Below are positions 1 to 55,202 of a stretch of 55,202 bases of DNA, one piece after another. Within the stretch, counting starts at the first letter, position 1; each line of letters opens with the position of its first letter. Both the position numbers and the translations under genes were made by a program. The DNA is taken from NCBI GenBank assembly GCA_001769505.1, contig MEOF01000017.1:1-55202 (forward strand). Direction: 5' to 3'. Source of the stretch: Bacteroidetes bacterium GWF2_33_38. GTDB taxonomy: Bacteria > Bacteroidota > Bacteroidia > Bacteroidales > GWF2-33-38. Under the pieces are notes generated by a model. It ran no database searches. It was not told the origin of the DNA and saw only the letters and a program-made list of their open reading frames with translations.

Positions 1-422
1 TTTAAATATGGATTAATATTTATTTCACATGCTTTATTTAACAGAATAACAGTAGATTATAAAAAATGCCTCAATCTTTTGTCATGTACTTAGAAAATTT
101 TTAATAAATAAAAATCGAGCTCTAAACGATAATGAATAACATCTCGGGGAAAAATAAATTTTGTTGTAATGTTCAATAATTTCAATTGTTCGGCTGCTGA
201 TTCAAAAAATCATGTCGAAAAATTATTCGACAAAATGCTTACAGTTCCAATACGTTAAATTGTTTTTTCGATACAGTCTCAATGTATTGTTAATGCTTTA
301 TTTAAGTACATCTATCTACAAAAAAACAACGATTATAAAAGTCAATCATTTCAAAATATGTTTTTTGTTAATCTTTGTTTACATTTGTTATTAAACTATT
401 TAACCACTTAAAACTCTGAATT
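1..422. other. Non-coding leader region upstream of the first TonB receptor
   Basis: This AT-rich stretch has no ORF with coding character. The short ORFs in it are low-complexity and have no recognisable motif. It probably holds the promoter and 5' untranslated region of the receptor gene starting at 423. The left part may be the downstream region of a gene outside the window. No tRNA, convincing terminator hairpin or riboswitch was seen. Confidence 0.5.
380..387 (+). promoter_or_regulatory. Candidate Bacteroidota -7 promoter element
   Basis: The octamer TACATTTG matches the Bacteroidota -7 consensus TAnnTTTG and lies 35 bases before the receptor start codon. No clear -33 TTG at the usual spacing of about 19-21 bases was found, so this is only a candidate. 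Confidence 0.25.
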
Positions 423-2939
423 ATGAAAAAAATCTTACTTAATTCACTAATTATTGTTGTTATTTCCTGTACCCTTACCAATTTTGCCATATCACAAGAT
501 ACAACAAAGGTAGATTTATATGATATGGATTTATCTGCACTTATGGAAATGACCGTTACCACTGCATCAAAAAAAGCACAATCAGTAGATGAAGCTCCGG
601 CAGCAGTAACAGTTATTACAAAAGAAGATTTAATGTTTTATGGAGCAGATAATCTTGGCGAAGCCCTTCGACTTGTACCTGGTATGGAAATTATTCAAGG
701 AAGTGATGCTAATTACGAAATTTCGGTTAGAGGTTTTAGCAGAACAGGTTACAGCACATCAAATAAAGTATTATGGTTAGTTGATGGTAGATCTGTTTAT
801 TACGACGGACTTGGTGGATTTAGAATGGAATCTTGCCCAATAGCAATTGAAGATATTGAGCGAATTGAAGTAATTCGGGGTTCAGGTTCGGCACTTTATG
901 GAGCAAATGCATACTCAGGAATTGTGAATATTATTACCAAAAAAGCCTCTGAGGACGGTATTCATGGTTCTGTTACAGCTCGTTATGGAAATTTGAACCA
1001 ATTAAACACTTCTGCAAATGTAATTGGTAAAAAGAATAAACTATCATACAAAGCAACATTTGGTTACAATAATATTGATCAAAAAAACAATCGTTTTGAA
1101 AATCTAGATTCCCTTACTATTGATTCTTTAAAAGATTATGGATTCTTAGAAGGCACAAAATCACTTTCTACCATGATTTATGCTAATATAGCTTTACAAT
1201 ACGATTTAAAAGAAAATCAATCTCTTAGAGTGTCAGGTGGGTTTAGCGATAGCAAGACTGACCACTATTATTTAATCCCAGGAGAAGTAAAAGCCATGGA
1301 CTTTTTTGCTCAAATTGATTATAATGACGAGAAAAATTCTTTTAGAGCTTTTTATAATTCTAATCCAGAATTCGATTATCGAACAAATAAATTTATGTAT
1401 GAAAGAGCTGCAACAATCGACGACAATCCTTATTTATATGCTATAAGTAAACTTTTTATTGACACATTTCCTGGAGAGTCGTCAATTCTTACACGAACAA
1501 TGGACTTTGAATATCAACGAAATATAACTTTTGGTAAAAAATTATCGGCAATTGCAGGAGCCTCATATAGAGGAAATTTCATTGAGGCAGGAACTTTTGC
1601 GACTGACGGAACAATGCCATTAAAAAAACAAGACATTATTGCAGCTTTCACTCAAATAGATTACAAACCTACTGATGGTTTAAATATAAGTTTAGGCGGT
1701 AGAGTGGACAATCACACAACAGTTGGAACCAATTTTAATCCAAAAATTGGAATTGTTTACAAAGCTTCAGAAAAACATATTTTTCGTACTGGATGGGGAA
1801 CAGCGACCCGAAACCCAAACTCGTTCGACAATTACCTTAATATTTACTATCAAGCAAAAAGATTTCAGGATTTAGGAATTTCTCTTGATCCAATTTATAA
1901 TTTAGGATACTCTACATCAAACATTATATTCCACGTAAAAGGAAGTACAGATTTAAAACCAGAGCAAATTTCCGCCTTTGAGATTGGATATATTTTTAAT
2001 GCAAATGACAAATTACAATTAAAAATTGATGCGTTTTATAACAACACAAAAAATGCACTCGAATTTGGTTCTGCAACAGTTACAGACGCTTTTATAGGTA
2101 GTGTTTCGGATCTTGAAAATATTTCTGGTATCTTTCAAAATGTAACCGGAGACCCTACATTTAATTTTGTTACAACTGGTCAATCAATTGGTGCAACTTG
2201 GTATGAAAGTATGAATAAAACTGAAATGGAAGCAGCCATTGCATACGTTGACGCTACAGTAGCAGCAATGATAGCAGGAGGTTATCCTGCTGATCACCCA
2301 GATGTTATAAAACTAATGACATTAAGTGGAGGAATGACACAAATAAGTGCGATATACAATTATGATTTACCTCGTAAAATGGATTTACCTGTAATTAATT
2401 CTGATAAAATATATCAAAGTTTTGGCTCAGAACTAGGATTTACATATATTCCAATCAAAGGTTTAACAGTAACTGGTAGCTATTCATTCATTAAATTTTC
2501 TGATAACTACAACCAATATGATTTTGTTCATTCAATTGGAGGTGTTGCAACAGGAATTACAGATTCAACCAGAGTTATTGATGTTATTAAATCATCAACA
2601 CACAAGGCAAATCTTGGCATTAAATATAAATACAAAAAATTCTATGCAGGCGTTGCATTCAGTTTTATGTCTAAAATTACACAAGTTGCCGATAATAACA
2701 GAAATGGGATGTACGACACAGAAGATATTGACAATTATGAAAATGAAGGTATTTTCACCATAGATCCTCGAATGAACTTGAATATAAATCTTGGCTTTCA
2801 AACCAAAAACTTAGATATTTTTGTATCAGGGTATAACTTAATTCAAGCTGATTATCTTCAATTTTATTATACAAATACAATTTCAGGAGCTGATTTATTA
2901 AATACAAGGATTGTTGGAGGAATCAAACTTAAATTTTAA
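423..2939 (+). CDS. TonB-dependent receptor (plug and beta-barrel)
   Basis: This is an outer-membrane, energy-coupled uptake receptor of 838 residues with unidentified substrate. A signal peptide spans about residues 1-24 (cleavage before Gln25). It is followed by the motif DLYDMDLSALMEM and then a plug domain (about 43-175) with the typical segments ITKEDL, LRLVPGM, IERIEVIRG and GSALYGANAYSGIVNIIT. The remainder is rich in alternating aromatic and polar residues, as in a 22-strand barrel, and ends in a short strand closing on Phe. It is not SusC-like: there is no N-terminal carboxypeptidase-regulatory domain and no SusD gene nearby. A strong hairpin terminator follows at 2960, so it may be transcribed separately from the second receptor at 3090. 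Substrate cannot be inferred; context suggests a sensory or metal/organic uptake role. Confidence 0.9.
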   Translation: MKKILLNSLIIVVISCTLTNFAISQDTTKVDLYDMDLSALMEMTVTTASKKAQSVDEAPAAVTVITKEDLMFYGADNLGEALRLVPGMEIIQGSDANYEISVRGFSRTGYSTSNKVLWLVDGRSVYYDGLGGFRMESCPIAIEDIERIEVIRGSGSALYGANAYSGIVNIITKKASEDGIHGSVTARYGNLNQLNTSANVIGKKNKLSYKATFGYNNIDQKNNRFENLDSLTIDSLKDYGFLEGTKSLSTMIYANIALQYDLKENQSLRVSGGFSDSKTDHYYLIPGEVKAMDFFAQIDYNDEKNSFRAFYNSNPEFDYRTNKFMYERAATIDDNPYLYAISKLFIDTFPGESSILTRTMDFEYQRNITFGKKLSAIAGASYRGNFIEAGTFATDGTMPLKKQDIIAAFTQIDYKPTDGLNISLGGRVDNHTTVGTNFNPKIGIVYKASEKHIFRTGWGTATRNPNSFDNYLNIYYQAKRFQDLGISLDPIYNLGYSTSNIIFHVKGSTDLKPEQISAFEIGYIFNANDKLQLKIDAFYNNTKNALEFGSATVTDAFIGSVSDLENISGIFQNVTGDPTFNFVTTGQSIGATWYESMNKTEMEAAIAYVDATVAAMIAGGYPADHPDVIKLMTLSGGMTQISAIYNYDLPRKMDLPVINSDKIYQSFGSELGFTYIPIKGLTVTGSYSFIKFSDNYNQYDFVHSIGGVATGITDSTRVIDVIKSSTHKANLGIKYKYKKFYAGVAFSFMSKITQVADNNRNGMYDTEDIDNYENEGIFTIDPRMNLNINLGFQTKNLDIFVSGYNLIQADYLQFYYTNTISGADLLNTRIVGGIKLKF

Positions 2940-2959
2940 AAATCTAAGTTTTACAATAT

Positions 2960-2999
2960 GGAATTAAAAACTGAATTTAGTTTTTAATTCCTATTTTTC
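2960..2999 (+). terminator. Intrinsic terminator after the first TonB receptor gene
   Basis: A perfect 13-bp inverted repeat (GGAATTAAAAACT at 2960-2972, its complement at 2979-2991) with a 6-base loop is followed by TATTTTT. It sits 20 bases after the stop codon. The stem is AT-rich, so termination may be partial. Confidence 0.65.
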
Positions 3000-3089
3000 G
3001 ACAAGCAAAACAGAAGCGAGCGAAAATGCGTTGTATATTTGTTTTTTTTTGCAATTTTAATTAAATTCGTAAGTAAAATTCATAAGGCT

Positions 3090-5096
3090 ATGAAAAAAAT
3101 AAACTTATTATTTGGAATGTTATCCCTTGTTATTTCAAATATTTTTGCACAAACAGACAGTATAAAAACAGATATTTTCGATATGAGTTTAGAAGAACTT
3201 ATGAACATAGAAATAACTGTAGCCTCAAAAAAAGCCTTAACACTTAGAGAATCGCCAGGTATTATTACTATAATTACCGAAGAAGAAATTCAAAATTCAG
3301 GAGCTAGAGATTTAGTTGATGTGTTGAGATTAGTTCCTGGAATATTTTTCGCTATGGACGTTCAAGGAACAGTTGGAATTGGAATGCGAGGAAGCTGGGG
3401 ACACGATGGCAAGATATTACTCCTTATTGATGGTCAAGAAATGAACGAACAAGCATATTCTTCTCAACAATTCGGAAATCATTACAATATTGATCAAATA
3501 AAACGAATTGAAGTAATTAGAGGACCTGGCTCTTCTATTTATGGTGGCTATGCTGAATTAGGAGTAATTAACATTATAACCAAAACTGCTGATGAAATTA
3601 ATGGATTTTCGGTAAAAGGGACATACGGTCAAATGGAAAAAACCTACGCTCGGAGAAATGTTAATTTGAATTTTGGTAAAAAAATTAAAGATTTTGAAAT
3701 CAGTTTATTAGGATTTATTGGAGAAGGAAACCGAAGCGACCAAACTTATACTGATATTTATGGAAATACTTTTGATATGTCAAAAGGAGGCGGGCTTACA
3801 AATCCAACAAATTTAAATGTTGGATTAAATTATAAAAACTTGAAAACACGCTTTATTTACGATAATTACAAAGCAAATACTGTTTCATTGTTCGATGCAA
3901 TATACCCAGATTCATACGATTTGAATTTCAAAAATATGTTTGCCGAAATAAAATATGATTTAAAAGTAAACGAAAATTTAACCATTACACCTAAATTTAA
4001 TTATAAAAATCAATTACCTTGGTATTCTTTAAACTCATCTGCATTTCCTTATCAAATTCAATGTGAGAAAATTTTGGGCAACATAACATCATCCTACGAT
4101 ATAAACGACAAAATTAACATTATTGCAGGAGGTGAGTTTTCAAATGACATTGCAAATTATTTAGATGGGAGTACATTTTATAATGACCAATCAAAATTTG
4201 AATACAACAACTTATCGTTTTTCGCACAAGCGTTATTAAAAACAAAATTTGTAAATGTTACCCTTGGCGGAAGAATGGATAAACACAGTTTAGTTGAAAC
4301 AGCCTATTCTCCACGAATTGGCTTAACAAAAACTATTAATAACTTCCATTTCAAATTATTATACTCTCAGGCTTTTAGAGCTCCAGGAGTTGAAAATATG
4401 AATGTTGCATATTTGCTTTCAGATACTGGATTTATTGATGTGGCACCAAATATTTTGCCCGAAAAAACAAATGTAATTGAATTTGAAATTGGATATAAAC
4501 TTGCAGAAAAAATGTTTGTAACAGCAAATTTATTTAACATTATAACACAAGACCCTATTATATATTTTTACGATAGCGAAACAGAATCAGAAGGTTATTA
4601 TAATGCCGAACAAGCAGGAACAAGAGGAGTTGATTTAGAATATAAAATCAGAGATAAATGGGGATACATAACCACAAATTATTCATTTTATACTGCAAAA
4701 TCACTAAATAAAGTTGAAACATTTTCGGTACCAGGAAACGAAAACGCTTTGTTAGCAGCCCCCCAACACAAAATAACACTAAATAGCTCTTTTAAAATCA
4801 ACAAAAATTTTAGCATAAATCCATCTGTAATTTTCATGAGTAAGCGTTATGGTTATGCCAATCTTGATTTAACCGAAACGGAAATAATTTCCGAACACCC
4901 CCAAGTGTTATTGGCAAATATTTTCATAAGTTATAATAATTTATTCACCAAAGGTCTAAATATTGGGATTGGAGTATATGATATTTTAAATACAAAATTT
5001 TCATACATTCAAGCATATAACAATTGGCATTCGCCCTATCCAGGAACAAGTAGAGAGATTGTATTAAAAATTGCGTATAATTTTAATTTTAAATAA
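3090..5096 (+). CDS. TonB-dependent receptor, second paralogue
   Basis: This outer-membrane TonB-dependent receptor has 668 residues and is distinctly shorter than the neighbour at 423. The start is placed at 3090 rather than at an upstream in-frame ATG (3039) because MKKINLLFGMLSL begins a clean signal peptide with cleavage before Gln21. The mature N-terminus DIFDMSLEELMNIEITVASKK parallels the first receptor, so the two are paralogues. The plug contains RLVPGIFFAMD, IKRIEVIRGPGSSIYGG and GVINIITKT. A barrel follows. The YfiR-like gene starts only 7 bases after the stop, so this receptor, the YfiR protein and the chemoreceptor are likely one transcript. This receptor subtype (DLS-LMxxxVxxASKK N-terminus) is commonly found next to YfiR-family proteins, which is knowledge of the families rather than proof here. 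Confidence 0.88.
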   Translation: MKKINLLFGMLSLVISNIFAQTDSIKTDIFDMSLEELMNIEITVASKKALTLRESPGIITIITEEEIQNSGARDLVDVLRLVPGIFFAMDVQGTVGIGMRGSWGHDGKILLLIDGQEMNEQAYSSQQFGNHYNIDQIKRIEVIRGPGSSIYGGYAELGVINIITKTADEINGFSVKGTYGQMEKTYARRNVNLNFGKKIKDFEISLLGFIGEGNRSDQTYTDIYGNTFDMSKGGGLTNPTNLNVGLNYKNLKTRFIYDNYKANTVSLFDAIYPDSYDLNFKNMFAEIKYDLKVNENLTITPKFNYKNQLPWYSLNSSAFPYQIQCEKILGNITSSYDINDKINIIAGGEFSNDIANYLDGSTFYNDQSKFEYNNLSFFAQALLKTKFVNVTLGGRMDKHSLVETAYSPRIGLTKTINNFHFKLLYSQAFRAPGVENMNVAYLLSDTGFIDVAPNILPEKTNVIEFEIGYKLAEKMFVTANLFNIITQDPIIYFYDSETESEGYYNAEQAGTRGVDLEYKIRDKWGYITTNYSFYTAKSLNKVETFSVPGNENALLAAPQHKITLNSSFKINKNFSINPSVIFMSKRYGYANLDLTETEIISEHPQVLLANIFISYNNLFTKGLNIGIGVYDILNTKFSYIQAYNNWHSPYPGTSREIVLKIAYNFNFK

Positions 5097-5103
5097 AATA
5101 AAG

Positions 5104-5613
5104 ATGAAAAATATCTTCATTTTCTTAGCAATTTGCATATTTCATTTTAACACAGCAAATGCACAAACTGAAAAAATGGAATCGGTTTTCATATACCAAT
5201 TTGTTTCAAAATATATAGAATGGCCTGCGACAGATAAATCAGGTGATTTTATAATTGGAATTTTAGGCAGTAGTCCTATTGAAAGTGAACTAAACACGAT
5301 GGCTGCATCAAAAACTGTTGGTAGTCAAAAAATTGTTGTTAAAAAATATGCTTCGGTCGGAGAAATGGGAAAATGCCATGTAATTTATGTTCCTTCTTCA
5401 AAAAAAGGTTCGCTTGGTGAAGTAAAAGGGAAAATTGGAGGAAATAGTACTCTAATTGTTTCGAGTTGCGATGGAGGAGCAAAAGCAGGATCAGCCATAA
5501 ATTTTGTTACCGTTGACGGAAAATTAAAATTCGAATTAAACAAAGCAAATGCGAAAAGTCAAAAACTAAATGTCGCTGATGCACTTTCTCAACTTGCGAT
5601 TCTTGTTAACTAA
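5104..5613 (+). CDS. YfiR/DUF4154 family periplasmic protein
   Basis: This is a secreted protein of 169 residues. The start at 5104 gives a signal peptide ending NANAQ-like (cleavage before Gln21); an in-frame upstream ATG at 5071 lies inside the receptor gene and is not preferred. The mature start ([14 protein letters not shown]) is the hallmark of DUF4154, whose characterised member YfiR is a periplasmic repressor of the diguanylate cyclase YfiN in Pseudomonas. Here no GGDEF gene is adjacent; instead a chemoreceptor gene starts 17 bases downstream. The inference is that this protein relays a periplasmic or outer-membrane signal to that receptor. Two cysteines in the mature chain (GKCH and SSCDG) could form a disulfide. 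Confidence 0.85.
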
Positions 5614-5630
5614 AAATATACATCAAGATT

Positions 5631-7226
5631 ATGAAATTAACTATCGGAAAAAAAATAGCTCTCGGTTTTGGGATTTTAACAGTAGCTATTATTGCTAGCA
5701 GTTTAATGACAGCTTTTACTCTAAATAACAGCAAATCTATTAATGAAGATATTACCGAAATTTACAACCCTTCTTCCGAATCAATCGGCGAATTGTATAA
5801 TGTAATCAGTAGCTCGAAAATGCTGATAAAAAATTGGGTTTTTATAGATAAAAAAGAAGATACGCCCGATAAACTTGAATTAACTAAAATTCATACTAAA
5901 TCATTTCCTGAGTTAAATGAAAGAATTAACAAACTTTCTGAAAATTGGAGCGAACAAGACAAAAATACTTATTCAGAAATTGTTGTTCAAATAAATACAT
6001 TATTTGAAGAGCATAAACAAATAATGTCGTCGTTAAATAACTTTTTGGCCTATGAAGATTTGATGATTTTATTTGAAATCACTCCGAGAGTAGAAGTTGG
6101 TGGCGATGTAATTGTCTTATCTGATAATATTTTAGTAAAGCTTGATGAACTAAATCATGCTTTTAGTAAAAAAGCCGATGAAGGAACCACTAAGATGCAA
6201 AGTTCATTTGGTCGATTAGAATTTTTCATTTATTTATTGGGTATAATTTTAATTGCACTTTCTATAATTGTTAGCACCATTACAATTAGAACAATAACTC
6301 AACCCATTATTAAGAGTGTTGATTTTGCCAAATCAATTGCACAAGGTAATTTAACTGCAACAATCGACATAAATCAAAATGATGAAATTGGAGAATTAGC
6401 CGAAAATCTAAGAAATATGACTTCAAACTTGAGAAATATTATTGGCGAAATAGTTGACGGAGCTGATAGTATTTCAAGTTCGTCGGAAGAAATGAATGCA
6501 AATGCTCAAACCGTTTCACAAGGAGCAAGTGAACAAGCAGCATCGGTTGAACAAGTTTCGAGTTCAATGGAACAAATGGTTGCAAACATTCAACAAAATA
6601 CCGAAAACGCACAACAAACTGAAAAAATATCACAACATGCAGCAAGCGAAATTCAAGATGGTAGTAATGCTGTAAATCAAACAGTTACGGCAATGAAGAA
6701 AATTGCTGGAAAAATTTCAATTATTACAGACATCGCATTTCAAACAAATATTTTGGCTTTGAATGCAGCCGTAGAAGCAGCACGTGCAGGCGAGCATGGT
6801 AGAGGTTTTGCGGTTGTTGCTGCCGAAGTTCGTAAATTGGCGGAAAGAAGTCATATTGCAGCAAATGAAATTACGGAAATTACTAGAAATAGTGTTCAAA
6901 TAGCTGAAACAGCCGGAAAATTATTAGAAGATATTGTACCGAATATTCAAAAAACATCAAAATTAGTACAAGAAATAGCTGCTGCAAGTATGGAAATGAA
7001 TTCTGGAGCTAGCCAAGTAAATAATGCTATTAATGAATTTAATAAGGTAACCCAACAAAATGCAGCATCTTCTGAAGAAATGGCTACTTCTTCCGAAAAA
7101 CTGTCTGAAAAAGCACTACAATTGGCTGAAACAGTTGCTTACTTCAAAATAGATTCATCTGCAAATGATAGAAATACAGGGCGTCTTTCGCTTTTCGAAT
7201 CCAAAAATCTAAATCAAATGTTTTAA
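5631..7226 (+). CDS. Methyl-accepting chemotaxis protein
   Basis: This is an inner-membrane chemoreceptor of 531 residues. TM1 is at about 8-30. The periplasmic region (about 31-197) is mostly helical and resembles a four-helix-bundle (4HB_MCP) sensor. TM2 is at about 198-219, a HAMP domain at 220-272 and the cytoplasmic signalling domain follows. The hairpin tip carries the highly conserved [20 protein letters not shown] beginning near residue 367. No C-terminal CheR-binding pentapeptide is seen; the protein ends SKNLNQMF. It lies 17 bases after the YfiR-like gene and ends convergently with rsmA, the two stop codons overlapping. No che or flagellar genes are in the window, so output through a distant Che system is assumed. 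It could instead regulate another process such as gliding or gene expression. Confidence 0.93.
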
Positions 7227-8002
7227 TTGTTTTCTTTTACAACGACCAAATTCGTAAGTTCAATAAATTCGTCAACACTTAGTTGTTCGGCTCGCATTGG
7301 CATGTATTTAATGTCTTGTTTGTTCTCAAAATTCAGACTGCCTAGAGCATTCGACAACATTTTTCGTCGTTGATTAAAAGCCATTTTTACAAGACTAATA
7401 AATAAAGCTTCGTCACAGCCTAAACTTTCCCTTTTATTTCGAGTAAATCGAATTACAGCCGATTTCACTTTCGGAGGCGGGTTAAACACTTGTTCATTAA
7501 CCGTAAACAAATATTCAATATCGTAGAATGCTTGAAGCAAGACACTTAAAATTCCATATTTTTTTGACCCCGGTTTAGTTGCAATTCGTTCGGCAACTTC
7601 TTTTTGAATCATACATACAACCTCAGGAATGTTCTCTCGAAATTTTAAAACTTTAAAAAATATTTGGCTCGAAATATTGTAAGGAAAATTTCCAATAATC
7701 GCCGTCTTTTTGGTTAGTAATTTTGCTAAATCTACATCTAAAAAATCGCCTTCAACTATCTTCTCTTTTATTGTCGGAAATTCTCGTTTAAGATAAGCAA
7801 CCGATTCTGTATCAACCTCAATATATGTTACGTCTAAATTCTCTCGTTTTATCAAAAAAGAGGTCAAAACTCCCGTGCCGGGACCTATTTCAATAACTTT
7901 TTCAACCTCAGTTGCCAGAAGACTGTTTACAATTTTCTCAGCAATATTTTTATCAATTAAAAAGTGTTGCCCTAGTTTCTTTTTTGGTCTTACGTACATC
8001 AT
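7223..8002 (-). CDS. rsmA: 16S rRNA (A1518/A1519) dimethyladenosine transferase RsmA/KsgA
   Basis: RsmA dimethylates two adjacent adenines in helix 45 of 16S rRNA using S-adenosylmethionine, late in small-subunit assembly. The 259-residue protein has the N-terminal [10 protein letters not shown], the SAM-binding loop [13 protein letters not shown] and the catalytic NFPYNISS motif (N-x-P-Y type), with a C-terminal helical domain ([11 protein letters not shown]). The length matches the family. Its start codon overlaps the NUDIX gene stop (ATGA), so translation is probably coupled. A second ATG three bases later could also be used. The gene ends head-on with the chemoreceptor gene without a terminator between them. 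Confidence 0.95.
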
Positions 8003-8424
8003 ATGATTGTTTTTGTAAATCTGTTAATTATTTCAGCGTGGTCAAACGCCAATTCGGGCAATTTATTTAGCAAAAACCAATTTACTTCTTTTGCATCGTC
8101 GTTTGCAACTGCAACATGCGAGGAGTGTGTAAAGCCATAAAAAACGATTGAAATGGTTTGTCCTCTTGGATCTCGGTTTAGTTCGCTAAATGCATGCATT
8201 TGCAGAAGGTCAATATCCGTAATATTTGTTTCTTCTTCAAGTTCGCGTATTGCAGCTTGTTCAAGCGTTTCATTCGAATCAACAAAACCACCGGGCAAAG
8301 CCCACGAATCTTTGAATGGTTCAAATTTTCGTTTGATTAAAAGAATTTCGGGCTTTAGTGTATTTCTAATAATAATACAATCTACCGTAACAGCAGGGCG
8401 TGGATATTCGTACGAATATGCCAT
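7999..8424 (-). CDS. NUDIX hydrolase
   Basis: This 141-residue protein hydrolyses a nucleoside-diphosphate-linked substrate. The NUDIX box GX5EX7REUXEEXGU is visible from GGFVDSNETLEQAAIRELEE (about residues 45-64), with the catalytic Glu pair intact and the usual final Gly replaced in EEETNI. The N-terminal SYEYPRPAVTVDCIII is typical of the ADP-ribose pyrophosphatase-like members often seen in Bacteroidota. The exact substrate cannot be told. The start ATG overlaps the stop of a 38-residue ORF (TAATG), and its own stop overlaps the rsmA start, making a tightly coupled cluster. Confidence 0.88.
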   Translation of the reverse strand: MAYSYEYPRPAVTVDCIIIRNTLKPEILLIKRKFEPFKDSWALPGGFVDSNETLEQAAIRELEEETNITDIDLLQMHAFSELNRDPRGQTISIVFYGFTHSSHVAVANDDAKEVNWFLLNKLPELAFDHAEIINRFTKTII

Positions 8425-8540
8425 TAATTGTTTCGTTTTTCGAAAGTTTCATCGTCTTTATTTTTAAGTCTTTTGACTATAAAATAAATAATTAGTCCCA
8501 AAATTATAAATGGGACTAGTCGGAATAGAGCAAAAATCAT
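8424..8540 (-). CDS. Small single-span membrane protein, 38 residues
   Basis: A short ORF (ATG at 8540, TAA ending at 8424) encodes MIFALFRLVPFIILGLIIYF followed by a charged tail rich in Lys, Asp and Glu. Residues 2-22 form one membrane span with a positive residue near the start and a basic cytoplasmic-type tail. It starts 7 bases after the YbjQ gene stop and its stop overlaps the NUDIX start by one base (TAATG). That arrangement fits a real, translationally coupled gene rather than chance. No function is known to me. Confidence 0.6.
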   Translation of the reverse strand: MIFALFRLVPFIILGLIIYFIVKRLKNKDDETFEKRNN

Positions 8541-8547
8541 AATCTAG

Positions 8548-8862
8548 TTATCTAAGTTTAACAGCCGTTCCGTATGCCAAAATTTCGGCAGCACCTTGCA
8601 TAACTCCCGAAGTTGTAAAACGAATTCCGACAATTGCGTCGGCATTCAGTCGTTTTGCATCTTGAATTACTCTTTGTAAGGCTTGTTCTCTTGAATCAGC
8701 TAATAGTTGAGTATATTCTTCGATTTCACCACCAATAATATTTTTTAAACCTGCAAAAATATCTCGTCCAATATTTCTCGCTCGAACTGTGCTTCCACGG
8801 ACAATTCCAATATGTTCAATTATTTCACGTCCTTTTATTTCATTTGTTGTCACAACTATCAT
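8548..8862 (-). CDS. YbjQ/UPF0145 family protein (putative heavy-metal-binding domain)
   Basis: This 104-residue protein matches the UPF0145/YbjQ family over its full length. Recognisable segments are the start TTNEIKGREI, then GIVRGSTVRARNIGRDI and NADAIVGIRF, ending AEILAYGTAVKLR. The family is named for a putative metal-binding fold that forms pentamers; its biological role is not established. It is the first gene of a coupled cluster with the small membrane protein, the NUDIX hydrolase and rsmA. Confidence 0.88.
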   Translation of the reverse strand: MIVVTTNEIKGREIIEHIGIVRGSTVRARNIGRDIFAGLKNIIGGEIEEYTQLLADSREQALQRVIQDAKRLNADAIVGIRFTTSGVMQGAAEILAYGTAVKLR

Positions 8863-8890
8863 AATTTTAATGTGCTAATTTTTAAAAAAA

Positions 8891-8922
8891 GTAATGAAGT
8901 GATAAAGTTATGAAGTAACAAA
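8891..8922 (-). repeat. Four-unit 8-bp degenerate tandem repeat
   Basis: On the + strand the units GTAATGAA, GTGATAAA, GTTATGAA and GTAACAAA lie in exact 8-base phase. They belong to the same kind of degenerate octamer repeat found at 10071, 10494, 28449, 41190 and 41992. Confidence 0.6.
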
Positions 8923-8955
8923 GACTGGTATAAATATCAGTTTGTTACTTCATAA
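8908..8955 (-). terminator. Hairpin between gcvT and the YbjQ gene, possible terminator
   Basis: A perfect 15-bp inverted repeat (TTATGAAGTAACAAA at 8908-8922, complement at 8941-8955) encloses an 18-base loop that can pair three more bases. It sits just downstream of gcvT in its direction of transcription. The left arm is built from units of the octamer repeat. There is no strong U-tract, so it may be a repeat-derived hairpin rather than a true terminator. Confidence 0.45.
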
Positions 8956-8973
8956 AAATAAATTTAAAAGCTA

Positions 8974-10062
8974 TTAGCCTTTATAAATAGGTAGTTTTAC
9001 GACCTTTGCTTTAATTAATTTTCCTCGAATTACTACAAAGATTTCGGTTCCTGCTTTTACAAAATCTTTTTGCACATATCCCATTCCTATTCCTACTTTC
9101 ATCATTGGAGACATGGTTCCTGAAGTAACTTTTCCAATTATTTTTCCACTTGCATCAGCAATTTCGTAATCATGACGTGGAATTCCTCTGTCAATCATTT
9201 CAAAGCCAACAAGTCGTTGGCTGGTTCCTTCGTTTTTGTGTTTTAAAAGCAAATCCTTATCGATAAAATTTTTGCTATCGGTAAATTTTGTAATCCAACC
9301 CAAACCTGCTTCAATTGGCGAAGTTGTGTCGTTAATATCGTTTCCATATAAGCAAAATCCCATTTCTAATCTTAAGGTATCGCGTGCAGCTAGACCAATT
9401 GGCTTAATTCCAAACTCTTTACCTGCTTCCATTACTGCATTAAATATTTTTTCTCCATCTTCATTTGCAAAATAAATTTCGCATCCACCTGAACCAGTGT
9501 AGCCGGTTGTAGCAAAAATAACATCTTTAACGCCTGCAAATTCTAATTTTTTGAAAGTATAATATTCCATATCTTCAACTGGAGTGCTAGTCAATTTTTG
9601 CATTGCTTTTAATGCTAATGGACCTTGAATTGCTAATTGTGCAATTTCATCAGAAGCATTATACAATATTGCTCCATCGGTATTTTGTTTTACTAACCAA
9701 TTCCAATCTTTTTCAACATTTGAAGCATTTACAACTAACAAATATGTTTCATTGTTAACTTTATAAACTAATAAATCGTCAACAATTCCTCCTTTTCCGT
9801 TCGGGAAACAAGAATATTGAACTTTTCCATCAAATAATTGAGAGGCATCATTTGAAGTTACTTTTTGAATAAAATCTAATGCTTTTGGACCTTTAACCCA
9901 AATTTCGCCCATATGAGAAACGTCAAAAACACCTAGTTTTTCACGAACAGTTATGTGCTCGTCATTAATACCGGTAAATTCTATCGGCATATAAAATCCA
10001 GCAAATGGTAGCATTTTAGCTCCAAATTTCTCATGAATTTTAGTAAATGCGGTATGTTTCAT
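8974..10062 (-). CDS. gcvT: Aminomethyltransferase, glycine cleavage system T protein
   Basis: GcvT moves the aminomethyl group's methylene from lipoylated H protein to tetrahydrofolate, releasing ammonia and 5,10-methylene-THF. The 362-residue protein has the expected start [22 protein letters not shown], the [13 protein letters not shown] segment, and the downstream [18 protein letters not shown] folate-domain signature, ending with the typical barrel domain ([20 protein letters not shown]). The conserved Asp of the folate site (in FDVSHM) is present. The other gcv genes are not in the window, and no glycine riboswitch is seen upstream. The start ATG follows a block of octamer repeats. Confidence 0.95.
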
Positions 10063-10070
10063 AATTTAAA

Positions 10071-10150
10071 GTTTATAAGTTGATTTGTTTATATTGTTTT
10101 TGTTTTAATTGTTAATGGGTTGAGAAGTTGATTTGTTTATAGGTTTATTT
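10071..10150 (-). repeat. Phased 8-bp degenerate repeat overlapping the end of a four-helix-bundle gene
   Basis: Ten consecutive octamers from GTTTATAA (10071) to GTTTATTT (10150) stay in phase; GTTGATTT occurs at both 10079 and 10127 and GTTTATAT/GTTTATAG recur next to them. The block begins just upstream of gcvT and runs past the stop codon of the upstream gene at 10105, so it encodes that protein's low-complexity C-terminus. Confidence 0.6.
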
Positions 10151-10497
10151 TGCGATTTGTGCAAAGCATTAAGCATTCGTCCAATAGTTTCAATTTGCTC
10201 TCTCAAATCATTTAGTTGTTTATCATCTATATGTTTTAAATCATTTGATAATATTAGTTGATTTCGCACTTCGATTAAACTTCCAAATGCTATTTCATAA
10301 AAACGAGCTTGGTCTTTTTTGCTCCAACGAGTACTTCCTTCAGCAATATTACTGCTTATAGAAACACTCGCTCGCCTAAGTTGAGTTGACAATCCATATT
10401 TTTCATCACTTGGAAAACTAGCCGTAAGTTTATAAATACTTTGAACAAGTATTCTTGATTTTTGCCAAACTTCCAAATTTTCAAAACTGTATTTCAT
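10105..10497 (-). CDS. Four-helix-bundle protein (S23-like, 23S rRNA intervening-sequence type)
   Basis: This 130-residue protein matches the four-helix-bundle family first described from ORFs in 23S rRNA intervening sequences; its function is unknown. Diagnostic segments are FENLEVWQKSRIL at the start, YGLSTQLRRASVSISSNIAEG (split here across residues about 40-60) and FYEIAFGSLIEVRNQL. The ATG at 10497 is preferred over a TTG one codon earlier. The C-terminal tail (PINKSTSQPINN) is encoded by the phased octamer repeat that continues into the intergenic region; the same repeat type also abuts the start codon. The gene therefore looks like an insert between repeat blocks. Confidence 0.88.
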   Translation of the reverse strand: MKYSFENLEVWQKSRILVQSIYKLTASFPSDEKYGLSTQLRRASVSISSNIAEGSTRWSKKDQARFYEIAFGSLIEVRNQLILSNDLKHIDDKQLNDLREQIETIGRMLNALHKSQNKPINKSTSQPINN

Positions 10498-10533
10498 CAA
10501 CCTCTCAAATTATAAACCTAAAAACCTATAAAC
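10494..10533 (-). repeat. Five-unit 8-bp degenerate repeat upstream of the four-helix-bundle gene
   Basis: On the + strand the octamers TCATCAAC, CTCTCAAA, TTATAAAC, CTAAAAAC and CTATAAAC are in exact phase and reach into the start codon. They share units (CTATAAAC, TTATAAAC) with the block on the other side of the gene. Confidence 0.55.
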
Positions 10534-10538
10534 TTTCT

Positions 10539-12593
10539 CTAATTACTAAGCACTTTAAATTCCACTCTACGATTTTCTTGACGCCCTTCTTCGGTTTCGT
10601 TTGTTGCTATTGGCTCTAAATAAGCATAACCTTTGTATTGCAATCGGCTGGTACTAACACCTTTCATAATTAAATAATCAACTACGGCTTTTGCTCTTGA
10701 TTCCGATAATTTTGTGTTTAGTTGCAACGTTCCTAAGTTATCGGTATGACCAGAAATTTCAATTTTTATGTTCGGATATTCAGTCAACACCGCTATAAGT
10801 CTATCAAGTTCAGCATTTGATTCAGCACGAAGCGTAGCCTTTGCATAATCGAAGAAAATATTTTTCAGAACAATTTTAGATCCCACAGCCATTTTGTTTA
10901 ACAAAATATCTTTAGTTATTTCCTGATAATTAGTCGCTTCAGGAATATCAAAATTTTCAGAATGGAACAAATATCCATCAGCTTTGACGGCGATTCCGTA
11001 ATTTTTACCTGATGGCAACGAAACAAGATATTTACCTGTCGCACTATTCGACATGAATGTAGAAATAATTTCATTTTTTTCGTTATCCACAATTTCGATT
11101 GAGGCTTCAACTGGGTTTAACGAAATAGCATCTTTAACAGTTCCTTTTAAAATCGTCAATCTCATCGTTTTAATTTCAACACTTTCCTCGATGATTACCT
11201 CACTAATCGGATTTGCAATGCTTGCTATAAGATTATCTTCGTTGTTTTGAACAATAGGTTTTTCGGGACCTCTGAATGTTATCATATAAATATCATATGT
11301 TCCCACACCACCTTCTTTTGCCGAAGCATAATAACCATGTTTTCCACTTGCCGAAAGTACAAAGAATAGATCATCGTCGGGGGTATTTATCGGATAACCC
11401 AAATTTATAGGTTTTGTCCAAAAACCGTCATCGTCTTTAGTTGTATAAAAAATATCAAATCCGCCCATAGTATTATGCCCACGTGAACTGAAATATAAAG
11501 TTCGTCCATCAGGATGCATAAACACGCTGCGATCATCGTACTCTGTATTTATTACGCTTCCCATGTTTTCGGCATCTTGCCATTTTCCTTTTTCGCTTTG
11601 TGTACTTGTATAAATATCAAAACCTCCGAAAGTTTTATCGGTTCTTTCGCTGGCGATGTACATTGTCTTTCCATTATATGAAAAACTTGCATCTCCTTCT
11701 CGTTCTTCGGTATTAATTGAATTAGGCAAAGATTTCGGTGAAGACCACTCTGCTCCTTTTAATTCGCACTTATAAATATCGCCTTCCATGAAAATGAATA
11801 ATTGCTGTCCATCAGGAGCAAGTCCAACAGTTGCATCGTTTTTATCGCTATTTAAGGGTTTTCCCATATTAACAGCTGGAGACCATTTCCCATTTTCACT
11901 TTGATACGATACATAGATATCTTCGTAAAATTGCTGATCGCCTAAATCGCGACTTCCTCCTGTTGTATTCTCACGTCGTGAAGTAAAAATCATCATCGAC
12001 TCATCTGCTGAAATAAGTGGACTATACTCTGGATATCTTGAATTTATTTCTTCTCCAACATTATCGATGAATACACGAACCGGTTCTTTAACTAATTGTT
12101 TTCCTACATTACACTCTTCAATTTTTTTGGTTATATTTTTTCTTTCAAGTTCCAAGTCTTTCGGAGAAAGCATATTTCTATGTTTTTCGTAATATTTTAT
12201 GGCTTCATCGAATTCGTAATTAAGGTGATATCCCCGACCTAACATATAAAAAATATCAGGTGCAACAGTATTTTTAAGTTCAAGGGCTTTTTTGAAGTAT
12301 TGAAGACATTTTCGGGTTTCCATGTTTGAGTACAAATAGCAGGAGCCAATTTTATAATTCAAATCGGCATTATTAGGATTAAATTTTTGTGCCAATAAGA
12401 AGTATTCCAATGCTAATACATATGTGCCCGAAGCTCCGTAAGCATATTGCTTATCTCCTTCTTTTAAATTTTTATAGGCTTCTTTAAAACCTTCTTTATC
12501 GCTTGAAAAATTATCTTTATCGAATTCAACATTTTGAGCGAAAATTATGTTTGATAAAAACAAAAAAGCGAATACTGTATATAATGTTTTCAT
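10539..12593 (-). CDS. PorE-like TPR / beta-propeller / OmpA-domain protein
   Basis: This exported protein of 684 residues likely anchors an outer-membrane assembly to peptidoglycan. The ATG at 12593 gives a signal peptide (MKTLYTVFAFLFLSNIIFAQ) and is preferred over an upstream start. Domains in order: TPR-like helices (about 35-150), PD40/WD40-like propeller repeats (about 185-460; blades such as SADESMMIFTSRR, APDGQQLFIF, HPDGRTLYFSSRG), a carboxypeptidase-regulatory-like domain (about 475-565) and an OmpA peptidoglycan-binding domain (about 590-684; IFFDYAKATL, ISGHTDNLGT, NRRVEF). This order is that of PorE, a T9SS component of Porphyromonas, but the architecture is shared by several Bacteroidota paralogues and no lipobox Cys is present here. 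It follows the TPR gene by 13 bases. Confidence 0.85.
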   Translation of the reverse strand: MKTLYTVFAFLFLSNIIFAQNVEFDKDNFSSDKEGFKEAYKNLKEGDKQYAYGASGTYVLALEYFLLAQKFNPNNADLNYKIGSCYLYSNMETRKCLQYFKKALELKNTVAPDIFYMLGRGYHLNYEFDEAIKYYEKHRNMLSPKDLELERKNITKKIEECNVGKQLVKEPVRVFIDNVGEEINSRYPEYSPLISADESMMIFTSRRENTTGGSRDLGDQQFYEDIYVSYQSENGKWSPAVNMGKPLNSDKNDATVGLAPDGQQLFIFMEGDIYKCELKGAEWSSPKSLPNSINTEEREGDASFSYNGKTMYIASERTDKTFGGFDIYTSTQSEKGKWQDAENMGSVINTEYDDRSVFMHPDGRTLYFSSRGHNTMGGFDIFYTTKDDDGFWTKPINLGYPINTPDDDLFFVLSASGKHGYYASAKEGGVGTYDIYMITFRGPEKPIVQNNEDNLIASIANPISEVIIEESVEIKTMRLTILKGTVKDAISLNPVEASIEIVDNEKNEIISTFMSNSATGKYLVSLPSGKNYGIAVKADGYLFHSENFDIPEATNYQEITKDILLNKMAVGSKIVLKNIFFDYAKATLRAESNAELDRLIAVLTEYPNIKIEISGHTDNLGTLQLNTKLSESRAKAVVDYLIMKGVSTSRLQYKGYAYLEPIATNETEEGRQENRRVEFKVLSN

Positions 12594-12606
12594 GTATTTC
12601 AATCTT

Positions 12607-13680
12607 TTAAAATTCGTTACAATCTTGTAAATAAATTGAAGCATTTTTAACTCCTAATTCATCAGCTTTTTTCCAATCACGGCATGCTCCTTCTAAATCT
12701 CGAAGTTCTTCTTTTGCTACACCTCTATTCAAATATGCATCGCCATAATTACCGTCAATATCAATTGCTTTTGAAAATTCAGTTTTCGCAGCCTCATATT
12801 CTTTTTGTTTGATTTTTACAGTGCCAATATTATTAATTGCATACACATAATCGTTTTTAAGTTTCAAGGCTTCAGAAAAATCTTTCAAAGCTCCGTCATA
12901 ATCTTTTTTGTCGTACTTAGCACTTCCTCTATTATTATATGCAATGTGATAATCGGGTTTGTGCTTTATTGCCATTCCATAATCGATTATAGCTCCGTCA
13001 AAATCGCCTTTTTTGCGTTTAGCGGTTCCTAAATTATTATATGCCAACGCAAATTTTGAGTCAACTTTTACTGCTTTTTCATAATCTTCTATTGCACCAT
13101 CAATATCGTTATTTTTTCGTTTAGCACTGCCTCTATCATTATATGCATAAGCAAAAGTCGGATCAATGCTTATCGCCTGCGAGAAATCAGCTATTGCTTC
13201 TTCATATTTATTGCGTTGAAAATTTATTACACCTCTATAATAATAGGCTTTTACATCTTTAAAACCTTTGTCAATAGCCAGTGTATAATCGTCGAAAGCT
13301 TCGTCGAATTTATTTAATGCATAATTTGCTTGAGCTCTTGCAAAATAAGGATTTGGGACGCTATCGGCATACTGAATTGCCATATTAAAATCTAAAATAG
13401 CTGCTTCAAACTCTTTTAATTCCATTTTCACACTTCCTCGATTAAAATATGCTTGTGAAAATTCAGGACGAAAACCAATTGCCTGATTAAAAAAATCGAC
13501 AGCACTTTTATAGTCTTTATTTTTAAAACTTGCTATTCCGTTATTGTAAGCAAGTTCTGCTTCCTGATTTTCAGCTACTACCAATGTTGTATCAGGATTT
13601 TGAATTGCAGTCGGATTATCTTGCGAAAAAGCTCCCAGCGAGAAAACCATCGCTATTGAAAATAATATAAACTGTTTCAT
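12607..13680 (-). CDS. Secreted tetratricopeptide-repeat protein
   Basis: This 357-residue protein has a signal peptide (cleavage near Ser19/Gln20) followed by about nine consecutive TPR units of 34 residues from about residue 40 to the end. Good examples are AYNDRGSAKRKNNDIDGAI and AYNNRGSAKYDKKDYDGAL. The regular A-Y-N-x-R/L-G pattern leaves no room for a catalytic domain, so a scaffold or protein-protein binding role is likely. It is the first gene of a pair with the PorE-like protein 13 bases downstream, so the two probably work together at the cell envelope. The TPR count comes from reading the sequence and may be off by one. Confidence 0.85.
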   Translation of the reverse strand: MKQFILFSIAMVFSLGAFSQDNPTAIQNPDTTLVVAENQEAELAYNNGIASFKNKDYKSAVDFFNQAIGFRPEFSQAYFNRGSVKMELKEFEAAILDFNMAIQYADSVPNPYFARAQANYALNKFDEAFDDYTLAIDKGFKDVKAYYYRGVINFQRNKYEEAIADFSQAISIDPTFAYAYNDRGSAKRKNNDIDGAIEDYEKAVKVDSKFALAYNNLGTAKRKKGDFDGAIIDYGMAIKHKPDYHIAYNNRGSAKYDKKDYDGALKDFSEALKLKNDYVYAINNIGTVKIKQKEYEAAKTEFSKAIDIDGNYGDAYLNRGVAKEELRDLEGACRDWKKADELGVKNASIYLQDCNEF

Positions 13681-13867
13681 TTTTCGATTTTATTTTTAAA
13701 ATTTCAACCGTAAAGTTATAAATTTATTTATGTTTTTTTTAGTAGTTGGTTCTTTCGTTTGTCAATATTTTAAAAAACAATGTTTAAAAATTTCAATTTC
13801 AAATGTGGAATAAAACAGCAAAAAAGGTTTAGTACTCATTTTTTCTCATCGATTAAAATTAATAATT

Positions 13868-13875
13868 TACTTTTG
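13868..13875 (+). promoter_or_regulatory. Candidate -7 element of the DMT transporter promoter
   Basis: TACTTTTG fits the Bacteroidota TAnnTTTG consensus and lies 27 bases before the ATG at 13903, a usual distance. The -33 element is not clear. Confidence 0.3.
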
Positions 13876-13902
13876 TAGTCATAAAAAAATAAATTGCGTT
13901 GA

Positions 13903-14760
13903 ATGTTTTATCTGATACTTAGCATACTCTCTTCGACACTAATTTTAATTATTTTCAAATTACTTGAAAAATTAAAAATTAGAATTTTTAATGTAATAGT
14001 TATCAATTACATTGTTGCTTCTTTTACAGGTTTATATCTAAGCAAAACAAGCATTTCTATAAGCGAAATACTTGAATCAAATTGGTTAATCAACAGTATT
14101 ATTTTAGGAGTAATGCTTATAATATTGTTTTATACCATTGGTCTTTCATCTCAAAAAGCGGGAATAACCATTACTTCTATTGCCAGTAAAATCTCTGTAA
14201 TAATTCCTATTCTCTTTTCAATTATTTACTATAATGAAACCATGACATGGATTAAAATAATAGCAATAATCCTTGGAGTTTCATCAATCATATTATCAAT
14301 TATTAAAAACAAAGGATTTGAACTAAAAAACATAATCCTTCCACTAACTCTATTTTTTGGAATCGGAATTCTTGATTCAATTATAAAATACACTCAAACC
14401 ACATATTTAACTTCCGATATGTATTCTATTTTCTCGGGTTTATCTTTTTCTTTTGCTGGAATTATAGGAATTATATTGTGTCTTTTCAATTCAGCAATTT
14501 TGAAAAATTTTTTAAGACCTAGAGTTTGGTTTGTAGGAATATTACTTGGATTGGCAAATTTTGGTTCAATGTATTTTTTGCTTATTGCATTAAACGAGAG
14601 TGGAATGGATAGTTCTATTGTTTTTAGTATTAACAATTTAAGTATTGTAATATTTTCGGTAATTGCTGCAATTAGCTTTTTTAAAGAAAAAGTTTCGATT
14701 TTAAATTGGATAGGCATATTTTTATCACTAATTTCACTATTCATTTTGACAAATTTATAA
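13903..14760 (+). CDS. EamA/DMT-superfamily membrane transporter
   Basis: This is an integral inner-membrane protein of 285 residues with about ten hydrophobic segments arranged as two homologous halves, typical of drug/metabolite transporters with EamA domains. Glycine-rich helix ends such as AIILGVSSIILS in the first half and NWIGIFLSLISLFI at the C-terminus occupy matching positions in the two repeats. The substrate cannot be predicted. Its stop codon overlaps the start of the YigZ gene by one base (TAATG), and YigZ is followed after 4 bases by the M42 peptidase. The three genes are likely one operon. Confidence 0.82.
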   Translation: MFYLILSILSSTLILIIFKLLEKLKIRIFNVIVINYIVASFTGLYLSKTSISISEILESNWLINSIILGVMLIILFYTIGLSSQKAGITITSIASKISVIIPILFSIIYYNETMTWIKIIAIILGVSSIILSIIKNKGFELKNIILPLTLFFGIGILDSIIKYTQTTYLTSDMYSIFSGLSFSFAGIIGIILCLFNSAILKNFLRPRVWFVGILLGLANFGSMYFLLIALNESGMDSSIVFSINNLSIVIFSVIAAISFFKEKVSILNWIGIFLSLISLFILTNL

Positions 14761-15374
14761 TGTCGATACAAGATACTTATAAAACTATTTCGCAACCATC
14801 GCAAGGAATATACAAAGACAAGGGGAGTAAATTTATAGCCTTTGCTTATGCAGTATATTCAGAAAATGAAATTAAAGATATTCAAGCAAAATTGCGTAAA
14901 GATTATCACGATGCACGACATCATTGTTATGCGTATCGTTTGGGATACAAAAAAGAAATTTTCAGGACGAATGACGATGGAGAACCTTCAAATTCGGCAG
15001 GAAAACCAATACTTGGTCAAATTCAATCTCACGATTTAACTAATGTTTTAATTGTTGTCGTTCGCTATTTCGGAGGTGTTTTATTGGGTGTAGGAGGACT
15101 AATAAATGCTTATCGTACAGCAGCAGCTGAAGCTATAAAAAATACAAATATCATTGAAAAAACCGTGAATGATATTTGGCAAATAAATTATGAATATCAA
15201 GCCATGCCTGATGTAATGAAAATCATTAAAGACGATAATATCCCACAACTTGAAACAATATTTGAAATAAATTGCACGATAAAAATATCGGTTCGTAAAT
15301 CGTTGATTATGGGTGTAATCGACAAATTGGAAAAAATCGAAACAGTAAAGTGCAACTACTTAGAAACCATTTGA
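14760..15374 (+). CDS. YigZ/IMPACT family protein
   Basis: This 204-residue cytosolic protein belongs to the YigZ family, related to eukaryotic IMPACT. The start at 14760 overlaps the transporter stop (TAATG) and gives the usual N-terminus (SIQDTYKTISQPSQGIYKDKGSKF), so the upstream in-frame ATG is rejected. Conserved segments include DARHHCYAYRLG, NDDGEPSNSAGKPIL and VRYFGGVLLGVGGLINAYR; a second ferredoxin-like domain (DUF1949 type) fills the C-terminal third. The molecular activity of the family is not settled; it has been linked to translation or stress. Confidence 0.92.
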   Translation: MSIQDTYKTISQPSQGIYKDKGSKFIAFAYAVYSENEIKDIQAKLRKDYHDARHHCYAYRLGYKKEIFRTNDDGEPSNSAGKPILGQIQSHDLTNVLIVVVRYFGGVLLGVGGLINAYRTAAAEAIKNTNIIEKTVNDIWQINYEYQAMPDVMKIIKDDNIPQLETIFEINCTIKISVRKSLIMGVIDKLEKIETVKCNYLETI

Positions 15375-15378
15375 TATT

Positions 15379-16293
15379 ATGGAACTACTAAAAGAATTGT
15401 GTGGAATTCATGCCCCTTCAGGTGAAGAGTATAAACTTAAAGAATTTATTCTTGAGTATGTTCAAAACCATAAATTAAATTGGAAAGTTCAGCCCACAGT
15501 TGTTGATGATAACGATATTCAAGATTGTATTTTATTAGTATTTGGAAAACCGCACACAGCTATTTTTGTTCACATGGATTCAGTCGGATTCACAGTTCGC
15601 TACAACAACGAATTGATTAAGATTGGTAGTCCAGATGCAAAAAACAACGATACACTTGTTGGTAAAGATAGTCATGGCAAAATTGAATGTAAATTGAATA
15701 TTGAGCATAATTCAGGCTCAATGAAATGTAATTTTTCAAGAACAATTGATGTAGGAACTAGTCTAACATTTAAAAACAAATTCAAATCAACCGGAAAATA
15801 TATTGAATCGTGTTCGCTCGACAATCGTTTAGGAATTAGAAATGCATTAGCAATTGCAGAGACAATGGAAAGCGGAATCATTGCTTTTACATGCTGGGAA
15901 GAACATGGGGGTGGCTCTGTTTCGATATTATCAAAAATAATTTACGAAAATTTCAATATACAGAAAGCGATTATTTTAGATACAACTTGGGTAAGCGAAG
16001 GCGTGAAACACGATGGTGGAGCAGTTATTTCAATTCGAGACCAATACATCCCTCGTCGAAAATTTATAAATGAAGTTATATACTTGGCTAAAAACAGTAA
16101 CATTCCTTATCAGTTGGAAGTAGAAGACTCTGGAGGAAGTGATGGCTCGGAAATTCAGAAATCTCCCTACCCAATTGATTGGTGTTTTATTGGAATTCCT
16201 ACTACAAACCCGCATTCGGCTAATGAAATTGCATCAAAAAAAGATATTGAATCAAACGAAAAATTATGTAAATATTTAATGGAAAATCTGTAA
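15379..16293 (+). CDS. M42-family metallopeptidase (aminopeptidase type)
   Basis: This 304-residue protein is a dinuclear-metal aminopeptidase. The expected ligands and catalytic residues are visible: the His/Asp pair in FVHMDSVGF (about residue 68), Asp in SLDNRLG, the Glu pair in CWEEHGGGS, Asp in LDTTWVSEG and the last His in TNPHSANE. The N-terminal LLKELCGIHAPSGEE is the family signature. It is a little short for M42 enzymes (about 340-360), mainly because of a compact insert domain, but no catalytic position is lost. It starts 4 bases after the YigZ stop. Confidence 0.85.
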   Translation: MELLKELCGIHAPSGEEYKLKEFILEYVQNHKLNWKVQPTVVDDNDIQDCILLVFGKPHTAIFVHMDSVGFTVRYNNELIKIGSPDAKNNDTLVGKDSHGKIECKLNIEHNSGSMKCNFSRTIDVGTSLTFKNKFKSTGKYIESCSLDNRLGIRNALAIAETMESGIIAFTCWEEHGGGSVSILSKIIYENFNIQKAIILDTTWVSEGVKHDGGAVISIRDQYIPRRKFINEVIYLAKNSNIPYQLEVEDSGGSDGSEIQKSPYPIDWCFIGIPTTNPHSANEIASKKDIESNEKLCKYLMENL

Positions 16294-16447
16294 GAAAAAC
16301 AGAGAAGAAAAGAAGACAAATTTAAGCTAAATTTTTATTCTTTCGGTGAAGATTTTTTAATTATAAAACATATCATTCTTGCTATATATCTTGATATATC
16401 TTAAGTATTTTTACATTCCAATAACTCACTAAAAACTATCATATTAG

Positions 16448-17356
16448 ATGAAAAACAAAAGTTTAGTTTCCATCAACGATTTTACCAAAGAAGAATGCTT
16501 AAGAATTCTTGATTTGGCTGAAAAATTTGAAGCAAATCCTGTTCAAGATATTTTGAAAGGAAAAGTAGTTGCCACGTTATTTTTTGAGCCATCGACAAGA
16601 ACTCGCCTTAGCTTCGAAAGTGCGGTATGCAAATTAGGTGGGAAAATTATTGGATTTACCGATGCATCGTCATCAAGCGTATCGAAAGGCGAAAGTCTAA
16701 ACGACACCATCAGAACTGTAGCAAATTACAGCGACGTAATTGTAATGCGACACCCAATTGAAGGAAGTGCAAGATACGCAAGCGAAGTATCAAAAGTACC
16801 TGTGATTAATGCTGGAGACGGAGCTAATCAGCATCCTACTCAAACTCTATTAGATTTATATTCTATTAAAAAAACTCAAGGCAAACTTGAAAATTTAAAC
16901 ATCTGTCTTGTTGGAGATTTAAAATACGGACGTACTGTTCATTCATTAGCTATGGCTTTATCTGATTTTAATCCATCATTCAACTTCGTGTCTCCAAAAT
17001 TTTTACAAATGCCTAAAGAATACAAAATGTATCTCGACAACAAAGGTGTTAAATACGACGAACACGAAGAAATGAAAGATAATATCAAAAATGCCGATAT
17101 TGTTTACGTAACCAGAATTCAACGTGAAAGATTTTCTGACCCAATCGAGTACGAAAGAGTTAAAAATGCGTACATCTTACGTAAAAAGCACTTAGAAGGC
17201 ACAAAGCCAAATATGAAAGTAATGCACCCACTCCCACGCGTTAATGAAATTCATCCCGATGTTGACGATACTACTCAAGCATACTATTTCACACAAGCAT
17301 TAAATGGCGTTTACACTCGCCAAGCAATTTTGGCTGCAATTTTAGGTTTAGTATAA
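16448..17356 (+). CDS. pyrB: Aspartate carbamoyltransferase catalytic subunit
   Basis: PyrB condenses carbamoyl phosphate with aspartate, the committed step of pyrimidine synthesis. The 302-residue chain has the carbamoyl-phosphate motif [14 protein letters not shown] (Ser49-Thr-Arg-Thr-Arg), the [15 protein letters not shown] segment of the active site and the C-terminal [10 protein letters not shown] motif that closes on aspartate. The length equals that of enzymes of the class that pair with a PyrI regulatory chain. pyrI follows after 19 bases, consistent with a c6r6 holoenzyme. No PyrR-type leader is evident in the 154 bases upstream. Confidence 0.97.
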
Positions 17357-17375
17357 ATTATAAAATCCTTGAACA

Positions 17376-17834
17376 ATGAAAGATATTAAAGAATTAAAAG
17401 TAAGTGCCATAAAAAATGGAACTGTAATCGACCATATTCCCGCAAAAAGTGTTTTCAAGGTAATATCAATTTTAAACCTTGATAAAATCGATAATCATAT
17501 CACTTTTGGAACAAATTTCGAAAGTAAAAAACTTGGGCTAAAAGGAATTATTAAAATATCGGAAAAATATTTTGAAAAAGACGAAATAAATAAAATAGCT
17601 TTAATTGCTCCAGATGCAAAACTCAACATTATTAAAGATTACGTTGTTATTGAGAAAAAAGTAGTCGAAGTTCCCGAAAAAATTATTGGAATTGTTAAAT
17701 GCGTTAATCCTAAATGCATCACAAATCACGAATCGATTACAACTAAATTTACAATTACATCGAAGCAAGATGTTTCGCTGAAATGTCATTACTGCGAAAA
17801 AATTACCAATCAAGAAAATATTGAAATTTTGTAA
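17376..17834 (+). CDS. pyrI: Aspartate carbamoyltransferase regulatory subunit
   Basis: PyrI binds CTP/ATP and controls PyrB allosterically. The 152-residue protein has the N-terminal nucleotide-binding domain (DHIPAKSVFKVISIL, then HITFGTNFESKKLG) and a zinc domain with Cys109, Cys114, Cys137 and Cys140, nearly the same numbering as E. coli PyrI. All four zinc ligands are intact, so contact to PyrB should form. A symmetrical terminator follows 10 bases after the stop. Confidence 0.97.
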   Translation: MKDIKELKVSAIKNGTVIDHIPAKSVFKVISILNLDKIDNHITFGTNFESKKLGLKGIIKISEKYFEKDEINKIALIAPDAKLNIIKDYVVIEKKVVEVPEKIIGIVKCVNPKCITNHESITTKFTITSKQDVSLKCHYCEKITNQENIEIL

Positions 17835-17844
17835 TTTCAAAAAA

Positions 17845-17872
17845 AAAGGTCGCTCAAAATTGAGCGACCTTT
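17845..17872. terminator. Bidirectional intrinsic terminator between pyrI and gdhA
   Basis: A 13-bp perfect inverted repeat with GC-rich core GGTCGCTC/GAGCGACC and a two-base AA loop is flanked by a run of A on the left and T on the right. It can therefore end transcripts from both sides. It lies between the convergent genes pyrI (+) and gdhA (-). Confidence 0.92.
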
Positions 17873-17891
17873 TCAAATCAAAAAAATACAA

Positions 17892-19229
17892 TTAAACTAA
17901 CCCTTGATCTAACATAGCATTTGCTACTTTCAAGAAACCAGCAATGTTAGCTCCTTTTACATAGTCAACATAACCGTTTCCTTCTTTTCCGTATTTAACG
18001 CAAGCACCATGAATGCTTCTCATAATTCCATGTAATTTTGCATCAACTTCTTCAGCTGTCCAACTTAATTTCATTGAGTTTTGTGACATTTCTAAACCTG
18101 AAGTTGCAACACCTCCTGCATTAGCTGCTTTACCAGGACCAAACAAAAGTTTGTGTTCGTGGAAAATTTCAACTGCTTCTGGTGTACAAGGCATATTTGC
18201 ACCTTCGCTTACACAAATACATCCGTTTTTAACTAAATTCAATGCATCTTCTTTACGTAACTCGTTTTGAGTTGCACAAGGTAATGCAATGTCGCATTTT
18301 ACTTCCCAAGGTTTTTTTCCTGCATGGAATTCTGAACCTGCAAACTCGTGAGAATATGGTTTAACGATATCGTTATTAGAAGCTCTAAGTTCTAACATAT
18401 ATTTAATTTTGTCACCAGAAATTCCAGCTTTATCGTAAATATATCCATCAGGACCAGAGATAGTAACAACTTTACCACCTAATTCAGTAGCTTTCAATGC
18501 AGCACCCCAAGCAACATTACCAAAACCAGAAATAGCAACTATTTTTCCTTTAAACGATTCGCCTTTAGTTGCTAACATTTCTTGAGCAAAATATACGTTG
18601 CCAAAACCTGTTGCTTCTGGACGAACTAAACTACCACCCCAATTTAAACCTTTTCCTGTTAATACTCCTGAATGTTCTTTTGCTAATTTTTTATACATTC
18701 CGTATAAGAAACCTATTTCGCGTCCACCAACTCCTATGTCACCAGCAGGAACGTCAGTTTCGGGACCTATAATAGCTTTTAATTCCAACATGAAAGATTG
18801 GCAAAAACGCATAACTTCTGCATTTGATTTTCCTTTAGGATCAAAGTCAGAACCACCTTTACCACCACCCATAGGTAATGTTGTCAAACTGTTTTTGAAA
18901 ATTTGTTCAAAACCTAAGAATTTTAATATACTTAAGTTAACGCTTGGGTGAAAACGTAAACCACCTTTGTAAGGTCCAATTGCGTTGTTGAATTGAATAC
19001 GGTATCCAAGATTTACATGTACTTTGCCATGATCATCAGTCCAAGGTACTTTGAATGATAAAATTCTGTCTGGCTCAACTATTCTTTCGATAATACCAGC
19101 AGCATCGAATTGAGGATTTTGATTGTAAACATCTTCGATTGATTCTAAAACTTCTCTAACAGCTTGTAAATATTCCACCTCACCTGGGTGTTTCTTTTCT
19201 AAGTCAAGCATTAATTTGTCAACATTCAT
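17892..19229 (-). CDS. gdhA: Glutamate dehydrogenase, hexameric NADP-type
   Basis: GdhA interconverts 2-oxoglutarate plus ammonia and glutamate. The 445-residue length, LPMGGGKGGSDFDPKGKS (substrate-binding and catalytic Lys region), GVGGREIGFLYGMYK and the Rossmann motif ISGFGNVAWGAALKATELGG are those of the small hexameric class I enzyme. The acidic/serine context after the glycine motif (VVTISGPDGY) favours NADP over NAD, as in biosynthetic enzymes, but this is an inference. It is transcribed divergently from a Crp-type regulator across a 311-base intergenic region, which makes that regulator a candidate controller. Confidence 0.96.
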   Translation of the reverse strand: MNVDKLMLDLEKKHPGEVEYLQAVREVLESIEDVYNQNPQFDAAGIIERIVEPDRILSFKVPWTDDHGKVHVNLGYRIQFNNAIGPYKGGLRFHPSVNLSILKFLGFEQIFKNSLTTLPMGGGKGGSDFDPKGKSNAEVMRFCQSFMLELKAIIGPETDVPAGDIGVGGREIGFLYGMYKKLAKEHSGVLTGKGLNWGGSLVRPEATGFGNVYFAQEMLATKGESFKGKIVAISGFGNVAWGAALKATELGGKVVTISGPDGYIYDKAGISGDKIKYMLELRASNNDIVKPYSHEFAGSEFHAGKKPWEVKCDIALPCATQNELRKEDALNLVKNGCICVSEGANMPCTPEAVEIFHEHKLLFGPGKAANAGGVATSGLEMSQNSMKLSWTAEEVDAKLHGIMRSIHGACVKYGKEGNGYVDYVKGANIAGFLKVANAMLDQGLV

Positions 19230-19540
19230 AATAAAGATTTTAAGTTAGTATTTAAATTATAATTGCGTTTCAAAAAAACATTTATATATCTTAATTAATA
19301 AACAAAAAGAGCCCTCATTCAACATAAATCAGACGAAGACTCTACTTAAAATATTACATAAGTGTATATAAACTTAATTAACGATTCAAAAGTAATACTA
19401 TGCAAAGTAGTATATAAAGAATAATAATTGACGTTTTACGTGTTTTCAATTGATATTTATCAATATTTGAGTAAAAAAAACATAAATGATATATAATTTA
19501 ATATTTTTGCAAACGAATTACAATATTCACAAAACAATAC
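19230..19540. other. Divergent intergenic region gdhA / Crp-type regulator
   Basis: This is an AT-rich region of 311 bases without ORFs. It should contain promoters for both flanking genes. A small dyad ATACTA-N7-TAGTAT lies at 19395-19413 and is a possible operator. TATTTTTG at 19502-19509 fits the -7 consensus for the regulator gene. Nothing else is recognisable. Confidence 0.4.
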
Positions 19541-20662
19541 ATGAATTTGCAAGAAAAAGACATAAAATCAGTACTTTATCAATTAAACGAACGCACAAAA
19601 GAACTAAATTGTGTTTACGAAATTGACACTATTTTACGTCATTTCGATTCTGAAGTTGACGAAACAATTAATCGCTTAATTGAAGTAATTCCAAATGGTT
19701 TTCAGTTTACCGATATTTGCAAAATCAAGTTTATTTACAAAGATAAAGAATGGGAGTCGGAAGGCTTTAAACGAACTGAATTAAAAATTACAACTCCAAT
19801 TATAATTGACAGTCAAATACTTGGCGAAATTCAAATATTTTATATAAAGCCTGTAAAGCTTGAACGTAAAAGAATTTTTTTGCCCGAAGAATTAAAACTA
19901 TTGAGTACGATTAGCGAAAAATTCAGCGACTTTATCAATTATAAAAATCTTCGTGCGTCGCTTACAGAACTTAAAGCACTTAAGCAAAACGAAGATATAA
20001 CTAAAGAAGATAACCTTACTGAGTGGTTAAAATCAGTTCACCTTAACAAAAGCGAAATAGCTAAACTTTGTCAAACACGAATTGAATTTAAAAAGGGCGA
20101 AACAATTTGTAAACAAGGCACCTTATCAAGCTATGTTGTTTTGTTGATTGAAGGAACGGTAAAATCATACATCGAAGGAGTACAAGACAAAAATTATATT
20201 TTCAAAGTAGATAGACCTTTCGAGTTTTATGGATTATCGTCTCTGTTTGGAAAAGATTATTATCATTTTTCGGTGAATGCCTTAACCAACTCAAGCGTAT
20301 ATTTGATTAATAAAGAGGTTTTTATTGATATTTTCAATACTAATCAAAGATTTCAGAGAACTGTTTTATCATGGTTTTGTGATTTTCACGAACAAATCTT
20401 TCATAGAATGTCTTCGTTGGCCAATAAGCAAGCCCTAGGCAGAATTTCCGATACGCTTTTGTATTTACACGAACTTTTTAATCAAAACGAAATTCCTTCG
20501 CACATTACAAGGCGAGATTTAGCTGAAATGGCAGGTGTTTCGACCGAAAACGCCGTAAGAATTTTGTCGGAATTGAAAAACGAAAATACCATTGAAATTG
20601 TTAAAAGTGGAGTTGTCATTAACAATGCTAAACGGTTAAAAACATTTAGCATTGCAGGATAA
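19541..20662 (+). CDS. Crp/Fnr-family transcriptional regulator with N-terminal GAF-like domain
   Basis: This 373-residue protein has three parts. Residues about 1-150 resemble a GAF-type sensor (start LNERTKELNCVYEID, then LKITTPIIIDSQILGEIQIF). A cyclic-nucleotide-binding beta-roll follows at about 165-285 (FKKGETICKQGTLSSYVVLL). A Crp-type winged helix spans about 300-365 (HITRRDLAEMAGVSTENAVRILSEL). The ligand is unknown: the Crp cAMP-contact Arg/Ser set is not obvious, and there is no Cys cluster for an Fnr-type iron-sulfur centre. It is divergent from gdhA and ends 10 bases before the convergent rimO. Nitrogen or redox control is an inference from position. Confidence 0.85.
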   Translation: MNLQEKDIKSVLYQLNERTKELNCVYEIDTILRHFDSEVDETINRLIEVIPNGFQFTDICKIKFIYKDKEWESEGFKRTELKITTPIIIDSQILGEIQIFYIKPVKLERKRIFLPEELKLLSTISEKFSDFINYKNLRASLTELKALKQNEDITKEDNLTEWLKSVHLNKSEIAKLCQTRIEFKKGETICKQGTLSSYVVLLIEGTVKSYIEGVQDKNYIFKVDRPFEFYGLSSLFGKDYYHFSVNALTNSSVYLINKEVFIDIFNTNQRFQRTVLSWFCDFHEQIFHRMSSLANKQALGRISDTLLYLHELFNQNEIPSHITRRDLAEMAGVSTENAVRILSELKNENTIEIVKSGVVINNAKRLKTFSIAG

Positions 20663-20672
20663 ATGAACTATA

Positions 20673-21977
20673 TTATTTTAATGGTTCGGCATACAAATCA
20701 AATTCAGCCGATGCAGTAATTTCTAAATCGTAAAACTCGCCTACTTTTAAGCTTGCTTTGTTTTTGAAAATCACCACTTCATTATCAACTTCTGGCGAAT
20801 CAAATTCTGTTCTTCCTACATAATATTCACTTTCTTCTCGGTCGATAATTGTTTTATAGACTTTACCCAATTTTGCCTTATTTTTATCGTAAGATATATT
20901 TTGTTGAATTTCCATCAATTCTTCTACTCTCTTTTGCTTTACTTCATCTGAAATCAAATCTTTATATTTCTTTGCTGCATAGGTATTTTCTTCGTGCGAA
21001 TAAGCAAATACACCCATTCTATCGAATTTAAAATCTTGCACAAATTTTTTGAGCTCATCGAATTCTTTTTGTCCTTCGCCAGGATGACCAACTAAGAAAG
21101 TGGTTCGTAAAGCAATTTCAGGAATCTCCTTGCGAATGTATTCAAGAAGTTTTATGGTTTCATTTGCCCCCATTCCTCTTCGCATATTTTTTAAAATACC
21201 GTCGTTTATGTGTTGTAATGGAATATCTAAATACCTGCAAACATTCGGATATTCTTTCATAATTTGAATTATTTCTGTTGGAAATTTTGCAGGATAAGCA
21301 TAATTCAATCGGATCCAATCAAAGTCGTTTGATTCAGCAAGAGTTTTAACAAGTTCTGGCAACAGCACTTTCGATTTCAAATCATAACCATAATAGGTTA
21401 AATCTTGAGCAATAAGTATTATTTCGCGAACTTTTTTCGATTTTAAATATTTTGCTTCGGCTACAATGTCTTCAATCGGTCTTGAAGTGTAAGCTCCCTT
21501 TATCAATGGTATTGCACAAAACGAACAAGTTCTGTCGCAACCTTCAGCTATTTTCAAATAAGCATAATGACTAGGAGTTGTAATAATTCTATTGAAGCGA
21601 GTCTTTTCATTATATTCAAGTTGTAATTCCTTTATTATTTCCTCAACATTTACATTTCCGAAATACTTATCAACTTCTGGCATTTCCTCACGCAATTCAT
21701 CTTTATATCGTTCAGATAAACAACCAATTACATAAACTTTTTTGATTTTGCCTTGCTCTTTTAATTCAATATAATCTAAAATTGTATTAATCGACTCTTC
21801 TTTTGCATCGAGAATAAATCCGCAAGTATTTATAATTACTGCATCAAAATCTTTTCTATCAGAATCGTGAAAAACTTCAATTTTATTGGTCTTTATTTGA
21901 TTCATCAAATATTCCGATTCAACTAAATTTTTTGAACAACCAAGTGTAATAATGTTTATTTTGAGTTTTTTTTGCAT
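20673..21977 (-). CDS. rimO: Ribosomal protein S12 methylthiotransferase RimO
   Basis: RimO is a radical-SAM enzyme that methylthiolates an aspartate of ribosomal protein S12. The 434-residue chain has the UPF0004 domain with cluster ligands Cys14 (LGCSKN), Cys52 (NTCGF) and Cys86 (GCLSE). The radical SAM triad is Cys147, Cys151, Cys154 (CDRTCSFC), and a TRAM domain follows at about 370-434. NTCGFI and IAEGCDRTCSFCAIP separate it from MiaB in this reading. All six cysteines are present. It is convergent with the Crp-type regulator. Confidence 0.94.
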   Translation of the reverse strand: MQKKLKINIITLGCSKNLVESEYLMNQIKTNKIEVFHDSDRKDFDAVIINTCGFILDAKEESINTILDYIELKEQGKIKKVYVIGCLSERYKDELREEMPEVDKYFGNVNVEEIIKELQLEYNEKTRFNRIITTPSHYAYLKIAEGCDRTCSFCAIPLIKGAYTSRPIEDIVAEAKYLKSKKVREIILIAQDLTYYGYDLKSKVLLPELVKTLAESNDFDWIRLNYAYPAKFPTEIIQIMKEYPNVCRYLDIPLQHINDGILKNMRRGMGANETIKLLEYIRKEIPEIALRTTFLVGHPGEGQKEFDELKKFVQDFKFDRMGVFAYSHEENTYAAKKYKDLISDEVKQKRVEELMEIQQNISYDKNKAKLGKVYKTIIDREESEYYVGRTEFDSPEVDNEVVIFKNKASLKVGEFYDLEITASAEFDLYAEPLK

Positions 21978-22016
21978 ATTTTTTTGTGATAAAAAGGAAA
22001 AATAAATGAATTCAAA

Positions 22017-22367
22017 TTACTTTTCGTTTTCAATAATTTCTTTAATTTGAGTTCTGTTTTCAGATAAATAATTATAAGCAACATCCCAAATTATTTCGTA
22101 ATCGACTCCAAAATATTCGTGCGAAATTTTATTTCGGAGCAAATACATTTCAATCCAAGGAACATTTGGATATTTTTCTTTAATATTTTGAGGTAAATTT
22201 TTAGAAGCTTCGCCAATAATTTCAAAATTACGAATTACAGCATCAACTGTTTTGTAATCTTTTTTAAATTGTTGAAAATCAAGACCTGAAATATATTCTT
22301 GAATTCTATCAATCGACGATAGAATATCTTCCAAATACATAAAATATGTACGATTTTCTTTTTTCAA
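22017..22367 (-). CDS. hepT: HepT-like toxin (DUF86)
   Basis: This 116-residue all-helical protein carries the HEPN RNase signature RX4HXY as Arg78-(4)-His83-x-Tyr85 (RNKISHEY). That marks it as the toxin of HepT/MntA type VII toxin-antitoxin pairs. The start is TTG at 22367, directly after the stop codon of the antitoxin gene; an ATG at 22340 would remove nine residues from the usual N-terminus. Coupled translation from TTG is the better reading. The active-site residues look intact. Confidence 0.88.
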   Translation of the reverse strand: MKKENRTYFMYLEDILSSIDRIQEYISGLDFQQFKKDYKTVDAVIRNFEIIGEASKNLPQNIKEKYPNVPWIEMYLLRNKISHEYFGVDYEIIWDVAYNYLSENRTQIKEIIENEK

Positions 22368-22658
22368 TTACACAAACTTAACTTGACTTAAAATACGATC
22401 TTTTATTTGCTCTTTGAGAGCATTTTTAGTAACCAAATCAATTTTTCGTCCAAAGGTTTTTTCTAGAAATAGTTCTAGTGTGAAAAATCTCCATCCAATT
22501 GGTTTTTCGAATTCAACCAAAATATCAATATCGCTAATATCCGAAAATGTGTTATCAGAAAATGAACCAAACAATCCTATTTCCTTTACAGAATAATCTT
22601 TTCGTAAGATTGGTTTTAAATCTTTAAGCTTGGCTAATATTTCATTTCTTGTTATCAT
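22368..22658 (-). CDS. mntA: MntA-like nucleotidyltransferase antitoxin
   Basis: This 96-residue minimal nucleotidyltransferase has the GSX10DXD motif with Gly31-Ser32 and Asp43/Asp45, and a further Glu49 two turns later. In characterised pairs MntA adds AMP units to a tyrosine of HepT and so neutralises it. The gene order antitoxin then toxin with no gap (TAA followed directly by TTG) fits such a module. No mobile-element genes are adjacent. Confidence 0.88.
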   Translation of the reverse strand: MITRNEILAKLKDLKPILRKDYSVKEIGLFGSFSDNTFSDISDIDILVEFEKPIGWRFFTLELFLEKTFGRKIDLVTKNALKEQIKDRILSQVKFV

Positions 22659-22707
22659 ATAACAAATATAGTCAATTTTTGATTTTGCTTAAATAAAAGA
22701 TCTTTGA

Positions 22708-23658
22708 CTAACTAAACAAAGAATCTACAAATTCGTATTTATTAAAAACTTGTAAGTCTTCAATTCCTTCGCCAATTCCAATGTATTTTACTGGGATTTT
22801 AAATTGATCGGAAATTCCAATTACAACGCCACCTTTTGCAGTACCATCAAGCTTTGTTAAAGCCAATGCAGTAACTTCAGTTGCTATAGTAAATTGTTTG
22901 GCTTGCTCAAAAGCATTTTGTCCGGTCGAACCATCTAAAATAAGTAAAACTTCATGTGGAGCGTTTGGAATTACCTTTTGCATCACGTTTTTAATTTTAG
23001 ACAACTCGTGCATTAAATTAATTTTATTGTGCAATCTTCCTGCAGTATCAATAATTACAATATCTGCATTGTTTACCTTGGCTGAGGTTAGGGTATCAAA
23101 AGCAACTGAAGCTGGATCTGAACCCATTTTTTGCTTAACAATTGGTACTCCAACTCGTTCAGCCCAAATTACCAATTGTTCGACTGCCGCAGCTCTAAAA
23201 GTATCAGCAGCACCAATATAAACAGATTTCCCAATTTTTTTAAACTGATAAGCTAACTTACCAATGGTTGTTGTCTTTCCAACACCATTTACGCCTACCA
23301 CCATAATCACATATGGTCCATCGACTTTTGGAATAGAATATTCGACTGAATTACCACTATTACTTTCTTCTAGTAGCGAAGCAATTTCTTCTTTTAGAAT
23401 TTTATTAAGTTCCTCAGTATTAATATATTTTTCGTTAGCTGTACGTTTCTCGATTCGTTCAATAATTTTTATGGTAGTATTAACTCCAACATCCGATGAA
23501 ATTAATACTTCTTCAAGATTATCAAGTACTTCATCGTCAACTCTTGATTTACCAACAATAGCACGAGCAATTTTCTTGAAAACACTCTCCTTTGTTTTCT
23601 CCAAACCCTTATTAAGGTTTTCCTTTTTATCTTTTGAAAATAATCCCCAAAGTGCCAT
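22708..23658 (-). CDS. ftsY: Signal recognition particle receptor FtsY
   Basis: FtsY is the SRP receptor GTPase that docks ribosome-nascent chain complexes at the inner membrane. The 316-residue protein shows GVNGVGKTTTIGKLA (P-loop), DTFRAAAVEQL, DTAGRLHNKINLM and TKLDGTAKGG, in the NG-domain order. The N-terminal acidic A domain is almost absent (only GLFSKDKKENLNKGLEK), so it is a short FtsY. It is the next gene after the DUF4295-rpmG-rpmB cluster, but a terminator-like hairpin and a heptamer repeat separate them. Confidence 0.97.
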   Translation of the reverse strand: MALWGLFSKDKKENLNKGLEKTKESVFKKIARAIVGKSRVDDEVLDNLEEVLISSDVGVNTTIKIIERIEKRTANEKYINTEELNKILKEEIASLLEESNSGNSVEYSIPKVDGPYVIMVVGVNGVGKTTTIGKLAYQFKKIGKSVYIGAADTFRAAAVEQLVIWAERVGVPIVKQKMGSDPASVAFDTLTSAKVNNADIVIIDTAGRLHNKINLMHELSKIKNVMQKVIPNAPHEVLLILDGSTGQNAFEQAKQFTIATEVTALALTKLDGTAKGGVVIGISDQFKIPVKYIGIGEGIEDLQVFNKYEFVDSLFS

Positions 23659-23665
23659 TATTATA

Positions 23666-23714
23666 AGTTAAGAGTGAAAAGTGAAGAGTTAAAAACTAAA
23701 AGTGAAAAGTGAAA
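23666..23714 (-). repeat. Seven-unit 7-bp degenerate tandem repeat
   Basis: Seven heptamers in exact phase: AGTTAAG, AGTGAAA, AGTGAAG, AGTTAAA, AACTAAA, AGTGAAA, AGTGAAA. They lie immediately upstream of the ftsY start codon. The period is 7 here instead of the 8 seen elsewhere in the window. Confidence 0.65.
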
Positions 23715-23782
23715 CCATTTTTTCCTTTATACCTTTATTTCTCGATACCTCTATATCCTTTTAATTAAATGTTTTAAAAACA

Positions 23783-23814
23783 GAAAAAGCTTTCTCCATT
23801 AAATGGAAAAAGCT
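23783..23814 (-). terminator. Intrinsic terminator of the rpmB-rpmG-DUF4295 cluster
   Basis: On the minus strand, AGCTTTTTCCAT, a 3-base loop and ATGGAGAAAGCT form an 11-bp stem with one mismatch, followed by TTTTTC. It begins 29 bases after the DUF4295 stop codon. Confidence 0.75.
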
Positions 23815-23842
23815 AAATCCAAAATATTATTAAAAATGTTTT

Positions 23843-24001
23843 TTACTTCTTTGCAAAAAAGTCCTTAATATCATCATTAAAAACTGTCTCTTCTTTAAAT
23901 TGATATGCTCCTGTTTTTGGAGACTTAACCATTTTAATAACTTTCGTTATACTTTTTCCTGTTGCCTCTTTTTTAAGAGTTGCCACTACTTTCTTTGCCA
24001 T
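23843..24001 (-). CDS. DUF4295 family small basic protein
   Basis: This 52-residue basic ORF begins MAKKVVATLKKEATGKSIT and ends DDIKDFFAKK. It matches the Bacteroidota-restricted DUF4295 family, which is regularly encoded right after rpmB and rpmG. It starts 8 bases after the rpmG stop. The high Lys content and ribosomal-protein neighbours suggest a ribosome-associated role, but the function is not established. Confidence 0.88.
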   Translation of the reverse strand: MAKKVVATLKKEATGKSITKVIKMVKSPKTGAYQFKEETVFNDDIKDFFAKK

Positions 24002-24009
24002 AATTCAAA

Positions 24010-24192
24010 TTATTTTATTTCTCTGTGAACAGTTACTTTTTTCAATACAGGATTGTATTTTTTTAATTCAAGACGCTCAGTTGTATTTTTTCTATTTTTA
24101 GTAGTGATGTATCTTGAAGTTCCAGGCATCCCTGATGCTTTGTGTTCAGTGCATTCTAATATTGCTTGAACTCTATTTCCTTTTTTTGCCAT
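24010..24192 (-). CDS. rpmG: 50S ribosomal protein L33
   Basis: This 60-residue protein matches bacterial L33 throughout ([26 protein letters not shown], then [20 protein letters not shown]). Only one of the zinc-ribbon cysteines remains: Cys is replaced in the second half (KYNP instead of KYCP), so it is the zinc-free type. It lies between rpmB (18 bases upstream) and the DUF4295 gene. Confidence 0.96.
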
Positions 24193-24210
24193 TGTCTAAT
24201 ATCTTAAATA

Positions 24211-24453
24211 TTAATAACTTGTTAAATATCCTTTTTGCTTAGCCGTTTCTAGTGCACTTTTTAAGCCAACTTTACTAATGGTACGAATTGCCGAAGCCGA
24301 TACTTTCAACGTAACCCAACGACTTTCTTCTTCCATATAAAACTTTTTAACGAATAAGTTAGGATAGAATTTTCTCTTAGTCCTTCTATTTGAGTGAGAT
24401 ACATTATTTCCCACCATCACTTTTTTTCCTGTAATCTGACAAATTCTTGACAT
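24211..24453 (-). CDS. rpmB: 50S ribosomal protein L28
   Basis: This 80-residue protein has the L28 signature [28 protein letters not shown] and [13 protein letters not shown]. It has a single Cys and therefore no zinc-binding Cys4 set. It is the first gene of the rpmB-rpmG-DUF4295 cluster. The promoter should lie in the 96 bases between it and cinA. Confidence 0.97.
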
Positions 24454-24549
24454 TTTTTATCTTTTTTAGACCGTTTTTTTAAACAGAACTGCAAAATACG
24501 TGATTTTTATTCAATTTATCAAATATTTTAGCAAAAAAATATTTAACGA

Positions 24550-25917
24550 TTAATCGTTAATAAATTTCTTCAACATACTCAAGGCTGTATTTGAGGCTCT
24601 TGTTATGTTTCTTCCGCGATGTTCGCCCAATTGAAATTTTTCTGAATACACATTATTTTTTGAAGCAATAGCAATCCAAACAGTTCCAACAGGTTTTTCG
24701 GCTGTTCCGCCATTTGGTCCTGCAATTCCGGATGTTGCAATTGAATAATCGACATTGAATTTTGAACGAACATTTGTTGCCATTTGTTCAACAACTTGTT
24801 GGCTCACCGCTCCATATTTTTCAATATCTTGAGCATTTACATTCAATTCTTGAATTTTAATTTCATTTGCATACGACACAACTGAGCCTTTAAAATATTC
24901 AGAACTTCCAGAAACAGAAGTAATTAAACTCGCAATGTTTCCTCCAGTGCAACTTTCGGCGGTTGCGATGGTAAGTTTTTCCGATTTTAGAATTTCGCCA
25001 ATTACTTCTTCAATTTTTCGTTCGTCGATGCTTACAATATTTTGAGGAATTATTTTTTGTAGTTTAATTATTTCTTGATTTATGATTTCAATCAAAGATT
25101 GTTTCTCGAAATTTTGCTTGTCATTGCGAACACGTTCGACAGGCTCAGTGTAAACTCCGTGAAGCAATCTTTCTGTTTCTTCGTCAGCAATGAGATTGCT
25201 TCGTTTCTCTCGCAATGACGCTGTATTTGGCAGATTTCCATAAGCTGAAAATCGCAACCGAATTGAACTTGGCGAAGGCAAATAGGCAAGTTTTATTGAT
25301 TTATGTAAATTATCTTCCCAAGTTTCGAGTTTTTGAGCCAAAAGAGCTTCGGGAATTCCTTGAACATGAATTGTTTTGTGAACAATTTCGGGCAAACGAA
25401 AAATTGTTTTTAGTTTTGGTAAAATTTGGTCAGAAATGATAGCTTTCATCTCGAAAGGAACTCCGGGCATAAAAACAAATATTTTTTCGTTTTTCTCGAA
25501 CCACATACAAGGTGCTGTTCCATTGTGATTTAACAAAACCGTGCAATTATCGGGAACAAAAGCTTGATTGCGATTATTTTCGATAATTTCCGATATTCCA
25601 CGACGCAATAAAAGTGCTTTTATTAAAGATAAACTTTCTTGGTGCAATGTGAGTTTTGAACCAAAAAATTCGCAAATAGTTTGTTTGGTAATATCGTCTT
25701 TTGTTGGACCTAAACCGCCTGTAATTAAAACAATATCAGCTCGTTTTTGTGCTTCTTCTAAAGTTGTTAAAATATGTTGGCGATTATCGGAAATGGATGT
25801 TATTTGATAAACTGATATTCCTATTGTGTTCAATTGTTCGACAATCCACGCGGAGTTTGTGTCAATTACTTGACCAATCAACAATTCATCGCCTATGGTT
25901 ATGATTTCGGATTTCAT
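24550..25917 (-). CDS. cinA: CinA-family protein (MoCF domain plus NMN deamidase domain), repeat insertion in the linker
   Basis: This 455-residue two-domain protein has an N-terminal MoaB/MoeA-type domain (GDELLIGQVIDTNSAWI, ITGGLGPTKDD) and a C-terminal CinA/PncC domain (ATAESCTGGNIASLI, ATSGIAGPNGGTAEKPVGTV) that deamidates nicotinamide mononucleotide in pyridine-nucleotide salvage. The start at 25917 (MKSEIITIGDELL) is preferred to an upstream ATG. Residues about 233-266 (ASLREKRSNLIADEETERLL onward) are encoded by a 100-bp palindromic repeat inserted in frame, which explains why the protein is about 40 residues longer than usual. Both domains otherwise look complete, so it is probably active. 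Confidence 0.9.
   Translation of the reverse strand: MKSEIITIGDELLIGQVIDTNSAWIVEQLNTIGISVYQITSISDNRQHILTTLEEAQKRADIVLITGGLGPTKDDITKQTICEFFGSKLTLHQESLSLIKALLLRRGISEIIENNRNQAFVPDNCTVLLNHNGTAPCMWFEKNEKIFVFMPGVPFEMKAIISDQILPKLKTIFRLPEIVHKTIHVQGIPEALLAQKLETWEDNLHKSIKLAYLPSPSSIRLRFSAYGNLPNTASLREKRSNLIADEETERLLHGVYTEPVERVRNDKQNFEKQSLIEIINQEIIKLQKIIPQNIVSIDERKIEEVIGEILKSEKLTIATAESCTGGNIASLITSVSGSSEYFKGSVVSYANEIKIQELNVNAQDIEKYGAVSQQVVEQMATNVRSKFNVDYSIATSGIAGPNGGTAEKPVGTVWIAIASKNNVYSEKFQLGEHRGRNITRASNTALSMLKKFIND
25120..25219. repeat. 100-bp palindromic interspersed repeat inside cinA
   Basis: Outer arms GTCATTGCGA (25120-25129) and TCGCAATGAC (25210-25219) and inner arms GAAGCAATCT (25161-25170) and AGATTGCTTC (25193-25202) form nested perfect inverted repeats. 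The wording (GTCATTGCGA, GAAGCAATC) is that of a widespread bacterial palindromic repeat whose translation in the other reading frame gives peptides like CERNEAISLL and DCFTEF. Here it is open through in the cinA frame and adds about 33 residues. Confidence 0.85.
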
Positions 25918-25944
25918 GGAATAAATTATAAAATCATTATACAA

Positions 25945-26199
25945 CTACTTATGTTTGATTTTCAAGACCAAAACAATAGCAGCAAAAATAATAGTGATTC
26001 CGTTGGCTAACAAAACAGGGAGATCGTTTACCATAATTCCATAAATTGTCCACATTAAAACGCCAAAAGTTAAAAGTGCGTACATCAATAGCGAAATGTC
26101 TTTCGTCTGACGAGTTTTTATAGTCTTTATCGCTTGTGGAATAAACGAAACGGTTGTTGAAGCAGCTGCTATAAAACCAATTATGCTTTCTGTTGTCAT
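25945..26199 (-). CDS. SemiSWEET-family sugar transporter
   Basis: This 84-residue protein has three predicted membrane helices and the PQ-loop motif (FIPQAIKTIKTRQTKDIS) in helix 1, the hallmark of the MtN3/SemiSWEET family; such proteins work as dimers for sugar translocation. The final helix ends in a basic tail (LKIKHK). It lies 27 bases upstream of the chosen cinA start, so the two may be co-transcribed. The substrate is inferred from the family only. Confidence 0.88.
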   Translation of the reverse strand: MTTESIIGFIAAASTTVSFIPQAIKTIKTRQTKDISLLMYALLTFGVLMWTIYGIMVNDLPVLLANGITIIFAAIVLVLKIKHK

Positions 26200-26283
26200 T
26201 ATATATTGAAATTATTACGACGCAAAATTACAATTAATAATTAAGCTTCGAATACGAAAACTCTATTTGTAAACATGAATATT

Positions 26284-27060
26284 TTATTTTTTTAAGGCCC
26301 TTACCTCTTCTTTCAATTCATGAATAGAATCGGATATTTCTTGCAAACTCAATACATTTTTTTCGGGCAATGAAAAACTAACATATCCTATCACTTTCCA
26401 AATTTCGAGAACCTCGCTAATTTTTATGCTGTACGGAGCATATCTCAAATTATCGGGTTTAAGCGTAATGGTTTCTTTTTCAGCAATTTCGTTATAAATA
26501 CGTTTGCAAGTTATGCCATCAATTATAGTTGCAACGATACAAATTGTGGTATCTTTAATTGCCAACCAATTGTCGATGTATTCGCAAATTACATAACTTT
26601 TATCCTGAAGCGGAAGCATACTGTCGCCATTAAGTTGAAATACTCGGTAAGTTCGCTCGCGTGAAATTTCGTTCAATGGAAGTGAAAATTTTGGCAAACT
26701 TTCGATGTATTCAGGGTCAGAATATCCGGTTAAGTAGCCAGCAGTAGCTTTTTGTGAAACTACATTTACCAATTCTCGTCCATCGGCATGAGTTGCCACC
26801 GAAAGCACTCGCATTTTATCTCCTTTGGCATATAGGTTCGACTTTTTACTGCCTTTACTCAAGTCGTTGTTAATCAAATCATCAATTGCAATATCAAACA
26901 AATGCGACATCAATTGCATCGATGAAATTTTGGGAACTGCCCTTCCCTCCTCATATGCTCCGATTACCGATCGGGTTACTCCAATTTTTAATGCAAAATC
27001 GGTTTGTGTTAATTTTTTACTCTTTCGTAAATACTTGATATTCTGACTTAAATAATCCAT
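26284..27060 (-). CDS. LexA-like repressor: XRE helix-turn-helix plus S24 self-cleaving domain
   Basis: This 258-residue regulator has an XRE-type helix-turn-helix at residues 6-62 (LTQTDFALKIGVTRSVIGAYEEG) and an S24/LexA-type C-terminal domain. The self-cleavage apparatus appears complete: Ala107-Gly108 as scissile pair, nucleophile Ser147 in GDSMLP and Lys186 in ITCKR. The spacings (40 and 39 residues) are close to those in LexA (35 and 37). A coiled, charged tail (EVRALKK) ends it. It is divergent from a DNA-repair-type radical SAM gene 146 bases away, so DNA-damage-responsive control is a reasonable inference. It could alternatively be a phage-derived repressor, but no phage genes are adjacent. 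Confidence 0.87.
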   Translation of the reverse strand: MDYLSQNIKYLRKSKKLTQTDFALKIGVTRSVIGAYEEGRAVPKISSMQLMSHLFDIAIDDLINNDLSKGSKKSNLYAKGDKMRVLSVATHADGRELVNVVSQKATAGYLTGYSDPEYIESLPKFSLPLNEISRERTYRVFQLNGDSMLPLQDKSYVICEYIDNWLAIKDTTICIVATIIDGITCKRIYNEIAEKETITLKPDNLRYAPYSIKISEVLEIWKVIGYVSFSLPEKNVLSLQEISDSIHELKEEVRALKK

Positions 27061-27137
27061 AAATATTTTTTTGCTAAATTAATTAGTTTTTCTTATATTT
27101 TTAGTATTTTTATCGAGAATTAATTTAATAATTTAAA

Positions 27138-27181
27138 CATCATTGCGAATCAAATAAAACAATCGAAATCTCGTAATGATG
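27138..27181. promoter_or_regulatory. Inverted repeat upstream of the radical SAM gene (possible operator or repeat relic)
   Basis: CATCATTGCGA (27138-27148) and TCGTAATGATG (27171-27181) are complementary at 10 of 11 positions across 22 bases. The arms resemble the ends of the palindromic repeat inside cinA. The site sits between the divergent LexA-like repressor and the repair gene, 25 bases before the latter's start. Confidence 0.45.
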
Positions 27182-27206
27182 AGTTAAAGGTAAACATTTT
27201 ACTTAA

Positions 27207-28451
27207 ATGGAAATAATCGAAAAAGTAAAAATCCTTGCCGATGCTGCAAAATACGATGTCTCGTGTGCATCGAGCGGAAGTAAACGTGAAAACACCAGTA
27301 CAGGAATAGGCAATGCAATGGCATGTGGAATTTGTCACAGTTTTACCGATGATGGTCGCTGTGTTTCGCTATTAAAAATATTGATGACAAATTATTGCAT
27401 TTACGATTGTGCATATTGCATAAACCGACGAAGCAACGATTTATCAAGAGCAACATTTACGGTTAAAGAAATTGTCGATTTGACAATTAACTTTTACAGA
27501 CGAAATTATATCGAAGGTTTGTTTCTGAGTTCGGGAGTAATTAAATCGCCTGACTATACTATGGAGCGATTGCTGAATGTTGCCAAAGAATTACGAACCA
27601 TCCATAAATATAATGGCTACATCCATTTAAAAGCAATTCCTGGAGCAAGCGAACATCTAATTTACGAAGCTGGACTTTATGCCGATAGAATGAGTGTAAA
27701 CATTGAAATTCCAACCGAAAAGCAATTAATGATTGTCGCACCCGAAAAAAATTTCAAAAATGTTTTAACTCCAATGACACAAATTCGTGATAACATAGTT
27801 TCGAATAAACTCGAACGACAAAAATTCAAAAAAGCCCCCTTATTCACTCCTGCAGGTCAAAGCACTCAAATGATTATTGGAGCAACCCCCGAACACGATT
27901 TTGAAATTATGAAATTAGCCAATAGTTTTTACAAAGAACATAATCTGAAAAGAGTTTATTATTCGGGATTTTTGCCTGTAAACGAATACGATAAACGTTT
28001 ACCTGCTCTAACTAAACCTCCTTTGGTAAGAGAAAATCGCTTGTACCAAACCGATTGGTTGATGCGTTTTTATAATTTTGAATTCGACGAAATTGTAAAT
28101 GAACAAAACCCTGATTTAGATTTATTTATTGATCCAAAATTAAGTTACGCCTTGAGAAATTACCAACTATATCCCGTTGACATAAATGCGGCTGATTACA
28201 ATATGATTCTGAGAGTTCCGGGGATAGGAGTTCGTTCTGCAAAACTTATTATTCAAGCTCGTAGGTGCGGGAGGTTACAATTACATCATTTAAAAAAAAT
28301 GGGAATTGTACTTAAGCGTGCAAATTACTTTATTACTTGCACTGAACTGCCTTTCAGAAACAGTAACTTATATCCTGAACAAATAAAATTCAAATTGCTT
28401 ACACCTGAAAAACGCAAAGAAGTTTATGACACTCAGATTTCGATTTGGTAA
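27207..28451 (+). CDS. Putative DNA modification/repair radical SAM protein
   Basis: This 414-residue protein has the radical SAM triad Cys64, Cys68, Cys71 (CIYDCAYC), preceded by a Cys-containing segment (CGICHSFTDDGRC) typical of the family, and a C-terminal helix-hairpin-helix region (MILRVPGIGVRSAKLIIQARRCG, about residues 330-352, shown in part) that suggests DNA binding. It is the family annotated as putative DNA modification/repair radical SAM protein, which normally pairs with a TIGR03915 gene, as here at 28829. A biochemical activity is not established. The stop codon is the first base triplet of the 8-bp tandem array that follows. Confidence 0.9.
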   Translation: MEIIEKVKILADAAKYDVSCASSGSKRENTSTGIGNAMACGICHSFTDDGRCVSLLKILMTNYCIYDCAYCINRRSNDLSRATFTVKEIVDLTINFYRRNYIEGLFLSSGVIKSPDYTMERLLNVAKELRTIHKYNGYIHLKAIPGASEHLIYEAGLYADRMSVNIEIPTEKQLMIVAPEKNFKNVLTPMTQIRDNIVSNKLERQKFKKAPLFTPAGQSTQMIIGATPEHDFEIMKLANSFYKEHNLKRVYYSGFLPVNEYDKRLPALTKPPLVRENRLYQTDWLMRFYNFEFDEIVNEQNPDLDLFIDPKLSYALRNYQLYPVDINAADYNMILRVPGIGVRSAKLIIQARRCGRLQLHHLKKMGIVLKRANYFITCTELPFRNSNLYPEQIKFKLLTPEKRKEVYDTQISIW

Positions 28452-28760
28452 TGTGGTAATGGGTTAATGTGCTAATGGGTTAATGTGGTAATGTGCTAAT
28501 GTGGTAATGTGCTAATGTGGTAATGTGCTAATGTGGTAATGTGCTAATGTGGTAATGTGCTAATGTGCTAATGTGGTAATGTGGTAATGTGCTAATGTGC
28601 TAATGTGGTAATGTGCTAATGTGCTAATGTGGTAATGTGCTAATGTGCTAATGTGCTAATGTGGTAATGTGCTAATGTGGTGATGTGATGATGTGTTAAT
28701 GTGATAATTTGGTAATTTGGTAATTTGGTAATTTGCTAATTTAATAATGTGCTAATTGGG
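28449..28760. repeat. 39-unit 8-bp tandem array (TAATGTGG/TAATGTGC)
   Basis: From the stop codon of the radical SAM gene onward, 39 consecutive octamers fill 312 bases with no insertion or deletion. The consensus is TAATGTGS; the middle 25 units are almost only TAATGTGG or TAATGTGC, and the last ten degenerate to TGATGTGA and TAATTTGG. It occupies most of the 377-base gap to the partner gene. It contains no spacers, so it is not a CRISPR array. No ORF of significance crosses it. Confidence 0.95.
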
Positions 28761-28828
28761 GAAATGGGAAAAATAAAAAAAAACAATTTCAATCTTACAA
28801 CAATAAGAACAAAAAACTGTTCGCTTTT

Positions 28829-29596
28829 ATGAATATTTTTATCTACGATAAAACATTTGAAGGACTTTTAACCTTGGTTTTCGATGCTTATGAATCAAAA
28901 TTATCGCCCGATATAATTGTCGGAGATTCAGAACCATTTCAAGAATCATTTTTTGATATTAAGCATGTGGTTACAAGCTCGACCTCTAAGTCTAATCGTG
29001 TTTTGAATTTACTAGAGAAAAAATTATCAAAAAAAGCTCAATTAATGATTTTCAGAACATTTTTGTCGAATCAAAGCAATATTGAAAAACTGATTTTCGA
29101 CTACTTAAAACTTTGTATTGATTCACGTTTTTGTATCGAACACAATTATCGTGAATCGTGTGTAATCGACCTGAAAAAAGTAGACCAACGAGTTTCGCTC
29201 GAAGCCATGAAAATGATCTCGTTTGTGAGATTTCAAAAAACAAGCGACGAAATGTTTTATGCAACTATTGACCCAGACAACAATGTGCTTCCATTGATGG
29301 TTAAGCATTTTAAAAACAGATACGCCAATCAAAAATGGATAATTTACGATAGCAAACGTAAATACGGAATTTATTACGATTTGTATTCAACACAAGAAAT
29401 TTTTATAGAAAATTTCGATGCTAATAAATTAAACGGAAAACTCAACAATAATCTGCTAAGCGAAGATGACGTTGAATACCAAAACTTATGGAAAAAATAC
29501 TACAAATCAATAAACATAGAAGAACGTAAAAACTCAAAACAGCAACTCCGATTAATGCCTAGAAGATATTGGAAATACTTGATTGAAAGACAATAA
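28829..29596 (+). CDS. TIGR03915-family putative DNA repair protein
   Basis: This 255-residue protein begins NIFIYDKTFEGLLTLVFDAYE, which is the signature of TIGR03915, and ends with the conserved LMPRRYWKYLIERQ segment. The family is associated with the radical SAM protein upstream and in other bacteria is often fused to a uracil-DNA-glycosylase-like domain; that domain is absent here. The exact activity is unknown. The pair is separated by the tandem octamer array, so co-transcription from the upstream gene is likely but not certain. The start ATG follows a T-rich stretch. Confidence 0.88.
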   Translation: MNIFIYDKTFEGLLTLVFDAYESKLSPDIIVGDSEPFQESFFDIKHVVTSSTSKSNRVLNLLEKKLSKKAQLMIFRTFLSNQSNIEKLIFDYLKLCIDSRFCIEHNYRESCVIDLKKVDQRVSLEAMKMISFVRFQKTSDEMFYATIDPDNNVLPLMVKHFKNRYANQKWIIYDSKRKYGIYYDLYSTQEIFIENFDANKLNGKLNNNLLSEDDVEYQNLWKKYYKSINIEERKNSKQQLRLMPRRYWKYLIERQ

Positions 29597-29690
29597 TAAT
29601 TCACATAATTAAAACAATAGTTCGTTCGCAACTTAATTATTTATTAGATTAAACCCGAAGAAATTCGTACACGAAAATAATTAATGATAC

Positions 29691-29743
29691 TAGGGTTTAT
29701 ACCGAATAATTTTTTTCTAAAAAATTATTCGGTATAAACCCTA
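29691..29743. terminator. Perfect 25-bp inverted repeat, hairpin
   Basis: TAGGGTTTATACCGAATAA plus six T (29691-29715) is perfectly complementary to 29719-29743 across a 3-base loop. It lies 95 bases after the TIGR03915 stop and could end that transcript, though the arms carry their A/T runs at the loop side rather than as a trailing U-tract. A repeat or element remnant is the alternative. Confidence 0.5.
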
Positions 29744-29820
29744 ATACAAATAGTAAGACAAAACATTTCCGTATCAAGAGTTGAATTACTGTGTATTTGT
29801 AAAAACATTTGAAGGAAATT

Positions 29821-29966
29821 ATACCAATTACGATTCAATGTGACCGACACAATTTAAAAATAAGATACCCGCAAAAGCGGGTATGTGGTAAATTTTTGAG
29901 GCACATTCCCTTGAAAAAGGGAATCTAAAAAATCACATATGTGTCATATGGAAATAGAATTGGTAT
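29821..29966. repeat. Palindrome-rich MITE-like element, 146 bp
   Basis: The ends are inverted copies: ATACCAATT at the left and AATTGGTAT at the right, with about 18 of 24 terminal positions matching. Inside are three further palindromes: ATACCCGC/GCGGGTAT (29865-29884), ATTCCCTT/AAGGGAAT (29905-29924) and CACATATGTG (29934-29943). No ORF lies inside. It looks like a non-autonomous mobile element or a structured repeat; no clear target duplication was found. Confidence 0.45.
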
Positions 29967-30281
29967 TAATTAAATTTATACAAAAAATAAGTTTTGAGTA
30001 ACATCTTCACTTAGTATGTAAACCATGACTGTTTAAGAATACGAACAAAAAAACATCGAAATATCAATTTGATTGTGAAAAAAATATTAATTTCGTTCCA
30101 TATTTTAACGGTGTATTAATACATCAATATATAAAATATCGAACTTATGAACTCAGAATATTTTTCGTACAAATTGTTAAAATTTCTGCATTCTTTTGAC
30201 CATCTGCCCTAACCTCTCCCTTTTGAAATCTTAGATATTTCTACTTAAAATTTAACATCAATAATTTGAATTTAGTTTACA

Positions 30282-32282
30282 ATGAACGATTTACAACTTT
30301 TTTTTCTTTCATTATTTTTCTTACCAATTGGGTGGATACTAATTGCATTCTTACCAAGTAACAAAAAATCGTATGCAAATATATTTTTTGTAGCATTAAC
30401 AGTTGCTTTAACTTCAATTCCGTCAATAAATGTTTTGATGGGGAAAGAATTTCAATACGTTTTTCCAACGATTAAGTTTTTTGGCGAAATTCCCTTGCGA
30501 ATAGACACACTTTCGGCTTGGTTTATTTTAATAATTAATTTCACAAGCTTAACTGGAGCGATTTATGGCTCTGGATATATGAAACCATATTCTGAACAAA
30601 AATCAAATTTAAGTTTTCATTGGATACAATATTTATTGTTTCATTCGTCGATGATTTGGGTCTGTGTTGTGCAAAATAGTTTAGTTTTTTTGATTGTCTG
30701 GGAATTAATGTCGCTTTCGTCGTTGATGTTAGTAATGTTTGATTATCAAAATAATAAAACAATAAAAGCTGGGTTGAATTATCTGGTTCAGATGCATATT
30801 GGAGTTGCATTTTTATCGATTGCGTTTATTTGGATTTATTTTGCTGAAGGTTCATTGGATTTTATTTACATTAAAGAATTTTTCATTAAAAATTCAAATA
30901 TTTGGCTTTTTCTATTGTTTTTTGTTGGATTTGGAATTAAAGCAGGTTTTATTCCCTTGCATTCGTGGTTGCCACATGCACATCCCGCAGCACCATCACA
31001 TATTTCAGGTGTAATGTCGGGCGTAATCGTAAAAGTTGGAATTTATGGTATTTTCAGAATGATTACTTTTTTGCAACAAGATTACTTAATAATTGGTCAA
31101 ATTGTACTGGGATTATCGCTATCGACAGGATTATACGGAATAATTAATTCTGCTGTTCATCGCGATTTCAAAAAAATGTTGGCATATTGTACTATCGAAA
31201 ATATTGGAATTATTGGTTCTGGAGTAGGTTTAGGTTTGATTGGAATTGGAACTCAAAATCCAATTTTGGTAATTCTAGGATTTTCAGGGGCTTTATTGCA
31301 CACACTAAATCACTCATTATTTAAATCATTATTATTCTTTTCGGCGGGCTCAGTTTATCAGCAAACTCATACAAAAGATATGGAAAAATTGGGTGGTTTG
31401 ATTAAAAATATGCCACAAACTGCATTTTTATTTATCATTGGAGCATTGTCTATTGGGGGTTTGCCTCCTTTCAATGGCTTTGTTTCTGAATTTATTCTTT
31501 ATCAAGGATTTTTGAATGGAATGGGAAGTTCTAATTTTTATCAAACATTTTTTATGATTATGTCGATTGCCGCTTTTGCTATAATTGGAGGCATTTCGAT
31601 GTTTGCATTTACCAAAAGCGTTGGAGTTATATTTCTTGGAAGTCCTCGATATGAGTTACACGCTAAGCCTAAAGAAGTTTCACTAATGATGCGTTTACCA
31701 CAATATTTTATTGTTGCGATTATGCTATCAATCGGCATTTTTCCTGCTTTTTATATCAATTTGGTTTTGAATGTTATTTCAGGCACTTTTACCGAGTATA
31801 GTATTTTACCTTCAAATTTTTATTCCGATTATTTTAGCGTTACAACATCAATCGGAAGATATTCATTACTATTAATTGCCTTGATTGCCATTGTTTATTT
31901 TATCAGAAGCAACATTGAAAAAAGAAAATCATCGCTAGTTTCTTCAACTTGGGGTTGTGGTTATGTTGCTCCAAATGTTTCGATGCAATATACTGGAAAA
32001 TCGTATTCAAAAACATTGGGAAAATTGCTAAGCACGGTAGTTTTTGAACGAAAAAAATACAAAGAAATTAAAGATACTGAGATATTTCCAAATGAGCGGA
32101 CGCATTCAGCTTTTTATACAGATTTTTTTGAATTTCGATTTATCGATAACTTTATAAATAGATTTCTGTATTTTATGGATTTGTTTCAATTTATCCAAAA
32201 CGGAAGATTGCAACAATACATCTTGTATGGATTACTGTTTATTATTGTAGTCTTTTTAGGAACTTATTTAGGTATTATTTAA
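30282..32282 (+). CDS. HyfB/NuoL-type antiporter-like membrane subunit, first copy
   Basis: This 666-residue polytopic protein belongs to the proton-conducting membrane transporter family of complex I and group 4 hydrogenases. Key features are the TM5 glutamate in WELMSLSS (about residue 141), the TM7 lysine and HxxxLP helix GFGIKAGFIPLHSWLP with the following HAHPAAPSHISGVMSG, and the LNHSLFKSLLFFSAGSVY segment. The C-terminal TWGCGYVAPN motif is the HyfB-specific extension. All residues expected for proton translocation are visible, so the subunit should be functional. It opens a seven-gene operon; its stop overlaps the start of a second HyfB-like gene by one base (TAATG). Confidence 0.92.
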   Translation: MNDLQLFFLSLFFLPIGWILIAFLPSNKKSYANIFFVALTVALTSIPSINVLMGKEFQYVFPTIKFFGEIPLRIDTLSAWFILIINFTSLTGAIYGSGYMKPYSEQKSNLSFHWIQYLLFHSSMIWVCVVQNSLVFLIVWELMSLSSLMLVMFDYQNNKTIKAGLNYLVQMHIGVAFLSIAFIWIYFAEGSLDFIYIKEFFIKNSNIWLFLLFFVGFGIKAGFIPLHSWLPHAHPAAPSHISGVMSGVIVKVGIYGIFRMITFLQQDYLIIGQIVLGLSLSTGLYGIINSAVHRDFKKMLAYCTIENIGIIGSGVGLGLIGIGTQNPILVILGFSGALLHTLNHSLFKSLLFFSAGSVYQQTHTKDMEKLGGLIKNMPQTAFLFIIGALSIGGLPPFNGFVSEFILYQGFLNGMGSSNFYQTFFMIMSIAAFAIIGGISMFAFTKSVGVIFLGSPRYELHAKPKEVSLMMRLPQYFIVAIMLSIGIFPAFYINLVLNVISGTFTEYSILPSNFYSDYFSVTTSIGRYSLLLIALIAIVYFIRSNIEKRKSSLVSSTWGCGYVAPNVSMQYTGKSYSKTLGKLLSTVVFERKKYKEIKDTEIFPNERTHSAFYTDFFEFRFIDNFINRFLYFMDLFQFIQNGRLQQYILYGLLFIIVVFLGTYLGII

Positions 32283-34300
32283 TGTTATATTTTTATCTAT
32301 ACATATTAATCGTTCTAATTTCAATCCCTACAATTGGATTGCTTTCGGCAAAAAATAAAGGAATTGCAGTTATCATATCTGTGGTTTTACTAAGTACTGT
32401 AAGCAGTATTCTATCGATAAATGCTTTATCGGGAAATTCAACAACCATATTTTTGTATGGTTCAATAGTTACAAAAACTATCAATTTAGTAATTGACCCT
32501 ATAGCAGCGTGGTTTATTCTTACCATAAATTTCACATTTATTACAGGAGCTATTTATGGAAGCAATTATATGAAAGTTTACGAACAACAAACATCGAAAC
32601 TTTCACTGCATTGGATTAGTTATATTTTTACTCATTCGGCTTTAATTGCGGTTTGTGTGCTACAAAATACATTTGTTTTTCTTATTGCTTGGGAAATTAT
32701 GGCAGTTGGAGCATTTTTCCTCGTAATATTCGAAAGTAACAAAAGTCACACGATTAGTGCAGGTATAAATTATCTAATACAATCACATATTGCAATTATT
32801 TTACTTACCATTGGATTTGTTTGGGTTTATGCAGAAACAGGTTCGTTTAACTTCGATGCCATTAGTGAATTTGCCAAAACTCAATCGAATTTATACAGTT
32901 TCATTTTAATGATAATTTTATTTACAGGATTTGGAATTAAAGCTGGTTTTGTTCCCTTACACACTTGGCTGCCCCATGCACATCCTGCAGCTCCAACTCA
33001 CATTTCAGCCGTCATGTCTGGGGTAATCATTAAAATTGGAATTTACGGAATTATTCGTATGATTTTTTTACTTCAAGTAAATTATTTATTGGTTGGATAT
33101 TTTATTCTTTTCATATCTGTAATTACAGGAATATATGGTGTAATGTTGGCAATTTTACAACATAATTTAAAAAAACTTTTAGCTTATCACAGTGTCGAAA
33201 ACATTGGAATTATTGGAATTGGAATTGGAATTGGTTGTATTGGAATGGGTTACGGAAATACACTTATGTCGGTTCTTGGATTTTCAGGAGCTTTGTTGCA
33301 CACATTAAATCATTCGTTATTTAAATCGCTTTTGTTTTTTGGTGCTGGAAATGTATATCAATCAACACATTCGTTGAATATTGACCGTTTTGGTGGTTTA
33401 ATTAAAAAAATGCCACATACAGCATTTCTATTTTTAATTGCTTCGCTTGCAATTTGCGGACTTCCTCCCTTTAATGGTTTTGTTTCAGAATTTATTATTT
33501 ATTCCGGTTTGCTTGATGGACTTCAACAAACAAGTTTTCCATATTTATTGCCATTTATAATTTCAATACTTGGATTGGCGTTGATTGGTGGACTTGCAAT
33601 GCTCTGCTTTACAAAAGCATTCGGGATGATTTTCTTGGGTTCGCCTCGTCATGAATTTGAACACGAAGTTGAAGAAAGCCACATTCTTAAAAGAATCCCG
33701 ATGTATTTAATTCTTGCATTAATTGTATTGATTGGTATTTTTCCACAATGGTTTATAAATTCTCTTTCGTTAGCTGTTGCACAATTAACAAGTATTAAAA
33801 CAACAGTTCCTAAATCAATCAATGTAAATTTAATTGAGACAATAGAAATTATTGGTCGAAATTCAATTGCACTTATTTTATTATCAATTTTTATTTACTC
33901 AATTCGAAATAGAATAATATCTAAAAAGCAAATTACACACAATACAACATGGGGTTGTGGTTATATTGCTCCTACAGAAAAAATGCAATACACCGCAAGC
34001 TCATATATTCGAGCTTATCGAAAACTTGCCGAACCGTTGCTTTCAATCACAAAACACAAGAAAAATGTACAAGGTATTTTTCCCGATAAAGCCAAACACG
34101 AAACGCATTCAAATGATGGAATTGAAGAAATAATACACTGGCCTATTCAAAGACTTCGTTATTTCTTAGATACTTTTTCGTTGTTGCAAAAAGGGAAATT
34201 ACAACTATACATTTTATATGGAATGATATTTATTTTAACCTTAATTATCATTCCTTTAACAATCTATATATATGAATTATTTATCCATTTTTTAAATTAA
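32282..34300 (+). CDS. HyfB/NuoL-type antiporter-like membrane subunit, second copy
   Basis: This 672-residue paralogue of the preceding gene has the same landmarks: WEIMAVGAF with the TM5 Glu, GFGIKAGFVPLHTWLP with the TM7 Lys, HAHPAAPTHISAVMSG and LNHSLFKSLLFFGAGNVY. It also keeps the C-terminal TWGCGYIAPT motif. The two are clearly tandem duplicates that have since diverged. The start ATG overlaps the previous stop by one base. HyfC follows after 9 bases. Together with the HyfF-like gene at 35871 the complex would have three antiporter-like subunits. Confidence 0.92.
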   Translation: MLYFYLYILIVLISIPTIGLLSAKNKGIAVIISVVLLSTVSSILSINALSGNSTTIFLYGSIVTKTINLVIDPIAAWFILTINFTFITGAIYGSNYMKVYEQQTSKLSLHWISYIFTHSALIAVCVLQNTFVFLIAWEIMAVGAFFLVIFESNKSHTISAGINYLIQSHIAIILLTIGFVWVYAETGSFNFDAISEFAKTQSNLYSFILMIILFTGFGIKAGFVPLHTWLPHAHPAAPTHISAVMSGVIIKIGIYGIIRMIFLLQVNYLLVGYFILFISVITGIYGVMLAILQHNLKKLLAYHSVENIGIIGIGIGIGCIGMGYGNTLMSVLGFSGALLHTLNHSLFKSLLFFGAGNVYQSTHSLNIDRFGGLIKKMPHTAFLFLIASLAICGLPPFNGFVSEFIIYSGLLDGLQQTSFPYLLPFIISILGLALIGGLAMLCFTKAFGMIFLGSPRHEFEHEVEESHILKRIPMYLILALIVLIGIFPQWFINSLSLAVAQLTSIKTTVPKSINVNLIETIEIIGRNSIALILLSIFIYSIRNRIISKKQITHNTTWGCGYIAPTEKMQYTASSYIRAYRKLAEPLLSITKHKKNVQGIFPDKAKHETHSNDGIEEIIHWPIQRLRYFLDTFSLLQKGKLQLYILYGMIFILTLIIIPLTIYIYELFIHFLN

Positions 34301-34309
34301 TTTAAAATT

Positions 34310-35212
34310 ATGTTGAGTTTTATATTGGTTATATTGGTAAGTTTTGTTTTCACAGGAGTTGTAATTAGAACCAAAAGTATTGCTTCAGGGAGAAAAGGTC
34401 CTGGGATTATGCAGCCAATGAAAGATATTTATCGTTTATTTCGGAAGGGTGCTGTATATAGCGAAACTACCAGTATAATTTTTCAAATTGCACCAACCAT
34501 TTATTTTTCATCGGTTGTAATGGCGATAATGGTTTTGCCATTCGGTCATACAAGAGGACTTATTTCTTTTAATGGTGATTTTATTTTTTTTGCATATGTG
34601 TTGGCCTTGGGTAAATTTTTCAGCATTATTGCTGCCCTTGATACAGGAAGTAGTTTTGAAGGAATGGGAGCCAGCCGCGAAGCATTGTTTTCGATGTTAG
34701 TTGAGCCAGCATTCTTTATTTTAATTGGTTCACTTGGAATACTTACAGGCTATACATCTTTTCACGAAATATTTATGACCTTCCATTTCTCAACCTATAT
34801 CACGTATGCAATTGGAGTTCTTGTAACCTTTGTTTTAGCAATGATTTGTATGATTGAAAATAGTCGTATGCCTGTTGACGATCCAAAAACTCACCTCGAA
34901 TTAACAATGATTCACGAAGTAATGATTCTTGATAATAGTGGTTTTGATTTAGGGTTAATTTTACAAACAACGAATTTAAAATTTGCAATGTATGGAGCAT
35001 TGATTGCAAACCTTTTCATGGGAAATTTAGTTTGGTACTTTACAATTCCTTTGTTCTTCATGTTTCAATTTTTGTTTGCTATAACGGTAGGTATACTCGA
35101 ATCGTTTTCAGCAAGATTTAGAATGAGTCATAATGCACAATTTATACTTGTACTTTCATCTATCTCGTTACTGGTTTTCTTTGTTATATTAATGATAATG
35201 AATAAATTTTAA
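34310..35212 (+). CDS. NuoH/HyfC-like membrane anchor subunit
   Basis: This 300-residue membrane protein is homologous to complex I NuoH and hydrogenase-4 HyfC/HycD, the subunit that links the soluble arm with the membrane arm. Recognisable parts are RKGPGIMQPMKDIYRLFRKG, the DTGSSFEGMGASREALFS region and the acidic loop ENSRMPVDDPKTHLELTMIHE, which in complex I contributes to quinone-side proton transfer. The acidic residues are intact. Position and length are normal for HyfC. Confidence 0.92.
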   Translation: MLSFILVILVSFVFTGVVIRTKSIASGRKGPGIMQPMKDIYRLFRKGAVYSETTSIIFQIAPTIYFSSVVMAIMVLPFGHTRGLISFNGDFIFFAYVLALGKFFSIIAALDTGSSFEGMGASREALFSMLVEPAFFILIGSLGILTGYTSFHEIFMTFHFSTYITYAIGVLVTFVLAMICMIENSRMPVDDPKTHLELTMIHEVMILDNSGFDLGLILQTTNLKFAMYGALIANLFMGNLVWYFTIPLFFMFQFLFAITVGILESFSARFRMSHNAQFILVLSSISLLVFFVILMIMNKF

Positions 35213-35228
35213 TTAAAATATACTGATT

Positions 35229-35858
35229 ATGATAAATATACTTCTCATCGTTTTCACTATAACGCTTTTATATTTCGTAATTGCTAATCGATTAATAACT
35301 TATGTTAACATCTTAGCTTTTCAAGGCGTTTTATTGTTTGGAGTTGCATTTTTTGAACTCCATGAAATCAATCTAGTAAATCTTATTTTCATTTTATTAG
35401 AAACTTTAGTGATAAAAACATTTGCAATCCCAATGTTTCTAAGATATGTAATCAAGAAAAATAATATTACTCGAGAAGCGGAACCTTACCTCCCAAATTT
35501 TGCGTCCCTAATTATTGTAACATTGATTATTGTAACCACATTTGTTGTGTCAAATGTAATAAACGACCCTCATTTAAATAAAATATATTTTGTTGTTGCA
35601 TTGTCAACATTATTCAGTGGATTATATTTTATAACAACGAGAAAAAAAATTGTTACACACGTAATTTGCTATGTGATAATCGAAAATGGCGTTTTCATAC
35701 TTTCACTTGCTGTTGGAGCCGAAATGCCGTTACTTGTAAATTTGGGAATTTTGCTCGATGTTTTTGTCAGTGTGTTTTTATTGGGAATTTTCATTAACAA
35801 AATTGGAGATGTAATGCAAGAAATGGATATTTCGGAACTAAACAAATTAAAAGATTAA
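35229..35858 (+). CDS. HyfE-like membrane subunit
   Basis: This 209-residue protein has about six hydrophobic segments and is placed between the HyfC-like and HyfF-like genes, as hyfE is in hydrogenase-4 operons. HyfE corresponds to a fusion of a small membrane domain with NuoK-like helices; here the segment ENGVFILSLAVGAEMPLLVNLGILLDVF matches that conserved NuoK-like part (an acidic residue in the membrane helix, GILLDVF). The rest is only weakly diagnostic, so the call rests partly on position. Confidence 0.85.
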   Translation: MINILLIVFTITLLYFVIANRLITYVNILAFQGVLLFGVAFFELHEINLVNLIFILLETLVIKTFAIPMFLRYVIKKNNITREAEPYLPNFASLIIVTLIIVTTFVVSNVINDPHLNKIYFVVALSTLFSGLYFITTRKKIVTHVICYVIIENGVFILSLAVGAEMPLLVNLGILLDVFVSVFLLGIFINKIGDVMQEMDISELNKLKD

Positions 35859-35870
35859 AAAATTAAGGCT

Positions 35871-37298
35871 ATGATTTTAATATATTTAATAGGAACATTT
35901 TTAATTAGTATTTCGTTATTTTTCAATAGAATAACAGCCGTTAGAAAAGCATTAGTAATGTTGTTTTTAATTCTACAATGGGCATTTACATATTATGAGT
36001 TTACTCATAAAGGAATTACTGAATTTAATTATTTTAAACCCGATGCAATAGCAATTCTTTTACTGTTTACTATTAGCATTATCAGCGTTCCTGCATTGTT
36101 GCATAGTTACGATTATATTTACAAAGAAAAAGATAATCGAAAAGCACGAACCATATACTACATCGCCATGATTTTCTTAATCATGGCACTAAGTGCAGCT
36201 TATGTTTCATCGCATATTGCAGTAACTTGGATTTTTGTCGAAATTACTACACTAAGTGCCTCTGCATTAATTTTTCATCGTCGAAATGCAGGTTCAATCG
36301 AAGCAACATGGAAATATATTTTTGTTTGCTCAATAAGTATTATGTTTGTATTTATTGGGATTCTCTTCTTAAGTATTGCATTAGGAACTTCAAACGACGA
36401 TAGTTTACATTATGACAGTCTTCTTACACTCGCACCATCGCTTAATCCATTTTGGTTACGACTTGCATTCATTTTTATATTTGTAGGATACACCGCCAAA
36501 CTAGGTTTAGTGCCAATGTACACAGCGGGAATTGATGCAAAAGATAAAGCCCCTACCCCTGCTGCAGCTTTATTCTCGAGCGTATTAATGAATGTTGGCT
36601 TTATCGGATTCTTTAGATTTTATGAAATTATCGCACATACTTCACTCCATTCATGGGCAAATCATGTTGTTATGATTGCCGCATTTTTATCAATATTTGT
36701 AGCTACGGTTTATGTATTGAAAGTAAAAAACATGAAACGGATGTTAGCGTATTCAAGCATCGAACACATGGGTTTAATCATGCTCGGAATTGCGGTTGGA
36801 GGAATTGGGTATTATGCAGCAATTTTACATCTAATCTTGCATTCTTTTGCTAAGTCAGCTCTATTCTTTCAAATAGGGCATATTTATAAAGTTTACCATA
36901 CAAAAAACATTTACTATTTAGGAAATTATTTCAAATACAATTTATCGGGAGCTTTGTTTTTATTATTGGCATTTATTTGTGTAACTGCAATGCCTCCGTC
37001 AGGATTGTTTGTAAGTGAATTCTACATCTTTAAAGCAATGTTTGCGGCAAACTATGTTTATGTTTTAATTCCTGTTTTGATATTGCTTACTTTTATTATT
37101 TGGACGTTTGCTAAAAATTTCTTTAAAATAGTGTTTATTTCTCCTGTTGATTTTGATGAAACTCAAATTCAAAAAATTAATCACTTCGAAACAGTTTCGC
37201 AGTATGCCTTACTTGCATTAGTAATATATTTAGGACTAAATCCTCCTGTATTTTTTGATAATTTAATTAACGAAGCCATAAAAAATTTAATATTCTAA
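35871..37298 (+). CDS. HyfF-like antiporter-type membrane subunit (NuoN/NuoL family)
   Basis: This is the third antiporter-like subunit, 475 residues. It has WIFVEITTLSASALIF with the TM5 Glu, then GYTAKLGLVPMYTAGIDAKDKAPTPAA with the TM7 Lys and the loop that in HyfF replaces the HAHPAAPS loop of HyfB, and KNMKRMLAYSSIEHMGLIMLG. The His-containing HLILHSFAKSALFFQIGHIY segment completes the set. It lies 12 bases after the HyfE-like gene and one base before the large-subunit gene. Confidence 0.92.
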   Translation: MILIYLIGTFLISISLFFNRITAVRKALVMLFLILQWAFTYYEFTHKGITEFNYFKPDAIAILLLFTISIISVPALLHSYDYIYKEKDNRKARTIYYIAMIFLIMALSAAYVSSHIAVTWIFVEITTLSASALIFHRRNAGSIEATWKYIFVCSISIMFVFIGILFLSIALGTSNDDSLHYDSLLTLAPSLNPFWLRLAFIFIFVGYTAKLGLVPMYTAGIDAKDKAPTPAAALFSSVLMNVGFIGFFRFYEIIAHTSLHSWANHVVMIAAFLSIFVATVYVLKVKNMKRMLAYSSIEHMGLIMLGIAVGGIGYYAAILHLILHSFAKSALFFQIGHIYKVYHTKNIYYLGNYFKYNLSGALFLLLAFICVTAMPPSGLFVSEFYIFKAMFAANYVYVLIPVLILLTFIIWTFAKNFFKIVFISPVDFDETQIQKINHFETVSQYALLALVIYLGLNPPVFFDNLINEAIKNLIF

Positions 37299-37299
37299 T

Positions 37300-38799
37300 A
37301 TGGAATTTTTAACAATACAAAATAATCAAAGAGTTGATATTTCGTCAATACCCGTGCTACAGTATGAAGATTTTTCATCATTCATTATTGATTTAATAAA
37401 TGATAATGATAACCATTGCGTAAATTATTATGGATATCAAGACAATAATCAGATTAAACTAATTTGTTGTATAGCCAACGATACGCAGCATGTCATTTAT
37501 GTAACATCTTCAATAGTTGATAAAAATTCTGAATTGAATTCAATTTCTAAAAAACATCTCTCATTTGAAAAATTTGAAAGAGAAATTCACGAAAATTTCG
37601 GAATTAATTTTATTGGTCATCCTTGGTTAAAGCCAGTTAGGTACGCATTTAATAGAGCCGATAAAACAAAAACAATTGCCAATTATCCATTTTATACTAT
37701 TGAAAGTGAAGAACTACACCAAGTAGGTGTTGGTCCGATTCATGCCGGAGTGATTGAACCCGGACATTTTCGGTTTATTTGCAATGGCGAACAAATTCTA
37801 CATCTCGAAATACAACTAGGATATCAACACAGGGGAATTGAAGAATTATTTCTACAAAAGAAAGAACTAATTCAACGAGCAACTCTCGCTGAAAATATTG
37901 CAGGCGACACCGTTGTAGGTCATTCAGTCGCATTTGCAAATGCATGGGAAAGTTTATGCGATTATACTCCTTCCGAAGCTTTACAATTTGATAGAGCCTT
38001 GGCTTTAGAACACGAACGAATTGCAATTCACACAGGCGATTTGAGTGCAATATGTGCCGATATTGCCTATCAACTTGGAAATTCAGTTTTGGGAAGGTTG
38101 CGAACTCCAGTAATTAATTATTTTCAACAATGGTGTGGGAATAGGTTAGCCAAAAGCTTAATTCGACCTTTTAAAACCAACTTTCCGTACAACGAATACT
38201 TATCAGAAAAATGGTTTGAAGTTTTTGATGCTTTCTTGCCTGATTTTAATGAAATATGCGAACAAATATTTGATTTGCCGTCAGCATTATCACGACTTGA
38301 AAAAACAGGAGTTGTTAAAACAGAAGTTGCTGCTGAAATTGGAATGGTTGGAGTAGCAGCTAGAGCAAGTAATTTTAATCGAGATATTCGATTTTCGCAT
38401 CCATTTGGTTATTATAAAAACGAATCGTTCAATTCAATTATGGGAAAAAATGGCGATGTTTATTCTCGTTCAAAAATTAGAATGGATGAGGCAAATCAAT
38501 CAATATCTTTCATTAAAGAAATGTTGAAAAAAATTCCAAATCACGAAATTCAAGAAGGAGAAATCATAAATGAACCAAAACCTAATTCATTTGTTGTTTC
38601 ATTAGTTGAAGGTTGGCGTGGAGAAATTTGTCATTGTGCCATTACTGACGAAAAAGGAGAATTAAAACACTACAAAATTAAAGATCCATCATTCCACAAT
38701 TGGCTTGCATTAGCACTTTCGGTTAGAAACGAAGGAATTTCTGATTTTCCGGTTTGTAATAAAAGTTTCAACCTTTCATATTGTGGACACGATTTATAA
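37300..38799 (+). CDS. NuoCD/HyfG-like large subunit lacking the NiFe-binding cysteines
   Basis: This 499-residue soluble subunit has a NuoC-like N-terminal part (about 1-145) fused to a NuoD/hydrogenase-large-subunit part (EPGHFRF, LGYQHRGIEELF). In NiFe hydrogenases the N-terminal motif is ICGxCxxxHS; here it reads AENIAGDTVVGHS near residue 205, with Ala and Thr in place of the two Cys. The C-terminal DPCxxC is replaced by NLSYCGHDL: the two ligand positions carry Ser493 and Gly496, and the single Cys495 is between them. No NiFe centre can be bound in the standard way, and no maturation genes are in the window. The subunit is thus complex I-like or Ehr-like, not a hydrogenase. Confidence 0.93.
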   Translation: MEFLTIQNNQRVDISSIPVLQYEDFSSFIIDLINDNDNHCVNYYGYQDNNQIKLICCIANDTQHVIYVTSSIVDKNSELNSISKKHLSFEKFEREIHENFGINFIGHPWLKPVRYAFNRADKTKTIANYPFYTIESEELHQVGVGPIHAGVIEPGHFRFICNGEQILHLEIQLGYQHRGIEELFLQKKELIQRATLAENIAGDTVVGHSVAFANAWESLCDYTPSEALQFDRALALEHERIAIHTGDLSAICADIAYQLGNSVLGRLRTPVINYFQQWCGNRLAKSLIRPFKTNFPYNEYLSEKWFEVFDAFLPDFNEICEQIFDLPSALSRLEKTGVVKTEVAAEIGMVGVAARASNFNRDIRFSHPFGYYKNESFNSIMGKNGDVYSRSKIRMDEANQSISFIKEMLKKIPNHEIQEGEIINEPKPNSFVVSLVEGWRGEICHCAITDEKGELKHYKIKDPSFHNWLALALSVRNEGISDFPVCNKSFNLSYCGHDL

Positions 38800-38810
38800 A
38801 AACGAAGAAT

Positions 38811-39560
38811 ATGTTCAATAATTTTAAAATATTATACCATCAAGGAAAACAATTTATTCCTGATGTTACCACGGTAGAAGTTCCGGGAATTTTTAGAGGA
38901 AGACCTATCATAAGTACAGAATCGGTTGATGTAAAAAAACTTCAAAGCGTTTGTCCAACAAAAGCAATTGGCGAAAATCCCGTTAGTATCGACATGGGAA
39001 AATGCACATTTTGTGGTGCATGTAGCATTGCATTTCCGACTAAAATTAAATTTACAAAAGATTACAAAACGGCATCAAACGAAAGAGAAAATCTTATTGT
39101 TTACGAAGGAGTTGAGACTCCCATAAAATTTGACCCCAATAAAACTCGAAAAGAAATTCACTCATTATTCAAAAACTCTTTAAAATTAAGACAAATTTCA
39201 GCCGCTGGAGACAATAGTTGCGAGTGGGAATTAAACGCAGCAGGTAACGTAAATTTCGATATGGGGCGTTTTGGAGTTGAATTTGTAGCTTCGCCTCGAC
39301 ATGCCGATGGAATTGTAATTACTGGTCCAATAAGTGAAAACATGGCAGAACCACTTAAGATTTGTTACGATGCAACTCCTAGTCCGAAAGTAATTATCTT
39401 AGCAGGAACTGATGCAATCAGCGGTGGAATTTTTAACGAAAGTCCGGCTTTAAATAGAAATTTTTTAAACAATTATAAAATTGATTTGTATTTACCTGGA
39501 AATCCTACGCATCCTTTAACTATTATTAATGGTATTCTGGGTTTAATCGGAAAAAAATAA
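38811..39560 (+). CDS. Ferredoxin-NuoB (HyfH/HyfI) fusion subunit with a reduced cluster set
   Basis: This 249-residue soluble subunit starts at 38811 (MFNNFKILYHQGKQF), 11 bases after the large-subunit stop. Residues 1-80 correspond to HyfH: GIFRGRP, then Cys48-Pro, and Cys65, Cys68, Cys71 with Phe75 in place of the fourth Cys before Pro76. Cys48 with 65/68/71 makes one complete [4Fe-4S] site; the other cluster is gone. Residues 125-249 are NuoB/HyfI-like (FGVEFVASPRHADGIVITGP). Of the proximal-cluster ligands only Cys137 remains; Asp134 (in DNSCEW), Asp201 (GTDAISGG) and Asn231 (LPGNPT) replace the others. The electron path is therefore shortened to a single ferredoxin-type cluster. Confidence 0.9.
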   Translation: MFNNFKILYHQGKQFIPDVTTVEVPGIFRGRPIISTESVDVKKLQSVCPTKAIGENPVSIDMGKCTFCGACSIAFPTKIKFTKDYKTASNERENLIVYEGVETPIKFDPNKTRKEIHSLFKNSLKLRQISAAGDNSCEWELNAAGNVNFDMGRFGVEFVASPRHADGIVITGPISENMAEPLKICYDATPSPKVIILAGTDAISGGIFNESPALNRNFLNNYKIDLYLPGNPTHPLTIINGILGLIGKK

Positions 39561-39572
39561 TTAAAACAATAA

Positions 39573-39989
39573 ATGAAATTTGAGTATTTACAAAATCGAG
39601 ATTTTACCGAAGAATTTATCATAAATGCTTCGAGAAGCAGCGGAGCCGGAGGACAAAACGTTAACAAAGTAAATACAAAAGTTGAACTCAGATTTAATAT
39701 TTCCGATTCAAAATTGTTGACCGATGCGGAAAAAGAAACAATTGCCAATAAATTAAAAAACCGAATCAACAACGATGGTTTTTTCATATTGTCGTGCCAA
39801 GAAGAACGCTCGCAATTGAAAAATAAAGAAATCGTGATTAACCGTTTCTATGAATTATTGAATAAAGCATTAATTCCTCGCAAAAAACGCAAACCGACAA
39901 AAATATCGAAAGCCGTAAAAGAAAAACGATTCCAAAACAAGAAAAATCAATCGGAGAAAAAAAATTTACGAAAAAAGATGATTGATTAG
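39573..39989 (+). CDS. arfB: Ribosome-rescue peptidyl-tRNA hydrolase ArfB (YaeJ)
   Basis: ArfB frees stalled ribosomes by hydrolysing peptidyl-tRNA. The 138-residue protein has SGAGGQNVNKVNTKVELRF with the catalytic Gly-Gly-Gln at 26-28, and a lysine-rich, disordered C-terminal tail (KKRKPTKISKAVKEKRFQ) that enters the mRNA channel. The length is that of ArfB rather than a full release factor. It follows the Hyf-like operon by 12 bases and may be transcribed with it, but nothing links their functions. Confidence 0.93.
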   Translation: MKFEYLQNRDFTEEFIINASRSSGAGGQNVNKVNTKVELRFNISDSKLLTDAEKETIANKLKNRINNDGFFILSCQEERSQLKNKEIVINRFYELLNKALIPRKKRKPTKISKAVKEKRFQNKKNQSEKKNLRKKMID

Positions 39990-40026
39990 CTCGTTAATCA
40001 ACGAAATTAATTTAGAAAAAGATGAA

Positions 40027-41124
40027 TTAAACATTAAATCGTATATGGAGTAAATCTCCATCGTCGACAATGTAGTTTTTACCTTCGACCGAAAGTTTTC
40101 CTTTTTCTTTGCAAGCAAGTTCGGTTTTTAGCTCCATAAAATCGGCATATTTAATAACCTCAGCACGAATAAAACCACGTTCCAAATCGCTATGAATTAC
40201 GCCGGCAGCATTAGGAGCCGTCATGCCTTTTTTAATTGTCCATGCACGAATTTCTTTAGGTCCAATGGTAAAAAATGTTTGTAAATTCAACATATGAAAT
40301 GCTGTTTGAACCAGTTTATTCACACCAGGTTCGGTTAAGCCCAATTCGCTCAAAAATTCCAATTGTTCTTCTTCAGTTTCGAGTTCAGAAATATCGGCTT
40401 CAATTTTACCAGCAATTACTAATAATTCAGGATTCTCGTCTTTTAAAAATTCACGAACTTGATCAACATATTTATTACCCTTTATAGCAGAATTTTCGTC
40501 TACATTACAAACATAAAGAACGGGCTTGTCTGACAGTAAAAATAAATCGGCAATATGTTTTTTATCTTCTTCGCTAACAGGAGCAGTACGAGCCGACTTA
40601 AACGATTCGAGATGTTCTTTATATATTTTTAGAACTTCGATTCCTTTTTTTGCATCTTTATCGCCAACTTTAATCAGCTTTTCGTATCGTTGCATCTTTT
40701 TTTCAATCGACTCTAAATCTTTAACTTGAAGTTCTAGGTCAACGGTTTCGATATCTCGAACCGGATTTACCGAGCCATCGACATGAGGTAAGTTTTCGTC
40801 GTCGAAACAACGCAACACATGAATCAAAGCATTAGTATTTCTGATGTCGGCTAAGAATTTATTTCCAACTCCTTCTCCTTTATTCGCTCCTTTGGCAAGA
40901 CCCGGAATATCAACAATTTCGACAGTTGCATGAACAACCCGTTCGGTTGGCTGAAGTTTTTCGAGTTCGTAAAGTCTTCGGTCAGGAACATTTATAATTC
41001 CTAAGTTCGATTTATTTGTACTAAATGCGAAACTTGTAGCCTCAGCTTTGGTTGGAGAAATGCAATTGAAAATAGTTGTTTTACCAACATTTGTAATTCC
41101 TATAATGCCACATTGTAGAGCCAT
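40027..41124 (-). CDS. ychF: YchF (Obg-family ATPase)
   Basis: YchF is a ribosome-associated TRAFAC-class ATPase. The 365-residue protein has GITNVGKTTIFN (P-loop), DIPGLAKGANKGEGVGNKFL (switch region), NVDE in place of the usual NKxD base-recognition motif (the mark of ATP rather than GTP preference) and the C-terminal TGS domain (FFTIGPKEIRAWTIKKGMTA). It is convergent with arfB, 37 bases apart. The start ATG is followed by ALQCGIIG, as in the family. Confidence 0.97.
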   Translation of the reverse strand: MALQCGIIGITNVGKTTIFNCISPTKAEATSFAFSTNKSNLGIINVPDRRLYELEKLQPTERVVHATVEIVDIPGLAKGANKGEGVGNKFLADIRNTNALIHVLRCFDDENLPHVDGSVNPVRDIETVDLELQVKDLESIEKKMQRYEKLIKVGDKDAKKGIEVLKIYKEHLESFKSARTAPVSEEDKKHIADLFLLSDKPVLYVCNVDENSAIKGNKYVDQVREFLKDENPELLVIAGKIEADISELETEEEQLEFLSELGLTEPGVNKLVQTAFHMLNLQTFFTIGPKEIRAWTIKKGMTAPNAAGVIHSDLERGFIRAEVIKYADFMELKTELACKEKGKLSVEGKNYIVDDGDLLHIRFNV

Positions 41125-41189
41125 ATCTTTTTGTATATTTTATAGTCGCAAAACTACGTGTTTTATTTATATTTAACAATAACAGATAT

Positions 41190-41261
41190 TAATGTGCTAA
41201 TGTTTTACTGTAGTAATGCTTTAATGTGCTAATGTTTTAATATGCTAATGTGCTAATTTGT
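41190..41261. repeat. Nine-unit 8-bp degenerate tandem repeat
   Basis: TAATGTGC, TAATGTTT, TACTGTAG, TAATGCTT, TAATGTGC, TAATGTTT, TAATATGC, TAATGTGC and TAATTTGT lie in exact phase. The unit is the same as in the 39-unit array at 28449. The region lies upstream of ychF (-). Confidence 0.85.
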
Positions 41262-41342
41262 GGTAAAGCGTTGAATAATTACACTCATTCTTTGTTGTTC
41301 GCACAGAAACCCCAATTGCTATATAGTTTTTGTTAGGTATAG

Positions 41343-41966
41343 TTATTCATTTAGTTTTAAAATCAATCCGTCATGATTAATTGAATAGTATTCATTGTAA
41401 TAGTCAGTATTAATATACTTTAATATTTCAACCCCTAATGAGTCAACTATCTCATAATTCTTTGATGTCAACTCCATTGAAATTTTATTTTTTTTATCAA
41501 TTGATAAATATTGTTCAGGAACTGGCGAATAGTCATGTTGAAAAACTAATTCGAATTTGGCATGCGATATAAATTTTCCTACTTTATCGTAGGTATTAAC
41601 CAAAATTATCGGTTCTCCGTCTCCAGCAGTGGAAGTAAATGAAATGGTTACAACACAATCATATTTCTTATTTTCGATGAAACTTATTAAACGGCAATCA
41701 TAATCACACAACCTTCCAACACCCCACTCTTTGTCAATTTTGGTTGTGTCAACAAGATTTAATGGCAGTAAATAAACGGAATCAATTAAAGTCAGATTAT
41801 TCGCATTTGCAAATATCTCCTCAGTCAACATTTTGGTTTCTAAATGATAATAATTACCGAGCCTATATTTACTCTTAAACATAAAATAATCATTCCTCTG
41901 ATTTTGAAAATTTGAAAATCCTATCAAAAAAAACAGACCTAATAATATGTATAAAAAGTTTCTCAT
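41343..41966 (-). CDS. Hypothetical membrane-anchored or secreted protein
   Basis: This 207-residue protein is not recognised. The ATG at 41966 is chosen because it opens a hydrophobic N-terminal segment (MRNFLYILLGLFFLIGF) acting as a signal peptide or anchor; two upstream ATGs would put charged residues ahead of it and one overlaps a repeat block. No lipobox Cys is seen. The remainder is acidic and polar and has no known motif. It lies downstream of mqnD and is separated from it by a repeat block. It reads as a single intact ORF. Confidence 0.6.
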   Translation of the reverse strand: MRNFLYILLGLFFLIGFSNFQNQRNDYFMFKSKYRLGNYYHLETKMLTEEIFANANNLTLIDSVYLLPLNLVDTTKIDKEWGVGRLCDYDCRLISFIENKKYDCVVTISFTSTAGDGEPIILVNTYDKVGKFISHAKFELVFQHDYSPVPEQYLSIDKKNKISMELTSKNYEIVDSLGVEILKYINTDYYNEYYSINHDGLILKLNE

Positions 41967-41991
41967 GCGAGCTCTCATAATTACACCTAAC

Positions 41992-42039
41992 TTTATCACT
42001 CTGTTACTTCATCACTTCATCACTACATTACTTCATCAC
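41992..42039. repeat. Six-unit 8-bp degenerate tandem repeat
   Basis: On the + strand TTTATCAC, TCTGTTAC, TTCATCAC, TTCATCAC, TACATTAC and TTCATCAC are in exact octamer phase, with a seventh degenerate unit after them. The reverse complement (GTGATGAA) matches the unit type at 8891. Confidence 0.75.
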
Positions 42040-42049
42040 TCTTCACCTA

Positions 42050-42886
42050 TCAAGGCAATACAAACAAAGGTTTATGAATTTCTGCAACTAAGTTCCGTTC
42101 TTTTGCCAAATCCAACAAATATTCGATCGCTTTTCGTCCTTCATCTTGGAGTTCAAGAGTATATTTATTAACATACAAATCAATATGTTTTTTCATCACT
42201 TCATCATTCATTTCTTGAGCATGTTGTTTTACAAACGAGTGTACAATTTTTGGGTTTTTGTGTGCAAACGAAATGCTTTCAAAAATAAGTCGATTAATAT
42301 CGTTTTTAATCTTCTCAGGCAAAGTACGTTTAATGATTATTCCTCCGAGCGGAATCATTTTTTTTGTTCGTTTTTCCCATTCTTCGCCCAAATCAACTAT
42401 CTTTTTCAAACCTTTTTTTTCGTACGTAAAACGATTTTCATGAATAATTAATCCAGCATCAACTTCCTTACTCAAAACAACTTCTTCGATATCAGAAAAC
42501 AAATATTCTGTTTTGTTAGTTATTTCGGGGTATAAAACACTTAGCAATAAGTTTGCTGTGGTGTTTTTTCCCGGAATGGCGACATGTACGTTTTTAATTT
42601 CGTCGGGATAAATTTTGTATTTGCTGATGAGTAAAGGTCCATTTTTGTAACCAATTGCATTTCCACTATTCAGTATTTGATATTTTTCGCTTAAATGTGC
42701 AAAAGCATGAAAACTGATTTTTGTAACATCAATTTCGCCAATAAATGCTTGTTTATTAAGCTCTTCAATATCAGAAATTATAAACTCAAACTTGTAACCT
42801 TTTAAATTAATACGACGATTGTAAATTGCCTCGAAAGCAAATGTATCGTTCGGGCAAGAAGAAATACCAATTCTGATAGTTTCCAT
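42050..42886 (-). CDS. mqnD: 1,4-dihydroxy-6-naphthoate synthase (futalosine pathway)
   Basis: MqnD acts late in the futalosine route to menaquinone, converting cyclic de-hypoxanthine futalosine to 1,4-dihydroxy-6-naphthoate. The 278-residue protein has the start IRIGISSCPNDTFAFEA, the DVTKISFHAFAHL segment and PLLISKYKI, typical of this periplasmic-binding-fold family. The MqnB gene ends one base before its start, so translation is likely coupled. Together they show that menaquinone is made by the futalosine route here. Confidence 0.93.
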   Translation of the reverse strand: METIRIGISSCPNDTFAFEAIYNRRINLKGYKFEFIISDIEELNKQAFIGEIDVTKISFHAFAHLSEKYQILNSGNAIGYKNGPLLISKYKIYPDEIKNVHVAIPGKNTTANLLLSVLYPEITNKTEYLFSDIEEVVLSKEVDAGLIIHENRFTYEKKGLKKIVDLGEEWEKRTKKMIPLGGIIIKRTLPEKIKNDINRLIFESISFAHKNPKIVHSFVKQHAQEMNDEVMKKHIDLYVNKYTLELQDEGRKAIEYLLDLAKERNLVAEIHKPLFVLP

Positions 42887-42887
42887 T

Positions 42888-43541
42888 TTAAAATAACAAT
42901 TTGCTTAAAAACGAATTTAGTTTTTCAACTGCTAAATCGAAATTCCATTCCTGATTTGAACGAACATCAATCATATTCGAAACTGATCGAATTTGTATGT
43001 ATGGTTGATTAAAATGTTCACAAACAAAGGCAAACCCAGCACCTTCCATGCTTTCGATATCTGGATTATATTTTTTTTTTCTAAATTTTATAGTAGCCCC
43101 ATTTCCACTTACAGTATTAACCGTTATTGCCGAAGCCGAATTTGCCTGAATCGGAAAAGGCAAAATTGATTTATTCAGAATATAACCATTTGTAAACGGA
43201 AATTCGTTTTTGCTTACAAGTTCGCAGTCAAAAAGACTTTTAAATTCGTCTCCATCTTCAATGCCCAAATCCGCGAAGCAATCGCTTGTAACATTCGCAA
43301 TTTCTCCTAATTGGAATTCCTGACTGAAACTTCCTGCAATTCCTGCATTAATAACTAAATCGTATTTTTTTTTCGAAATTTGTTTAGTTGTGTGTAACGA
43401 AATATTATGAATACCTATTCCAGAAATTAAAATAGTAATTTCATTGCATTGATAAATATGATTAGTAATTTGTTTAAAATCATATTTATCAATCAATTGC
43501 AATATTTCTTTAATCGTAGAACTGACAATTAAAATTGACAT
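42888..43541 (-). CDS. mqnB: Futalosine hydrolase
   Basis: MqnB removes the base from futalosine. The 217-residue protein has the nucleoside-phosphorylase fold signature: INAGIAGSFSQEFQLG and SMEGAGFAFVCEHF with catalytic acidic residues. The ATG at 43541 is preferred to a TTG four codons upstream. It is the first gene of the mqnB-mqnD pair and is divergent from folE. An alternative annotation as another nucleosidase is possible but is disfavoured by the mqnD neighbour. Confidence 0.92.
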   Translation of the reverse strand: MSILIVSSTIKEILQLIDKYDFKQITNHIYQCNEITILISGIGIHNISLHTTKQISKKKYDLVINAGIAGSFSQEFQLGEIANVTSDCFADLGIEDGDEFKSLFDCELVSKNEFPFTNGYILNKSILPFPIQANSASAITVNTVSGNGATIKFRKKKYNPDIESMEGAGFAFVCEHFNQPYIQIRSVSNMIDVRSNQEWNFDLAVEKLNSFLSKLLF

Positions 43542-43635
43542 TTTATATTTCAATTTTGTGTTTGAATAATAAAATTCGCTCTAAAGTAAAAAAAAAGCTG
43601 TTACTTTGCGACATAATTATTTAACATCAAAGATA

Positions 43636-44271
43636 ATGGATTATTCAGATTTGGCAGACGATTTAGATGAAAATAATGGTTATATAAAACGCGAAAGCTA
43701 TAATCAAGAAGCAACTAAAAAGCTTGCTAAAAATTATAAAAACGTACTTGAGCTTTTAGGCGAGGATTCGAATAGAGAAGGCTTGCTTAAAACTCCTGAG
43801 CGAGTTGCCAAAGCCATGCAATTTTTAACACATGGTTATCATTTGAATCCTGTCGAAATTCTGAAATCAGCAATGTTCAGCGAAGAATATTCGCAAATGG
43901 TATTGGTAAAAGATATTGAAATATACTCGATGTGCGAACATCATATGTTACCTTTCATAGGCAAAGCTCATGTTGCTTACATTCCTAATAAACATATTGT
44001 TGGACTTAGTAAAATAGCGAGAGTTGTTGAAGCTTTTGCTCGTCGGTTACAAGTTCAAGAACGTTTAACAAATCAAATACGAGACTGTATTCAAGATACT
44101 CTGAATCCAAAAGGAGTCGGCGTTGTAATTGAAGCACAACACATGTGTATGTCGATGCGTGGTGTTCAGAAACAAAACTCGGTAACTACAACCTCGGCTT
44201 TTACCGGTTTGTTTTTAAAAGAAAATACTCGTCAGGAATTTATGCACTTGATTGGAGTTAAGTTGCATTAA
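43636..44271 (+). CDS. folE: GTP cyclohydrolase I
   Basis: FolE converts GTP to dihydroneopterin triphosphate, the first step of tetrahydrofolate/pteridine synthesis. The ATG at 43636 gives 211 residues; a TTG 30 bases upstream is less likely. Zinc ligands Cys100, His103 (MCEHHMLPF) and Cys171 (HMCMSMRG) are all present, and [31 protein letters not shown] match the family. A TTACTTTG motif about 28 bases upstream may be the -7 element. The last bases of the coding sequence form an inverted repeat with downstream DNA. Confidence 0.97.
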
Positions 44272-44287
44272 AAAAACTCCAATCAAG
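44247..44287. other. Inverted repeat spanning the folE stop codon
   Basis: CTTGATTGGAGTT (44247-44259) inside folE and AACTCCAATCAAG (44275-44287) after the stop are perfectly complementary over 13 bp with a 15-base loop. There is no U-tract on either side. It lies between convergent folE and the giant gene, so it may still act as a terminator or protect the 3' end. Confidence 0.5.
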
Positions 44288-44298
44288 CACTAAATTTA

Positions 44299-47200
44299 CT
44301 ATTTTCTCATTATCAGTATTCGTTTTGCAATGTATTGTTTCCCTGCATTTACACGGAACATATAAACACCCTCAACTGCATTACTTAAATCTATTGTTAT
44401 TTTTCCCTCGTTATCGGATTGCTTTTCAGAGATGAAAACAAGTTCTCCAATCATGTTGTATACTTCGACCATAATTTCAGAATTGTTTTTCAAATCGAAT
44501 GAAACATTTACAATTCCTTTAGATGGATTTGGGAAAAATTTAACATAATTACTCAAATCACTAGGATTGACATATGAAATAGGGAATGTAACAAAATATG
44601 TTTCAGAAATCATACAACCATTTTCGTCTGTCATGGTTACGGAATATTCGCCTGATTCAAGATTGTAAATATCCTCAGTAGTTTCAAAGTTACTCCATTG
44701 ATATGTCATCATAAAACCGGAGTTTGTAGTAACATCTATAGAGCCGTCTGCACAGTTAACGCAACTAGAATTTTGAATAATTGTATCGGTAACTTCAAAA
44801 TCAGCCTGATATCCAATTTCATAGTTCTCGATATCAGTACAACCATTAACATCGGTTGCTGTTACTGAGTAATTACCAAATACTACATATGAAATATCTT
44901 GAGTAGTATATCCATTCGACCATTGATATGTAAACGGAGCATCGCCTCCTTGTACGGAAATATTTATTGATCCATATCCCCAACCACAATAATCGTTTTG
45001 AATATCATCTAGCAACACAAACATATTCCCTTGAGTATTTTGAATTGTTATTGATTCTGATTGACTACAACCCGAATTATCTGTAACTGTATATGTATAA
45101 ACTCCCTCGCTCAAGCCTGATATATTTTGTTCAGTTTCACCATTGCTCCATTCAATTAAATATGGAGCAACTCCTCCAGAAATTACCAAATTAATACTGC
45201 CTTGAGAATTGCTACATATTTCGTTAGTTGAAGTGAAAATTACTTCTAAGCCATTTGTTAAATTCTGAATAGTATAACTTCCAAAAACATTACAATCAAC
45301 ATTATCCGTAACAGTAACATCATACACACCTGAATATATAGATGTCAAATCTTGTGAAACAGCTCCATTGCTCCATAAATATGTATATGGAGAACTTCCT
45401 CCTGAAATAGAAATATCAATTGCTCCGGCATTATTTCCACAATATGTTTCGGTAATGTTGACATTACTTATATCTAAAGTCCCAGCAATATTTTCAACTG
45501 TGTTTGTTTCAATTATTTGGCAGCCAAAATTATCTGTAATACTTACAGTATATTCACCTGCTGTAATATTTATAATGTCTTCGGTATTAGCTCCGTTGCT
45601 CCACAAATAAGTATATGGCAAACTTCCTCCCGAAACAGAAATATCTATCGAACCATTATAATTTCCACAATTATCATCAATAGTGTTTACTGACAAAATA
45701 TTGAAGTTCCCAGTTGAGTTATTTACTGTGATTGACGTGCTGTATGTACAACCATTTGATTCGGTAATGGTTAATTCATAATCTCCTGCATCTAAATTTG
45801 ATAAATGATTTGTGCTAGATGGAGTAAACTCACAAGAAGTTGTTCCCGAGTATATAGGACCAACAGAAGGCGAAGGACCATCGCTAAATACAACATCTCC
45901 GCTTGAATTTAATAATTCGTAGCTATTTTCTTCATCCCAAGAGCCTGATGAATAATTCAATTCGATGACATCTCCATTACACACGTCAAATGTTTCGGTT
46001 GAACCATTACCAACGGCATAAAATGTTCCCATCGATTCGCTATTAATTACAACTTCTAAATATCCTCCATTCCAATCGTCGCCAAATGAATCAAACATTT
46101 GAAGAGTGTAACTACAGCAAGGAGAAGTGATTGTTTGAGACCATTCGTAAATATAAGGAGTTGTTCCACCTGTGGCAATTACGGTAATTGCTCCTTCAGA
46201 ATTATCGCATATTTCGTCGGTTACATCTAGCGAAATAATTGAAATCGTTCCAGAGTCATTTAAGGTAATTGTTTCATGTGTTGAACAACTGGTTGCATCG
46301 GTAACTGTAACAGTATATAATCCTCCTATAACGTTTGTAAGGTCTTCAGTTGTTGTTCCATTACTCCAAATAATAACATATGGAGCAGAACCTCCTGTTA
46401 CTGTTAGATTTATTGCTCCGTCATTATTTCCACAGAAAGCTTCAGTAGTTGTGCTTGACAATGATAATCCATTGGTTTGATTAGTTACGGTGAAATTATC
46501 TTGTATTACACAACCACTTGCATCGGTAACTGTAATTTGATAGTCTCCCGACAAAATATTATTTAAGTCCTCAGTAGTAGCTCCATTGTTCCATGATATT
46601 ACAAAAGGTGTTTCATCTCCAAGTATTGTTACATCTATTGCTCCGGTCAAACTTCCGCAATATGTATCGGTAATAGAACTGATACCAAAAGCTAGTGTCC
46701 CTAAGTTGTTTACAATAGTAACTGTTTCTTCGAGCATACAATAGTTGTCATCGTAAATAGTTACAGTATAGATTCCAGATGATAATCCACTTAAATTTTG
46801 AGTATTAGCTCCATTACTCCAATAATATTGATAAGGTTCCAATCCTCCTGATACACTTAAGTCAATTGAACCCGAATTATTGTTGCAATATTCATCAACT
46901 TTATCTACAGATGAAACTACAAATCCATTAGTGCTGTTCAATACAATTGCCGAATCGCTTGCATAACATCCATTTGCATCAGTAACAGTTACGCTATATT
47001 CTCCTGCACTTATATATTCAATATAACTTGAATTCGGAAGGCTTATCTCACAAGTAGATGTACCTGAGTAGATTAATCCTTCACTAGGACTTGGACCTGA
47101 GTACAATATCCAATTCCCTTGAACATCAAGAAGGTACACATAATTATCCTCGTCATTACTACCACTTGTGTAATATAATTTTAAATCATCGTTTGTGCAT

Positions 47201-50200
47201 ACAGGAATGGTTACATATATATAAGAACCAGAAGTTAGCGTGTAAGTTCCTATCGAAACATCGTTAACCTGAACATCAACATAACTACCAATCCATCCAT
47301 CACCATTTACATCGTATAAATACATGCCATAACTGCAACATGAAGAGTTCGCCATTTGCCATTCATACGAGTATGGATAACTTCCACCTGAAGCAGAAAC
47401 ACTTATTGAACCATTTGAATTACCGCAATATTCGTCGGTTACATTCATTGAATTTATAACAACTCCTGTATTGGTACTTAAATTAATTGTTTCGTTTGTC
47501 ATACAAGAAGTTGCATCAGTAACTGTAACGACGTATGTTCCTCCAGAAATATTTGTAAGGTCTTCTGTTGTTGAGTTGTTGCTCCATAAAACAGAATATG
47601 GAAGCACTCCTCCTGAAATAGTCATGTCAATTGAAGCATCGCTATTACCACAAGTCGGTTGAGTTTCAACAAAAGCTAGGCTAAGTCCATTGGTTTGATT
47701 AACTACGATAAAAGTATCTTGAATTTGACACCCGGTATTGTCGGTAATTGTAACAATATACGAACCTGAAACAATATTCGATAAATCTTCAGTGGTTTCC
47801 CCATTACTCCAAGAATATGTAAATGGAATAGATAATCCCGTTGCTGTTATATCAATGCCTCCTGTATTATCTCCACAATATGTATCGTTTATCGAAAAAG
47901 CTCCAAAAGCAAGTGTACCTGGATCATTGTTAACAAGAATCGTTTCTTCAAGTTTACAATAGTATGAATCGTAAATAGTTACGGTGTATGTTCCCTGTGA
48001 AATACCTGACAAGTTCTGAGATGTTTCGCCATTGCTCCAATAGTACATATATGGTTGTTCTCCTCCTGTGACTCCAATACTAATTGTACCTGTTCCACTA
48101 TTACAATAATCGTCGGTTTTTATAATTGACGTTATTTCAAATCCATTTGTATTATTAATTACTGTAGCAGTATCGCTATCTACACAACCATTTGCATCAG
48201 TTATGGTAACAGCGTAAACACCTTCGCTTAAACCATAAATACTACTAGAAGAAGGAAAACTTGTGCTACAAGAAGTTGTACCGGAATATAAAAATCCATT
48301 GTTCGGATATGGACCTACGTCGTACACAATATTTCCCGAAATATCAACAAGATAAATATAATTATCAGCCCCATCAGAAACTTCATTGTAATTTAATTGA
48401 ATAACATCGTCGGTACATATCGGAATATTAAATGTAGTACTAAAATCAGTAAATAATGTATATGTTCCGAGTATAGTTCCATTTATTAGAACCTCCACCG
48501 AACTTCCATTCCAGCCATCGCTAGATAAATCGTACAAATACAAATAATAATCGCAACATGTTGAGTTTTCGGCCAATGCCCACTGATAATTGTAAGGATA
48601 GTCCCCTCCTGACGCAATAGCACTAATTGAACCATCTGAGTTTCCACAATTTTCGTCAGTAACATTCATTGATGAAATATTTACGCTGCTTGTTCCACTC
48701 AAAACTATAGTTTCTGTCGCAATACAAGAGGTTGAATCGCTTACAGAAACAGAATAAGTTCCTGCAAATAAATTTAATATATCTTCCGTAACTGCTCCAT
48801 TATCCCAATATATTGAGTACGGTGAAAATCCTCCTGATATACTCATATCTATTTCTCCATCGTTATTTCCACACATTGGTTGGATTTCTGTAAAATCAAG
48901 ACTTAATCCATTTGTTTGATTGATGATTTCAAACGACTCGATAATTGAACATCCGCTTGCATCGGTAATTGTAACAATGTATGAGCCAGAATTAACATTG
49001 GATAAATCTTCAGTTGTTGCTCCATTATTCCATAAAAAGCTAATAGGAACTTCGTCGCCGTATACGGTAATATCAATTGCTCCATTTGAACTACCACAAT
49101 AAGTATCATCAACCATCGCAGTGTCATAACCAAGAGTCCCTGTATTATTTAAAATTTCATATGTTCCTGATATTTGGCAACCATTAGCATCAGTAACAAA
49201 TACGGTGTAAGTTCCAGATGCAAGTCCCGATATATCTTGACTTGTGCTTCCATTGCTCCAAATATATTGATAAGAGGGGCTTCCTCCTACAACTGTTATA
49301 TTTACAGCCCCAATATTACTATTACAAAAATCATTAGTAACAACATTCGATGAAATAGTAAAGCCACCGGAATTATTGTCAATAGTTGCCGAAGCAGATG
49401 TATTACAACCATAAAAGTCAGTAATTTCTACAGAATAATCACCGGCACCAAGATTTGTTAAAACATTTGAATTCGGTGGATTAAAAGTGCATGAAGAAAC
49501 TCCCGAATATGAGTTTCCATTCATAGGATAAGGTCCGTCTGAAAATACGGTTTCTCCGTTTGAATTTACCAATGAATACGAAACATTACTATCATCATAT
49601 CCTGAATAGAAATTCAGTCCGATAATATCTCCTGTACATACAGGAATATTTTCTATTAAATTGCCTCCATAGGTTGTAAAATAGTTAATTATTTCACCAT
49701 TTACTGATACCCCGACGTAGGCATAATTCCAACCATATCCATAGTTATCGTATAATTCAAGAGTATAATCGCAACACGAAACACTAGTATTTGTCGACCA
49801 TTCATACTGATATGGTTGTGTACCTCCGCTTACAATTATTTCAATCCCCCCTTGTGTATTTCCACAATTTTCGTCGGCAATATTTACAGCCGAAACCTCA
49901 ACGGCTCCCGAAGAAGCCACATTATAGGTTTGATTAAGGTAACAGCCTGTTGCATCTTCAACAAAGACCGTATAATTTCCGGATGATAAATTTATTAAAT
50001 CTTCATTGGTAGTCCCGTTGTTCCATGTATATGTGTAAGGAGTTGTTCCTCCTGTTATGGTTATATCTACAGCTCCATTTGATGCTCCACACAATGCCAT
50101 TGTTGTAGCTCCTGAAGCCGTAAGATTTCCTGCATCGTTTTGAATTACAGTTGAATAATTGAGTTCGCATCCAAGATTATCTGTAGCCGTACACGAATAA

Positions 50201-53200
50201 ATACCCGAAGGTAATGATGAAATATTTTGAGTTAAACTTCCATTGTTCCATATGTATGATATTGGTAAAGCTCCTCCTGATAATGATACATTTATAGAAC
50301 CATTATTACTGCCGCATGAAGCATCGCTTTCGCTTATAGAAACAAGTGCAAAATTTCCCGAATTATCATTTATTGTTAAGACATTTGTTTGAATGCTACA
50401 ACCGGTATTATCGGTTGTTGTCAAAGTATAATCACCAGATGATAGTGATGAAATATTTTGAGTTGAAGAACCATTGCTCCACGAAAATAAATACGGAGCA
50501 GAACCTCCCGAAATTGCCAAATTTATACTTCCATTATTGTTTCCACAAACTTCATCTACAATCTGAATATTCGAATATGCTAATGTTCCTGAGGATTCTC
50601 CCACAAAATAATTTCCGGTAACAGTACAATTTCCGGCATCGCTCACGGTAACTTGATAATAATCCGATGTAAGCCCTGATATATCTTGTGTTACAGCAGC
50701 ATTCGACCACAAATATGTCAAAGGATTAACGCCTCCGTTTACACTTATATCGATTGCACCATTACTATTTCCACAGTTTTCATTTGAAATAATTGGGTTA
50801 GAAATTGACATTAACCCAGCACTATTGTTAATCAAAATATTTCCTATACTCACGCTACACCCTGAATTATCGCTAATGGTACAAGAATAAACAGCTGCCG
50901 ATAAATTACTTATATCTTCAGTAATTGAACCATTGCTCCAAGAATATGTATATGGTAGCACTCCTCCTGTTAATGAAATATTAATCGCGCCATTTGCGGC
51001 ACCGCATACTTCATTGCTCATAGATTGAATTTCAACATTAAGATTTCCTGCTTGATTACTTACTTGTGTTGAACCACTAACTAAACAACCTTGAGAATCT
51101 TCAACGCTCACGGCATAAATTCCTGAATTCAACAGGTTTAAATCTTCAGTATTGTTTCCTGAAGACCAAGAATATGTGATAGGATTCAACCCTCCACTTA
51201 TAATTAGATTTATACTTCCCGTTCCATTTCCACAAATCTCATCTGTTACAACAAAATTTTCTATATTTAAAGAACCTTGTTCATTTTGAACATTTGCATT
51301 TACCGTAAAATAACAGCCTACTGAATCGGAAACATAGCAAGAATAAGCCCCTTCTGAAAGGTTAAATAAATTTTGTGAAACTGAGCCCGTATTCCAACAA
51401 AATGTATAAGGAGTTGTACCTCCGCTAATGTCTATCTGAACAGAACCCAATCCATTTGAACAAATTTCATTAATACTTGAAACAGATTCTAGAACTAATG
51501 TTCCTGGAACATTTATAACATTAACATTTCCGGTTGTAATTGAACATCCCAAATTATCGGTAATTGTTCCGGAATATGTTCCTGCCGATAGATTATAAAT
51601 ATTTTGAGTAGTAGCTCCATTTGACCAATAATAAATGTAAGGTGTAGCACCTCCGCTAACGAGAATTTTAATTTCTCCTTCGTCGTTTTCACACACTTCA
51701 TTTTTCGCATTGATATAAGTAAAAGCCATTGTTCCAGAATTATTGCCAACAATGTATTCCGGAGTTATAAGATCACAATCGCTACCATCAGTTATCGTAC
51801 AAGTGTACCCCCCCGGTAAAACCCCTATCAAATCTTGTGAATTCGCTCCATTTGACCAATGGTATGAAATAGGATAATTACCACCTGAAATATTTATGTC
51901 AATCGAACCATTTGCTTGTCCACAATCTGAATTCATTGCATTTCCATAAACCAACTCAAGTGTTCCTGTGTTGTTGTTAACTTCATACGTTTCGTGTATT
52001 GCACACAAGTTCGCATCGGTTAACGTTAGGCTATATATTCCTGAATTTAGATTAATTAAATCTTGACTTGTAGCTCCATTCGACCAATTATAATAATATG
52101 GTTGAACTCCTCCTGACGGCGTAATATCAATTCCCCCGCTTGCATTTCCACATAATTCATCATTTATAGAAACGCTACTTATTGCTAGTGAACCTACCAA
52201 ATTACTTACAATGAATGACTGATTTACGATACAATTTTCAGCATCTGTAATAGTAACATCATAGCTTCCTTCTCCAATTCCAGTAAGGTCTTCAGTATTT
52301 GCACCATTATTCCAAGCTACTAAGTAAGGTAAATTTGTTGTATAAATATCGAGTTGAACACTTCCATTTGCGTTTCCACAAATTTCATCAGTTGAGGTAA
52401 CATTTTGAATTGCTAAATCACAATCAGGAATACAATCTCCAACCAAATTTATAACATTGTATGATGATGCTTTAGTACACATATTTGCATCACTTACCGT
52501 AACATTATAAACTCCTTGTTGTAAACCATCAATATCTTGAGTAGTAAAAGAGTTTGACCAAATATAAGTATATGGAGAAACACCCCCAATAACCGATAAA
52601 TCAACGACTCCATCAATATTTCCACATGATTCATTCGTTATTGTACTAGAAACAAATAATGGATTTGCAGCTAAAATTTCAAAGTTTGAAGCACTTACGC
52701 AACCTGAAAAATCAGAAATTTGAACACTATAATTACCAGGATTGAGCGAATTAACATCTTCTGTTGTTTGTCCCGACGACCATAAATAAGAATACGGAGG
52801 AGTTCCACCTGTCAATGTTAAACTAATGCTTCCATTATTAGCATCAACGCATGTTTCATTTGATACGCTTGATGATATTGATGCAGCACTACTATTTGGG
52901 AGACTGAATGTCTTGATAAATGTACACCCCAAAGCATCAGTAACTGTAACATTATGAGAACCTGCTGGTACGTTGGAAATATTTTGAGTAGTGGCTCCAT
53001 TGCTCCAATTATAAGTAAAAGGAGAATTTCCTCCGATAATCGTAAGACTTATTGCACCATTGTTAGAACCACATGAAGGAAGAGTTGTTGCTCCTGTGAT
53101 TTCAGGCTCCGATGGCTGAGTCAATGTGATTATAGAATCTGGACGATCTGCCGCAATGCTGATACTCCAATTAAAAATATATCCGTTATTATTCGGAATT

Positions 53201-55008
53201 TCATCGGTAACAATAATTGTCCAAGCACCGTTTAAAGGCGTTCCTATTAAATCTGAAAGTGGTTCATAAGATTCGTAAGAACCTGCAGGAGCATACTTGT
53301 CGCTTAAAGTTTCGCCAGTTTGTGAAACATAAGTATAAGTATGTTGATTAGCTTCTCCTACAATTGTTCCGTAAGTTGGATTGCTTGTAAAACAATATTG
53401 ATACCCTACGCCGGGTGTTAAAATTTCGCTATGTGAATCGTTAGGTCCGCTTGCAACTGGCTCTCCAAGATTGGACGTTGACCCACCGGGCTGTTGCTTT
53501 AATGTTAATAGCGTTCCATTAGGAGTTTCTAATTGAATTAACAAATCACCCATGAATGAGTGCTCCATGGTTAAACAAATTGATTGAAGTTGATTTACAT
53601 CAACCAAGGTTTGTCCAACTGGTAATCCTGAAATATTTATAGAAGTACTATATGAAACTCCGTTTCCATCAGGAAGGAAAGTAGTATCGGCATCAAAAAT
53701 AGCTCCAGCAACAATATCTTCAGCCCAGCAACCATAAGCGTCTAAAACTTGAATTTGGTATGTTCCGGCAGAAAGCCCTGTGATTGGAAAAGAGTTAAAA
53801 GTCGTCATTATGCCTGTTGCTGAATCGGTTAAATTAATTGAGTATGGCGATTCTCCTCCAGTTATATTAAAATCCAATTGTCCATCATTACTCCCATTAC
53901 ATGATAAATCGGTTGGAATTGTTTGAAATTCAAGTGCCTGATAATCCTGAATATACATAACTATTGTGTCATATCCTTGACAAAGAATAGGTTCGTAAAT
54001 TAGCTCAACACTTTCTAGTCCTTCTGATATTCCATCGGTAAGAGCATCTACAATAATCGTTGCTGATGTTTGACCAATAGGAATGACCAAAACAGAATCG
54101 ATGTACGAATAATCTATTCCGTTAACAGCGGTTCCCCCAATTGCATATCGAATGTATGTATTTGTATTCTGAGCACTATCAAGATTAATTGTAAAACTTG
54201 CATTTACGCAACCTTCTAAGGCTATATCATTTTCACTATATGTATTTGTTGAAGCAGATATTGAACCCTGCACCAAAGAATTTTCTTGTAAAAACACTCC
54301 CGAGTCATACGCTCCATCTCCTGCATCAGCAATTATTAATTTCAAGGTATATGTTTGACAAGGAATAAGACCTTCTTTTTTTGCAGTTAAAACCGTAGTA
54401 TATCCGTCAAACTCAATATTTGTATAGCCCGATTCATTATCGTTATAATACTGCCAATAACTGTCCAAATTTATATTGTTGATTGCTACCGGAACTGTAG
54501 TATTGGGAACAACTGCAATATTTTCTTCACCAACAATACCCGGTCCTGATATAAAAAATGCAAAAACATCGTTAAACGATCCAACATATTCGTTGTATTC
54601 TTCTGAAGCAAAGATGTAATTGAACTCAATTTTGTCTGATTGAACGGTAAAATCAAATTTTAATTCAACAGCATCATTGGTTGGCATACCCGAAATAGCG
54701 TCGAGCAAATCGCTCCCCGGTTGTGATAAATCTGTACCTGTTCCTGACGAAGAATTTGGCCCCGGAGAATCAAAAATAGAACCCGATGAAAGGACAACCC
54801 CTGTTGACAAAGGAAATCCAGAACCTGCGAAATTAAACGTACCGAATTGGACATTTGCTCCGGTAATGGTAGCATTGCTAACCGATATATTAGCTCCAGC
54901 TAAATTATTTCCAAGTTGTTGTGCACTAAGTCCGTTTTGAACGGTTAATTGAGCCATTGTAATTATTGCGAACATCACAAAAATTACGATTAAAGATAGT
55001 TTTTTCAT
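44299..55008 (-). CDS. Giant T9SS-secreted cell-surface protein with about 33 SprB repeats
   Basis: This 3569-residue cell-surface protein starts at 55008 (signal peptide MKKLSLIVIFVMFAIITMAQ). Domains: choice-of-anchor L type (about 21-240; YIFASEEYNEYVG, NDVFAFFISGP), a Calx-beta-like domain (about 247-350), one SprB repeat (about 358-440), a P/proprotein-convertase-like domain (about 455-620), then about 32 SprB repeats of about 75 residues from residue 640, each with CGN-x-NGS-I, GG--PYTY-WSNG, TTED and V-DANGC. Residues 1708-3333 form four higher-order units, each with an extra Cys-Cys module. The last about 85 residues are a T9SS type A sorting domain (FFPNPSKGIVNVSF, ending KRILIMRK). 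Adhesion or gliding, as for Flavobacterium SprB, is inferred. The repeat count is by eye. Confidence 0.92.
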   Translation of the reverse strand: MKKLSLIVIFVMFAIITMAQLTVQNGLSAQQLGNNLAGANISVSNATITGANVQFGTFNFAGSGFPLSTGVVLSSGSIFDSPGPNSSSGTGTDLSQPGSDLLDAISGMPTNDAVELKFDFTVQSDKIEFNYIFASEEYNEYVGSFNDVFAFFISGPGIVGEENIAVVPNTTVPVAINNINLDSYWQYYNDNESGYTNIEFDGYTTVLTAKKEGLIPCQTYTLKLIIADAGDGAYDSGVFLQENSLVQGSISASTNTYSENDIALEGCVNASFTINLDSAQNTNTYIRYAIGGTAVNGIDYSYIDSVLVIPIGQTSATIIVDALTDGISEGLESVELIYEPILCQGYDTIVMYIQDYQALEFQTIPTDLSCNGSNDGQLDFNITGGESPYSINLTDSATGIMTTFNSFPITGLSAGTYQIQVLDAYGCWAEDIVAGAIFDADTTFLPDGNGVSYSTSINISGLPVGQTLVDVNQLQSICLTMEHSFMGDLLIQLETPNGTLLTLKQQPGGSTSNLGEPVASGPNDSHSEILTPGVGYQYCFTSNPTYGTIVGEANQHTYTYVSQTGETLSDKYAPAGSYESYEPLSDLIGTPLNGAWTIIVTDEIPNNNGYIFNWSISIAADRPDSIITLTQPSEPEITGATTLPSCGSNNGAISLTIIGGNSPFTYNWSNGATTQNISNVPAGSHNVTVTDALGCTFIKTFSLPNSSAASISSSVSNETCVDANNGSISLTLTGGTPPYSYLWSSGQTTEDVNSLNPGNYSVQISDFSGCVSASNFEILAANPLFVSSTITNESCGNIDGVVDLSVIGGVSPYTYIWSNSFTTQDIDGLQQGVYNVTVSDANMCTKASSYNVINLVGDCIPDCDLAIQNVTSTDEICGNANGSVQLDIYTTNLPYLVAWNNGANTEDLTGIGEGSYDVTITDAENCIVNQSFIVSNLVGSLAISSVSINDELCGNASGGIDITPSGGVQPYYYNWSNGATSQDLINLNSGIYSLTLTDANLCAIHETYEVNNNTGTLELVYGNAMNSDCGQANGSIDINISGGNYPISYHWSNGANSQDLIGVLPGGYTCTITDGSDCDLITPEYIVGNNSGTMAFTYINAKNEVCENDEGEIKILVSGGATPYIYYWSNGATTQNIYNLSAGTYSGTITDNLGCSITTGNVNVINVPGTLVLESVSSINEICSNGLGSVQIDISGGTTPYTFCWNTGSVSQNLFNLSEGAYSCYVSDSVGCYFTVNANVQNEQGSLNIENFVVTDEICGNGTGSINLIISGGLNPITYSWSSGNNTEDLNLLNSGIYAVSVEDSQGCLVSGSTQVSNQAGNLNVEIQSMSNEVCGAANGAINISLTGGVLPYTYSWSNGSITEDISNLSAAVYSCTISDNSGCSVSIGNILINNSAGLMSISNPIISNENCGNSNGAIDISVNGGVNPLTYLWSNAAVTQDISGLTSDYYQVTVSDAGNCTVTGNYFVGESSGTLAYSNIQIVDEVCGNNNGSINLAISGGSAPYLFSWSNGSSTQNISSLSSGDYTLTTTDNTGCSIQTNVLTINDNSGNFALVSISESDASCGSNNGSINVSLSGGALPISYIWNNGSLTQNISSLPSGIYSCTATDNLGCELNYSTVIQNDAGNLTASGATTMALCGASNGAVDITITGGTTPYTYTWNNGTTNEDLINLSSGNYTVFVEDATGCYLNQTYNVASSGAVEVSAVNIADENCGNTQGGIEIIVSGGTQPYQYEWSTNTSVSCCDYTLELYDNYGYGWNYAYVGVSVNGEIINYFTTYGGNLIENIPVCTGDIIGLNFYSGYDDSNVSYSLVNSNGETVFSDGPYPMNGNSYSGVSSCTFNPPNSNVLTNLGAGDYSVEITDFYGCNTSASATIDNNSGGFTISSNVVTNDFCNSNIGAVNITVVGGSPSYQYIWSNGSTSQDISGLASGTYTVFVTDANGCQISGTYEILNNTGTLGYDTAMVDDTYCGSSNGAIDITVYGDEVPISFLWNNGATTEDLSNVNSGSYIVTITDASGCSIIESFEIINQTNGLSLDFTEIQPMCGNNDGEIDMSISGGFSPYSIYWDNGAVTEDILNLFAGTYSVSVSDSTSCIATETIVLSGTSSVNISSMNVTDENCGNSDGSISAIASGGDYPYNYQWALAENSTCCDYYLYLYDLSSDGWNGSSVEVLINGTILGTYTLFTDFSTTFNIPICTDDVIQLNYNEVSDGADNYIYLVDISGNIVYDVGPYPNNGFLYSGTTSCSTSFPSSSSIYGLSEGVYAVTITDANGCVDSDTATVINNTNGFEITSIIKTDDYCNSGTGTISIGVTGGEQPYMYYWSNGETSQNLSGISQGTYTVTIYDSYYCKLEETILVNNDPGTLAFGAFSINDTYCGDNTGGIDITATGLSIPFTYSWSNGETTEDLSNIVSGSYIVTITDNTGCQIQDTFIVVNQTNGLSLAFVETQPTCGNSDASIDMTISGGVLPYSVLWSNNSTTEDLTNISGGTYVVTVTDATSCMTNETINLSTNTGVVINSMNVTDEYCGNSNGSISVSASGGSYPYSYEWQMANSSCCSYGMYLYDVNGDGWIGSYVDVQVNDVSIGTYTLTSGSYIYVTIPVCTNDDLKLYYTSGSNDEDNYVYLLDVQGNWILYSGPSPSEGLIYSGTSTCEISLPNSSYIEYISAGEYSVTVTDANGCYASDSAIVLNSTNGFVVSSVDKVDEYCNNNSGSIDLSVSGGLEPYQYYWSNGANTQNLSGLSSGIYTVTIYDDNYCMLEETVTIVNNLGTLAFGISSITDTYCGSLTGAIDVTILGDETPFVISWNNGATTEDLNNILSGDYQITVTDASGCVIQDNFTVTNQTNGLSLSSTTTEAFCGNNDGAINLTVTGGSAPYVIIWSNGTTTEDLTNVIGGLYTVTVTDATSCSTHETITLNDSGTISIISLDVTDEICDNSEGAITVIATGGTTPYIYEWSQTITSPCCSYTLQMFDSFGDDWNGGYLEVVINSESMGTFYAVGNGSTETFDVCNGDVIELNYSSGSWDEENSYELLNSSGDVVFSDGPSPSVGPIYSGTTSCEFTPSSTNHLSNLDAGDYELTITESNGCTYSTSITVNNSTGNFNILSVNTIDDNCGNYNGSIDISVSGGSLPYTYLWSNGANTEDIINITAGEYTVSITDNFGCQIIETNTVENIAGTLDISNVNITETYCGNNAGAIDISISGGSSPYTYLWSNGAVSQDLTSIYSGVYDVTVTDNVDCNVFGSYTIQNLTNGLEVIFTSTNEICSNSQGSINLVISGGVAPYLIEWSNGETEQNISGLSEGVYTYTVTDNSGCSQSESITIQNTQGNMFVLLDDIQNDYCGWGYGSINISVQGGDAPFTYQWSNGYTTQDISYVVFGNYSVTATDVNGCTDIENYEIGYQADFEVTDTIIQNSSCVNCADGSIDVTTNSGFMMTYQWSNFETTEDIYNLESGEYSVTMTDENGCMISETYFVTFPISYVNPSDLSNYVKFFPNPSKGIVNVSFDLKNNSEIMVEVYNMIGELVFISEKQSDNEGKITIDLSNAVEGVYMFRVNAGKQYIAKRILIMRK
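45010..49887 (-). repeat. Four-copy higher-order repeat inside the giant gene (units of 1218-1221 bp)
   Basis: Unit boundaries (minus strand) are 49887-48670, 48669-47449, 47448-46231 and 46230-45010, each of 406-407 codons. Each starts with a repeat beginning D(E)NCG-like (IADENCG, VTDENCG, VTDEYCG, VTDEICD) that carries the inserted SCCDY module. The third repeat begins TYCG and ends NQTNGL or NLTNGL. The fourth repeat (PMCG, PTCG, AFCG, EICS) starts one residue shorter. Units 1-3 are more alike than unit 4. Confidence 0.9.
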
Positions 55009-55202
55009 AGATGAATGGAGTTTATATAACGACATATCAATTATTTACAAAGTAATTAACAATATAAAGTTAGTAAAAAAAATATTATTACCAATTCAAA
55101 ACTAATATAAGTTCTATAGTTCGTTCAACTCATATATAACTCCCCTGTTTCAATATGAGCATAAAATACCCCATCCCTTATTTTAGGGCAAATTATGCGG
55201 CA

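Follow-up and report, generated by a model that had tools for sequence, protein, structure and literature searches.

The 55,202-nucleotide stretch of DNA from Bacteroidetes bacterium GWF2_33_38 analysed here (the window) encodes a seven-gene complex of the energy-converting hydrogenase-related (Ehr) type in whose catalytic module neither redox centre appears to be left: the NiFe site has gone, as in all Ehr complexes, and so, in a subfamily of Bacteroidota, has the proximal [4Fe-4S] cluster. Judged by residue conservation, the canonical electron path towards the former active site evidently breaks off at the final relay, and strong constraint evidently acts on everything else in the complex. 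The original prediction for this operon had noted neither the missing proximal cluster of the small subunit nor the disappearance of one of the two clusters from its ferredoxin domain.

The operon (30282-39560, plus strand) comprises seven genes, all at the coordinates first called, with intergenic gaps of -1, 9, 16, 12, 1 and 11 bases in order. They are, all on the plus strand, two tandem copies of a HyfB-like antiporter-like subunit (B1, no. 1, 666 aa, 30282..32282; B2, no. 2, 672 aa, 32282..34300), a HyfC/HycD/NuoH-like membrane anchor (C, 300 aa, 34310..35212), a HyfE-like membrane subunit (E, 209 aa, 35229..35858), a HyfF-like antiporter-like subunit (F, 475 aa, 35871..37298), a NuoC-NuoD/HycE-like large subunit without NiFe ligands (G, 499 aa, 37300..38799), and a ferredoxin domain fused to a NuoB-like small subunit (I, 249 aa, 38811..39560). 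The start of I is most likely ATG 38811 rather than TTG 38781. Searches with Pfam/NCBIfam confirmed the families of a complex I/hydrogenase-4-like operon: Proton_antipo_M in B1, B2 and F, NADHdh in C, Oxidored_q2-like/HyfE in E, Complex1_30kDa and Complex1_49kDa in G, and Fer4 and Oxidored_q6 in I. Among the 27 ORFs of the window that were scanned, none was assigned to a hyp, formate dehydrogenase or NADH-module family, in agreement with the original observation. Directly upstream of the operon (27207-29596) lie genes for a radical SAM protein and then a DUF4130 protein, a pair that is not conserved with the operon; elsewhere in the window, the minus strand carries one open frame of 3578 aa (44299-55035).

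The large subunit G retains the EPGHFRF and GYQHRGIE markers of its fold, and its AlphaFold model superposes on E. coli HycE over 476 residues (Z 37.7). In the phmmer alignment with HycE, the cysteines of the RxCGxC motif correspond to A201 and T204 of G, and those of the DPCxxC motif to S493 and G496, which bears out the Ala/Thr and Ser/Gly replacements read from the sequence originally; the codons are at 37900..37911 (A201-G202-D203-T204) and 38776..38787 (S493-Y494-C495-G496), both on the plus strand. All four NiFe-ligand cysteines are missing in G and in every relative in the order and phylum alignments, and the predicted inability of the complex to make or use hydrogen at a NiFe site is upheld by this lack of all four ligands. 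G202 and D203 are invariant at the N-terminal site, as are S493, Y494 and G496 at the C-terminal site. The pocket residues H148, E153, H156, R158, G202, D203, D362, R440 and E442, and further N487, K488, S489, S493, Y494 and G496, are common to the cluster-bearing and cluster-less forms of the complex. The quinone-site residues of NuoD are not kept: His38 and Tyr87 of T. thermophilus Nqo4 align with I152 and G202 of G (phmmer alignment), which speaks against a quinone reaction of the complex I type.

In a large-subunit tree, built without the reference Geobacter EhrL, the family rows formed a single clade of 75 rows (SH-aLRT 100) apart from the rows of NiFe group 4 and NuoD; thus, in alignment and tree alike, the subunit has no cysteines at the NiFe positions and does not fall inside a NiFe hydrogenase clade. 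A NiFe hydrogenase with a local sequencing error was rejected, because the same substitutions are found throughout the aligned family and the relatives have no internal stops. The subunit set in one operon, the missing NiFe cysteines and the separate clade support the Ehr identification; the complex is therefore predicted to be of a type that cannot bind NiFe and to represent a subfamily of Bacteroidota. For the neighbouring classes, I lacks the N2 ligands that NuoB carries in complex I and the proximal cluster cysteines of NiFe group 4 (Hyf/Hyc/Ech); these cysteines, which may be an Ehr-defining trait, are also present in 17 cluster-bearing Ehr relatives.

Ehr complexes are known from Geobacter (GSU0739-0745), Nitrospira, Sulfobacillus and Riflemargulisbacteria (PMC4378227, PMC6349859, PMC12342949), and are described as NiFe-less and of unknown function (PMC4378227, PMC12342949). 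Redox coupling has been suspected (PMC6349859) and formate dehydrogenases have been proposed as partners (PMC6349859, PMC7894505); the Geobacter Ehr is more abundant on formate (PMC7894505), and in Nitrospira moscoviensis Ehr expression is not raised by H2 (PMC12342949). No mention of proximal-cluster loss was found in the parts of these papers drawn on here, and its novelty is provisional because Coppi 2005 and Marreiros 2013 lie outside the literature covered.

The small-subunit domain of I aligns with MbhJ, HycG and NuoB, and its AlphaFold model superposes on HycG (Z 17.7). The four proximal-cluster positions (N2-equivalent) correspond to D134 and C137 (within D134-N135-S136-C137, 39210..39221, plus strand), D201 (39411..39413, plus strand) and N231 (39501..39503, plus strand), i.e. 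three of the four cysteines are gone (C to D, C to D and C to N) and only C137 remains. Across 51 distinct sequences of this N2-minus subfamily, some of them near-identical, D134, D201 and N231 are each conserved in 51 of 51, and position 137 drifts (C 40, A 6, N 2, T 2, G 1); three locked positions beside one drifting position argue against simple decay and for a retained role of the pocket. One [4Fe-4S] cluster of ferredoxin type in the ferredoxin domain has its cysteines (C48, C65, C68 and C71; 38952..39023, plus strand) conserved in all 51 sequences, and those of the domain's other cluster are mostly absent from the subfamily. The remaining cluster we take to be of the N6b type, nearest to N2, going by what is known of NuoI.

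The 17 same-phylum Ehr relatives all keep the four proximal cysteines (17/17) and have the same NiFe-less pocket in the large subunit. When I was compared between the 51 cluster-less and the 17 cluster-bearing sequences, the strictly fixed differences amounted to three columns, which are exactly those of the replaced cysteines; the same filter found no strictly fixed difference between the two sets in G, C, E, F and B2. Since the 17 relatives are diverse, which makes a filter for fixed differences severe, it was repeated on only the nearest three of them: about 450 columns show at least 95% conservation within the subfamily, and those at which all three relatives differ were counted. There were five such columns, three being the cysteine positions of I and two lying in the rest of the whole aligned set; G contributed none of its 138 well-conserved columns, and the aligned subunits other than I contributed one of 374. 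Control triples drawn from inside the subfamily gave totals of 0-4 differing columns with this filter. Hence no comparable change occurred elsewhere in the operon when the proximal cluster was lost. With a view to a possible link with anaerobic life, the haem-copper oxidase family PF00115 was counted and occurred in 15 of 15 N2-plus genomes versus 22 of 34 N2-minus genomes, counts that are uncorrected for relatedness.

The residues for ion translocation are retained in the membrane arm. B2 has invariant E138, K220, K251, H344, K348 and E403; C has E124, E132, E183, E197 and E203, invariant in the N2-minus clade; and F keeps E124, K210, K328 and E383, with Asn for the TM8 lysine. Of the residues typical of antiporter-like subunits (TM5 Glu, TM7 Lys, TM8 Lys, TM12 Lys/Glu), B1 and B2 have all and F lacks only the TM8 lysine. 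With this one exception, the pump residues are invariant across the subfamily, and ion translocation is plausible because nearly every residue that was checked is kept. Together with F, the tandem pair B1 and B2 (30282-34300) gives three antiporter-like subunits, the same number as in complex I; only some family members have the second HyfB copy, which a few cluster-bearing relatives (L144, L146, L150) carry too.

Topology tests were performed with a six-protein concatenation from which the ligand columns had been removed. They did not reject a single clade for the cluster-less subfamily (AU p 0.52); with the divergent locus L071 set aside, a single loss was likewise not rejected, although N2-plus rows fall among the cluster-less rows in quick trees. 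L071 is cluster-less as well, with D/C/D/D at the four proximal positions, and a single origin of all cluster losses including L071 was rejected (AU p 1.45e-64); the proximal cluster was lost independently at least once more, in L071. Other phyla were sampled through plasmids. The Ehr operon on plasmid pMESIL01 of Allomeiothermus silvanus (Deinococcota; L159) has T/D/E/S at the four proximal positions and, judged by eye, keeps the same single ferredoxin-type cluster; the organism is a thermophile, and a gene for an ArsR/SmtB regulator is located near this operon. The proximal cysteines are kept in plasmid-borne Ehr of Variovorax, Rhizobium, Azospirillum, Cupriavidus, Methylocalor and Rhodococcus, and all of these except Variovorax have a NuoB-like subunit without a ferredoxin domain. 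On plasmid 3 of Variovorax sp. PBL-E5 (L158), the first Ehr operon is followed, about 3.4 kb further downstream, by at least part of another Hyf-like operon (hyfB and genes for NuoH-like, formate hydrogenlyase-like and hyfF products).

The large subunit was found in 36 of 149 genomes of the same order, the own genome counted, and 395 genomes drawn from across the phylum added 16; among the named genomes that were scanned, relatives occur in Bacteroidales, Salinivirgaceae, Paludibacter and other MAGs from sediment, groundwater and gut, and no relatives were found in viral contigs. The order relatives of G share mostly 46-71% identity with it (one has 38%), and nearly all are full length, one being cut by a contig end; none has internal stops. 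The operon can be split: in three genomes (G054, L068; G057, L064; G541, L096), G and the membrane genes lie at separate places in the genome, with I alongside G in L068 and L096. As all three genomes still encode subunit C elsewhere, there is no support for G and I acting as a soluble pair that lacks a membrane arm. The check for co-conserved neighbours, proposed originally, found no recurring gene outside the operon among 63 loci (the most widespread non-operon neighbour cluster occurs in only 4), so the neighbours name no redox partner. The host genome also encodes an apparently intact, Hox-type (NAD-linked) NiFe hydrogenase (L171:1-3953, G000:C10) with the motifs CGIC and DPCLSC, and HypD on contig C46; the ligand losses in the operon are therefore due neither to poor sequence nor to missing maturation genes.

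We consider it close to an even chance that the complex is an intact, selected, ion-translocating variant of Ehr, acting as an Mrp-like exchanger that is gated by a ligand in the conserved pocket and is non-redox. Electrons would not reach the old active-site pocket via the usual chain, so that the membrane arm would not be driven by that reaction, and the proximal cluster would be either dispensable or replaced one for one. The membrane arm would most likely be a proton/cation exchanger like Mrp; the former hydrogenase arm would have become a ligand-binding and gating arm, whose signal would pass through the retained E-channel of subunit C; and the single ferredoxin-type cluster may be a structural or redox-sensing element. 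This is consistent with the fixed D134, D201 and N231 as against cysteines in 17 of 17 relatives, with the unchanged pocket and the kept pump and E-channel residues, and with the recurrent loss (L071 and the Allomeiothermus plasmid) and the ferredoxin-less NuoB-like subunits of other plasmid-borne Ehr. As counterpoints, the invariance of the remaining ferredoxin-type cluster (51/51) is as compatible with a redox role as with a structural one, and ion gradients are the only driving force identified.

The same invariant cysteines would also be expected of a redox-driven pump, a possibility of lower but real probability, in which ferredoxin reduces the remaining [4Fe-4S] cluster and electrons continue to a substrate or another (mononuclear) metal held by D134, D201 and N231 in the vacated pocket. 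The three fixed residues could act as oxygen ligands, and the rest of the complex is unchanged, as expected if a new site does the old job; as far as sequence can tell, the Asp/Asp/Asn site of I may carry a second metal or cofactor. Against this, position 137 is free to vary, Asp/Asp/Asn is to our knowledge outside the known ligand sets for [4Fe-4S] clusters, and the Allomeiothermus copy, with T/D/E/S, indicates that no common ligand set is kept. The original prediction of a proton- or sodium-pumping complex driven by an unknown redox partner is plausible as far as ion translocation is concerned; the partner is weakened for this subfamily because the proximal ligands are gone and one ferredoxin-type cluster is left without a canonical wire to the pocket. 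In its remaining form, with a soluble partner passing electrons straight to the pocket of the large subunit or to a quinone in that pocket, it appears unlikely: the very strong conservation of the G pocket and the redox coupling and formate dehydrogenase partners proposed for Ehr (PMC6349859, PMC7894505) speak for it, and the missing proximal cluster, I152 and G202 in place of His38 and Tyr87 of NuoD, and the lack of a co-conserved neighbour gene speak against it.

The fixed polar residues in both former cofactor pockets could, by analogy, also form a new, non-redox active site for CO2 hydration or another lyase-type reaction driven by the ion gradient, for which cyanobacterial NDH-1MS and DAB are the comparison systems; with neither a carbonic-anhydrase-like subunit in the operon nor conserved carbon-metabolism neighbours, this is more improbable still. 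The absent cofactor ligands alone would fit a decaying pseudo-complex or a sequencing artefact of a NiFe hydrogenase, whose probability is negligible: the conservation data refute it, given the open frames in the family, the 46-71% identity of most order relatives and the invariant pump and pocket residues, and the true NiFe hydrogenase of the genome has intact motifs.

With the exchanger gated by a ligand as the preferred reading, it is conceivable, though we would put it at somewhat below an even chance, that some of the complex I superfamily works with no electrons passing through the catalytic module, the hydrogenase arm of Ehr controlling an ion exchanger either by ligand gating or structurally; in that case, the NiFe site and the proximal cluster could be lost repeatedly with the rest unaltered. 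The published Ehr proposals assume redox coupling (PMC6349859, PMC7894505). A natural variant whose wire is cut and whose pump, pocket and operon are intact lets evolution alone tell redox-driven from non-redox models, and offers a test system for the electron-free control of a complex I membrane arm.

Compared with other Ehr complexes, the HyfB/C/E/F-like membrane subunits, the hydrogenase-like large and small subunits and the missing NiFe ligands are alike, whereas the present complex has D/D/N in place of proximal [4Fe-4S] cysteines and only one of two ferredoxin clusters left. Formate hydrogenlyase/hydrogenase-3 and hydrogenase-4 of E. coli (HycCDEFG, Hyf) share the subunit folds, the NuoC-NuoD fusion and the HyfB/HyfF-like pumps; unlike these, the present complex has no NiFe ligands, proximal cluster or formate dehydrogenase module. 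With respiratory complex I (NuoB, C, D, H, L/M/N) it has in common the architecture of Q-module and membrane arm and the E-channel glutamates, but not the N2 cluster, the Tyr87/His38 quinone residues or the NADH module. Mrp-type cation/proton antiporters also have antiporter-like subunits and work without redox chemistry; they are not known to have a NuoH-like anchor or a hydrogenase-like peripheral arm. The Mbh and Mbs complexes of P. furiosus have related large and small subunits and both retain the proximal cluster, and Mbh, in contrast to the complex described here, retains the NiFe site.

Follow-up and report, generated by a model that had tools for sequence, protein, structure and literature searches.

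Replacement of the N2 cluster ligands by Asp, Asp, and Asn in a Bacteroidota branch of Ehr-type complexes

In Bacteroidetes bacterium GWF2_33_38, an Ehr-type (hydrogenase-4-like) operon of seven genes ends with one that encodes a ferredoxin domain fused to a NuoB-like domain in which three of the four cysteine ligands of the proximal cluster (N2 in complex I) have been replaced. The operon (30282–39560, forward strand) is located in a stretch of DNA of 55,202 nucleotides, referred to here as the window. As judged from alignments and trees, we show that N2 was lost once in the Bacteroidota branch of the window and that three of the four ligand positions are now fixed as Asp, Asp, and Asn. This clade-wide replacement of N2 is a new variant of Ehr complexes.

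Translation of the small-subunit gene confirmed every residue listed in the initial annotation (C48, C65, C68, C71, F75, D134, C137, C185, D201, and N231), including a single set of ferredoxin-type ligands. The ATG at 38811 is likely to be the start codon because the alignments of relatives begin at residue 1; an alternative longer ORF with a TTG start runs into the upstream gene. Pfam detected Oxidored_q6 (3e-19, residues 136–243) and Fer4 (1e-4, residues 59–73). HMMER alignments with MbhJ (6cfw_J, 2e-23) and HycG (7z0s_G, 2e-17) placed D134, C137, D201, and N231 opposite the four N2 cysteines of both proteins, in agreement with the proposal that the N2 ligands are gone save C137. In the ferredoxin domain, C48 corresponds to the fourth Cys of motif I and C65, C68, and C71 to the first three of motif II. 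We take this set to hold the equivalent of N6b, the cluster closer to N2 in complex I; the outer ferredoxin-type cluster (N6a) is absent. The fold was confirmed by a Foldseek search with the predicted structure, the best match being 6cfw_J. The mean pLDDT was 61, with values below 50 at residues 132–162, 201–209, and 229–233, which form the former ligand loops.

Table 1. Features of the Ehr-type operon in the window.
Feature	Position	Strand	Basis
HyfB-like antiporter-type subunit, first copy, operon start	30282..32282	+	homology, residues
HyfB-like antiporter-type subunit, second copy	32282..34300	+	homology, residues
HyfC/NuoH-like membrane subunit; D39/E132/D190/E197 present	34310..35212	+	Pfam, residues
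HyfE-like membrane subunit	35229..35858	+	homology
HyfF-like antiporter-type subunit; key E124/K148/K210/H324/E383 present	35871..37298	+	homology, residues
HyfG/NuoCD-like large subunit without NiFe cysteine; HRGxE motif retained (H177-R178-G179-x-E181)	37300..38799	+	Pfam, alignment
H39-C40 and C56-C57 of the NuoC-like domain; Cys enriched in N2-less branch	37414..37470	+	row comparison
C444-H445-C446 adjoining the RGE motif; C444/C446 enriched in N2-less branch	38629..38637	+	row comparison
HyfH-HyfI-like fusion of 249 aa, joining a one-cluster ferredoxin domain to a NuoB-like domain without N2 ligands	38811..39560	+	translation, Pfam, alignment
Codons C48, C65, C68, C71, ligands of the sole ferredoxin-type [4Fe-4S] cluster	38952..39023	+	translation, relatives
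D134-N-S-C137, former CxxC of the N2 site	39210..39221	+	alignment, relatives
D201, former third N2 cysteine	39411..39413	+	alignment, relatives
N231, former fourth N2 cysteine; PGCP to PGNP	39501..39503	+	alignment, relatives

A scan of genome contigs provided 280 pattern matches and 203 relatives, of which 80 (66–77% identical, mostly labelled Bacteroidetes or its lower groups) were kept. Counts refer to the 82 aligned rows less the window and the copy from its own genome. The ferredoxin set C48/C65/C68/C71, D134, and C137 were each present in 80/80 relatives, D201 in 78 (Glu in the other two), and N231 in 79 (Tyr in one). F75 was variable (Phe in 68, Cys in 10, Tyr in 2) and C185 was not strictly conserved (73/80, with Ala in 7). 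The near-invariance of the residues at the ligand positions indicates that the D/C/D/N pattern is not due to chance. The site was initially described as a destroyed cluster. The loss of the ligands stands, but decay does not, since Asp, Asp, and Asn are fixed throughout the branch: conservation of the former ligand positions indicates that the N2 site was replaced rather than destroyed.

Fused relatives with an intact N2 site (48–59% identity) were found mostly in genomes of the phylum outside the order of the window; a relative from a Variovorax plasmid (47% identity) also keeps the four N2 cysteines. We compared 95 N2-less rows (including the window, some identical pairs, and one fragment) with 22 rows of N2-intact fused Ehr sisters, all of which have the four N2 cysteines, using thresholds of 93% and 90% for fixed differences and excluding the distant plasmid and phylum relatives. 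The only columns fixed differently between N2-intact and N2-less rows were Cys to D134, Cys to D201, and Cys to N231. The ferredoxin cysteines were present in 94 of the 95 N2-less rows, the remaining row being the fragment. This comparison did not bear out the view that Phe75 abolishes the second ferredoxin cluster, since this position is Cys in 12/95 N2-less and 13/22 N2-intact rows and neither group has a complete first cysteine triad. Nor does C185, put forward as a residue that might complete a proximal cluster, qualify for this role: it is Ala or Thr in 10/86 N2-less rows and Cys in 10/22 N2-intact rows. As to whether the loss is general in Ehr-type relatives or special to this organism, it is neither, marking a single Bacteroidota branch whose 22 sister rows are N2-intact. 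At the N2-intact loci (L130–L146, L166–L169, and L084), a 223-aa gene lies directly upstream of the operon in 17/22 cases. Its product was read by eye as a helix-turn-helix and PTS EIIA-like protein and is not a feature of N2-less loci. A gene for a SulP-type transporter is located upstream in 4 of the 22.

Searches for ligand sets covered Bacteroidota genomes and plasmids. In the phylum, 283/395 genomes matched, mostly by the NuoB part alone, with 15 full-length matches at ≥50% identity; 17/60 close-relative genomes matched. In the order, 141/247 genomes matched a related query, many by the NuoB part alone, and 57 of the 247 did so at E ≤1.5e-29, including one N2-intact genome and the odd genome G516 (see below). 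Besides G516, 29 relatives from the order with loci were scored, of which 22 were new. The pattern D-[C/A]-[D/E]-N was found in 21/22 new genomes and CCCC in the remaining one, an N2-intact sister (51.6% identical to P0001); none of the 22 had a mixed set. C137 was also lost in the N2-less loci L152–L155 and in the new loci L221 and L223, with replacement by Ala, Gly, or Asn. Thus, the sets DADN, DGDN, and DNDN have no cysteine of the N2 site left.

In a tree of the small subunit (69 rows), the N2-less rows of the Bacteroidota formed a single clade (support 100/97) with N2-intact L130 as its sister (97/89). The N2 state required three changes on this tree, even if strongly supported branches alone were counted. 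A quick tree of the large subunit also required three changes, with weak support for the N2-less clade (81). The other two N2-less rows (TDES in Meiothermus silvanus, NDDA in Mycobacterium branderi) sit on long branches and their placement is unsure. N2 was lost at least two further times, on the Meiothermus and Mycobacterium plasmids. Outside the tree, the G516 relative (L170, contig C386) encodes a small subunit of 177 aa with the set DCDD and without the ferredoxin part; no CxxCxxC motif was found in any frame of the contig (8370 bases, six subunit genes). The six-gene Ehr-like complex of G516 is thus possibly devoid of any Fe-S centre, a case seen in 1 of 247 genomes. An acidic residue is present at position 134 or 137, and another at 201, in all four N2-less lineages seen.

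The membrane arm has largely retained its key charged residues. Both HyfB-like copies (B1 and B2) keep E141/E138, K220, H340, H344, and K348 in 34/34 homologs each. The residues E124, K148, and K210 of the HyfF-like subunit and E132, D190, and E197 of the HyfC-like subunit are likewise kept in 34/34 homologs. The HyfC-like subunit has no equivalents of E36, D79, and E241 of complex-I NuoH, and K193/H195 occupy the positions of NuoH E216/E218. An association between N2 loss and the extra HyfB copy was rejected, as the N2-less loci L149, L150, and L152–L154 show a single HyfB in the stretch searched. By eye, no ORF for an NADH-binding NuoEFG module adjoined the operon in the window. Neighbours recurring at N2-less loci, both typed by eye, were a divergent Crp/Fnr-type gene and, at distances that vary, an RNA-polymerase sigma-like gene, each in 7 loci; no other conserved neighbour recurred in more than five of these loci. 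In the gap that separates the operon from the upstream gene, a hairpin (29688–29746, 28 nt, 96% complementary, 3-nt loop) is perhaps a terminator; sub-threshold hits of microRNA families from Rfam at 29678–29754 were attributed to chance similarity of a hairpin. Elsewhere in the window, the reverse strand (44299–55035) encodes a 3578-aa repeat protein that, by eye, looks secreted and has a sorting-like C-terminal end.

In the large subunit (predicted structure with pLDDT of 87.6), the four NiFe ligand positions are occupied by A201, T204, S493, and G496. The Arg of the HRGxE motif (R178) is conserved in 84/85 N2-less rows and is Lys in the other. Residues of the former active site (D203, H208, D254, N487-K488-S489, S493, and G496) are identical in 85/85 N2-less and 21/21 N2-intact rows, indicating that the former NiFe cavity was not remodelled upon loss of N2. 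A second-sphere Arg preceding the first NiFe Cys was discarded as a partner lost with N2, the position being Ser or Thr already in the N2-intact sisters. Several cysteines are enriched in N2-less relative to N2-intact rows: C40 (84/86 versus 1/22), C57 (80/86 versus 0/22), C252 (83/86 versus 0/22), C444 (85/86 versus 2/22), and C446 (79/86 versus 2/22). If Cys or His is counted, the exceptions among the 86 N2-less rows are 1 for C40, 3 for C252, 1 for C444, and 7 for C446.

The assertion that a complex lacking both N2 and NiFe cannot run standard electron transfer holds: in the available part of PMC8042128, Yarrowia complex I devoid of N2 assembles, yet its quinone reduction is abolished. The same source offers a counterpoint, since complex I variants at another Arg seemingly lack N2 and keep partial quinone activity. 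Since charged positions along the ion pathways are conserved, we infer that the complex is a working ion-translocating machine. We give an even chance to the reading that the window encodes an ion-translocating Ehr-type complex whose drive would not come from electrons passing through N2, with the Asp/Asp/Asn set as a redox-silent plug. Such a plug would maintain the negative charge formerly supplied by the cluster and would hold the retained R178 engaged, the HRGxE Arg being located 3.7 Å from N2 in complex I (available part of PMC8042128). Ions would then be moved without electron flow via N2, and the remaining N6b-like cluster could be structural or serve as a redox sensor or gate. The plug is deduced by homology, at loops for which the predicted structure is poor (pLDDT <50).

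Retention of the ferredoxin cysteines in 94/95 rows suggests that their cluster does something, perhaps of a redox nature, and thereby counts against a silent plug. So do C40, C56, C57, C252, C444, and C446 of the large subunit, which could form a new centre. Both observations favor a rewired redox enzyme, the chief alternative, which we nevertheless regard as rather unlikely. Electrons from the N6b-like cluster would reach a substrate or cofactor bound by Asp/Asp/Asn in the vacated N2 pocket, which presumably lies within tunnelling range of N6b, or a new metal centre built from H39 (86/86 N2-less rows), C40, C56, C57, C252, C444, H445, and C446, and ions would still be driven. However, no set of four cysteines is universal among the 86 rows; of the seven cysteines listed for the large subunit, L152 and L154 have only two and three, respectively. 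N2-intact L130 already has H39, C40, and C56, the neighbourhood contains no visible electron-input gene, and no dehydrogenase was seen among the families (typed by eye) that recur beside the operon. Electrons would also be slow to jump straight from N6b into the former NiFe cavity, at about 1 per s according to a tunnelling estimate for which we assumed a distance of 22 Å.

We consider it improbable that D134, D201, and N231, with or without C137, bind a mononuclear metal or a partly Asp-ligated Fe-S centre at the N2 position. The three residues are nearly invariant and Asp-ligated [4Fe-4S] clusters exist, as in Pyrococcus ferredoxin. The proximal cluster of MBS has three cysteines only, according to the accessible text of PMC7684303. 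Against such a site, some members are devoid of cysteine at all four positions (DADN, DGDN, and DNDN), and independent losses carry differing sets (TDES, NDDA, and DCDD), indicating that there is no common metal geometry. A degenerate, non-functional relic, as loss of both catalytic centres might suggest, is scarcely credible in view of 57–77% identity across many families, a complete operon, and retention of key residues in the subunits tested.

The large subunit is group 4 [NiFe] hydrogenase-like and has no Ni-Fe cysteines, which defines Ehr in the portions seen of PMC10284858 and PMC6349859, and the genes for HyfB/C/E/F-like membrane subunits and for the large and small subunits form one operon. 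Ehr complexes of Geobacter, Nitrospira, and Margulisbacteria share the HyfB/C/E/F/G/I-like set and the lack of NiFe cysteines; their function is described as unknown or as merely proposed in the available parts of PMC10284858, PMC6349859, and PMC7894505. The N2-intact Ehr-type sisters keep four N2 cysteines, unlike the branch of the window, in a comparison that leaves the proteins of these three groups outside. Our literature search turned up no Ehr complex with transport, spectroscopic, or knockout data. Nor did it find, among titles and the beginnings of abstracts, a description of an N2-less Ehr complex, the defining paper (Marreiros 2013) being beyond its reach. The complex has neither the four NiFe cysteines nor the four-Cys proximal cluster of group 4 [NiFe] hydrogenases. 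It resembles E. coli hydrogenase-4 and formate hydrogenlyase (HyfBCEFGHI, HycBCDEFG) in gene order and subunit homology but has no NiFe, no N2, and one ferredoxin-type cluster instead of two; HyfH and HyfI are fused, HyfB is present twice, HyfA and HyfD are missing, and, in comparison with formate hydrogenlyase, there is no adjoining formate dehydrogenase. Respiratory complex I (NuoBCD/NuoI/NuoHLMN) is similar in fold, in the HRGxE motif, and in most residues of the membrane proton path, whereas N2, N6a, and the NADH module are absent here. Pyrococcus MBS (sulfane sulfur reductase) has also lost NiFe and has a non-standard proximal cluster. In the accessible text of PMC7684303, however, this [4Fe-4S] cluster is held by three cysteines and used catalytically; MBS retains two of the four NiFe cysteines, whereas the branch of the window has one or no proximal cysteine, no ligand set for such a cluster, and no NiFe cysteine. 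Mrp multisubunit cation/H+ antiporters would be comparable in having ion-moving membrane subunits without redox input, but they lack a peripheral arm, which is represented here by the NuoCD-like and the fused NuoI/B-like subunits.

Fluoride riboswitches were detected in distant kin. In 4 of the 7 loci searched, the motif was located directly upstream of the related operon on plasmids of Caballeronia (L086, 4887–4957, genes placed by tblastn) and Burkholderia (L088, 4884–4954; L174, 3909–3979), and upstream of a NUDIX gene leading into the operon of N2-less Mycobacterium branderi (L087, 4621–4694). L086 and L088 are N2-intact, and neither L087 nor L088 has the full Cys set at the NiFe positions. 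The part seen of PMC11139923 lists formate hydrogenlyase with the genes most often found under fluoride riboswitches and emphasises Na+/H+ antiporters in the response to fluoride; the genes labelled formate hydrogenlyase may in part encode NiFe-less Ehr-type complexes. The link fits a role of the family in ion homeostasis but does not extend to the window: control of its operon by this riboswitch was discarded, Rfam giving no match, and no fluoride riboswitch was found in 15 Bacteroidota loci, with no hit in 8 and tRNA alone in the other 7. The genome of the window also encodes a complex-I NuoB of 230 aa (G000:C62, L104) with the motif GTGCGSIEI, which lacks the tandem CC and leaves three N2 cysteines. 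This CG form is shared by G535, G528, and G521; the other NuoB rows have CC, bar one hydrogenase-type row. A separate [NiFe] hydrogenase operon (G000:C10, L103) has intact CGIC and DPCLSC motifs, indicating that the genome encodes a real Ni-Fe enzyme elsewhere.

At least three losses of N2 in Ehr complexes, acidic replacements each time, and one fragmentary case possibly without an Fe-S subunit lead us to suggest, tentatively and with more doubt than confidence, that nature has cut the electron wire of a complex-I-type machine whose peripheral arm is complete, ions being moved by conformational or ligand coupling. Relatives carry the labels NADH dehydrogenase or formate hydrogenlyase, which calls for caution in annotation. 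The coupling between electron transfer at N2 and distant ion movement in the membrane arm is an old question of complex I. The N2-less branch, which has kept the membrane arm and the former active-site cavity, and its sisters, which differ from it at three fixed positions of the small subunit, constitute a natural mutant series. If the proposal is true, the machinery coupling the peripheral and membrane arms works, or was re-used, without a redox driver. The N2-less complex, carried by a widespread branch of anaerobic bacteria, would be a natural test of whether complex-I-like machines need electrons.
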